DNA from: a virus
Length of the DNA: 36,886 nt
Direction: 5' to 3' (one strand)
Virus record (IMG/VR): IMGVR_UViG_3300007760_000048
Coordinates: 1 to 36,886 of that record
The position numbers and the translations under genes are program-made. Of this stretch, positions 1 to 36,886 are shown one piece after another (position 1 is the first letter of the stretch; every line of letters starts with the position of its first letter). Under the pieces are notes generated by a model. The model was not told the origin of the DNA, made no database searches, and saw only the letters and a list, made by a program, of their open reading frames with translations.

Positions 1-417
1 AGTGATTTGAGCTCTGCCACTTTCTATCTGCGCGTCGTTGGTACCATTTTCTGCGGACGTGGCTGGGTCTTGCTGCCCCGATAATGCTGAGGCACCTCCA
101 TAAGACGGATAGAGCATGGACAAGAACTCAGAGCACATATGCAAGTTGTGTTTTGATTCCTCCAAGCTGGCAGCAACTACATCAAATCCAAGAGTGATAA
201 CCCTTTGGGTTCCCCTGAAAGATCTCACAGGATCCATTCGCCCGAAGAGCTGTTCGGTTGCCCAGTCAGAAGTAAACTGATCTTCGAACTGTGTTAGAAA
301 TGCTTTAAAGAAAATATCATTTTGACTAGGAAGGTGCTGCAGTTGAATAAAGAACCTGTCGTACAGGCTGTCATCACCAAAAGAATACCCACTTCCTGGA
401 ATTTTTTTATTTGCCAT
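1..417 (-). CDS. Putative tail/baseplate structural protein, N-terminal part (cut by window edge)
   Basis: An open frame begins at an ATG at 415-417 and runs off the left edge without a stop, giving 139 residues (begins MANKKIPGSGYSFGDDSLYD). A full Shine-Dalgarno, AGGAGG, lies 7 bases upstream and overlaps the stop of the tape-measure gene, so the start is well supported. A central stretch, GRMDPVRSFRGTQRVITLGF, followed by an amphipathic helix and LYPSY, resembles segments I associate with baseplate-hub or tube-initiator proteins encoded just after tape-measure genes in T4-like phages. That family link is from memory and is not certain. Position after the tape measure supports a tail-tip or baseplate role. 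The rest of the protein is outside the window. Confidence 0.75.
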   Translation of the reverse strand, partial: MANKKIPGSGYSFGDDSLYDRFFIQLQHLPSQNDIFFKAFLTQFEDQFTSDWATEQLFGRMDPVRSFRGTQRVITLGFDVVAASLEESKHNLHMCSEFLSMLYPSYGGASALSGQQDPATSAENGTNDAQIESGRAQIT

Positions 418-428
418 TCTCTATCCTC

Positions 429-2606
429 CTAGCGTTGGGCTAGCATATCCTCTGCCGACAACCTGAATCCTTTTTTGTATGCGTATTGATCTACGTCGAG
501 TGAAAGTTTAATATTTTGATCTCGTTGTGTTTGTTTCTCTAGAATGTCCGCAAGTTTATCAATTCGCCTATCTTGGGGAGATTTGGTGTCGGGCATTTTA
601 GCGTCTGCTTCAAGTTTCTTATCATAAAACTCCCCAATCTTCTCGCCAATGAGGTTGCCTGCTGCCATTGTTGCGGCGCCGACGAGGGGACCACCAAGAA
701 AGCCGAGGGCTCCAATTCCGGCACCTATCATGCCGCCAGCATTGCCCATGCTACGATCACCGTCGAGCGCATCAAGAAGATCCTTACCAAGCATTCCAAC
801 GCTGGCTATAGGTCCTAGAAATTTACCAGCGGTTAAAGCAAGACCGCCGATGCCAGAAACTCCTGCGGTGGCGCCTTGCAGCGCTGCTGTTGCCATGTTG
901 GGTACTGCGCCAGCGATGTTGCCGCCAGCGACAGCGGTTGCCAGGATGGGTGCAACAACGGCACCTTCTGCAGCACCCATTGCGGCTGCCAAAGCCATGG
1001 CTGCGGCGCCCCCAAGGGCTGTCAGGAAAACACCGCCGATACCAAAGATAAGCGCCTTGATACCGCCGGAGAAACCTTTAAAGAAGTTGAGCATGTCCAT
1101 AAGAGGAGACATCAAGGTGTCATTAAAAAAGCTCTGGAAGGCGTCCATAAATGATTTAAGTATCGTTCGGGTGTCCTGTGCTGCTGTTAACATATCCTTC
1201 TGCATATTTAATTCTTCATCTGCCGCAAGCTCGCTAGCATCTATTTCCCCATTTAAAAAGCGGGTGAACTTGGCGACGTCGCTAAATCCTGCTGCGGCTG
1301 CTGCTGCCTTTACACCAGCTGGCCCAAGTGATTCAACTGACTGTCCTGCAGATGCAAATGAATCTTTGATCATCAGCGCGGCTTTTGCGGGATCCTCAAA
1401 AGAGGCGTTCATAAGCTCGATATTGTCAATGAAGCCGCCGCCGAGAATGGAGTTTAATTTCCCTGCAGCTTGTGCCGATCCTTCAAATGTTTGGAATCCT
1501 TCGGCGAGCGCCAGAACGTCTGAAACTTCTAGTCCAAGCTGGGAGGATGCACTGGCAACTTTCTTGAAAACTTTTTCCATACTGTTTCCGTGAATTGCGA
1601 GGCGTGGTGCGGCATCGGCAAACGACTGCATCATCTTTGGGGCGCCCATACCTATCTCATCGCCAAGTGCCATGATTCTTCCTTGGAGTCCTCTGGCGTC
1701 ATCGTCAGTCATCTTAAATGAGCGGCGCAACATATCGTAAGAACCAATTGAGTCACCAATCGCAACACCAGACTTTTGCCACAGGGCAAACTGAGCTGAA
1801 ATCTCAGTAGATAGTTCTCCTAGCTCCCTGGTTGGGAAGACACTCATTAACTGGGCTTGTGCTGCGCCGGCGTCTGTCATGGTAACACCAAGTTCGCGGT
1901 AGGCTTTGCTGCTTTCCATCACCTGTTCCGTCAATTTCTTTGAGGCACCGGTAGATTGAACAAAGGATGTCATCCCCTCTTCCAATTCGCTGAATACATT
2001 TCTGAAACCTAGAAGACTTGTCTGAACAAGTTTCTGAATCATTGATTCAGCAATGTTTGAAACGGTATACGTCTCTTTCAGACGAGCCGCAAATTTTTGC
2101 TGCTCCTTGGAGCTCTTGAAGAGGGCACCAACCTGTCCCACGAGGGTGGTGTTGAAGCTGCGGGAAACACCAAGCAGTGTATCCATCTTATCGGCAACAC
2201 CATCTGCCGATCCCTCGTATTCCTGCCATGCCCTTCTGGTCCTATCAATCTTTATTTCAAGGACACCGAGAGCTTTTGCCATCTTTTGTTGAATTTTGGC
2301 TCTGTCCTCGTCAGATTTTGCGTCTTCGAGGTCGAGCTCAAACTTCTTTTTCGTGATCTCATACTCTTGCTCTGCCAACTGATAGCCGATGCGCTTCTGT
2401 TCGTTGACGTCTGTCTCGATGGCAAGCTGTTTTCTCAGAAGTTCTGCGCGTTGCGCTGCGGTCATGGACGAGTCGCCAAGATCAGAAGCAAGACGAGATG
2501 TGCCTTCGCCCTTTTCTTTTTTCTCTTTTCTATCTTCCGATAGCCCTTTCTCCATCTTCGCAATAGATGAAGCTAGCGCTGTTAAGACGTCTTCCAACTG
2601 TGCCAC
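429..2606 (-). CDS. Tail tape-measure protein
   Basis: 725 residues, starting at GTG (2604-2606) with AGGAGAG seven bases upstream; the next ATG would lose conserved-looking sequence. Tape-measure proteins fill the tail tube, set its length and are released at injection. The N-terminal 130 residues are charged and coiled-coil-like. A long helical central part follows. Roughly residues 515-665 contain Ala/Gly-rich hydrophobic segments (for example FGIGGVFLTALGGAAAMALA) typical of tape measures that insert in the host membrane. The C-terminus is again charged. Its place after sheath, tube and gp26-like genes fits. T4 fills this role with gp29, but I see no clear residue-level match to gp29, so the call rests on architecture and position. 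An internal virion protein of another type is the alternative. Confidence 0.75.
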   Translation of the reverse strand: MAQLEDVLTALASSIAKMEKGLSEDRKEKKEKGEGTSRLASDLGDSSMTAAQRAELLRKQLAIETDVNEQKRIGYQLAEQEYEITKKKFELDLEDAKSDEDRAKIQQKMAKALGVLEIKIDRTRRAWQEYEGSADGVADKMDTLLGVSRSFNTTLVGQVGALFKSSKEQQKFAARLKETYTVSNIAESMIQKLVQTSLLGFRNVFSELEEGMTSFVQSTGASKKLTEQVMESSKAYRELGVTMTDAGAAQAQLMSVFPTRELGELSTEISAQFALWQKSGVAIGDSIGSYDMLRRSFKMTDDDARGLQGRIMALGDEIGMGAPKMMQSFADAAPRLAIHGNSMEKVFKKVASASSQLGLEVSDVLALAEGFQTFEGSAQAAGKLNSILGGGFIDNIELMNASFEDPAKAALMIKDSFASAGQSVESLGPAGVKAAAAAAGFSDVAKFTRFLNGEIDASELAADEELNMQKDMLTAAQDTRTILKSFMDAFQSFFNDTLMSPLMDMLNFFKGFSGGIKALIFGIGGVFLTALGGAAAMALAAAMGAAEGAVVAPILATAVAGGNIAGAVPNMATAALQGATAGVSGIGGLALTAGKFLGPIASVGMLGKDLLDALDGDRSMGNAGGMIGAGIGALGFLGGPLVGAATMAAGNLIGEKIGEFYDKKLEADAKMPDTKSPQDRRIDKLADILEKQTQRDQNIKLSLDVDQYAYKKGFRLSAEDMLAQR

Positions 2607-2621
2607 TGATTAACTCTCCTA

Positions 2622-2954
2622 TTATTTAAACGGCCACTTGAGCCCAGTTGTTCTCTCGAACTTTTTCACTGCTGAGTCTAGTGAATATCGACTACGGTAC
2701 GTCTGAGGGTTGTCTAGTCCGAACTTACTGTAAGTATCGAGATACCTCTTTTCTCTTCCTAGCACTCGCGCAAAGTCTTTTACTTGAGTTTGGCTTCCTC
2801 GCACCGTAACAGGTATTGATCCTCCGCCAAACATGTGATTCATGATGCCCTTTATGGCGCCACCAAACATCCTAAGATAGCTTTCGTTCACCTCGCCACG
2901 CGAGTGTGCGCCGAGATCAATAACGTATTCTTGTAATTCTTTGTTTTCTTCCAT
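2622..2954 (-). CDS. Small tail-region protein of unknown function
   Basis: 110 residues, begins MEENKELQEYVIDLGAHSRG. The start ATG has the strong leader CCTTGGAGG nine bases before it. I do not recognise a family. The middle is Gly-rich (MFGGGSIPVTVRG) and the C-terminal half is basic and helical; no signal peptide or membrane segment is visible. It lies between the gp26-like/frameshift gene and the tape measure, 16 bases from the latter, and is the first gene after a terminator (3001-3043) and an ACTAnTTA box (2991-2998). By position it may be a tail-assembly or hub protein, but that is inference. Confidence 0.7.
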   Translation of the reverse strand: MEENKELQEYVIDLGAHSRGEVNESYLRMFGGAIKGIMNHMFGGGSIPVTVRGSQTQVKDFARVLGREKRYLDTYSKFGLDNPQTYRSRYSLDSAVKKFERTTGLKWPFK

Positions 2955-2990
2955 CTTTTTGCCTCCAAGGGTGTGGTATAATTGTAGTAG

Positions 2991-2998
2991 TAATTAGT
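2991..2998 (-). promoter_or_regulatory. ACTAnTTA box upstream of the 110-aa/tape-measure unit
   Basis: Minus-strand ACTAATTA, 36 bases before the ATG at 2954 and directly after the terminator at 3001-3043. Ten bases further downstream is a TATACC element that could serve as a -10. One of seven such boxes in intergenic gaps of this window. Confidence 0.45.
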
Positions 2999-3000
2999 AG

Positions 3001-3043
3001 ATATAAAAAAATAGAGAGGACTTATAAGGGTTCTCTCTATTTT
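3001..3043 (-). terminator. Intrinsic terminator after the gp26-like frameshift gene
   Basis: On the minus strand AAAATAGAGAG and CTCTCTATTTT (3033-3043 and 3008-3018) form an 11-bp perfect stem with a 14-base loop, followed by a T-rich tail (TTTATAT). The TAG stop of the frame ending at 3037 lies within the first arm, so translation to this stop would compete with hairpin folding. Confidence 0.8.
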
Positions 3044-3225
3044 CTCTTTCTGGATGCCTCTGTGACAGCCTCGTTTTCCATTTCTTTTTGTTTTTGTAGT
3101 CTCCGCAAAAACCACCTTCTAATTTGAATCGGGAGAGTGTATGCCTCTGCAAAACTCCAGTGCCCGAAGTATTTTAAAGCGAAGATCTCTTCATATACGG
3201 ATTCTATGTACCTATGATCGAGGCC
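3037..3225 (-). CDS. Frameshift-encoded C-terminal extension of the gp26-like protein
   Basis: A frame that overlaps the end of the gp26-like gene in the +1 register and has no credible start of its own. The only in-frame start-like codon ahead of the conserved part is a TTG at 3286-3288 without a Shine-Dalgarno, and the first in-frame ATG is near the C-terminus. After the shift it supplies 62 residues beginning GLDHRYIESVYEEIFALKYF and containing SFAEAYTLPIQIRRWFLRRL. This looks like the small helical tail-assembly proteins encoded at this place in T4-like phages, where peptides of the type EAYNLP..LRRWF are common (from memory). The product would be a 351-residue fusion made alongside the 293-residue short form. 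The alternative is an independently initiated small protein. Confidence 0.6.
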   Translation of the reverse strand, partial: GLDHRYIESVYEEIFALKYFGHWSFAEAYTLPIQIRRWFLRRLQKQKEMENEAVTEASRKRK

Positions 3226-4093
3226 AAAAAAAGTCCGTAGTGACAGGAACCTCCAGGTCCTGTCGGTGGGTGCATGAATTACACACAAATTCTTGTGTCA
3301 AATCAATGTTGGGGACTAACTTCTGATATATTCCCCGGAGGTATCGAGAGTCCATGGCTGGCATGTTCTCCACGAAATTGTTAATAGATGTTCTATCTCT
3401 TTGTTCTGCCACCGAAATAATAATAGACTTCAGGGTATCGGTGAGTGATGTAGATCCTTCGTCTTTTGATTTTTCCTTTTTAGCAAGGAATTTTTGTAGT
3501 CGTGTTTCGTCGGCCCCGGTCAGCATTTTCAGCTCAACCGAATAGCCACTCTTTGGGAGTGTCAAAATAAAGGTATTTTGTTCCGTAAAATCAACTGCCT
3601 CTATCTTCTCATTTAAGTCATCTCTGTTGAACGCGGCTCCAACTGTTGCCACTTCTTCCAGATCAAATTCAAATTCTTGGGAGGCGTCGCATGCTGGGCA
3701 TGTTACCTGCGTAGCATACTCGGAACCATAGCCAGTGATGCGAGCCGCAACAGTAAGAGCGTTTTTGTCTCCCACTAACAAGTCTTTTATCTCAATATCT
3801 TTATCGATAAGAAGGCTCTGAAGCATTCTGTCGAGGACAATTCCCTTGCGAATGAGGGACTGAGAGGCGAGGATATCCTCTTCCTTCGCTGTCATGTGTT
3901 TAATCTCAACTGTCTCCGTTGCGTGAAGCGGGTGCCCTTCGGGGTAATAAAGCCCCTTTGAAGGGAGATCCACAAACTCGGTGGGAACCGAAAAGTTTAA
4001 TGCTTGAGGTGCTTCTTTTGTTTCTGCTGGGATATCCAGCTCAGGGGCTTCTGGTGTTTTAAGCCTCTTCTGGTTGTTTCTTGTTGATGACAT
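3212..4093 (-). CDS. gp26-like baseplate/tail-assembly protein (short form)
   Basis: 293 residues. The segment NFSVPTEFVDLPSKGLYYPE followed by HMTAKEEDIL and LLVGDKNAL is typical of the T4-type base plate protein family (gp26-like), which includes larger homologues in marine T4-like phages. Two CxxC pairs (C132/C135 and C271/C274) could bind zinc. The ATG at 4091-4093 is preceded by AAGGGGTGA. The gene lies just after the tube gene and before the tape measure, where other contractile or long-tailed phages encode tail-assembly chaperones with frameshifted long forms. The zero frame ends DFFWPRS at a TAG four codons after a run of seven T, where a +1 shift would join it to the next frame. Family is fairly sure; a chaperone role is inference. 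Confidence 0.75.
   Translation of the reverse strand: MSSTRNNQKRLKTPEAPELDIPAETKEAPQALNFSVPTEFVDLPSKGLYYPEGHPLHATETVEIKHMTAKEEDILASQSLIRKGIVLDRMLQSLLIDKDIEIKDLLVGDKNALTVAARITGYGSEYATQVTCPACDASQEFEFDLEEVATVGAAFNRDDLNEKIEAVDFTEQNTFILTLPKSGYSVELKMLTGADETRLQKFLAKKEKSKDEGSTSLTDTLKSIIISVAEQRDRTSINNFVENMPAMDSRYLRGIYQKLVPNIDLTQEFVCNSCTHRQDLEVPVTTDFFWPRS
3226..3232 (-). other. Candidate +1 programmed ribosomal frameshift site
   Basis: The minus strand reads GAC TTT TTT TGG CCT CGA TCA TAG in the zero frame. Skipping one T after the second TTT gives GGC CTC GAT and enters the downstream frame, which stays open to 3037. Phe-tRNA can re-pair with TTT one base on, and the zero-frame A-site codon is the singly decoded TGG. 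A GGAGG lies 17 bases upstream, further than the spacing of the prfB type. Programmed frameshifts in tail-assembly genes upstream of the tape measure are well established, mostly -1, with +1 known in SPP1. Confidence 0.55.
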
Positions 4094-4132
4094 TAGTCAC
4101 CCCTTTCTCTTTTTATCTTTTACCTGCGGCGG

Positions 4133-4705
4133 TTATGAGCGTGGTACCGTATCAAAAAAGGTGAGTGTACCGGTGCCATCCGCGTTCGGAGTTGATAGTT
4201 CTGCCCAATCATACCGAATCTGAAGCTCGATAGTGCTCAAGTCATCCGTCTCATAGGTAAGTTCACTAAAGTTTACCGATTCAATCCAGGCATTGTTTAA
4301 TACCCACTCCTCCAAGACATCAGTATCTGACTCTCCGATTTGTTTAATTGAAACGCGCCCCATGGCGCCAGTTGCTTGACGCTTGTTGATCGTCGTGATG
4401 GGTGCATTTTCGTTTCCTGGTACCGAATACCCCGACGCGGCTAAAATCTCGGCGGCTTGGGCTGCAGCGTTTGGATCAACAGGATCCACCAGTGTGATCG
4501 TTACAGTTTCCCACGTTACCCGTCCTGGGTAATTAAAGGTGTGATTGATATATTTGTGCTCAGTGTTGCTGACAGTGAACTTTGGCTTTGTGGCGGATTT
4601 AGCATACCAAATCGCGCCGCCACCGAATTCCGACAACGTAACTGTAAATCTATATGCCCTCTTCGGGTCTTTATTAGGACTTGTCCAAAAATTTACACCT
4701 GCCAT
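4133..4705 (-). CDS. Tail tube protein (gp19-like)
   Basis: 190 residues, begins MAGVNFWTSPNKDPKRAYRF. Forms the inner tube of the contractile tail. The N-terminal NKDPKRAYRFTV, the Lys/Phe-rich strand TKPKFTVSNTEHKYINHTFN, the YPGRVTWETVTITLVDP strand and the acidic WIESVNFSELTYETDDL strand match the T4-type tail tube family (Phage tube gp19). Length is near the T4 protein's 163 residues. The ATG follows GAGGAGG at good spacing. It lies 52 bases after the sheath gene, the usual order. A gap of 39 bases separates it from the gp26-like gene. Confidence 0.92.
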   Translation of the reverse strand: MAGVNFWTSPNKDPKRAYRFTVTLSEFGGGAIWYAKSATKPKFTVSNTEHKYINHTFNYPGRVTWETVTITLVDPVDPNAAAQAAEILAASGYSVPGNENAPITTINKRQATGAMGRVSIKQIGESDTDVLEEWVLNNAWIESVNFSELTYETDDLSTIELQIRYDWAELSTPNADGTGTLTFFDTVPRS

Positions 4706-4738
4706 TTGTTATTCCTCCTCGTGAGTGTCGTTCATAAA

Positions 4739-4746
4739 TAAGTAGT
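4739..4746 (-). promoter_or_regulatory. ACTAnTTA box upstream of the tube gene
   Basis: Minus-strand ACTACTTA, 33 bases before the tube ATG, in the 52-base sheath-tube gap. It shares the longer context GATACTACTTAT with GACACTACTTAT before the holin-like gene. It could give the tube a separate transcript in addition to the sheath transcript. Confidence 0.4.
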
Positions 4747-4757
4747 ATCTTTCCTCT

Positions 4758-7595
4758 TTAATCATCAAAAGATGCCCCAGTTCTTTGAATAATAAAGTCA
4801 ATGGCAATAAATTCAATTGATCTTGCTGGCTGCAAGAAAATCTTTGCATACATAATATTCCGATCAATTAAGTCTGGAGTGGTAGTGGTATCATCCAAGA
4901 CAATCTTATATGCTGTCAACCCTAGTTGGGCTTTGACATCTCTCAAGAAAGGCTCTGCTTTGCCAAGGAAACGTGCCCACGTTGTTTGCACGTTCTGATC
5001 AAACAGGAGTGTCGAAGCAATGTTCGAGATACCTTTTTTGACGTGAATCATCATACGACGAACGTTCACTCTGTCAAGCGCAGATGGAGTGGCTTGCATT
5101 GTCTTCTGTCCGAAGATAACAATACCTTCTGCCGGGAATTTAGCGATTGGGTTCACGTTGTTCTCGTAGAGCTTATCGCGCATCTTCCGAGTCAAGTGTT
5201 CGCGTACACCAATCACAGGGATACCCGCTGCTCCGTCTGACAAGCCACCTCTGGTGAATCCTGCCGGGGCAAACCACGGTGCAGACTTCTTATCATTGCT
5301 GGCGAAAGTGCCCAACGCGGCAACTGATGGGGGAACCCAAAAGATTTTACCTGATCCAAATTCATCCTTGGTTTGTACCCACGGATAGTAAGCGCAAGCA
5401 TAACTGCTATTCATAGCGCGATCTTTTAGTGTGGCAACAGTCTTATCTACCGAACCAATGTCTGATAGTCCGTCGGCATTTTCATACGCAGGGACATAGC
5501 CATCTTCCAAATCAATAATTGCCAAGGAATCTGCTCTCTCCTGACATACCGTCACCAAGTGATTGGTTAAAGAAGAGTTGGTGATTCCAGGAATGGCAGC
5601 TGCATTCATCTCAATGAGTTCTGGATCTGCAACTGTATCAATCGCTCGCTTAATGGAGTTGAAGGCGTAACTATCGTTCTCATCCTTGTTTACCATCAGT
5701 GTATTACTCAAAGGATCTCTGTTCTTTACATTGAACCCGTCGAACCCTCCTACCATCGGCATCGTAAAGCGATTGAATCCCGCTTCGAGAGTGCTCTCAA
5801 AAGAGGCGGAAGCATTAACGGGATCAGTGCTTGGTCCCGGAAGAAGTCCACCGGCAGAGAGCGATTTCCCATCTACCCTAAGTCCTTCTTGGTAGTATGC
5901 CTGATTAGACACTTTGGTTGAACTTGAAACATAGGCAATGTTATCCAAACTGAATACAAAAGATTCCTGTGTGGCTGGATCTACCTCTGTTAAGTCTGGC
6001 AACATGCGTGTCAGATCGGCATAAGATGGATCATAGCGGCTGGCACCTCGTTGATCGGTGGTTACTCCCCAATATGCATTGGTTGGATCCGCGAAGCCGC
6101 CAAACGAACTAGAGCTTCTGAGTGGAAGCTGAGGACCTGTCATCATGAACGGGTTGGCTGCGCCGGAGGCTCCTTCAATTCCAGTGCCACTACTAGAGCT
6201 GTGAGGAATTTCAGTAATCCACAGCCCATTGGGATCGGTTCCAAGAGTTCCTGAAACCGTCACATAAGTGTCGGGTCCTCGGAAGCCAAAAGGAATAAGA
6301 GAGGGATCAAGCTCTCCGCTCGTCATCTTGTCGGAAGGAGTTACATAAATGTACTTCGATTTATTGTTATAATCTCCATACTCAATGAAACGTTTCTCGG
6401 ACTTGTTCCACTCGGCGAATTTATCACCAACTTTCACAGCCAAATAGTTAGCGGCTTCGGGATCTAAACTACACCCTGTGAAGCTCTCTAACACACGAGG
6501 GTTGGCGTCGGTGTCGTTTGCATCGCGCACTTCGACGGTAAATGTCCCATAGGGATCATACTCAGGATTTGTGGGAGCCGCAATATCACGAATAGAAATT
6601 TTCACATTCGAGTTGATCCAGCCGCCCGTATCCAAAGCAGTAAATTTAAAAAGATTTGTCATATTTGCTGGCAAGAAAGATTGTGAAAGCCCTATATCCT
6701 GAGAGATTACCCAACCAGTTGATCCCGGTGCGGCATCTTGTTCTCTGGAGCCGCAGCCCTTGAGTGCCACTATAAAACCAACAGCACCTGTTGCGTTCGT
6801 TGCAGCGGAAGTCGGAAGCGTGTCATAAGCATTCCTACCGAAGCTTTCTCCCAAAAAGTATTCAACTTTTGATGGGTTTTTCTCTCCGAGCAATGTAGGA
6901 TTGGTATTGAACTGCTTCCTAATATACATGTCAGAGCTGACACTAAGGTTAAAGGGGACAGTATTTGTGTCTACTCCCAAACCATTTGCAATGATTGCCT
7001 TGAATTGAAAATCTTCGCCGCTGCTCTCAACAAGTTCGCATGCGCCGCCGGCAACAGTTTGAGGTCCTGCCGAACCAGATTGACTCAAACCAGAAAGACG
7101 AATGGAGCCCTCATCCAAATAGAAAATAGCTGCCAAGGTTCCTGTTATTTCCGCCGCTCCAGACGGCTGGTTGGGTGCTATGTAGAGCCCAAATGCTCCG
7201 CCGTTAGAACCAGTTGCTGGGCTGGGGGAATTTGTAGTCTCCCACCCTGCAACGCCTTCTGCGGATGGATCGTCTTCAGAAGCGCCAACGACGCGAACAA
7301 CAGTAAGAGGGGAACCATTCTTTAACCACGCACGAGCTGCATAACCAGCATACATCGGAGTAGTCCGATTGCCATTACGCCAAACATCATCAGTGTTTCC
7401 GCCCGGAACGGGGTTGCCAAAAATCTCGGTGAACTCTAAGAAAGAACTTACCTTTACGGGGCGCAGCCCTGGACCGCGTTCGGCTCTGCCAATAACGACG
7501 GGCCCGACGGCGGCAGGTACCCTATCCAAATGAGATTTATCAATCTCGTCTAAGAAAATTCCGGGTGATACAAATCTAAACTTTTTTGCTGACAT
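4758..7595 (-). CDS. Contractile tail sheath protein (gp18-like)
   Basis: 945 residues, larger than T4 gp18 (659). The N-terminus RFVSPGIFLDEIDKS with GPVVIGRAERGP is the standard sheath start, containing the arm that connects neighbouring subunits. The C-terminal 230 residues (GIVIFGQKTMQ, VRRMMIHVKKGI, FLQPARSIEFIAIDFIIQR) carry the conserved sheath core that packs on the tube. The extra length sits in the middle, with Ser/Gly/Thr-rich segments that are probably surface domains. The ATG has GAGGAG nine bases upstream. A promoter-like region precedes it (7648-7669), as expected for one of the most abundant virion proteins. Directly followed by the tube gene. Confidence 0.95.
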   Translation of the reverse strand: MSAKKFRFVSPGIFLDEIDKSHLDRVPAAVGPVVIGRAERGPGLRPVKVSSFLEFTEIFGNPVPGGNTDDVWRNGNRTTPMYAGYAARAWLKNGSPLTVVRVVGASEDDPSAEGVAGWETTNSPSPATGSNGGAFGLYIAPNQPSGAAEITGTLAAIFYLDEGSIRLSGLSQSGSAGPQTVAGGACELVESSGEDFQFKAIIANGLGVDTNTVPFNLSVSSDMYIRKQFNTNPTLLGEKNPSKVEYFLGESFGRNAYDTLPTSAATNATGAVGFIVALKGCGSREQDAAPGSTGWVISQDIGLSQSFLPANMTNLFKFTALDTGGWINSNVKISIRDIAAPTNPEYDPYGTFTVEVRDANDTDANPRVLESFTGCSLDPEAANYLAVKVGDKFAEWNKSEKRFIEYGDYNNKSKYIYVTPSDKMTSGELDPSLIPFGFRGPDTYVTVSGTLGTDPNGLWITEIPHSSSSGTGIEGASGAANPFMMTGPQLPLRSSSSFGGFADPTNAYWGVTTDQRGASRYDPSYADLTRMLPDLTEVDPATQESFVFSLDNIAYVSSSTKVSNQAYYQEGLRVDGKSLSAGGLLPGPSTDPVNASASFESTLEAGFNRFTMPMVGGFDGFNVKNRDPLSNTLMVNKDENDSYAFNSIKRAIDTVADPELIEMNAAAIPGITNSSLTNHLVTVCQERADSLAIIDLEDGYVPAYENADGLSDIGSVDKTVATLKDRAMNSSYACAYYPWVQTKDEFGSGKIFWVPPSVAALGTFASNDKKSAPWFAPAGFTRGGLSDGAAGIPVIGVREHLTRKMRDKLYENNVNPIAKFPAEGIVIFGQKTMQATPSALDRVNVRRMMIHVKKGISNIASTLLFDQNVQTTWARFLGKAEPFLRDVKAQLGLTAYKIVLDDTTTTPDLIDRNIMYAKIFLQPARSIEFIAIDFIIQRTGASFDD

Positions 7596-7647
7596 CTTTT
7601 GATTTCTCCTCTTAAGGGTGCGTGACTATTGGAAGAGTCGCAACACT

Positions 7648-7655
7648 ATTATATA
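7648..7655 (-). promoter_or_regulatory. -10-like element upstream of the sheath gene
   Basis: Minus-strand TATATAAT preceded by TGG (extended -10 form TGGTATATA). It lies 8 bases downstream of an ACTAATTA box and would place the transcript start about 46 bases before the sheath ATG. No good -35 is present at 17 bases (CTTAAA at best). Confidence 0.45.
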
Positions 7656-7661
7656 CCATAT

Positions 7662-7669
7662 TAATTAGT
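7662..7669 (-). promoter_or_regulatory. ACTAnTTA box upstream of the sheath gene
   Basis: Minus-strand ACTAATTA, 66 bases before the sheath ATG and 8 bases upstream of TATATAAT. It follows a weak hairpin (7685-7705). Confidence 0.45.
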
Positions 7670-7684
7670 ATTTAAGAATTTCAA

Positions 7685-7705
7685 AAGCACAAAAAGTGTT
7701 TTTTA
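7685..7705 (-). terminator. Weak terminator-like hairpin after the gp15-like gene
   Basis: Minus strand AAAACAC-TTTTT-GTG-C-TTTT: a short AT-rich stem with one bulged C and a T-rich end, seven bases after the gp15-like stop. The stem is weak, so termination here would be partial. Confidence 0.35.
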
Positions 7706-7711
7706 TGGCTA

Positions 7712-8608
7712 TTAGGTGCCTTTTTTCCTTTCGGCACTGATACTTTCGGTAGATGTGGAGGTTCTGCGCTCGGAAGGTGGGCAATTTAAAAGTGCAAATT
7801 CGCCCTCATCAAGCATTGTTCTTTCGCGGGGGATTTTAATTTCCACTGCGTTTTCGCGAGTAACAACAGATGGCTTATCTTGATTAGGTCCTTCGCCAAC
7901 CAAATATGCCAAAACTCGAATGCTGATTTGTGACTCATACATGCGCTCATCTTCGCCCATATCCTCCACATTGCTGTCCGAAGAAAACTCGCTATCAATG
8001 AACGCCTCATAAGAGTGTCCATCTTTCTTTACAGTGAAGTAGTTGATATTGCCCGTTCTTGTCATGAATGGTTGCAACAAATCATTCATCTGTTGTTGAT
8101 ATTCTGTACGAACTTTAATAACATAGTTGGCATTAATGGAAACGGGGAATGGTATAGTTATGGTGTTATAGACAATTTTTTCATTCTTCCTCGGAAAGTT
8201 GATTTGCCCTGTAGCTCGCTTAGAATCGGCATTGGCAAAGTTTGCTGTCTTTGTCTGGTTGATTGCTCTGGTGATTTCAAATGCGCCCCCTTTGACGTCG
8301 GGGTTGGGGGGAATGTTTGCCCACGCAACGCCCTTGTCTGTAGGATCCTTCGCAAAACCAGATCTCTCCAGTGATATAAGAGGGAGGATCAGTGCACCTT
8401 CTTTATCTCTCATCTCTTTACTTCTCTTCGACTGATAAGCACGTTCAGCGGAAACCCAGATCACTGGAACTTTTTTGAAGCCTCGATTTGTAAGGGCGTG
8501 GAGGTCCATCTCCTCATTCAACCACTCGAACATCGCCACATCTACAGTTTCGATGGTTGAGGGCTCGTAGGTTACTACTGATACTTCTTCTTTTTTAGTG
8601 CTCGTCAT
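7712..8608 (-). CDS. Tail terminator / sheath stabiliser (gp15-like)
   Basis: 298 residues. T4 gp15 caps the finished tail, stabilises the sheath and joins tail to neck. The protein has the same run of features: KKVPVIWVSAERAYQ, then a LILPLISLERSG strand, TITIPFPVSINANYVIKVRT, the helix QQQMNDLLQPFMTRTG, and late strands MYESQISIRVLAYLVGEG. T4 gp15 shows the equivalent order (ITYASKEHF, LPRINLHLVDFSY, IYELSIFTRYEDD, EQILPYFQP, WSLTFEVNGWMYP). The ATG overlaps the stop of the preceding neck gene as TAATG, implying coupling. It is followed by a weak terminator and then the sheath gene. Gene order 13-14-15 as in T4 strengthens the call. Confidence 0.78.
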   Translation of the reverse strand: MTSTKKEEVSVVTYEPSTIETVDVAMFEWLNEEMDLHALTNRGFKKVPVIWVSAERAYQSKRSKEMRDKEGALILPLISLERSGFAKDPTDKGVAWANIPPNPDVKGGAFEITRAINQTKTANFANADSKRATGQINFPRKNEKIVYNTITIPFPVSINANYVIKVRTEYQQQMNDLLQPFMTRTGNINYFTVKKDGHSYEAFIDSEFSSDSNVEDMGEDERMYESQISIRVLAYLVGEGPNQDKPSVVTRENAVEIKIPRERTMLDEGEFALLNCPPSERRTSTSTESISAERKKGT

Positions 8609-11600
8609 TATTGCTCCTCTTCCTTGCTATAGAAAACGCTAGCATGCCAGTTTCCACCTTCATTAAAATAATATTTTTCCTCTTGCTCAAAATCACCCAC
8701 TGGTGCCGAGCCAGTCTTTCTTAAGTAAATAGCACGTCCACCGTAAGATGACGAATTTTCATGAAGCCCAACAAGAACTGCATAGTCCGCAGGCAACGTT
8801 GCATCCAAACTCAAAATATCACTCATATCGGGATGCAAAGATACTTGGGGCTCCTCGGAGGGACAATCTGAAAAGAAATGTGATGGGTGCCATACGCCAC
8901 CTTCATTGAAGTAAAACTTGCTAGGAATAGCAAAAGGAACCACCGGGTTGGATGAAGTTGCAGCTAGATAAAGAGTTTTACCAGTATAAGAAACTGAGTT
9001 GGTTGCATATTCCTGAAGAATGGCGCGATTAATTCCGCCTTCGCCATCATCAGATATCAGCATGATTCCTGATCCGATGCCTGCGACGGCGATCACCGTT
9101 GAGCTGCCACCAGCTGGCATATTCTCAACCTGATCGCTGAGGGAATCAATTTGTGTCTGCAGTCTGTTCTCTGTCTCCGTTAAGACATCGGGCAAGCCAA
9201 TGACGTTTTCGACGTCAACATAAGAGGCAGTTAGACCAGCAAGAGAGGGCATTCCCGGCGGGGTGTTGAACACAAAGCCTCCGTCATTGGGATCAACCTG
9301 TATTTTGTGTGTTCCTCCAAAAATGATAGAACCAGTAGAAACATATATATCTCTTACTTGCTTATCTATGGTGCCAATGTCATAAAGGTTGCCAGATGCC
9401 GGGGCGATATGTCCGTGGACTTCGATGCCTGATGCCGTTAGCGTGGAAACTGTCATATCATTTCCAACAAAAGAAGATGCGCTCATCGAGCCTGTATATG
9501 TCAGAACGTTGCCTGGGCCAGTGACAGAAAGAGTTCCCACTGCCGTTGTTCCAGAGACAAAATGTAGAGAGGAGCGGCGAACATAAAGGGCATTCCATGG
9601 TTTCAATAGCGCGCCCAGATCATGGCTAAATCGAGAATATGGTAAAATATTACCACTAGAATTTATTGTCCCCTCGAAATTATGAGAATCCAATATTGCC
9701 GATCCAAAATTCGTTGAACGTGAAACGTCAAGAGTTCCGGTGATTTCCCCATCACCTGTAAACTTGCCATCCCAAGAGCCAGTTACGCCGACTAAGCCAG
9801 TGCCAGAACCAACAAAGGCAGAAGCAGACATATCCCCGACAACATCAACGTTGCCCATAAAATTAACCTCGTCTTTGAAAACAGAGGTTCCTCCTGAGCC
9901 GGTTTGCAAGAAAGAACCCGTAAACTGGTGAGTATCTGTAAGAGAGTTGCCAAATGTAGTTGAGCCAGTATATGTAAGAACACTATCATCGCTGATCGAG
10001 AGTGTGCCCACATCCGTTGTGCCAGATACAAAATGTAGAGAACTGTGACCCACATAGAGGGTGCGCCATGGCTTGGATAAAGAGCCAAGATTGTGGCTAA
10101 ATCGGGCGTTGGGTATTAAGTTTCCACTTATGTCTAAGCTTCCCGAAAAGACATGAGAATCTGCGGCATCGGATCCAAAGCTAGTTGAAGTGGAGACATC
10201 CAAAGAACCAGTAATGGCTGCGTCCCCTGTGTGTTGTCCATCCCAATCGCCAGTTACACCAGTGATGCCAGAGCCGTCGCCAAAGAAGGCAGAGGCAGAA
10301 ATAGTAGAAGAAGCAGAAAGCTCAGTGAAGGATGCCGTAACACCATGAACCTCTTTCCACCTCTTGTCCGATCTTCCAAGCATTGAGCCTGTTAAGCCAA
10401 TAGCATCATTATAGGGGGAAAGTCCGCCGTAATCCTCCGTTTCGGTGGCGGTGACTTGGACGCGAACATCTTGGTTCCCGAAAGGGATTTCGCCAAGTGC
10501 ATTCAGGTGCAGCCCCTGTACACCATAAAAACCGCCTACTCGATCCAGTCGCATGACTTCAGTCGGGCTCTCAGGATTAGTGTCCCCCATGTAGAATGTT
10601 GCGACCATTCCGTCGCCGGCATTGAGGGTGTTTTCCGATACAAATTCAAATCCTTTGGCGCCGTCGTTTTTAGTTCTAAGTTGCCCATTGTTTCTAACCT
10701 CGAAGGCTGGTATGCCTCCGTGAGATAAATTGGATGCATGTTGAGCTGATGCACTGCCGACTTGAAGGGATCCCGAAAACTTGTGTGTGTCGGTAGATAG
10801 TTGTCCCATGCGGGTGCTGCCTGAGATGATGACGGTGCCGCTTCCTTCAATCGTTAGGCGTGGTGGCATCGTTGTTGCAAAAGATCCGTAACTGTCTCTA
10901 GTCCTAAAAATTAGAGAGTGGCCAACGGCTTCGTTTTGAATATTCAAATTAGAATTCTGGCCGCTGTTGTCGTATTGCCCTATCTTCGCTTCTCCTGCTT
11001 TGGTTCCATATGGAATTTCTTGTGCCTCCGAAGAAGACGCCACCATATAGATGCCTGGGCTATTGCCTACCGCAACCATAAGTCCCGGATTAATAAAAAC
11101 ACTTTCGTTGTAGTCTGACTTTTTGAAGACGTTGCTACTGAAAAAATCTTGATTGCCCAACTCCACATATCGGGATTCAATAACGGTGCGGCCACCGGCA
11201 GGATTGTTGACACCTCTGTCACCTCTGACTCCAAATACAAGAGCATCTTTCTCGTCTTGCGAGAGACTGCTAGAAGCGGTGCTGCCAGGATTATTAAAAG
11301 GATAAAAATTTTCAAGATTGGCGCCGAACAGGTGCCTATCTTGATTTGAAGATTGCTGAGAGTATAGAAGAAGGGTTCCGGAAGGATCCGCTGGAATGCC
11401 TCGATACCGGTTATCTATCGTAAACCGACCGCAGTAAGGAGGGGGATATTGAACACCTGTAAGTTCCGTTGCCATATGAAGCGCAGTGCTTTTGAACGTT
11501 ATGGAACCGCTAAAAACATGGTCGCCGTATTTGAAATCGGCATTGCCTCCGGTGAGTTCGAAATTGCCGTCGACTACCACGGATTCTCCGCTGGCCGGAG

Positions 11601-13305
11601 TTAAAGTGACATCTCCCGTACTGCAACCAAGTTTGAGGGGGCCATCGCCGGCAACAAAAAAGCTCGTGTCGTCATTATAAATGGCGCCGATCCTTGATCC
11701 ATCGCTTTGGAAATCAATAATACCGCCTGAAAGTTCGTTGTTCAGGGCGAGAGATGTATATCCCCCATAAGAGGGTGGCGACGTCGTGCCAATTCCAACA
11801 TCTCCCATCAAATGTACCTCATCTATAAATGTAGATGTTGCTCCTGAGCCTGTTTGGAGAATAGAACCAGTAAATGTATGAGTGTCTGTCATCAGGTTGC
11901 CAAAGCTCGTTGATCCGGACACATCCAGAGAGCCAGTTATGCCTGCATTTCCATCAAGCTGGCCATCCCAATCGCCTCCTCCTCCTGAAGAGTTGATTGT
12001 TATCTCGTCTGCAGTTGAAGTAAGGGTTATATTATCCCCCTCCACAAGAGTCTTCATGTTGAAATTAATTCCTGTCTTGTTTCTGAATACTCCTTCGCCG
12101 CTCCCCACATTGGACATGGTATTATCAACGCCGTCGGGGGTTATGATGTTGGCATTTTCGCATGCTGTAACTGAGTCTAGATCAAATTCGTTAACAGTTC
12201 CCTCGGCTTCCGAAAGCCTAAAGATGCCTTCACGCGCTCGAATGCAGCTTGCCACCACTTCAAATTTCTCGTCTATCTTCCCGAAAAGGAGCTTGGGCTG
12301 GCCCACAGTAATAATTTCATAAAGAATATTCCCATAAAGAACAAAGTCCCCCTCTCTCACGAAAAGGTTCTGGTCTTCAGTAAGTCTCCTTTTGTGGAAT
12401 TTAACTTCAATGGCTGATTTTCTATCTATACCAAAATTGGTTGTCGTTGTTTCACTCCCTTTCCACTCAACCGCTGCAAATACTCGGATGGGTGGCAAGA
12501 AGGTTTTATTTAGTGCCTCACCATATAATTCATGAAAATCAGAATTGGGGATAGAGATTGGAAAATATACAACCTGCTGGCCCACCACTCGTTCGAGAAC
12601 CTCATCATTAACTTGCTTAACTAAATTTGATTCTTTCCTCCCCGTAAATAGAGGCGGAGGGGGAGTGCCCGGTCTTTCGTATACCTCGCCACAGGGCTGC
12701 TCGCCTGAGCCTCCGGTGCTGGTGGTGTCTCCCGTTAAAACTCGTATTTCTTGGATGGGATCGCATGCGGGGGCTGTTAAGCGCGGATCATCATCTCCGT
12801 CGTCTGCATAAGATTCCGAGGGGAAAGTTCCGTCCCTTGCGCGAACACATTTTGCAGAAATTTCAATCTTTGAATCGGGCTGACCGAACAACAACTTTGG
12901 CTGCGCCAGCTGCACAATCTCATACTTCTGTTCGCCATACTGAATGAAGTCTCCCTCTCTTACAAAGAGGTTTTGGTCTTCGGTAAGGCGACGCTTGTGG
13001 AAGTGGATGGTAACTGAGGACTTCTTATCTATTCCGAAGCCAGTGGTGGCGGTTTCTTCGCCTTCCCATTCAGCGAGCACCTCAACGTGTACTGGTGGCA
13101 AGTAAGTTTTGTTAATTGCTTCGCCATAAAGTGGGTGAAAGTCTGAATACTTAATACTAATAGGATAGTAGAGTATCGAAGTTCCGATTACTCTTTCGAT
13201 TACCTCGTCGGTGACTTGTTTTACAAGATCTTTTTCTTTTTGCCCCGTAAAAAGCGGAGGAGGGGGGGCAGCTGGTTGTTCCCATTTGTTGTCGTTATCA
13301 GACAC
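8608..13305 (-). CDS. Neck protein with two gp14-like domains fused to a long fibre
   Basis: 1565 residues, GTG start (13303-13305) with AGGAGG seven bases upstream. Residues 15-161 and 215-362 are two copies of one domain, each beginning PPPLFTG and holding YGEA.NKT..PP, FGID.KS, HFHKRRLTEDQNLFVREGDF (FHKRR in both) and PKLLFG. The domain matches the layout of T4 neck protein gp14 (GED, FG, KEGDLIYF, FEI, then a strand-rich end). From about residue 395 on it is fibre-like: many TGSLDVSGSTSFG-type beta repeats and two copies of a segment RFSH(N/D)LG.L.KPW..LYV..SSLHFVSGTT. Two copies of a KFYFNEGGVWHPS module close the protein. It lies between gp13-like and gp15-like genes. T4 gp14 is 256 residues, so this is a fusion that would hold fibres covalently at the neck. 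Confidence 0.75.
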   Translation of the reverse strand: MSDNDNKWEQPAAPPPPLFTGQKEKDLVKQVTDEVIERVIGTSILYYPISIKYSDFHPLYGEAINKTYLPPVHVEVLAEWEGEETATTGFGIDKKSSVTIHFHKRRLTEDQNLFVREGDFIQYGEQKYEIVQLAQPKLLFGQPDSKIEISAKCVRARDGTFPSESYADDGDDDPRLTAPACDPIQEIRVLTGDTTSTGGSGEQPCGEVYERPGTPPPPLFTGRKESNLVKQVNDEVLERVVGQQVVYFPISIPNSDFHELYGEALNKTFLPPIRVFAAVEWKGSETTTTNFGIDRKSAIEVKFHKRRLTEDQNLFVREGDFVLYGNILYEIITVGQPKLLFGKIDEKFEVVASCIRAREGIFRLSEAEGTVNEFDLDSVTACENANIITPDGVDNTMSNVGSGEGVFRNKTGINFNMKTLVEGDNITLTSTADEITINSSGGGGDWDGQLDGNAGITGSLDVSGSTSFGNLMTDTHTFTGSILQTGSGATSTFIDEVHLMGDVGIGTTSPPSYGGYTSLALNNELSGGIIDFQSDGSRIGAIYNDDTSFFVAGDGPLKLGCSTGDVTLTPASGESVVVDGNFELTGGNADFKYGDHVFSGSITFKSTALHMATELTGVQYPPPYCGRFTIDNRYRGIPADPSGTLLLYSQQSSNQDRHLFGANLENFYPFNNPGSTASSSLSQDEKDALVFGVRGDRGVNNPAGGRTVIESRYVELGNQDFFSSNVFKKSDYNESVFINPGLMVAVGNSPGIYMVASSSEAQEIPYGTKAGEAKIGQYDNSGQNSNLNIQNEAVGHSLIFRTRDSYGSFATTMPPRLTIEGSGTVIISGSTRMGQLSTDTHKFSGSLQVGSASAQHASNLSHGGIPAFEVRNNGQLRTKNDGAKGFEFVSENTLNAGDGMVATFYMGDTNPESPTEVMRLDRVGGFYGVQGLHLNALGEIPFGNQDVRVQVTATETEDYGGLSPYNDAIGLTGSMLGRSDKRWKEVHGVTASFTELSASSTISASAFFGDGSGITGVTGDWDGQHTGDAAITGSLDVSTSTSFGSDAADSHVFSGSLDISGNLIPNARFSHNLGSLSKPWRTLYVGHSSLHFVSGTTDVGTLSISDDSVLTYTGSTTFGNSLTDTHQFTGSFLQTGSGGTSVFKDEVNFMGNVDVVGDMSASAFVGSGTGLVGVTGSWDGKFTGDGEITGTLDVSRSTNFGSAILDSHNFEGTINSSGNILPYSRFSHDLGALLKPWNALYVRRSSLHFVSGTTAVGTLSVTGPGNVLTYTGSMSASSFVGNDMTVSTLTASGIEVHGHIAPASGNLYDIGTIDKQVRDIYVSTGSIIFGGTHKIQVDPNDGGFVFNTPPGMPSLAGLTASYVDVENVIGLPDVLTETENRLQTQIDSLSDQVENMPAGGSSTVIAVAGIGSGIMLISDDGEGGINRAILQEYATNSVSYTGKTLYLAATSSNPVVPFAIPSKFYFNEGGVWHPSHFFSDCPSEEPQVSLHPDMSDILSLDATLPADYAVLVGLHENSSSYGGRAIYLRKTGSAPVGDFEQEEKYYFNEGGNWHASVFYSKEEEQ
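12220..12663 (-). repeat. Second copy of the gp14-like domain
   Basis: Encodes residues 215-362 of the neck/fibre protein. It aligns along its full length with 12823-13263. The protein match is high, with identical RRLTEDQNLFVREGDF, while the bases have diverged at many third positions, which indicates an old duplication kept by selection. Confidence 0.85.
12823..13263 (-). repeat. First copy of the gp14-like domain
   Basis: Encodes residues 15-161 of the neck/fibre protein. Each copy begins with a Pro-rich lead (APPPPLFTG here, TPPPPLFTG in copy two), so the linker was duplicated as well. Confidence 0.85.
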
Positions 13306-13316
13306 TTACTATCCTC

Positions 13317-14570
13317 CTATCCCACAAAAATGAGTAAGGGGATCTTTTGTTGAATTTTGTTAGCGTTATCAATCAGTTCGGCATCACTAGCCATCAACTG
13401 TCCGTATGTCATCTCATCAAGGATTGTCTTCAATTCTTCTCGAAGTTTATCTTGTTCTTCTCTTGCTTGACTAGCTAGGGCATCACCATTAAGAGTTACT
13501 GATTCTCCAGGTATAGGAATGGTAGCAAATTTGCTCCTGGTGAGTCCGAGAGTTTCTTTGCTTAAAGCCAAGCAGAAGCGACGTATCCATTGCTTTCCAA
13601 TTGCATTGATATTCTCATAAGGGACATTATCGAGCGGCAAAGTATTCATGTTGTTGATGCCGTCAATACCAATGTCCATATCTCCGTCCGAGTCCCAGTT
13701 GTTTCCTGGAATTGTAAACTCAAACCACATCTTTTGGATGTTATACGCTGAGGGGTTTGGAAAGATGCGGATCTTGTTGTTTCTAAGTTCATAGGAACAC
13801 TGAGACGTTCTGGTGTAGAGTGCGTCTTCGTATGCCATGGCTTGAAGTTTGTTCTCCCACACTGGTACCACCTGAAATGTGCTGTCGTCTGCATACTGTC
13901 CATACGACGTCAGGTTGCCAATAACATTTAGCCCACCCTGATACCCAAAGAAGCGCCACATGACGCGGGGAGTCTTGTAAAACACCTTCTTAATTAAGAT
14001 CTTTTTATTATCCACTGATCCACTAAATGAAGATCCGGATGCCATGATAATTTCCTGGAGATCATAATCTTGCTGAAGTGATACAATATCAAAAGAAGCA
14101 GAATATACATTAGCGCTTCCTCCAACATTTGCTTCCTGTGAAATACCATCGGCAACTCGACGTGCATAGGCATAATCAAACAATGGGTATTTTAAGCCAA
14201 CGTGCGAGCCGCTAAGAGAATCTTTTAGTGTTCCAGACAGCATCTCCCCTCGGTGATCAAAAGTCCCTGTCTGGGCGCCCAGTACGTCAGAGAGTATGTT
14301 CTTGGACTGGTGTATGTTTATAAGATATGAATACTCAAGACACGATTCTTCATATGCGGCATAAACACTTTCTTCTTTAATTTCTAAATCTAAGACATCG
14401 CCGCCCAATTTGCGGTAGGTGTAAGTCACCTGATCGACGGCGCCTGAAATAAAATCATCCGACGAATATACGTTTGTTGCAAGTGAACTCAGAACGTTGG
14501 TTGTCGTTCCCGTTACGGGTAGGACAGAAACACTTGAATTGCTTTTTGGGGTGAGAACAGGAGCAGCCAT
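13317..14570 (-). CDS. Neck (head completion) protein, gp13-like
   Basis: 417 residues. Binds the portal after packaging and closes the head for tail joining. The N-terminal part has AAYEESCLEYSYLINIHQ, like the helix ALELYGEYH in T4 gp13. The C-terminal part has KQWIRRFCLALSKETLGLTR, then PGESVTLNGDALASQAREEQ and DKLREEL, closely matching the order in T4 gp13 ([40 protein letters not shown]). Both proteins end in a hydrophobic stretch plus VG (IFVG here, ILVG in T4). Longer than T4 gp13 (309), with the extra sequence in the middle. The ATG has GCGAGGTAA upstream. It is first in the unit after the capsid terminator, then the gp14-like fusion follows after 11 bases. Confidence 0.85.
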   Translation of the reverse strand: MAAPVLTPKSNSSVSVLPVTGTTTNVLSSLATNVYSSDDFISGAVDQVTYTYRKLGGDVLDLEIKEESVYAAYEESCLEYSYLINIHQSKNILSDVLGAQTGTFDHRGEMLSGTLKDSLSGSHVGLKYPLFDYAYARRVADGISQEANVGGSANVYSASFDIVSLQQDYDLQEIIMASGSSFSGSVDNKKILIKKVFYKTPRVMWRFFGYQGGLNVIGNLTSYGQYADDSTFQVVPVWENKLQAMAYEDALYTRTSQCSYELRNNKIRIFPNPSAYNIQKMWFEFTIPGNNWDSDGDMDIGIDGINNMNTLPLDNVPYENINAIGKQWIRRFCLALSKETLGLTRSKFATIPIPGESVTLNGDALASQAREEQDKLREELKTILDEMTYGQLMASDAELIDNANKIQQKIPLLIFVG

Positions 14571-14589
14571 GCAGATTACCTCGCAGGAT

Positions 14590-14595
14590 ATTATA
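14590..14595 (-). promoter_or_regulatory. -10-like TATAAT upstream of gp13-like gene
   Basis: Minus-strand TATAAT ten bases downstream of the ACTACTTA box and about 20 bases before the gp13-like ATG, just after the capsid terminator. No -35 match at the usual spacing. Confidence 0.4.
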
Positions 14596-14605
14596 ATTCA
14601 CTTAG

Positions 14606-14613
14606 TAAGTAGT
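14606..14613 (-). promoter_or_regulatory. ACTAnTTA box upstream of gp13-like gene
   Basis: Minus-strand ACTACTTA between the capsid terminator and the gp13-like gene, 35 bases before the ATG. The spacing to the TATAAT at 14590-14595 (10 bases) is like that before the sheath and 110-aa genes (8 and 10). Confidence 0.45.
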
Positions 14614-14641
14614 TTATTTCCCAAGTAAAGGAAGCACAAAT

Positions 14642-14666
14642 AAAAAACCCGTCACAGGGACGGGTT
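14642..14666 (-). terminator. Intrinsic terminator after the major capsid gene
   Basis: Minus strand AACCCGTC-CCTGT-GACGGGTT: a perfect 8-bp stem with a 5-base loop, then TTTTA. It lies 27 bases after the capsid stop codon. Confidence 0.9.
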
Positions 14667-14692
14667 CTTTATATGTTATGTAATGTTTTAGA

Positions 14693-16402
14693 TTAGCCGA
14701 GTAGATCTTCTACAATAACCAAACCGTACATATCGGGACGCACCATTTTCTTCGCATAGCGAGTCATCACACCCTTTCTGGGTACGAAGTCTTCAGGCCC
14801 GAAGATGGTAGGAGTGACTTGCAGCGGCACATAAGGGGAGTAAACATATCCACTTTCGAGGAAGTTACTACCTTTACGTCCAACCAAAATCACGTTACGT
14901 GGGAAGTATGGATCAACCAGAATATCCCATTTACCGCTTAAGGTTCCGACGTTTACCGTACCAGCAGTTCCCTTGTCATCATCGTGAGTCACTTTGGCTC
15001 GGAAGCCTGCGGTGAATTCGAGGATGTTGGCAACTTCGGGAGAAGTAACCAAAAAGGTAGCTCCGCCACGCAACACTTTGCGGTGGATCTGAGCGGATAC
15101 GTCATTAACGACTTCGAGAAGCGTCTCGTACCATTCAGAAACCGTACCAGTGAAGTCGCCGGCGGGATCAAGTGCAGCACTTGTGTCACGATCAACAAAC
15201 TTACCGGGGCGTCGGCTCCAGTAGTAAGTGCTCGCTTTTGCACCTTGCACCAAGTCGTTCAGGATTTCCTGATCGATTTCGAGAGCAATTTGCTCAGACA
15301 GAATGCTTGTCAATTCAACTTCGGCGTCGAGGTTGTGATAAGCGTTCAAGTCTTGTCCCAATTCAGGGCTCCATTTTGCTTTCAACTTCTTGGTGATTGC
15401 GGTAACAGCAACACTATCCACTTTGATGTCGATCTCAGGAATAGCGTCAACTGCTTCTCCATTGAACGTACCGGGTCCGGGTGATTCGCCAGCACCTTCA
15501 AGTCCCCATGGGTCAGTACCAACAACAGAACCTAAAGCTCCGCCGTCCGTAAACTGATCTTTCAAAGGATATGACAACGTACCAGCTACGTCATTGATGT
15601 CACCACCAACGTCGCGGAAAGTCAAAGTCAAAGTATCGCCGTCCAAAGTCGTCAAACGACGAACAAGCGAACTACCAGACAATTCAGCGCCAGTTGAAGC
15701 CGAAAAATTGATATCGATCAAGTTTTCTTTATTCAAAAGGGGGTTGATATTAGGTGTAAGAGCAGAGATATCCAAAGACAGCTGTTGGCAATCATTGGTT
15801 TCTCCCATCAAATCGGGATCATAACGGATAGCTTTGCTTCCTGCGGCACTCATGCTGCCAGGAGCACTAGCGGTTGCAACAACCACACTTCCCGTCGCTG
15901 CTGTTCCAGTGGCGCTTCCGGTAGGTGAGCTGTAACCACTGTTCAAGTTGTAGAAACCTTCGTCTGCTGCAGCGCCAGTTAGCGTTACACCACCAGTAAT
16001 TTCAGAAGCCACACGGCCGCCACCATATACTGAATCTCCTGCTTCGTCACCCAATCCACGGTCACTATTTAAAGTAAAGTCCATGAAGAAGATGAGTCCC
16101 GAAGGAAGGCTCATAGGTTGTACGGATACTAAATCATTTGCAATCAATCCACCGAACACACGACGAACGATAGGAAATGCAACAGCTGCAAATCCTTCCA
16201 CATCGCCTGCGGCCATGGATGATGCTTCACGAAGAAGCTCCTTTGCTTGGTTTTCGAGTAAGCGACTCATATAGTTTTTGGATTGGTCAGTCGTCAATCC
16301 TTCTAAAAGTCCAGTTTGCTCCCACTTATTCTGCAGGGCAGCACCTTCCTTAGAAAGATCACGATCAACAATACCTTCAGTTAAACGTGTTAAAATAGAC
16401 AT
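14693..16402 (-). CDS. Major capsid protein (gp23-like)
   Basis: 569 residues. The segment FPIVRRVFGGLIANDLVSVQ with PMSLPSGLIFFMDF is the hallmark of T4-type gp23 (T4: MVRRAIPNLIAFDICGVQPM). The C-terminal half keeps the family pattern: LTSILSEQIALEIDQEIL, RGGATFLVTSPEVANIL, DILVDPYFPRNVILVGRKGS, YVYSPYVPLQVTPTIFGPED, and VMTRYAKKMVRPDMYG. The N-terminal 65 residues are helical and probably removed by the prohead protease; LLE at 48-50 fits the (L/I)xE cleavage rule. A Gly/Ala/Ser/Thr-rich insert near residues 165-200 is probably surface exposed. The ATG has AAGGAGA seven bases upstream. It follows the scaffold gene by 21 bases and is followed by a strong terminator. Confidence 0.96.
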   Translation of the reverse strand: MSILTRLTEGIVDRDLSKEGAALQNKWEQTGLLEGLTTDQSKNYMSRLLENQAKELLREASSMAAGDVEGFAAVAFPIVRRVFGGLIANDLVSVQPMSLPSGLIFFMDFTLNSDRGLGDEAGDSVYGGGRVASEITGGVTLTGAAADEGFYNLNSGYSSPTGSATGTAATGSVVVATASAPGSMSAAGSKAIRYDPDLMGETNDCQQLSLDISALTPNINPLLNKENLIDINFSASTGAELSGSSLVRRLTTLDGDTLTLTFRDVGGDINDVAGTLSYPLKDQFTDGGALGSVVGTDPWGLEGAGESPGPGTFNGEAVDAIPEIDIKVDSVAVTAITKKLKAKWSPELGQDLNAYHNLDAEVELTSILSEQIALEIDQEILNDLVQGAKASTYYWSRRPGKFVDRDTSAALDPAGDFTGTVSEWYETLLEVVNDVSAQIHRKVLRGGATFLVTSPEVANILEFTAGFRAKVTHDDDKGTAGTVNVGTLSGKWDILVDPYFPRNVILVGRKGSNFLESGYVYSPYVPLQVTPTIFGPEDFVPRKGVMTRYAKKMVRPDMYGLVIVEDLLG

Positions 16403-16423
16403 ATTATGTCTCCTTGTAGTTAG

Positions 16424-17476
16424 TTATTTAATCCCCGCCAGAAGTTTCCAACGGTTTTCATGGGGATTAGATATTTTTTGTTCTTTGCGTCGAGGCACTC
16501 TAATCGACGTATTGTTGCTAACTACTTCGCTAAGTGATTCAGGTCGTCCACGCCTCTTGGTGGACACCACTGTGCTTTGAAGTGTTTCGAATACAGTCTT
16601 TGCATGCTCAACTGTCTTTACTTCATGAAGTGCCTCGACAGCAATTTGTTTCTGTCGCTCATTCAAAGAGGCGGTCTTTAATACTTCGTTCGTATAAAGT
16701 AGTTTAGCATTTTGGAGACTGAGATTCTCCAACGTCGTTGCGAGCTTCCGAAGATTCTTCTTCTGCTCGCTCATTGTTGACAACAGTTTAGTGTTGTCGG
16801 TTTTGAAATTATCGTTTTGCACTTGGAGGGCTTTGATAGTTTCTAAAAGTTCTTTTTTCTTGCCGGCGATCTTCTTAAGATCGATTGATTCGGTTGTGAC
16901 AGTTCCATATCCCGCATTGGGACCTTTCCAGTTTGGATCGTCTTCTGGATCTTCTTCCTTGTCCGTGTCCTCTTCCAGTGAAACTTCTTCAACGGTTTCA
17001 TTCTCCTCAAGAGTTTCTTCTGTTTCGCCAAGAAGTTCGGCAATGACGGAAGCTAGTTCATCTTCTTCCAGCGCGAGGGGTTCTTCCTCATCTTCGATTG
17101 CTGGTGCCAGTTCGGTTTCGGTATTTTCCAAGTCGTCAATGGCAGGCTCTTCATCAGCAACAATTGCTGCAAGTCCTGGTAAATCAAGGACAATTTCCTC
17201 ATCTTCGTCTGGGCATGGACAAGCATTTTCTCCAGGAGCAGCACCAAGGGGTAGATCCATTGCAGTCGGATCTTCTACGGGGGTGGCGTTGTCTGGGATT
17301 CCCATGTCCATTGCGTCTTCGTCAGCCAAGTCTTCGTCCTCTGCTTCGAGGATGCTCTCCATCACCTTCTTAACTTCAGGTGCGTACTTCTCGACAATTT
17401 CGGCTTCCGCGTTCTTTAAAGCTGCTTCTTTAAGCGCCTTGGCATCAATAATTGCTTGTTGTAACATATTTGACAT
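16424..17476 (-). CDS. Prohead scaffold protein (gp22-like)
   Basis: 350 residues, directly upstream of the capsid gene, the usual scaffold place. The N-terminal helix LQQAIIDAKALKEAALKNAE is of the type seen in gp22-like scaffolds of marine T4-like phages. Residues 45-190 are extremely acidic (runs of Asp and Glu), then KKIAGKKKELLETIKALQVQ and further leucine heptads form a coiled coil, and the end is basic (RRGRPESL, RVPRRKEQK), probably the capsid-binding tip. SILE near residue 44 fits the (L/I)xE protease site. The product would form the inner core and be degraded during maturation. The ATG has CGGGAG upstream. Confidence 0.85.
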   Translation of the reverse strand: MSNMLQQAIIDAKALKEAALKNAEAEIVEKYAPEVKKVMESILEAEDEDLADEDAMDMGIPDNATPVEDPTAMDLPLGAAPGENACPCPDEDEEIVLDLPGLAAIVADEEPAIDDLENTETELAPAIEDEEEPLALEEDELASVIAELLGETEETLEENETVEEVSLEEDTDKEEDPEDDPNWKGPNAGYGTVTTESIDLKKIAGKKKELLETIKALQVQNDNFKTDNTKLLSTMSEQKKNLRKLATTLENLSLQNAKLLYTNEVLKTASLNERQKQIAVEALHEVKTVEHAKTVFETLQSTVVSTKRRGRPESLSEVVSNNTSIRVPRRKEQKISNPHENRWKLLAGIK

Positions 17477-17517
17477 GTGGATACTCCCGTTATTTCGTAT
17501 ACAAAATCATTGTTTTA

Positions 17518-17531
17518 TTCCCCGAAGGGAA
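17518..17531 (-). promoter_or_regulatory. Small UUCG hairpin in the scaffold gene leader
   Basis: Minus-strand TTCCC-TTCG-GGGAA, a 5-bp stem closed by a stable UUCG loop, followed by TAAAAC, about 40 bases before the scaffold ATG. It may protect the 5' end of the message or act as an attenuator. Confidence 0.35.
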
Positions 17532-17543
17532 CCTTAACTAATA

Positions 17544-17551
17544 TAAATAGT
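17544..17551 (-). promoter_or_regulatory. ACTAnTTA box upstream of the scaffold-capsid unit
   Basis: Minus-strand ACTATTTA followed by TATTAG, 67 bases before the scaffold ATG and after the terminator at 17630-17655. The remainder of this 229-base gap is AT-rich and shows no gene. Confidence 0.45.
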
Positions 17552-17629
17552 GTTTACGTTTCGGAAATGACGTTTTTTACGAAAAAAGTGGATTTTAAGG
17601 GAGATAACAATATTTTTGATACCGCAAAG

Positions 17630-17655
17630 AAAAAAGCACCCTCCGAAGAGGGTGC
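17630..17655 (-). terminator. Intrinsic terminator after the poly-Gly fibre gene
   Basis: Minus strand GCACCCTC-TTCG-GAGGGTGC followed by TTTTTTCTTT. An 8-bp perfect stem with a UUCG loop and strong T tract, about 50 bases after the stop at 17706. Confidence 0.93.
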
Positions 17656-17705
17656 CTTTTGTGTATTCATTGAATTATTTGATTAATTCACTATATTACT
17701 GAGGA

Positions 17706-19250
17706 TTACCCCCAGCCTCCGCCGCCGTCGCCTTCATCGCCGCCACCGTCGCCGCCACCGTCGCCGCCGCCGCCGCCTCCGCCGCCTCCGCCGCCGCCGC
17801 CGCCTCCGCCGCCGCCGCCTCCGCCGCCGCCGCCTCCGCCGCCGCCACCGGCGCCTGCAGTTAACGTAATTACTTTATCGGCAGTTGCGGAGTTACCATC
17901 AGCATCCGTAACAGTATAAGTCACCGTTGTCTGCCCTGCACCGGCTGCATCCAAAGCAGCAGCGGTATGGGATACTGTCAGATCAGGGGCTGCAATAGCT
18001 CCATCTTCATGATCAGTAGCAGTTACGCCAGTCAACAAGCCCAAGCCTGCTGATTCGAGTCCAGCTGGAGGGCTTCCAACATCCCAGCTGTCAAGAAAGC
18101 TTCCACCGAAAGAAAGGGTTGGTGAATAATCCGTAAAGAACGGAGATGGGAACCACTGATCTTTTTCCATGAAATAAAACTTTTTATTTGATGGGAAAGC
18201 GTCTGATGCGACAAAGCTTGCTGGTGCTACCTCTAAATAGATAATCTCTCCATTAACCTTGCCGTCAAGATCTTCCACTGAACCCGTCGAAGTAAAAGTT
18301 GGAACTGAAAATTCCCCCGCAACTGTAACTGCTCCTTTGAAAGATGCAGTTGCTGCAGAGGTAATCGTCATCTGCAACGAATCCGCCGTGGTGCCAGTCA
18401 TGTACTGAAGAGTCTCGGAATTTCCATCCATCCCGTTTTGGGCGTCCCACAAAGCCAGATCTGCAGCAATAACACTATTAGTGCTTGCATGTTCGAGATA
18501 ATTAGTGCCAGAGAAGCCGTATTCTCCGCTGGCGCCCATATCTACTGAAGATCTGGCGGTTTGAAGAAGAGCTCCCAATGCTAATTCAACGTTATTGGCA
18601 GAAGCTGCCAAAGTGGAACTAACATGAGTTGCCAATCTGCCGTCAATCTGGGTAAGATCGTCGTCAGATGGGGCAGTACCTCTTACATCAGTTTTCATCT
18701 GCTCAATTGCAGAGTGAACGGTGCCAGACAAAGCTGCGTCAGCTTCCATTGACTCGTTCAATTTTTTCATTGTGTCAAGGTTGCCGGCCAAGCCAGTGCC
18801 CTTGAGATATGTATCGATGGCATGCGCTAGCGAACCATCATCTGTGATGCTGCCAGAGGCAACCAGTTCAATGTTGTCACGAGATGCAGAGAGTGCATCA
18901 TCGATGACTCTATCTGCTGTCAGCAAGCTTGTTGCTCCAGCAACAATGGGAACATTCGTAGAAGTATAACCTTCTCCAATTGTATCGTCTGTCATTGTAT
19001 CTGAAAGATCAGTTGAGTTTATCTCCACCGGGTTGCAAGTAGCCGCGCCTGCCTGTATTAAAGAACCCACAGAAGAACTAGCTGCGTGGGTTTGTGTTAC
19101 GAGGTTTCCAACACTTAGGACAGTAACTGAACCAGAAAGAGTGGAAACTGCGGTATGGATTCCGGATTGGCCGAGTTCGGCTGTCCCGTCGTCCATGAGT
19201 TTGTGTTTCACGGTTGAAGAACCTGAAACTACTGCTATACCTTTTGTCAT
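17706..19250 (-). CDS. Putative virion fibre/appendage protein with Ig-like domain and poly-Gly tail
   Basis: 514 residues. Residues 1-30 (KGIAVVSGSS...HKLMDDGTAELG) are shared with the next two upstream genes, so the three are paralogues. The body is Ser/Ala/Thr-rich with amphipathic helices and beta segments. Near residues 345-375 is the KFYFMEKDQWFPSPFF module shared with three other proteins here. Then comes an Ig-like domain (VTATDHEDG ... VTYTVTDADGNSATADKVIT), similar to the bacterial DUF5011/Cry22-type Ig family. The C-terminus has 29 consecutive glycines, then GGGDGGGDEGDGGGGWG. The ATG follows AAGGAG. I infer a surface fibre or head decoration protein; no specific family is recognised for the whole. 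Followed by a strong terminator. Confidence 0.7.
   Translation of the reverse strand: MTKGIAVVSGSSTVKHKLMDDGTAELGQSGIHTAVSTLSGSVTVLSVGNLVTQTHAASSSVGSLIQAGAATCNPVEINSTDLSDTMTDDTIGEGYTSTNVPIVAGATSLLTADRVIDDALSASRDNIELVASGSITDDGSLAHAIDTYLKGTGLAGNLDTMKKLNESMEADAALSGTVHSAIEQMKTDVRGTAPSDDDLTQIDGRLATHVSSTLAASANNVELALGALLQTARSSVDMGASGEYGFSGTNYLEHASTNSVIAADLALWDAQNGMDGNSETLQYMTGTTADSLQMTITSAATASFKGAVTVAGEFSVPTFTSTGSVEDLDGKVNGEIIYLEVAPASFVASDAFPSNKKFYFMEKDQWFPSPFFTDYSPTLSFGGSFLDSWDVGSPPAGLESAGLGLLTGVTATDHEDGAIAAPDLTVSHTAAALDAAGAGQTTVTYTVTDADGNSATADKVITLTAGAGGGGGGGGGGGGGGGGGGGGGGGGGGGGGDGGGDGGGDEGDGGGGWG
17763..17849 (-). repeat. GGC/GGA microsatellite coding 29 consecutive glycines
   Basis: 29 Gly codons in a row, mostly GGC with interspersed GGA and one GGT. 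It is far more GC-rich than its surroundings and is expected to vary in length through slippage. Confidence 0.95.
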
Positions 19251-19270
19251 AGTTAATTTTCTCCTTTAGT

Positions 19271-20461
19271 TTAAGCTTGTTCTTCATGAATGAATGCTGA
19301 TGGGTGCCAGACGCCATCTTCACACATGTAGAGTTTGTTAGATTGTTGGAAAACAGTTCCGCCACCAGTGGTGATAAGAACAAATTTACCGTCGTGTTGT
19401 CCACCAGACGTATCCGTAAGATTTACTCCTGCTGCATCTTCTGCTGCGGAAGCTGTCATGGTTGGGAGACTGAATCTTGAAGAATTCGGGGTGAACGAAA
19501 CGTCGTTAAGATCGGCGGATCCGTCAACCTCAATATCCCCTGCGAGATCTAAGTGAATAGTCAAGTTGGTTAATGAAGTCTCACGAGCTGCGATTGCAGT
19601 ATCGAGAAGAATATCCGCTGCCTTTAACGTGGTTGCGCCAGAAATATAAGGGGCGCCTTGGTCGTCGTTATATGTAGCATAACCAAAATTGGCAGTACCA
19701 TCAGCATTCAATGAAGAGTTGCCAAGAGTGGTTCCAAGTTCAGTGTCCATTTGCGAATCTTTGGTTTCATATCGCCCAATTTCTCCTGCAACAGCACCAG
19801 ACAACTCTCCAAGAGTGTTGAGTGCGTCGTCGGCGTTATTGATGAAAGCCAGCTTTCTGGTGTTAATAAAGGCAAGAAGATCTTCCTTTAATTGTACGGG
19901 ATCAATACCGTCGTCATCATCGGCATCGTCTGTGAGACTATCTTTAATATCTTTAATTGTTAAAAGAGTGCCCCCCAGATTTCCAATCTTTGCTGCAGCG
20001 TCATCGCCGAACACTTTGTCTGCGATCTGCTTCATAAATGAAGTAGCTGAGTTCTGATCCATAATTGCAGTCATTCTCGCTTCGACTTGACCAGTGACTG
20101 CGGTGTGTATGGTATTGTCTGCTCCTTTAAAAGAAGTTGCACCGATGGAAGAGGCGGCTGGGTAAGGTTCGCCTGTGGCGGATACTCCCAGTTGCGTTTC
20201 CAAATTGGTGAGTTTGGTGTCAATATCATTAATTGTGTTTTGATCGTTCGTTGTTTCCGTTGAAATGGCGGATGCCACGTCGTCGAGCATTGTCTTGACG
20301 TCACTTGCCAAACCAGATACGGAAACCACACCATTAAGATTTACGGTGTGTCCTGAACCTTCTAGGCCCAGATTGAATTCGCCCTGATCGTCCAGCTTAT
20401 GAACGGCTGCATTGCCGCTAGAGCCAGAGATGCGAACTACTATACCTTTTTTTAATGTCAT
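19271..20461 (-). CDS. Putative virion fibre/appendage protein, paralogue 2
   Basis: 396 residues, begins MTLKKGIVVRISGSSGNAAV. The N-terminal block (KGIVV, HKLDDQGEFNLG, LNGVVSVSG) matches the paralogues at 17706-19250 and 20518-21804. The middle has repeated short helices (ATNDQNTINDIDTKLTNLET, TLGELSGAVAGEIGRYETKD) that suggest a trimeric coiled coil mixed with beta segments, as in fibres. It ends with the KLYMCEDGVWHPSAF module. Its 32-base leader (20459-20490) is identical to that of the upstream paralogue. Role in virion surface or host contact is inferred. No adhesin family recognised. Confidence 0.7.
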   Translation of the reverse strand: MTLKKGIVVRISGSSGNAAVHKLDDQGEFNLGLEGSGHTVNLNGVVSVSGLASDVKTMLDDVASAISTETTNDQNTINDIDTKLTNLETQLGVSATGEPYPAASSIGATSFKGADNTIHTAVTGQVEARMTAIMDQNSATSFMKQIADKVFGDDAAAKIGNLGGTLLTIKDIKDSLTDDADDDDGIDPVQLKEDLLAFINTRKLAFINNADDALNTLGELSGAVAGEIGRYETKDSQMDTELGTTLGNSSLNADGTANFGYATYNDDQGAPYISGATTLKAADILLDTAIAARETSLTNLTIHLDLAGDIEVDGSADLNDVSFTPNSSRFSLPTMTASAAEDAAGVNLTDTSGGQHDGKFVLITTGGGTVFQQSNKLYMCEDGVWHPSAFIHEEQA

Positions 20462-20490
20462 ATTTATATCCCTCCAAGGATTAAATTGTT
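20459..20490 (-). repeat. Duplicated translation leader, copy 1
   Basis: 32 bases identical to 21802-21833, covering the ATG, the Shine-Dalgarno CCTTGGAGGG and upstream AT-rich sequence. It contains TATAAATA overlapping the start region. Confidence 0.9.
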
Positions 20491-20517
20491 AAAATGTGTA
20501 AATTCCATCATTATTTA

Positions 20518-21804
20518 TTACGCAGTTTCCTGCTTCAACAAATAAGAGGAGTGCCAAATTCCGTTTTCACAGAAATAAAGCTTTTTGCCTTCCGCAAAAT
20601 CTTGTGGCAATGTGCCAGCGGTGATTAGTGCGTTGCATGCTGCCGAAGTGTCGCTCAAATAGAAAACTTTTCCATTATTAGCCGAATCGTTAGCAGCTTG
20701 TCCATATGTACTGTCCACAACTTCTTGAGCTGTGCGAACTGGAAAATTAAAAGAAGCGTTGGCCCCCTCCATCATCATGCGTCCAGCGATGTTGCTGGTG
20801 CCTTCAATGAGCAAGTCCTGTGCTTCGAACTTGGTTCCAGTTAATGCCGTTATTCGATCTTCCATCGTTTTAACGTCTACCGCGAGTGCGATATCAGTTG
20901 CAGCAGGAAGAACGGCGCCAGCACCATCAGGGTGAAAAGTAGCACTATCCCATGCTGCTTGATCATCCAAGCCAACACCTTGTTGTACTTGATCGATTTC
21001 GGTTTGAAGACCACCTTGCGATCCACCAGTTACGGTAGCATCAGCAGCGTCATTACCTTTAGCACGAACTCTTTCTGCTTTAACAGCGTCTGCCGAAGCT
21101 GATAAATCACCTGTCATTTGCTGATTGATTAAACCATCAAGATCATCAATTGCAGTTGTAAGTGATGTTAACATACTGATGGCAAAAGCTGTGTCGCCGC
21201 CAAGTGATGCTGACATGTCTTCAATGTTTTGAAGATCTGAGCCAGTAAGTGCTCCAACAACAGCAGCTATGTCCGTTATGATTCTAGCTTCGAGAGTCGT
21301 GATCTCGCCGAGTTGAATTCCCACTTCTGCGTTTAATGCCTCATCTACTGCGAAAAAACTGCGATCGAGGCCGTTGGCAGTTGTATATGTTGCCAAATCG
21401 GTGTCGTTAATATAACGAGCGCCTGTGTGTACAAAAGAACAGTCAAGCTGCCCAACGCCGTTGGCGCTTGTGTCACCGGCATTAGTAACACCTGCTGTGG
21501 TTTTTAAGTTTTCGATTTGAGTGTTGATTCCACTACGTCGAGCAGTGCCATTGGTGTCGATTTCTTCTTTCAATGAGCCCGAAATTCCATTAATAGCATC
21601 TGCTATGCTATCGGCGGTATCGCCACTAGCGTTCATTTTTCCGGCGGTAGTGGGAACATTGAGATTCTCAAGTTTCACAACACCGTTCAAAACTACTGCT
21701 TTGCCGGCGCCTCCGCCAATACGAGCGCTCCCGTCATCCACAAGTTTGTGGATTGGAGAGCCGTCAACAGTGCTTAACACTGCTATACCTTTTTTGTTAG
21801 CCAT
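20518..21804 (-). CDS. Putative virion fibre/appendage protein, paralogue 1
   Basis: 428 residues, begins MANKKGIAVLSTVDGSPIHK. It shares the N-terminal block (KGIAV, HKLVDDGSARIG, VVLNGVVKL) with the two following genes and ends in KLYFCENGIWHSSYLL, the common C-terminal module. The middle is helical with repeated short heptads (GEITTLEARIITDIAAVVGA, SMLTSLTTAIDDLDGLINQQ). First of three paralogues in a row; the leader before it has a strong hairpin and an ACTAnTTA-like box, and a terminator at 22008-22035 separates it from earlier genes. Fibre or head-surface function is inferred from composition and place. Confidence 0.7.
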   Translation of the reverse strand: MANKKGIAVLSTVDGSPIHKLVDDGSARIGGGAGKAVVLNGVVKLENLNVPTTAGKMNASGDTADSIADAINGISGSLKEEIDTNGTARRSGINTQIENLKTTAGVTNAGDTSANGVGQLDCSFVHTGARYINDTDLATYTTANGLDRSFFAVDEALNAEVGIQLGEITTLEARIITDIAAVVGALTGSDLQNIEDMSASLGGDTAFAISMLTSLTTAIDDLDGLINQQMTGDLSASADAVKAERVRAKGNDAADATVTGGSQGGLQTEIDQVQQGVGLDDQAAWDSATFHPDGAGAVLPAATDIALAVDVKTMEDRITALTGTKFEAQDLLIEGTSNIAGRMMMEGANASFNFPVRTAQEVVDSTYGQAANDSANNGKVFYLSDTSAACNALITAGTLPQDFAEGKKLYFCENGIWHSSYLLKQETA

Positions 21805-21833
21805 ATTTATATCCCTCCAAGGATTAAATTGTT
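21802..21833 (-). repeat. Duplicated translation leader, copy 2
   Basis: Identical over 32 bases to 20459-20490. The identity includes non-coding spacer, so the leader moved with the gene in a tandem duplication, or the copies are kept alike by conversion. Confidence 0.9.
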
Positions 21834-21872
21834 AATTAAACACCTACAGCAGCCTACCTGCTACAAGTGCTA

Positions 21873-21904
21873 AAGACAGATAGGCACAGCTGTGCCACAG
21901 TCTT
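21873..21904 (-). promoter_or_regulatory. Extended hairpin in the leader of paralogue 1
   Basis: A perfect 14-base palindrome GGCACAGCTGTGCC (21883-21896) is flanked by AAGAC and GTCTT that also pair, giving a long imperfect hairpin. A second small stem (AGCAG/CTGCT) follows at 21847-21863. There is no T tract, so it is not a terminator. It may be an mRNA stabiliser, a processing site or a protein-binding dyad. The whole 253-base gap 21805-22057 has no gene. Confidence 0.5.
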
Positions 21905-21910
21905 CGGGTG

Positions 21911-21918
21911 TAAGTAGC
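21911..21918 (-). promoter_or_regulatory. ACTAnTTA-like box upstream of fibre paralogue 1
   Basis: Minus-strand GCTACTTA, one mismatch from the box, 106 bases before the ATG at 21804 and after the terminator at 22008-22035. It is the weakest of the seven. Confidence 0.3.
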
Positions 21919-22007
21919 TAAAATCGTTACCGAAATCTTAAATTAATTTAATTGTTTTGTTTGTTGTGAAATAGAGCTTATTTCGCAGGAGATCCCAAAA
22001 GAAATAA

Positions 22008-22035
22008 AATAAAGCACCCTAAAAGGTGCTTTATT
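22008..22035 (-). terminator. Intrinsic terminator after the surface-protein pair
   Basis: Minus strand AATAAAGCACC-TTTTAG-GGTGCTTTATT, an 11-bp perfect stem, followed by TTATTTC. It lies about 22 bases after the stop at 22058. Confidence 0.85.
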
Positions 22036-22057
22036 TATGCTAGGTTGTGAGAGAAAC

Positions 22058-22462
22058 TCAGCCTACGCCTGAAGAGCCCGACCAGTTGTTTGGAATTTCA
22101 GAAACGTCAACCCCTGTTAATCCAGCAACGATATCGACATTATCAGAGCCCTCAATCCAAACGGAAGTCACTTTCCAGCGAAGAGCCGGCACACTCCAGT
22201 ACGAATAGGTTGAATTATCATGAATCGTAAAATAGTTAGTTCCTCCGTTGGAGGGTAATCCGTTTTCGGAAATGGCGACATGAAGATAATCTGCCTGTGT
22301 AACATCGTGGTTTTGGAAAACAATCCAGCTGGTAACAGATGGGAAAACAATCTGTACAGGTCCGGGCTTGCAGTCTACTTTTCCCTTAAAAAACGGCTTT
22401 CCTGAAGCTTCGTATTCTCCAGTTTCGCCTAGTCCCGGTTTGTGTGTGTAATAGTTTGTCAT
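22058..22462 (-). CDS. Putative small virion surface protein, copy B
   Basis: 134 residues, begins MTNYYTHKPGLGETGEYEAS. About half identical to the next gene upstream: YKPGLG (HKPGLG here), SGKPF, FPSVTSWIV, SENGLPS, YWSVP and a C-terminus EIPNNWSGSSGVG identical in both. Beta-rich, no signal peptide or membrane segment. Its size and composition suit a capsid decoration or other small outer virion protein, but I do not recognise a defined family. AGAGG precedes the ATG. A terminator follows. Tandem duplicates of this type may form hetero-oligomers at quasi-equivalent capsid sites, which is inference. Confidence 0.7.
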   Translation of the reverse strand: MTNYYTHKPGLGETGEYEASGKPFFKGKVDCKPGPVQIVFPSVTSWIVFQNHDVTQADYLHVAISENGLPSNGGTNYFTIHDNSTYSYWSVPALRWKVTSVWIEGSDNVDIVAGLTGVDVSEIPNNWSGSSGVG

Positions 22463-22477
22463 GTTATACCTCTGTTT

Positions 22478-22876
22478 TTAACCAACGCCTGAAGAGCCAG
22501 ACCAATTGTTTGGAATTTCAGAAACCTCAATTCCGGTTAATCCGGCGATTACGTCGGCGTCGGGGGAGCCCTCAATCCACAATGATGTTAGTTTCAAATC
22601 AAGACTTGGAACACTCCAGTAGGTGTATGTTGAACCTTCGAAAACCTGAAAATAGTTATCTCCTCCCTGCGAAGGTAAGCCATTTTCAGAAACAGCAACA
22701 TTGAGGATACTCGCGGTGGAATGATTTTGAACAACAATCCAACTTGTAACGGACGGAAAGCTAATTTCAGTAGGGGCGGCGGAACAATCTACCGAGCCTG
22801 TGATAAACGGCTTTCCGGACACCTGATACTGTCCGACTGCTCCTAGTCCCGGTTTATATTGATAATAGTTTGCCAT
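22478..22876 (-). CDS. Putative small virion surface protein, copy A
   Basis: 132 residues, begins MANYYQYKPGLGAVGQYQVS. Paralogue of the following gene, 15 bases away; the two also match at base level over the C-terminal codons. Beta-rich, with the same FPSVTSWIV.QNH and SENGLPSQGG segments. ACGGAG lies upstream of the ATG. It follows bS21 with a dyad containing TATAAT in between (22892-22912). Function unknown; virion surface protein is the best guess. Confidence 0.7.
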   Translation of the reverse strand: MANYYQYKPGLGAVGQYQVSGKPFITGSVDCSAAPTEISFPSVTSWIVVQNHSTASILNVAVSENGLPSQGGDNYFQVFEGSTYTYWSVPSLDLKLTSLWIEGSPDADVIAGLTGIEVSEIPNNWSGSSGVG

Positions 22877-22891
22877 GTCGTTTCTCCGTCT

Positions 22892-22912
22892 ATTGGGTAA
22901 TTATATCCCAAT
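22892..22912 (-). promoter_or_regulatory. Dyad with TATAAT in its loop between bS21 and surface-protein genes
   Basis: ATTGGG and CCCAAT flank a 9-base centre holding TATAAT on the minus strand, directly after the bS21 stop codon and 16 bases before the next ATG. No -35 match and no T tract. It could be a promoter with an operator, or an RNA hairpin. Confidence 0.35.
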
Positions 22913-22913
22913 C

Positions 22914-23135
22914 TTATACATTTCTCTCTAAAGCCTTTTTCTTGGCTAATTTCTTTTGAATGTCCCTGCGAGCTTTCTTGTTTGCAAGGCGCGCTTTGTC
23001 AGACTTTTTTTGGTAATAACGTCTTTCTCTAACTTGTTCAATAATCCTAAACTTTTTAACCTTCTTCATGAATCTTTTAACCAGTTTTTCTGAGGATTCT
23101 CCTGCTCTTGGTTTAATCGTTACATTTGATGCCAT
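22914..23135 (-). CDS. rpsU: Ribosomal protein bS21 homologue
   Basis: 73 residues, close to the usual 70. The pattern RAGESSEKLVKRFMKKVKKF ... EQVRERRYYQKKSDKARLAN ... KKLAKKKAL matches bacterial bS21: the ENE/GES-x-E-x-(L/A)-x-RF start, the R.R.(Y/F)Y.KKS core and a highly basic C-terminal tail. bS21 sits by the anti-Shine-Dalgarno end of 16S rRNA and affects initiation. Phage bS21 genes are known in Pelagibacter phage HTVC008M and in many huge phages, where they are thought to replace the host protein and favour phage mRNAs. Here it lies within late morphogenesis genes, 15 bases after a putative core-protein gene. The ATG has AGGAAGG ten bases upstream. Confidence 0.93.
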   Translation of the reverse strand: MASNVTIKPRAGESSEKLVKRFMKKVKKFRIIEQVRERRYYQKKSDKARLANKKARRDIQKKLAKKKALERNV

Positions 23136-23150
23136 TATAAATAAGCCTTC

Positions 23151-23552
23151 CTATATTAATTTTCCCCAATTATTATTAACTAATTTGGAGATATCGACGC
23201 CAGAGTCGCTGGGCTCTATGCCCTCCATAACGTTTCCGGCTGCTGGTTCTGCGGATCGCATTGGGGTTGTTCCCTCAAAAACGTTCACTCCGCCATATGC
23301 ATTCTGCCCAATTGCTTTGAGCATTTTTTTCTTTGTTTCGTCAAGTTGTGACTTCATCTGTTTTGATTCATTAATTTTCTGTACAGGAGGGGCGCTTACA
23401 GTCTTCGTTTCGACGATTGGTGTTGCGCCTTGGGAATAGCCTTCGACAACCTGTGAGACAATATTCTTTAGTAAACCTTCTTCGTAAAGGGATTCTTTAA
23501 TACATTCTTTAATGATAGGTTTTAAAATCTTTTTAAGTTCGCTCTTCTTCAT
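23151..23552 (-). CDS. Putative capsid core/internal protein 1
   Basis: 133 residues, begins MKKSELKKILKPIIKECIKE. The N-terminal basic amphipathic helix resembles the capsid-targeting N-termini of T4 internal proteins; IIKE and CIKE within it fit the (L/I)xE site cut by T4-type prohead protease. The rest is low-complexity with a helix near residues 60-80 (MKSQLDETKKKMLKAIGQNA). No family recognised. The start ATG abuts the TAA of the previous gene. Adjacent to a second protein with a similar N-terminus and close to the protease gene, which supports a prohead core role. Confidence 0.7.
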   Translation of the reverse strand: MKKSELKKILKPIIKECIKESLYEEGLLKNIVSQVVEGYSQGATPIVETKTVSAPPVQKINESKQMKSQLDETKKKMLKAIGQNAYGGVNVFEGTTPMRSAEPAAGNVMEGIEPSDSGVDISKLVNNNWGKLI

Positions 23553-24050
23553 TTACTTTCCCTTGTTTATATCACTGTGCAAGTCGCCGCCGGGTTGCAT
23601 TCTCAAGGCGAAAGCCTTTGCTTTGCCTTTGCACCCTGGTTTTGAAGGGGGGGTGCACTCTCCTGTATCTTTAATGCCGCCAAGCCAATCTTTCTTTTCC
23701 TGGAATACTTTGTCGGCAACCTTTTCATCATCGATGTCAACACCGGGCTCTTCGTAGTCTCCCGTCACCACTGCTTTGGATTTGGTAGATTTGGATCTAT
23801 CGCCCTGATGCCATTCATCCGGCTTTTCCGTTTCGCCAAGTGCTCTAATGATTTCCTGAACAACGAGCTCGTCAAGAGCTGAGTTGCTTTCTCCCACTGG
23901 TCCCGTGTCATCTTCGGACTCTTGTTCTTTGGCTTCGGCGTCCTCGGTGGCAGCACTTCCATCCATAATGCTCTCTCTCACATCGATGAATTTGAAATTC
24001 TCAACCTCTTCTTGGATAATTTGTTTTAATCTGGATTTACGGATTTTCAT
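23553..24050 (-). CDS. Putative capsid core/internal protein 2
   Basis: 165 residues, begins MKIRKSRLKQIIQEEVENFK. The N-terminal basic helix with IIQE parallels the neighbour's and may be a cleaved capsid-targeting sequence. Then come a very acidic segment (residues 35-65), a helix with LDELVVQEIIRALGETEKPD, and a C-terminal stretch with two Cys in GECTPPSKPGCKGKAKAFAL. No family recognised. The start abuts the protease stop (TAA then ATG), indicating coupling with the protease. Confidence 0.7.
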   Translation of the reverse strand: MKIRKSRLKQIIQEEVENFKFIDVRESIMDGSAATEDAEAKEQESEDDTGPVGESNSALDELVVQEIIRALGETEKPDEWHQGDRSKSTKSKAVVTGDYEEPGVDIDDEKVADKVFQEKKDWLGGIKDTGECTPPSKPGCKGKAKAFALRMQPGGDLHSDINKGK

Positions 24051-24665
24051 TTAATTGCTCTCCCACGGCTTCAAGATTTCATTTAAAGCTCTGTTGATTC
24101 TATCGGCTTTTGTCACGATATTGCTGCTTCGCATTTTGTTTTCCTTCATCATGAAAGCTCCCGTCGTAGAGGGCTCTGAAACGAAGTCGAAACAAATAAG
24201 TTGGAAGTCGTCTTGTACAGTTGTGGTTCCGGCAGACTCTGCTACAGATCCCAAACCGCGAGAAGAAATGCCCAGTTTAACTCCGCCATCGACAAGTGAG
24301 CGCAAAATCTGACCGGAGGGGGTGCCTAAAAGCTGCACCTTCCCTTTAACGTCGGAGCCGTCCCACCAAATATCAGTAACAATGTGAGAGGCATTTTTGA
24401 GATTTACGACATCAGAATCGGGATGATCAAGTTCTCCAACGGAGCGACGATCCCGGACGAGCTTTTTGTAGTTCTCTACTTCCCTCTCCAGAACCGGTGT
24501 TGGATAGACTCTGCCGTTGCCATTCTTAGACTCTGCTCTCTGCATTACACCCGTAAGAAACATAGCACCATTCTTCACCATTTGCTTCTCAGCTTCGGTT
24601 AGTAGATCTTCACACGTTCCGTTCGGACATAATTCGTAATATTCAGTAAGCAAATACTTTGACAT
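24051..24665 (-). CDS. Prohead core protease (gp21-like)
   Basis: 204 residues from the ATG at 24663-24665, which has GGAG six bases upstream; an upstream TTG at 24693-24695 in frame lacks this support. Cuts scaffold, core and capsid N-termini during head maturation. The T4-type serine protease motifs are present: NGNGRVYPTPVLEREV, the catalytic His in VGELDHPDSD (His81 from this start), and catalytic Ser in GVKLGISSRGLGSV (Ser134 or Ser135). T4 gp21 uses His65 and Ser140. The family (Peptidase S77/U9) is clear. It lies next to two proteins with likely cleavable N-termini, but about 7 kb away from the scaffold and capsid genes, which is further than usual. Confidence 0.93.
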   Translation of the reverse strand: MSKYLLTEYYELCPNGTCEDLLTEAEKQMVKNGAMFLTGVMQRAESKNGNGRVYPTPVLEREVENYKKLVRDRRSVGELDHPDSDVVNLKNASHIVTDIWWDGSDVKGKVQLLGTPSGQILRSLVDGGVKLGISSRGLGSVAESAGTTTVQDDFQLICFDFVSEPSTTGAFMMKENKMRSSNIVTKADRINRALNEILKPWESN

Positions 24666-24709
24666 CAAACTCTCCATTCCATTGAACGGGCGCAACCCGT
24701 TCGGATATA

Positions 24710-25051
24710 TTACCCTTGCAACAGCGTCTTACTGGTTGCAACATCCACCTTCTCGTTGTGTAATTCATGTTTAATTCCCTCGTCTCCGAAACTCTGGCAC
24801 AGAATATAACTCGTCCCAGAAGAAAGGCAACCTAACAAAAAGCCTGTTAGGATGCTGTTATCGAAGATAAATAGTTCTGTGAAATCGTTTATTCCCCAAA
24901 GAAATACGCCAACCCAAAAACCAACACACATAGAGCAGGAAAAAAGCATACACATCCACCCGTCGGTGGGGCGGATTTTATCAAAAATTGTTCCATAAAC
25001 GATGATTTGTGTTAAGCCATAGGCGCACAAAACAAATAACAAGAGGTTCAT
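24710..25051 (-). CDS. Small membrane protein with CxxC (DUF1360-like)
   Basis: 113 residues. Three probable membrane helices: residues 2-20 (LLLFVLCAYGLTQIIVYG), 33-53 (MCMLFSCSMCVGFWVGVFLW) and about 64-84. The motif CSMCVGFWVGVFLW is like the CPxCxGFW motif of small DUF1360-type proteins in other large phages. The ATG overlaps the stop of the upstream gene as TAATG, so it is coupled to it. Function unknown. Confidence 0.65.
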   Translation of the reverse strand: MNLLLFVLCAYGLTQIIVYGTIFDKIRPTDGWMCMLFSCSMCVGFWVGVFLWGINDFTELFIFDNSILTGFLLGCLSSGTSYILCQSFGDEGIKHELHNEKVDVATSKTLLQG

Positions 25052-25590
25052 TAGACGTTCCAGTATCCTCTCAACTTGCCAATGGAGCCTTTCTTGGCTG
25101 CCTGTGGAACAGCGCCCAACGGGGTGGTTTCTGAGGGTGGGGGATCTGTCTCGTTCTCAATCTCAGATTCCTTGTAGGCTTTCTCATACATAAAATAAGG
25201 GCGCTCTTCTTCCAAAAACTTTCCAACAGACATTACAAAAACCTTGGTGGCATCCAACCCGCCGACGGGCTCAGGAACTTGCCCTTCGATAGAGCCGTAA
25301 ACATTTCCTCCCTGTACTGTGCCAGGAGTAACAACACCATGTCCAACCAGATATTCAAACATGCGGTTCTGAGCTGCATACACTGCGTCGCTCTGGGTGT
25401 TTTTTGCAAAAGTAAGAACCTTTCTGGTTCCTGGGGTGTAAATAATATCAATATCAATGTGATCCATAATCATGATGTTGCCATCCAAAGATCGTCGGGC
25501 ATTCAACTTAAAGCTGATATTTTCGGATTTCCCGGTGCGTTTCTTATTATCAAGCTCCGGGGCGCCTTCTACTTCTATCTCAATCGCCAT
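25051..25590 (-). CDS. Unassigned head-region protein, 179 aa
   Basis: Begins MAIEIEVEGAPELDNKKRTG. The first half is beta-rich with LDGNIMIMDHIDIDIIYTPG, followed by a helix QSDAVYAAQNRMFEYLVGHG; the last 40 residues are Pro/Glu-rich. No motif recognised. It overlaps the next upstream gene by 11 bases and the downstream membrane gene by one. The position between portal and protease, where T4 has small prohead core genes, suggests a head-assembly role only by context. Confidence 0.65.
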   Translation of the reverse strand: MAIEIEVEGAPELDNKKRTGKSENISFKLNARRSLDGNIMIMDHIDIDIIYTPGTRKVLTFAKNTQSDAVYAAQNRMFEYLVGHGVVTPGTVQGGNVYGSIEGQVPEPVGGLDATKVFVMSVGKFLEEERPYFMYEKAYKESEIENETDPPPSETTPLGAVPQAAKKGSIGKLRGYWNV

Positions 25591-26404
25591 TGGAATCCAC
25601 CTCCATTACAAAATTCTGAACATTCATAACCTGCTGTATAAGCTCTTCGTCAATAGGCTTCTTTGCCATTTCTTCCAGAACCTTATATACTTTGGTGGTG
25701 GACTCTCTCATCTCGTCGTCCTCTTTAATTTCCTTGATGTCTAGAGATTCTTTCACCCTTGTTTTTAATCGGCCGACTTCTTCGTTCATATATACTTTAA
25801 AGTCAATACCGTTATCTGAAAACGATGATATATACTTTCCGAGCAACTCTTTCTGCACATCAGGAAGGCTCGGAGCATATGCTTCGTTAAAGTTTTTAAC
25901 AAAGGATTTGTAAATAATGCCATCAACAGGTTTCATTTCCGGTGAAAGTTCTTCTTTTGTCATGGTATCAACAACGGTGTTTTCCAAAAGTACACGATCC
26001 TTCACTTTCGCATCGTTGTGAAACATTTGAGAGATAGTGGCAAGATATTTGTAACTCCCAACAAAATTTGAAAACACGCTTTTGGATAAGTTTTTGTTAA
26101 TGGCGTTGATGAGTGCAGTCTGCTCTACAAATAGCTTTTTGGAATCAATAGTCGAATGAATTCTTTTTGCTTCTTGTACAATTCGAATAGCAACATCTTT
26201 CTCCATCTCGCAATTCTCGCTTAAGCTCTGATATAAATCTAATTCTTTTCTTAACTCTGAGTTTTTCTTAAAATGATTTTTAACAAGAGAGACTACCTTT
26301 TTCTTTTTCGCTTCGTCTTTGGAGACAATTGCCTTTGTCATCTCTTGACTGAGTGCTTCGAAGATGAATGCTGTGTTTCTTTTCTTGTTATGTTTTGCTT
26401 TCAT
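25580..26404 (-). CDS. Unassigned helical head-region protein, 274 aa
   Basis: Begins MKAKHNKKRNTAFIFEALSQ. Almost entirely alpha-helical and highly charged, with no membrane segment. The N-terminal KKRNTAFIFEALSQEMTKAI looks like a conserved start in other marine T4-like phages (recollection, not checked). The ATG overlaps the portal stop as TAATG. A prohead core or portal-associated assembly factor is possible. No catalytic motif is visible. Confidence 0.65.
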   Translation of the reverse strand: MKAKHNKKRNTAFIFEALSQEMTKAIVSKDEAKKKKVVSLVKNHFKKNSELRKELDLYQSLSENCEMEKDVAIRIVQEAKRIHSTIDSKKLFVEQTALINAINKNLSKSVFSNFVGSYKYLATISQMFHNDAKVKDRVLLENTVVDTMTKEELSPEMKPVDGIIYKSFVKNFNEAYAPSLPDVQKELLGKYISSFSDNGIDFKVYMNEEVGRLKTRVKESLDIKEIKEDDEMRESTTKVYKVLEEMAKKPIDEELIQQVMNVQNFVMEVDSNGD

Positions 26405-28362
26405 TACTGTTTCTCCATCTTACTTTTTCGAGAAAGTGCCTCGGCGAAAGATCTAAGTTCTTGGCTGGCTTGCAAAATTTCACTTTCATCTTCCTTATAA
26501 TTAGTGCCTTTTGAATCAATTGACTCAAATACCCCATTGGCAAGCGCAGAAAGTGCTTCTAACCCTGGCACAGTATTTGATTGAGATCTGGATCTCTTGT
26601 GTCCGCCAGCGTGGGAATCCATGCTATAATTCCGCGCTGCGGCTTTGTGTCCGCCCTGTCCACGTTTTTTATAAACTTTTCCTTTTGCCTTGGGGGTGGT
26701 ATATTTTTCACCAATAGCAACATTGTCGCTTCGTCTGCCCGGAGGTGCAGTAAGAAGCATGTCATCATCTCCACCTTCATCTCCGCCCAAGTCATCGCCG
26801 CCGAGATCGTCGCCGCCGAGATCATCGCCCAGATCATCGCCGCCGAGATCATCGCCCAGATCATCGCCACCGAAGTCGTCGCCACCAAGATCGCCTCCCA
26901 TGTCACCGCCTTCGCCTTCTGCCACAGCTTCCAAAGCTGCCGTGAGCTTCTTATCAAAAAACATCTCACGATGCATGCGGATAATCTCGTCATCAGTCAA
27001 GCCAAAGATGTGAGAGGCAATCCAACGCTTGCTAAAAAACGCATCCGAGGCTCCCTGAGCAACATCAAACTTGGTTCTCCAGTGTTCGAGCTCTTGCAAT
27101 TCTGCAATCTTCGATGGGTTATTTAAGCTGAGTGTAAAGCTCACCAAGTCATCTCCTCTGAAACCTAAAGTGTAGAGGTGAATAATTCCAATCTTTGCAA
27201 TTTCCGAAAGAGCGCTTCTTTGAAGTCTTTGGATGGTTCTTGCGAACCGAATGTCTTTTTGGGCTAGTGTCGATTTATCTTCATCTGCGCCTTCGCCGCG
27301 AGACAAATATGACTGCGGTACCTTGAGAGCAGAGAAGAGTTTATCTCTTAAATATTTAACGTCGTCGATGTCACCAGTAAAGGTGCCGCCGGGGAGAGAT
27401 TCGATCTTTGAAGAAGATTCTCCACGAACGGGCATAAAATAGTCCTCCTCTACCGACAGAGGATTATATCTCAAATCTACCCTTCCGGTTTGTGCATCGA
27501 CAATTTGATTTCGTTTCATCTGAGTCATGACTCGTTGCATATATTGCTCGACATCCTGTGGAGCAATGTTTCCGACATCAATATAAAAGACTCGTCTTTC
27601 TGGTGAGCGTACAATGCGATAAGACATCATTGCATCTTCGAGTAATAGTAATTGCCGCCAGATTCTCCTGGCTGGTTCAAGAACCGAAGTTCCATAAGGG
27701 CTATACTTGTCGTTTCCTAAAATGCGAAAATGTGCCATCTGCCAATTTTCAAAAGTTAATCCACCTGAGTTCCACTGGAACTGGACGTAGTTCGGGTTTG
27801 TTGGATCTTCTCCTTCGAGCCTCTCTACTTCTTGTGGGGGTAGCCCAATAACGCTCTTTACCCCTTCGGCTTCGTCGATGTCAAGGTATAAAAAGAAGTC
27901 ACCATATTTACACATCGTTCGGCACCAGCCGAACATATTGAATTGTAAGTTAAGCACGTTCTCATACAATGATGTGAGGATCGTTTTAATCTCCTCGTTG
28001 GTGCACCTAATCTTGAGCATTTCTTGAATCTCAGAAAATGTTGTCATCTCATCAGCATAGATATCCAATGACGAGGCAATCTCTGGAGTATACTCCATTT
28101 GATCAAAATCCATATACCGTTCTGCGCGGTTCTGGTTTGAAATCTGATTTGTCTGCATGACATCGAACGGATTATAGGTGGACTTCTTAAACTGCAGCCC
28201 ACTGGCGGATTTAAACTGATATTTATATTTGTTGAGATCTTTTCTTCGTTGCTGCCTGTACATCTGCGTTCGTCGGTTGACGATGGGGCCTGAGAATAGT
28301 CTCGTTAATCTGTTAAAAAGTCCAGAGGCGGGGTTTCTTGGGTTTCTTGATTTATCTGCCAT
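26404..28362 (-). CDS. Portal protein (gp20-like)
   Basis: 652 residues. Forms the 12-subunit ring for DNA entry and exit. Recognisable gp20-type segments: MDFDQMEYTPEIASSLDIYA, DEMTTFSE, LNLQFNMFGWCRTMCKYGDF, RILGNDKYSPYGTSVLEPAR, RIWRQLLLLEDAMMSYRIVR, SPERRVFYIDVGNI, and GDIDDVKYLRDKLFSALKVP. T4 gp20 has 524 residues; the extra length is a C-terminal extension with an Asp/Gly repeat (GGDDLGDD units, about residues 488-535) and a basic end. It lies three bases after the terminase stop. The start MADKSRNPRNPASG is preceded by an AGGAT-type Shine-Dalgarno. Confidence 0.93.
   Translation of the reverse strand: MADKSRNPRNPASGLFNRLTRLFSGPIVNRRTQMYRQQRRKDLNKYKYQFKSASGLQFKKSTYNPFDVMQTNQISNQNRAERYMDFDQMEYTPEIASSLDIYADEMTTFSEIQEMLKIRCTNEEIKTILTSLYENVLNLQFNMFGWCRTMCKYGDFFLYLDIDEAEGVKSVIGLPPQEVERLEGEDPTNPNYVQFQWNSGGLTFENWQMAHFRILGNDKYSPYGTSVLEPARRIWRQLLLLEDAMMSYRIVRSPERRVFYIDVGNIAPQDVEQYMQRVMTQMKRNQIVDAQTGRVDLRYNPLSVEEDYFMPVRGESSSKIESLPGGTFTGDIDDVKYLRDKLFSALKVPQSYLSRGEGADEDKSTLAQKDIRFARTIQRLQRSALSEIAKIGIIHLYTLGFRGDDLVSFTLSLNNPSKIAELQELEHWRTKFDVAQGASDAFFSKRWIASHIFGLTDDEIIRMHREMFFDKKLTAALEAVAEGEGGDMGGDLGGDDFGGDDLGDDLGGDDLGDDLGGDDLGGDDLGGDEGGDDDMLLTAPPGRRSDNVAIGEKYTTPKAKGKVYKKRGQGGHKAAARNYSMDSHAGGHKRSRSQSNTVPGLEALSALANGVFESIDSKGTNYKEDESEILQASQELRSFAEALSRKSKMEKQ
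26760..26910 (-). repeat. Asp/Gly-coding tandem repeat in the portal gene
   Basis: Repeated 12- to 24-base units encode GGDDLG and GDDLGGDDL. The region is acidic, low complexity and not part of the conserved portal core. Its plus-strand shadow gives a false Pro/Ser-rich frame. Confidence 0.8.
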
Positions 28363-28365
28363 CTT

Positions 28366-29964
28366 TTATCCTTTATATAACCACATAAAATCTTGGTAAT
28401 CTTTGAGAGAAGCTTCGTCTCTCTTCCTTGCATCAATATCTAATGATCTATTATAACCCATTTGTCCAGGAATTTTAGTATTTATTTTTGTATTTGCCAC
28501 AATCATTGAATCCAAGCAAGCCTTGCTATATTCCACCGCTCTACTATTGGTAAGTATTGCAGTATCCCGCACCCAACACGCTATGGCAAGAGACATCATG
28601 AGATCATCATTATATCCACGCATTGCCTGTGGGCGTCCATTATTCCATACAAATGTTCGCATTTCGCTAATTAGACGCACAGAATATACTTTAAGTAGTT
28701 TATTTCTGATATATTCTTCTAATTTTGCTATAATCAGTGGGCGCGTCTTCATAGATGTGGTGAAGCCCGGAATGGCTGAAGATTTTGTTTCTGCAACAAG
28801 GGGATCAATATATTCATGAGATCCTTTATTGGAGTAATATAAGTTGGGATACTGGATTTCTATCAGCTTCTCTAGGATATTGAAACCAATGTTGTTGTTT
28901 TCCACCACCAACATGCAATCTCCATATTCTCTCCCGCTGGTATTTAAAATCATTGCAAAAGATTCTAATGTAGGCTTTCCTTGGTATTCAGCAACAACTT
29001 CCATTGTCTCAAGCTTAACAACGTTGAACACGGAAAAGTCTTTTCCGTCGCCACGGGCAACATCAGCCACGAGAAGATATGAATTGCCAGGATTAAACTC
29101 TTCCCAAATCCACAAATTTCTATCAAAGCCAGTTTTATATTTTGGCTCAACAACTGCCTCCTCCAGACGCAAAATGTCCTGTGGGTGAATAACAGACTCG
29201 CCGGATGTTAGAAACGAACACTCTAATTCTTGTGCAATGTCCCTGACAGACATGTTCTTTGTCTCTTTTTCAAACCAGCTTGCATCGCGATCAGGGTGGA
29301 CATCCCACTGTAAAGTGGTAGAATAAAAATCATTACGATTCTCGTCTGAATCTGCGAAGGTTTTGTGGAACCAGTTTCCTACACCGTTTGGTGTGGACAG
29401 GGCAATACATCTACCACCAGTAGAAAGAGTGGGATAGAGCCCCATCCACAGCTCTTCGAGTCCCTCAACGTGGGCTGCTTCGTCGACGACTAAAAGTGAT
29501 AGGGCTTCGGAGCGGCCGGCGTCTCCAGAGGTGGATGACGCTTTAATCTGCGATCCGTTGGACAGCTCGAATGAAGAACGGTTATCGATAGATATAGTTG
29601 CCGTTGACATCCATGGAGGCAGATTCTTGATAATCTGTTTCACCTTTTTAACAAGATTGGAAGCCGTTCCAAACTTTGTTGCCACAACAAGAACACTCTT
29701 CTCTTTGTGAAACATCATCAGCCATGCAACATAGGCAGCGGTGATGGTTGATATACCGAGTTGCCGCGCTTTTAAGATGACGTTGAAACGGTGATCCGTG
29801 AAATCTTTCAGAAGCTGTGTTTGAAAGTCGTATGTTTTGAAGGGGATTTGCCCCTTAAGAGGGTGTGAAATTCTAGCATAAGTGTTTGTGAAATAAACAG
29901 AATCTTTCCCACACTTAACAATTTCTTTAATTATCTGCTTCTTACTTAAATTGTAGGCAGCCAT
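28366..29964 (-). CDS. Terminase large subunit (gp17-like)
   Basis: 532 residues. Motor and headful nuclease of DNA packaging. ATPase: Walker A-type loop ARQLGIST at 66-73, Walker B LLVVDE with D161/E162, and coupling motif LSTPNG near 189-194. Nuclease: D301 (LLVADVARGDGKDFS), E355 (LVVENNN) and D453/D454 (GYNDDLMMSLA), corresponding to D401, E458 and D542 of T4 gp17. Shorter than T4 gp17 (610). QELECSFLTSGESV is a typical linker. The ATG has AGGTG upstream, overlapping the stop of the previous gene. No small subunit is recognised; the 178-aa protein just upstream is a positional candidate only. Confidence 0.95.
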   Translation of the reverse strand: MAAYNLSKKQIIKEIVKCGKDSVYFTNTYARISHPLKGQIPFKTYDFQTQLLKDFTDHRFNVILKARQLGISTITAAYVAWLMMFHKEKSVLVVATKFGTASNLVKKVKQIIKNLPPWMSTATISIDNRSSFELSNGSQIKASSTSGDAGRSEALSLLVVDEAAHVEGLEELWMGLYPTLSTGGRCIALSTPNGVGNWFHKTFADSDENRNDFYSTTLQWDVHPDRDASWFEKETKNMSVRDIAQELECSFLTSGESVIHPQDILRLEEAVVEPKYKTGFDRNLWIWEEFNPGNSYLLVADVARGDGKDFSVFNVVKLETMEVVAEYQGKPTLESFAMILNTSGREYGDCMLVVENNNIGFNILEKLIEIQYPNLYYSNKGSHEYIDPLVAETKSSAIPGFTTSMKTRPLIIAKLEEYIRNKLLKVYSVRLISEMRTFVWNNGRPQAMRGYNDDLMMSLAIACWVRDTAILTNSRAVEYSKACLDSMIVANTKINTKIPGQMGYNRSLDIDARKRDEASLKDYQDFMWLYKG

Positions 29965-29972
29965 AGACGCAC

Positions 29973-30509
29973 CTACTTTTCATTAGCTTTGGGCGTAATA
30001 GACACATTCTCCGGCTTTTTGGACTTAGAGCCAAGCTCCAGAAAAGATTTAATTGCAGAATCGATACTCCTCTTTGGCTCCTTAGTGTTGTCTGCGCCTT
30101 GGATTTCGTAATTACACTGAGCCTGTACCCAGGATCGAACGCGGGAAGTACTCTGGACATTCCCAATCACAGCGCCGGGAAGCTTCTTCAGCTTCAAGGA
30201 ATCTCCTGTGATTTTTTTATATTCCTTTTTCAAAAAGGAGGATACCTCTTCAATGGCAGTCTCAACCTCTGTTTTGAGCTTGTTGCTCATCACTTCATTG
30301 GTAGCCACTTCACGAGTGTAACTCACCCGCATGTTGTTCCCCAAAAATGTCACGCCAAAACCATCCATAACCCTGCGATCACTAATGGGCGTCGGCTTCT
30401 CTCTTTGTAAGCCAATATCGAGAGGTTCTCCCTCATCGTTGACTGCTCCGTCGTGCGCGTTAGCAGCGGCTTGATTAATTCCTTTTACAATATCGGCAAT
30501 GTTTGACAT
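29973..30509 (-). CDS. Unassigned protein upstream of terminase, 178 aa
   Basis: Begins MSNIADIVKGINQAAANAHD. Central VMDGFGVTFLGNNMRVSYTR followed by a long helix (KLKTEVETAIEEVSSFLKKE) and a Lys-rich end. No recognised family. It ends nine bases before the terminase large subunit. It could be a small terminase by position, but I see no helix-turn-helix or match to T4 gp16. The long N-terminal coil and beta segment could equally suit a virion protein. The ATG has AAGGGG upstream. Confidence 0.65.
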   Translation of the reverse strand: MSNIADIVKGINQAAANAHDGAVNDEGEPLDIGLQREKPTPISDRRVMDGFGVTFLGNNMRVSYTREVATNEVMSNKLKTEVETAIEEVSSFLKKEYKKITGDSLKLKKLPGAVIGNVQSTSRVRSWVQAQCNYEIQGADNTKEPKRSIDSAIKSFLELGSKSKKPENVSITPKANEK

Positions 30510-30523
30510 TTCTAGTACCCCTT

Positions 30524-30712
30524 TTAGTTAGATTTCCGGTTCTTGCGAACTTCAATGATTTCCGCTCTCATTTCTTTTAGCAACTTAATGGCTTCCATCG
30601 CCTGCTTGCGAACACGAGTTCCTGCAGTTGCGTTTCCACGATCAAATTTCTGAGTATCTTTATCAGATAACGCAAGCAGTTCAATAATCTCTTCCAATTT
30701 TTCTTTAATCAT
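30524..30712 (-). CDS. Histone H1 (Hc1)-like small basic protein
   Basis: 62 residues from the last of three consecutive ATGs (30710-30712), which has GGAG seven bases upstream; a longer frame to 30805 would lie within the zinc-protein gene and is rejected. The core DKDTQKFDRGNATAGTRVRK with AMEAIKLLKEMRAEI matches the Hc1/histone H1-like family of bacteria and phages: (D/E)-x-GN-x-AG-x-R-x-RK then a leucine-containing helix and R.EI.E.K. These proteins bind and condense DNA. Here it overlaps the stop of the preceding gene. The role may be host nucleoid takeover or DNA handling before packaging. Specific role is not shown by the sequence. Confidence 0.75.
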   Translation of the reverse strand: MIKEKLEEIIELLALSDKDTQKFDRGNATAGTRVRKQAMEAIKLLKEMRAEIIEVRKNRKSN

Positions 30713-31100
30713 CATCATTCTCCACACAATGTGGGCGCCAACCTGACTCCCACCGTTCTTCTCTGTCCTCAACAAAGTTAATGTAACACTTAAAACAACA
30801 ATCAAAACGATTCATATATAAATCATCTTTTTTATTGAAAGAGTAGGTGTCACACACAGGACAAGTTCTCTCGCTCCGCTTATTAATTAGTTTTTCAGAT
30901 AACAAAAATCCGTTTAATTCGACTTTAGATGCCTTTTTGGGACTCTCTTCTTCGGATTTTGCCACCTTTTTCACTTGCTCGATGTAAGCGTCTTCTTTTT
31001 CTGAATCCCATGTGGACTTGGGATTCACAATTGTTTCCATACCATACTTCTTAGAAATTGCTTTCTCAAGCGCAGCGATATCGTTTGTGTCTCGCTTCAT
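30705..31100 (-). CDS. Small zinc-finger-type protein
   Basis: 131 residues from ATG 31098-31100 with AAGGAGAGG just upstream; it overlaps the previous stop as ATGA. A longer frame to 31187 gives a Cys-rich lead within the neighbouring gene and is not supported. CPVC at residues about 79-82 and CCFKC about 100-104 form a likely zinc knuckle, followed by YINFVEDREERWESGWRP, a tail I associate with small hypothetical proteins of aquatic phages. The N-terminal half is charged and helical. Function unknown. Confidence 0.7.
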   Translation of the reverse strand: MKRDTNDIAALEKAISKKYGMETIVNPKSTWDSEKEDAYIEQVKKVAKSEEESPKKASKVELNGFLLSEKLINKRSERTCPVCDTYSFNKKDDLYMNRFDCCFKCYINFVEDREERWESGWRPHCVENDDD

Positions 31101-31537
31101 GCCTCTCCTTGCGATGTTTTCACAGCTGCATAAAAAATAGCAATCGAAGTCGCAATTCCTGCAACAACGCCACCGACAAACCACCACTCGCTATAATCAG
31201 CAGACACATCCCTGAGAGCTCCTTGGAGTCTTGTGATTTCTGTATCTTTAATCTTGGTGATGGCTGTGTGTTTCTCATGAAGAGATTGGAGTTTCGCGGC
31301 AAGAATATCTTTTTCGAGTTCGCAATTTGCTTTCGCCTTCTTCACGTCGTGTTCTGACTTGATCTTGCACTTCTCTGTAGCATATTCATGCGCTGAGATT
31401 ACCTTGGCTGCAGATGGACCGTCGAGAATAATCCCATTGAATGGTGCCCTTTGCCCTTTCGTAATTGGCTCTGCGACAATCTCGTCGGCAAAAACAGGGA
31501 AACTGAATAATAGTGATAATAGTATTAATGTTCTCAT
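31097..31537 (-). CDS. Exported membrane-anchored coiled-coil protein
   Basis: 146 residues. Signal peptide MRTLILLSLLFSFPVFADE with likely cleavage after AFA-like residues (VFA/D). Then TKGQRAPFNGIILDGPSAAK, a motif of the form KG.APF.G......A.. seen in small exported phage proteins, a coiled coil (residues 60-110), and one C-terminal membrane helix (WWFVGGVVAGIATSIAIFYA). Topology suggests a periplasmic coil anchored in the inner membrane. It lies in a run with two other small membrane proteins. A lysis or spanin-related role is possible but unproven. Shine-Dalgarno is weak, so translation may be coupled to the gene before. Confidence 0.65.
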   Translation of the reverse strand: MRTLILLSLLFSFPVFADEIVAEPITKGQRAPFNGIILDGPSAAKVISAHEYATEKCKIKSEHDVKKAKANCELEKDILAAKLQSLHEKHTAITKIKDTEITRLQGALRDVSADYSEWWFVGGVVAGIATSIAIFYAAVKTSQGEA

Positions 31538-31540
31538 AAT

Positions 31541-31909
31541 TTAATCTTTCTTAAAAGCTTTTTTCATCTCTTCTGCGAGCATTTCCATTTCCAGCTCTTG
31601 GAGAGACTTTTCTCTTTTCTCTTTTTGTCGCCCTGCTTTTTCTATGGCAGCTGCCTCGTCTGAGAAGATGTCTTGTATTTCTTCAGAGTGATCTAGTGCC
31701 GCCTTTTCGATCTTGTCTGCTTTCGCTGCCTCTGCCAATTCAATGGCTTCAACCTGTTTCTTGTGGCTCTCCATAGAACCAATCAGAATATCAACCAACA
31801 TCTCCACTTTCTTGCGGTGGGTGATGAAGGCAATGCTAATGGCAATAAGCACAACCGGAAAATACCAGTAGTGCTTAAGCCATGACAGGGCTTTTTTCAG
31901 TTTTATCAT
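31541..31909 (-). CDS. Membrane protein with i-spanin-like layout
   Basis: 122 residues. One N-terminal membrane helix (YWYFPVVLIAISIAFI, residues 15-30) followed by a long charged coiled coil to the C-terminus (ESHKKQVEAIELAEAAKADK ... LQELEMEMLAEEMKKAF). This is the layout of inner-membrane spanin subunits (Rz type). Its ATG overlaps the holin-like stop (ATGA). The lack of a recognised partner lipoprotein or an endolysin in the window limits the call. Confidence 0.6.
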   Translation of the reverse strand: MIKLKKALSWLKHYWYFPVVLIAISIAFITHRKKVEMLVDILIGSMESHKKQVEAIELAEAAKADKIEKAALDHSEEIQDIFSDEAAAIEKAGRQKEKREKSLQELEMEMLAEEMKKAFKKD

Positions 31910-32157
31910 TTATTATAACCTTTGATTCTTTCGAAGATATCAATAGCAGATTGACCGCCTAGATAAACAATGCTGATCCAAACCCAGTGCTCTGAGTCGA
32001 GGGCCGATACGGACATAAGCGCTGTCGCCGTCAGCCATACCATTAGCTTTCGAGATGCCACCTTGCTAAACAGTCTATCCAGTGCGCCAGACTTTGATGT
32101 AATCTCATCTAGCTTGCTCTCAATCGTATCTAACTTTACTTTTTCTTCAGTGCTCAT
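31906..32157 (-). CDS. Holin-like small membrane protein
   Basis: 83 residues from ATG 32155-32157, which has GGAGGT seven bases upstream; two earlier in-frame ATGs to 32175 are too close to or ahead of the ribosome site. An N-terminal helix (EKVKLDTIESKLDEITSKSG) precedes two hydrophobic segments split by a turn: KLMVWLTATALMSVSAL and WVWISIVYLGGQSAIDIF. SRKLMVWL...YLGGQSA resembles small putative holins of other phages. Function inferred from size and topology only. ATGA overlap with the next membrane gene. Confidence 0.6.
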   Translation of the reverse strand: MSTEEKVKLDTIESKLDEITSKSGALDRLFSKVASRKLMVWLTATALMSVSALDSEHWVWISIVYLGGQSAIDIFERIKGYNK

Positions 32158-32176
32158 AATCATCACCTCCATCACA

Positions 32177-32184
32177 TAAGTAGT
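32177..32184 (-). promoter_or_regulatory. ACTAnTTA box upstream of the holin-like gene
   Basis: Minus-strand ACTACTTA in GACACTACTTAT, 19 bases before the holin-like ATG, directly after the nuclease gene stop at 32187. It could start late expression of membrane and packaging genes separately from the replication genes. Confidence 0.4.
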
Positions 32185-32186
32185 GT

Positions 32187-35100
32187 CTATTGATTAATAT
32201 GAGCGAATTCGCCCTTTCTGTCTATATCTATTGTCACATCTGCAGAATCTTTTAAACTGTCAAGATGTGAGATCAAAATAACCTTATTAAATTGCACTTT
32301 TATTAAGTCAACAATCCTATTAAAGCCTTCCATGTTATTCTCGTCGAGAGCCGTTCCTGGTTCGTCAAGAATGAAAATATCACCGCGAGGCAGCGTACTT
32401 ACACTGAGTAGTGCCAAACGAATTGCGATAGCTGCCAATGTCTTTTCTGCGCCAGAGCCGAGCTCAATCGGGCGCGGATCAAACTTTGGATGCTTGATCA
32501 AAACATCAAGCTTTCTGCCATCTGTCTCAAGATATATCTCAAAGTCAACAACGTTTGAAAGCACCTTAGATATTTCGGCGTTGATAACGGGGAGCCTTCT
32601 TTTTACAATATCCGAAGATATTCCATGAGGGTGCATGCACTGCAAAAAATAATCATAAGCTGCATACTCTTCCCTCTTTTGATGAAGTGTTGCTCTGTCG
32701 TGCTCCAAAGAGGACAACTTCTCTTCTAAGGAGCCATGAATCTTATAGAGTTTCATTATTTCTTCTTCACATGCATCAAGGCATAGCGCAGAAGAAGAAT
32801 TCTTTTTTTGCTTTCTTTCTCTCTCTCTTAGGAGGAGTTCCAAATTTTCAATAGCTTCGCGGTTTTCTTCATAGATTTTTAAATCCACCTCAAGATCTTC
32901 GATGTGCCTTTCCTTTGAGAGAACTTCCAAAGCAAGTTTTTCAACCAACAAAGATGCCTCAGATACTGCTCTTTCTTTTTGTAGCTTTTTGGTAATAAGC
33001 TGATCATATTTTTCAATCCGAGAGTCCACAGACTCTGGCTCAAGCAAATTTAAGCACCTTTCTTTGTCTTTTCTTTTCGAGGTTATTTCATAAAGCTTTC
33101 CTTCCAAAGACGGCAGTCTCCCCTGAGCAATAGTGGCGTCCTTCAACAACTTACAATGCAAAAATTTGTCTCCGCATGGGACTTCGTTCAATAACGTAGA
33201 CTTTTTCTTTGCTACCTTCAATCGTTCGTGGCTCGTCTTCTCCTCTCCTGATAATTCTCCTAGTTCCTTTTCGAGTCGAACAATTTCTTCTTTTGCTTTT
33301 TTATATTCGTCGACATTAAAAGATGCCAGAAAGCCATTTATCTTCTCAAGGTTTTCAACATCGTCCTTTAAGGACTCCTGGGTGGTGGTGGAAGTTTCAT
33401 TTAAGGAGAACACCTCTTCGGTTAGTCGGGAAATTTGCTTCTTTGAATTTTCTGCGTCAATTATTTCTGCAGGAATAGAATCGATTTGAGATGTGATTGT
33501 TGCAACCTCTTCGTCGATCTCTGCCATTTCTAATTTTATGTTATTGCATTTTTCCTTTTGTTCTTCAAGCTCATTGGAGTTTCTAACAACATCGGCAGCG
33601 CAGGCGCCGATCTCATTGTTGTAATCTCTGCCCTCAAGTGCCTTAACGAGCCCCTTGAGATCTGCAGCTTCTTCCTTCGCCAATGAAAACTTCTCTTCAA
33701 AAAGAATTAAATCCAAAAACTTTGCAAGAATTTCCTTTCTCCTTGTGGAGCCTTCTTTGATGAAAGTTAGAGAATCAGTCTGAGAGGACATCGATGTCAA
33801 GAGAAAATCCTCTATGGTTCCAAAGTATTTTGCAATATTCTTGTCTGTGTTAGATTTCGTTGTACCGTTCAATTCTCTTTCTTCTCCCGAAGGATCTACA
33901 ACTGAAAAATCAACATCAGTCTTTGCCTCATTTGTTGTCTCTCCCTTGAGTCTCTTGACGTACTTCTCCGAACGTCTTTCGATAACATAATCATTTCCGG
34001 CAATATCGATAACCGCTTTGGCGCGGCACTTCTGCCTGTTCTGGTTAATAATGTTGTAAGATTTCCTCACGTTCTTTGTTGTGTTGCTAAACAGAGCATA
34101 ACAAAGCGAGTCAATCGTGCTGCTTTTACCAGAATAATTTTCACCAAAGATACCGACGACGCCCGACAACTTTTCAAAGTCAACGCGATTGCCAACTCCA
34201 TAGTTAAACAAGTTGTCCCACTCAAGGCTCTTAAGTTTCCAGTGGATGTTTCTTGAAACCTCATCCGCTTCTGATGCCGCTATGCTGTTCATTCGTCGGT
34301 TAATGGACAAAACTTCATAAATAGTATCTTCAGGCAATTCAAAATCTCTCAAGTATTCCCTAATCAACTTCTCCTGGGTTTTCTCGTCTCTGAGATCTTC
34401 GCCAAGTGCAGCCCTAATTGCTTCTTCAACATTGCCCACGATGCCGCTCACATTGTTTTGTGTGGTGGTGGACTCTGGATTGAATTTTGTCTGAACAACC
34501 GATTGAGCTTTTCGCATTGCACCAACAGAAATCTGGTTCATAGAGCGAATACGAATTCTAGCTCCTTCCGGAACTTCTGTGTTTTTCGGAACTTTCCCCT
34601 TCGGAGTAAGAACAATAGTTACAAAAGGATTGATATTAAGTATCTGATGGTGGGAGACAGCAAAGGTGTCCTTATCTTCTATTTCCCAAATCAAAAAACC
34701 CTTATCATTGGTTTCGCCATGGTTCTGCTGAATGGTGGAACCACAATACCTCACCCTTCCCTCGTGATCGAGAGATTGATCTGTTTTGTGAATGTCCCCC
34801 AGAAGTCCATAATCAAACTCTTGGAGCACTGAAATATCGATTCCGTGTTCCAGCATGAACCCTGTCTCTGTTCTGCAGCCAGCTACACTTCCATGATAAA
34901 GTGCGATATTAATTTTGCTATCATCTGTTGGTTCGATGATCCAATTGTCCTTATCAAAAACAGAAAGAACGTTTAAAACAATATTATTTCCAATATCATG
35001 TTCCCCAGAATCTTTATATAAAAATACATTTGGATTTTCCATTGCGGAAACAATAGGTGATACCGCGTCTTGCCGACTATCATTCCTCAAGTTGCCATCA

Positions 35101-35342
35101 TGGTTCCCCAATATGACATGCGTCGGAGCAATCTCAGAAAGATTCCTCATGAATTGGGTTATCATATCTACCAACTCTGGTGATATGTCAGTTTTTCGGT
35201 GAGCTATGTCTCCGCAGTGAACAATATAATCCGGCTTAAGCTCTCGAAGTTGCCCATACAAATCCTCGAAAGCTGCCCTATATTGTTTATGAAATTTTAA
35301 ATTGCGTATGTGAGTGTCACTAATGTGTGCAATCTTTATCAT
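32187..35342 (-). CDS. Single-chain Mre11-Rad50-type nuclease/ATPase (gp47-gp46 fusion)
   Basis: 1051 residues. The N-terminal half (1 to about 350) is an SbcD/Mre11 metallophosphoesterase: D9-x-H11 (HISDTHIRN), D45 (CGDIAHR), N80-H81-D82 (LGNHDG), H150 (LYHG), H185 (LGDIHK). The C-terminal part is SbcC/Rad50: Walker A GENYSGKS at 400-407, long coiled coils about 550-900 with a Cys pair C723-x6-C730 at the middle (zinc-hook-like, not the usual CxxC), signature ELGSGAEKTLAAIA near 955, and Walker B FILDEPGTALD near 993. The complex trims DNA ends for recombination-driven replication; T4 encodes it as genes 47 and 46. No stop or frame break is seen at the junction. The ATG has AGGAGAG upstream. 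It is followed by packaging genes and preceded by primase. Confidence 0.93.
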   Translation of the reverse strand: MIKIAHISDTHIRNLKFHKQYRAAFEDLYGQLRELKPDYIVHCGDIAHRKTDISPELVDMITQFMRNLSEIAPTHVILGNHDGNLRNDSRQDAVSPIVSAMENPNVFLYKDSGEHDIGNNIVLNVLSVFDKDNWIIEPTDDSKINIALYHGSVAGCRTETGFMLEHGIDISVLQEFDYGLLGDIHKTDQSLDHEGRVRYCGSTIQQNHGETNDKGFLIWEIEDKDTFAVSHHQILNINPFVTIVLTPKGKVPKNTEVPEGARIRIRSMNQISVGAMRKAQSVVQTKFNPESTTTQNNVSGIVGNVEEAIRAALGEDLRDEKTQEKLIREYLRDFELPEDTIYEVLSINRRMNSIAASEADEVSRNIHWKLKSLEWDNLFNYGVGNRVDFEKLSGVVGIFGENYSGKSSTIDSLCYALFSNTTKNVRKSYNIINQNRQKCRAKAVIDIAGNDYVIERRSEKYVKRLKGETTNEAKTDVDFSVVDPSGEERELNGTTKSNTDKNIAKYFGTIEDFLLTSMSSQTDSLTFIKEGSTRRKEILAKFLDLILFEEKFSLAKEEAADLKGLVKALEGRDYNNEIGACAADVVRNSNELEEQKEKCNNIKLEMAEIDEEVATITSQIDSIPAEIIDAENSKKQISRLTEEVFSLNETSTTTQESLKDDVENLEKINGFLASFNVDEYKKAKEEIVRLEKELGELSGEEKTSHERLKVAKKKSTLLNEVPCGDKFLHCKLLKDATIAQGRLPSLEGKLYEITSKRKDKERCLNLLEPESVDSRIEKYDQLITKKLQKERAVSEASLLVEKLALEVLSKERHIEDLEVDLKIYEENREAIENLELLLRERERKQKKNSSSALCLDACEEEIMKLYKIHGSLEEKLSSLEHDRATLHQKREEYAAYDYFLQCMHPHGISSDIVKRRLPVINAEISKVLSNVVDFEIYLETDGRKLDVLIKHPKFDPRPIELGSGAEKTLAAIAIRLALLSVSTLPRGDIFILDEPGTALDENNMEGFNRIVDLIKVQFNKVILISHLDSLKDSADVTIDIDRKGEFAHINQ

Positions 35343-35355
35343 ATTTTATTCTCTC

Positions 35356-36324
35356 CTAAATTGCACTAATTCCTTTTAATGCTTGTTCCAGACACGAAAG
35401 AGTTTCCCGCATTGGGATAGCTTCTGCCTTCCTCTGTCTGAAGGTTTCCTTTGGCATTGTGCCAACATCACTGTAACCGGAAACATCTATCTTATATATT
35501 TCCATATCGTATTTCAGAAGGCTCCCGATCAACTTAATCGCTTTTGCCTCTGCATCTGCATCGAGTGCAATATACAGCGGTGTATCGTGATTAACGATTT
35601 TTGAGAACAATCTGCTACCTTCTCGCAGCGACGAGCCGAGAAGGGGTATTGCATTCTCCGCGACGATGGCATCAAATACTCCCTCAACCAAAGTGAGATC
35701 TCCCTCCCAGTCCACATAAAGCTCATTAAATACAATGTCTTTTTGTGCTGGTGGGTTTTTGTACTTGATCCATTCGTCTCCATAAGATCTTGCAATAAAA
35801 TAATTCACTCTACCATCCATGTTAAATGATGGGATTATAACTCTTCCTTCGTATTCCCCAGAGGCACAATAGCCTATCTTCCATTTCAGAACATCTTCTC
35901 TTGTTATCCCGCGAGATTTCAAATACCTCATGGCTTTGACAGAAGAGATATGATTTTTTCTCCCTGTCAATGTTCTAAATTCCTCTGGCAGTTTGATGGT
36001 TTCTTCCGGTTCAGACTCTTCTCTCTTGCCGATGCTTTCGATCAAAGAGATCAAATCCTGCGGTGCAGAAGATAAATCCATCCTGCCCGATAACTCTTCC
36101 CACAACTTTCGCTGACTATAGTTTCCGTATCGGCGGATCAATCTATAAATTGATGGGGATTTATAATCACAAATCCAGCACTTAAAACTGTCTTTTTCTA
36201 TATTAACAGATAGTTTAGGCTTATGATGTTTACACTTCGGGCACATAAAAAGACGCTCGTCCCCAACACGATAAAACGTGCCAAGGACATCTTTTAATAC
36301 CTTTATTCTCTGCTCTGCTGACAA
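35356..36324 (-). CDS. DNA primase (DnaG-type, zinc finger plus TOPRIM)
   Basis: 322 residues. Makes RNA primers for lagging-strand synthesis. Four Cys of a zinc finger: C28 and C31 (CPKC), C49 and C52 (CWIC). A GYCASGEYEGRVIIPSFNMD block (DnaG RNA-polymerase domain start) and TOPRIM with E214 (TLVEGVFDAI) and D255-x-D257 (YIALDADAEA). T4 primase gp61 has a similar size (342). The start is a TTG at 36322-36324, 22 bases within the resolvase gene; no ATG or GTG start exists before the zinc finger. It has a modest GGCGGG upstream. No helicase-binding domain beyond residue 300 is obvious. Confidence 0.9.
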   Translation of the reverse strand: MSAEQRIKVLKDVLGTFYRVGDERLFMCPKCKHHKPKLSVNIEKDSFKCWICDYKSPSIYRLIRRYGNYSQRKLWEELSGRMDLSSAPQDLISLIESIGKREESEPEETIKLPEEFRTLTGRKNHISSVKAMRYLKSRGITREDVLKWKIGYCASGEYEGRVIIPSFNMDGRVNYFIARSYGDEWIKYKNPPAQKDIVFNELYVDWEGDLTLVEGVFDAIVAENAIPLLGSSLREGSRLFSKIVNHDTPLYIALDADAEAKAIKLIGSLLKYDMEIYKIDVSGYSDVGTMPKETFRQRKAEAIPMRETLSCLEQALKGISAI

Positions 36325-36824
36325 ATAAATCCCGCCTTTGCTATAACAATGCTGTCTGCTTTATCGAAACATTCAGGTTTAAAATTACCATATTTGGTAT
36401 ATTGTACCACGAAACGTGGTTCATTGTCAAGCAAAAACTCTACGACTTTCTTTTTAGCCTTTTCGCCACGCGGTACTTTGATCCCGCAAGCTTTTCTTGC
36501 GGAAGCTGCAGAAAGGTACTGGGGGACGACACCAGTGTGTTCGTATATCAACCATGAAACTACTCCATTAAATCTACTCAAAGTAGATAGTGTCTTCGCA
36601 GAAGAAAACCCACTACGAAATGCCTGAAGTGATTGCTCTATATAAACCTCGTCGATGTCATATTTTTCTGACAAGAGTGTAATGTTGCTCCTAACAAACT
36701 TTGCCTTTTGAAAAAAGTTTTTGAACTTTCTCAAATCCCAAGCTTCATTATGAACTATTTTTCCCGCTTTGTCAAGTATTGTAACACCGGTGATGCTGGT
36801 GCTGACATCTAAGCCGCAAATCAT
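36303..36824 (-). CDS. RuvC-type Holliday junction resolvase
   Basis: 173 residues. RNase H-like fold nuclease that cuts branched DNA. Acidic residues in the expected order: D6 in ICGLDVSTSITGVTI, E63 in VYIEQSL, and D154/D157 in ECFDKADSIVIAKAG. Short length and the SLQAFRSG...SAKTLSTLSR block with a basic KVPRGEKAKKKV region suit phage RuvC-like resolvases. The T4 equivalent (endonuclease VII, gp49) is unrelated in fold, so this is a non-T4 solution to debranching before packaging. The ATG at 36822-36824 has only a poor Shine-Dalgarno and lies close behind a -10-like element. Confidence 0.88.
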   Translation of the reverse strand: MICGLDVSTSITGVTILDKAGKIVHNEAWDLRKFKNFFQKAKFVRSNITLLSEKYDIDEVYIEQSLQAFRSGFSSAKTLSTLSRFNGVVSWLIYEHTGVVPQYLSAASARKACGIKVPRGEKAKKKVVEFLLDNEPRFVVQYTKYGNFKPECFDKADSIVIAKAGFICQQSRE

Positions 36825-36830
36825 GCGTCC

Positions 36831-36839
36831 ATTATATCA
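36831..36839 (-). promoter_or_regulatory. Extended -10-like promoter before the resolvase gene
   Basis: Minus-strand TGATATAAT, a perfect TATAAT with the TGn extension, ending six bases before the ATG. A transcript from it would start at or almost at the start codon (leaderless). No good -35 is visible within the window. Confidence 0.4.
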
Positions 36840-36886
36840 CATATCAACCTTAAGTTTAAATGTATAAGTGTCTTTTTCTCGCTTGC

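What the first reader, a model, noticed from the sequence alone, without database searches (positions are those of the whole stretch)
3037..4093. Probable +1 programmed frameshift making long and short forms of the gp26-like tail-assembly protein
The zero frame ends four codons after a run of seven T, while the +1 frame is open from well before it and continues for 62 codons with a conserved-looking helical domain and no usable start codon. The site (TTT TTT TGG) lets Phe-tRNA slip forward while TGG waits in the A site. A two-product gene just upstream of the tape measure is the signature of tail-assembly chaperones. It is established for many phages, usually -1, and +1 in SPP1; I am not aware of it being described for the gp26-like family.
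Basis: partly seen in the sequence, partly recalled or inferred. Interest (0 to 1): 0.78.

Follow-up and report, generated by a model that had tools for sequence, protein, structure and literature searches.

The report
+1 frameshift in phage tail-assembly chaperone
A marine phage gene carries a strongly conserved slippery spot where some ribosomes should skip one base forward, making a short and a long form of the protein that chaperones tail building; the two-form arrangement is known, but the forward direction and a conserved RNA hairpin just before the slippery spot look new.

Summary
The gene is on the minus strand (4093-3212, 293 aa, Pfam T4_baseplate) between the tail tube and tape-measure genes. 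The frame stops four codons after TTT TTT. The +1 frame supplies a 62-aa three-helix domain, predicting a 351-aa long form. In 80 relatives (43-100% identical) every site reads TTTTTTTGG (71) or TTCTTTTGG (9); 79 more distant relatives have TTTTTTTGG (40), TTTCTTTGG (34), TTTCTATGG (4) or TTTCTTTAC (1). All fit one rule: tRNA-Phe slips +1 from UUU to UUU/UUC. Interrupted runs argue against -2 slippage, polymerase slippage and sequencing error. Downstream, 76% of single-base codon differences are synonymous in the +1 frame, 19% and 9% in the others. A hairpin 5' of the site exceeds synonymous-codon expectation. The kind is known: Vladimirov et al. (Virology 2022, second-hand) identified T4-like tail-assembly chaperones. 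The SPP1 parallel is wrong: its +1 shift is in the tail-tube gene; its chaperone shift is -1. Frameshifting is inferred, not measured. Verdict: real, new variant of a known kind. Side lead: predicted -1 shifts join related domains in bacterial contractile injection systems.

The parts
3212..4093 (-). Short form (TAC-N), 293 aa, PF12322 T4_baseplate family, two CxxC pairs
   Evidence: PF12322 E 4.5e-13, 49.8 bits against cut-off 24.5; phrog_150 E 8.9e-15; AlphaFold2 pLDDT 85
3224..3232 (-). Shift site TTT TTT TGG; P-site Phe-tRNA slips +1, base 3226 skipped
   Evidence: Invariant as TTTTTTTGG/TTCTTTTGG in 80/80 relatives; no in-frame T7 at 14,737 other codon positions
3212..3214 (-). Stop codon of the short form, six codons after the start of the site
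   Evidence: Same distance in 70 of 80 relatives, one codon less in the other 10
3040..3225 (-). +1 frame TAC-C domain, 62 codons; long form 289 + 62 = 351 aa
   Evidence: Coding signature of the +1 frame; conserved motif; three-helix model, pLDDT 89.5; related to DUF6760 and to the T4/cyanophage gp51 C-terminus
3037..3039 (-). Stop codon of the long form
3242..3264 (-). Upstream RNA hairpin GACAGGACC-UGGA-GG[U]UCCUGUC, ends 9 nt 5' of the T run
   Evidence: MFE -13.1 kcal/mol; 0 of 120 synonymous recodings fold as well in this sequence; group-wide excess of structure
4133..4705 (-). Tail tube gene, upstream neighbour
   Evidence: phrog_4542 E 2.8e-27
4758..7595 (-). Tail sheath gene, 945 aa
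   Evidence: phrog_23 E 1.5e-64
2622..2954 (-). 110-aa ORF of unknown function between the chaperone and the tape measure
   Evidence: No Pfam or PHROG match
429..2606 (-). Tape measure gene
   Evidence: phrog_167 E 1e-10

Best explanation
The locus encodes the phage's tail-assembly chaperone in two forms. Most ribosomes finish the 293-aa short form (TAC-N). A minority, with peptidyl-tRNA-Phe on a UUU codon of the run UUU UUU UGG C, slip forward one base (UUU re-pairs with UUU, in relatives also UUC) before the next codon is decoded, and continue in the +1 frame to make a 351-aa long form (TAC-NC) that carries a three-helix C-terminal domain. By analogy with lambda gpG/gpGT, the short form coats the tape measure protein and the long form's extra domain recruits tail-tube subunits. 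A hairpin formed by the mRNA just 5' of the site probably favours the forward shift, for example by refolding behind the ribosome. Shown from sequence: both frames, conservation, selection on the +1 frame, excess hairpin potential, homology, gene position. Inferred: that frameshifting occurs, its efficiency, the hairpin's role, and the chaperone function.
For: Site kept in 80/80 close relatives and in a fitting form in all 79 complete group-2 relatives, plus Mel-JY01, SP-15, LIS04, GXN1 and a jumbo phage. All variants allow UUU to UUY re-pairing. +1 frame coding: 76% synonymous against 19% and 9%. Gene sits between tail tube and tape measure here and in immuto, LIS04 and SP-15 (in immuto the upstream gene is annotated as a tail completion protein). 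Homologous long forms exist as single ORFs: T4 gp51 (PF12322 plus C-terminal extension) and a bacterial locus L201 with PF12322 fused to DUF6760 at ...QSFFM/LRL.... Profile comparisons: C-domain against T4/cyanophage gp51 E 1.6e-5, N-domain against gp26/gp51 E 8.2e-5. Upstream hairpin: 24-nt window before the site mean z -2.39, 57% of 54 loci at p<=0.05; other windows mostly 0-11%, 22% six bases away.
Against: No peptide, ribosome-profiling or reporter data. In the window itself a T7 run also permits a -2 shift; only relatives discriminate. Hairpin geometry varies (0-9 nt from the run) and in group 2 the excess of structure is weak (z -0.61), so its role is unproven. hhalign probabilities are modest (79 and 61). 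Foldseek against PDB gives no significant hit; the HK97 chaperone appears only at E 1.6, prob 0.25. Many relatives do have a possible start codon in the +1 frame.
Confidence: 0.85

Rival explanations
1. RNA polymerase slips on the T7 run, helped by the preceding hairpin, and a fraction of mRNAs lose one U (or gain two); ribosomes then read the long form without frameshifting.
For: Hairpin followed by a T run resembles an intrinsic terminator in many loci; run of seven T.
Against: 9 of 80 relatives have only four consecutive T (TTCTTTTGG) and 39 of 79 group-2 relatives have no T run longer than three (TTTCTTTGG, TTTCTATGG, TTTCTTTAC), yet keep the same shift. In the window the hairpin ends 9 nt before the run, not terminator geometry.
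Confidence: 0.06
2. A -2 ribosomal shift, as proposed for phage Mu, gives the same downstream frame with one extra Phe.
For: With T7 the P-site Phe-tRNA could re-pair two bases back; -2 reaches the same frame.
Against: In TTCTTTTGG the -2 codon would be UCU under Phe-tRNA and in TTTCTATGG it would be UUC under Leu-tRNA; neither re-pairs well (sequences).
Confidence: 0.05
3. The downstream ORF is a separate gene with its own start codon; no fusion is made.
For: The window has a TTG 56 nt upstream; many relatives have a possible start in the +1 frame. Cyanophage gp51 is annotated as its own gene.
Against: 16 of 54 non-redundant relatives have no ATG/GTG/TTG before the conserved domain, 29 have no ATG. 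An own start would not explain an invariant slippery run or natural fusions.
Confidence: 0.05
4. Sequencing or assembly error in a homopolymer.
For: Runs of seven T can be misread.
Against: Same frame relation in 159 relatives from independent assemblies, including sites without a homopolymer, and in isolate genomes.
Confidence: 0.01

Closest known systems
T4-like tail-assembly chaperones gp26/gp51 (Vladimirov et al. 2022; T4, P-SSM2, S-PM2)
   Same: Same N-terminal family (PF12322) and related C-terminal domain; short and long forms; frameshift signals already reported for T4-like chaperones (as cited in PMC12846349)
   Different: T4 uses two genes (gp26 short, gp51 long); P-SSM2, S-PM2, HTVC008M and phiM12 place the C-domain in the -1 frame over T-rich runs. 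Here the shift is +1 on a single P-site UUU codon with a 5' hairpin
Lambda gpG/gpGT and SPP1 gp17.5/gp17.5*
   Same: Same gene position and two-form logic just before the tape measure
   Different: Different protein family; -1 shift (SPP1: UUUUUUC, PMC6316719)
Phage Mu -2 shift in its tail chaperone genes (own knowledge; Xu et al. 2004 is cited in PMC5009743)
   Same: Contractile-tail chaperone reaching the same downstream frame as +1
   Different: Site variants here do not permit -2 re-pairing
prfB (RF2) +1 frameshift CUU UGA C
   Same: Forward slip of a P-site tRNA; group-2 sites CUU UGG C differ from it by one base; UUU is among the most shift-prone replacements (PMC10885494)
   Different: No stop codon in the A site, no known autoregulation, a hairpin instead of a close Shine-Dalgarno element
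DUF6760 / 'phage tail assembly protein' pair of bacterial contractile injection systems
   Same: Related two domains in the same order after the tube gene
   Different: There DUF6760 is in the -1 frame over NNG GGG GA or fused

Membership tests
PF12322 T4_baseplate (gp26 family) | Score above the curated cut-off | tested here: met
   49.8 bits against 24.5
Two-form tail-assembly chaperone (TAC-N/TAC-NC) | Gene between tail tube and tape measure | tested here: met
   Tube 4705-4133, tape measure 2606-429
Two-form tail-assembly chaperone (TAC-N/TAC-NC) | Second conserved C-terminal domain reachable by a frameshift near the end of the first frame | tested here: met
Two-form tail-assembly chaperone (TAC-N/TAC-NC) | Homology to the T4-like chaperones gp26/gp51 | tested here: met
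Two-form tail-assembly chaperone (TAC-N/TAC-NC) | Both proteins made, bind the tape measure, absent from virions | not testable with these tools
   Needs proteomics and binding assays
+1 programmed ribosomal frameshift | P-site codon that can re-pair one base forward, conserved | tested here: met
   UUU-Y in all +1 relatives
+1 programmed ribosomal frameshift | -1 and -2 alternatives excluded | tested here: met
   -1 frame closed soon after the site; -2 re-pairing impossible in interrupted-run variants; in the window alone -2 is not excluded
+1 programmed ribosomal frameshift | Stimulatory element | tested here: inconclusive
   Upstream hairpin conserved beyond synonymous expectation; effect on shifting not measured
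Hairpin-stimulated transcriptional slippage | Homopolymer run kept in all members | tested here: not met
   9/80 and 39/79 relatives lack the long run
DUF6760 (PF20546) for the C-terminal domain | Score above the curated cut-off | tested here: not met
   Window domain 16.5 bits against 27; 16 of 20 relatives match weakly, best E 5.4e-5; remote relative, not filed as a member

The most novel reading that the evidence does not exclude
A widespread class of +1 frameshifting in marine T4-like and Bacteroidota phages that needs neither a stop codon in the A site nor a downstream structure, driven by forward slip of a single P-site tRNA-Phe (UUU to UUY) and helped by an mRNA hairpin folding behind the ribosome.
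Probability: 0.4. Interest if true: 0.7.

Novelty: new variant of a known kind. Interest (0 to 1): 0.55.

Why it matters
It extends the tail-assembly frameshift to the +1 direction within one protein family that elsewhere uses -1 shifts, two genes (T4 gp26/gp51) or a fusion, so the family becomes a natural series for how such decoding solutions interconvert. A gp26-gp51 frameshift would explain why cyanophage gp51 looked like a truncated T4 gp51 (noted without explanation in PMC3037559). The conserved 5' hairpin makes a testable hypothesis about what stimulates forward frameshifting. It also points to frameshifting in bacterial contractile injection systems.

Tried and rejected
Polymerase slippage, -2 shift, independent start and sequencing error (see rivals). 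A downstream stimulator: 42-nt windows in the +1 frame show at most mean z -0.7. A Shine-Dalgarno role for the conserved GGAGGT about 20 nt upstream: judged too distant; not pursued. Solved structures by sequence: none for the N-domain, chance-level for the C-domain. Rfam and tRNA scans of the window: nothing. Vladimirov 2022 could not be read. A bacterial genome scan with the N-domain alignment gave one contig, itself probably a phage (L116). Tape-measure binding was not tested.

Full report
Observation. The gene lies on the minus strand at 4093-3212 and codes 293 aa ending ...TTDFFWPRS. The seven T are at 3232-3226; codons are TTT TTT TGG CCT CGA TCA TAG. The +1 frame continues as FF-GLDHRYIESVYEEIFALKYFGHWSFAEAYTLPIQIRRWFLRRLQKQ... 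to a stop at 3039-3037, 62 codons after the shift. The predicted long form has 351 aa. The -1 frame closes soon after the site.

What the gene is. The short form matches PF12322 T4_baseplate (49.8 bits, cut-off 24.5) and PHROG 150. Upstream are the tail tube and a 945-aa sheath protein, downstream a 110-aa ORF of unknown function and the tape measure. This is the usual place of a tail-assembly chaperone. The record is an IMG/VR virus fragment.

Conservation of the site. In 80 relatives at 43-100% protein identity the site is TTTTTTTGG in 71 and TTCTTTTGG in 9, with the short-form stop 5 or 6 codons after the start of the site and a conserved +1 domain. A second group of 80 loci, found with the Flavobacterium phage immuto protein, gives 79 complete sites: TTTTTTTGG 40, TTTCTTTGG 34, TTTCTATGG 4, TTTCTTTAC 1. 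Microcystis phage Mel-JY01, phages SP-15, LIS04 and GXN1 and a jumbo phage also put the domain in +1. All +1 cases share a zero-frame UUU codon followed by a pyrimidine, so tRNA-Phe can re-pair one base forward. The interrupted sites (TTCTTTTGG, TTTCTATGG, TTTCTTTGG) do not fit a -2 slip by the P-site tRNA or slippage of RNA polymerase on a long T run, and they rule out a homopolymer error.

Selection on the +1 frame. Among 54 non-redundant relatives, 76% of single-base codon differences downstream are synonymous in the +1 frame, against 19% and 9% in the other frames. No in-frame T7 occurs at 14,737 other zero-frame codon positions. In 16 of the 54 there is no ATG, GTG or TTG in the +1 frame before the domain; the window itself has a TTG 56 nt upstream. 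Binomial figures for codon bias at the site ignore relatedness of the sequences and are only indicative.

Upstream hairpin. The 24 nt immediately 5' of the run fold more stably than synonymous recodings: mean z -2.39, 57% of 54 loci at p<=0.05; other windows mostly 0-11%, with 22% in the window six bases upstream. A repeat with 36-nt windows gives z -1.52. Register varies: in many loci CCGC...GCGG abuts the run, with CCGU...ACGG in others. In one fixed register pairing is incomplete. In the window's own sequence the hairpin is longer and ends 9 nt before the run (3264-3242, -13.1 kcal/mol; 0 of 120 recodings as stable). Against dinucleotide shuffles of the 45-nt stretch the window's hairpin is not exceptional (z -1.28). 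In group 2 the excess is weak (z -0.61) although Gly codons near the site are GGG in 23 of 34 cases against 6% elsewhere. I found no downstream structure. The hairpin is therefore well supported as a conserved feature in group 1; its effect on decoding is inference.

Relatives with other solutions. T4 gp26 (208 aa) and gp51 (249 aa) both match PF12322, and gp51 has a C-terminal extension related to the +1 domain here (hhalign with cyanophage gp51 included, E 1.6e-5, probability 79%). In P-SSM2, S-PM2, HTVC008M and phiM12 the gp51 domain lies in the -1 frame after a T-rich run ending gp26; RAS14 and Atu_ph07 look similar. Sullivan et al. 2010 noted that cyanophage gp51 lacks the first ~200 residues (PMC3037559); a gp26-gp51 frameshift fusion would account for that.

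Prior knowledge. [quoted passage not shown] I know this through PMC12846349, which cites it for poly-T -1 signals, and PMC10885494, which cites it for separate short and long genes; the paper itself is not held. So the chaperone role and frameshifting in this family are not new. Whether that paper lists a +1 case is unknown to me.

Structure. The +1 domain is predicted as three helices with pLDDT 89.5; Foldseek finds small myovirus proteins of similar fold, with a 'baseplate protein' and a weaker 'tape measure chaperone' further down the list, none with E <= 0.001. The short form is predicted with pLDDT 85; no significant PDB match, the HK97 chaperone only at E 1.6.

Lead beyond the finding. 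The +1 domain is remotely related to DUF6760 (16 of 20 relatives match, best E 5.4e-5; the window's own domain is below the curated cut-off). DUF6760 follows a 'phage tail assembly protein' in bacterial contractile injection loci. In ten loci from five bacterial phyla the first ORF ends NNG GGG GAN or, in Rhodococcus, ACG GGG GGA, and DUF6760 is in the -1 frame across the G run. Three of them, L200, L204 and L206, show no ATG, GTG or TTG before the domain. One locus carries both domains in a single ORF (L201). In Haloferax the two ORFs overlap at ATGA and there is no G run. My limited literature search found no report of this.

Judgement. A +1 programmed frameshift producing a long chaperone form is the best-supported reading (0.85). 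Nothing here measures frameshifting. Novelty is that of a variant: new direction and a conserved 5' hairpin in a family already known to make two forms.

Noticed in passing
L200, L202-L209, L211 (contractile injection loci): Short 'phage tail assembly protein' ORF ends at a GGGGGA run with DUF6760 in the -1 frame in ten loci from five bacterial phyla; predicted -1 frameshift making two chaperone forms in contractile injection systems.
   Followed up: partly
L201:859-1626: Single ORF joining PF12322 and DUF6760, a natural counterpart of the frameshift product.
   Followed up: yes
L108, L109, L110, L112 (P-SSM2, S-PM2, HTVC008M, phiM12): The gp51-like domain lies in the -1 frame just after a T-rich run ending gp26, suggesting a gp26-gp51 fusion by -1 shift; would explain the short cyanophage gp51.
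   Followed up: partly
L117-L196: In immuto-like phages Gly codons near the site are GGG in 23 of 34 cases against 6% elsewhere; may be stem pairing or a ribosome-binding-like element.
   Followed up: partly
window 32187-35342 (-): One 1051-aa ORF matches both SbcD-like (residues 1-354) and SbcC-like (212-1047) families, suggesting a fused SbcCD nuclease.
   Followed up: no
window 8608-13305 (-): 1565-aa ORF with only a marginal head-closure match.
   Followed up: no
window 2622-2954 (-): 110-aa ORF without family match between chaperone and tape measure.
   Followed up: no
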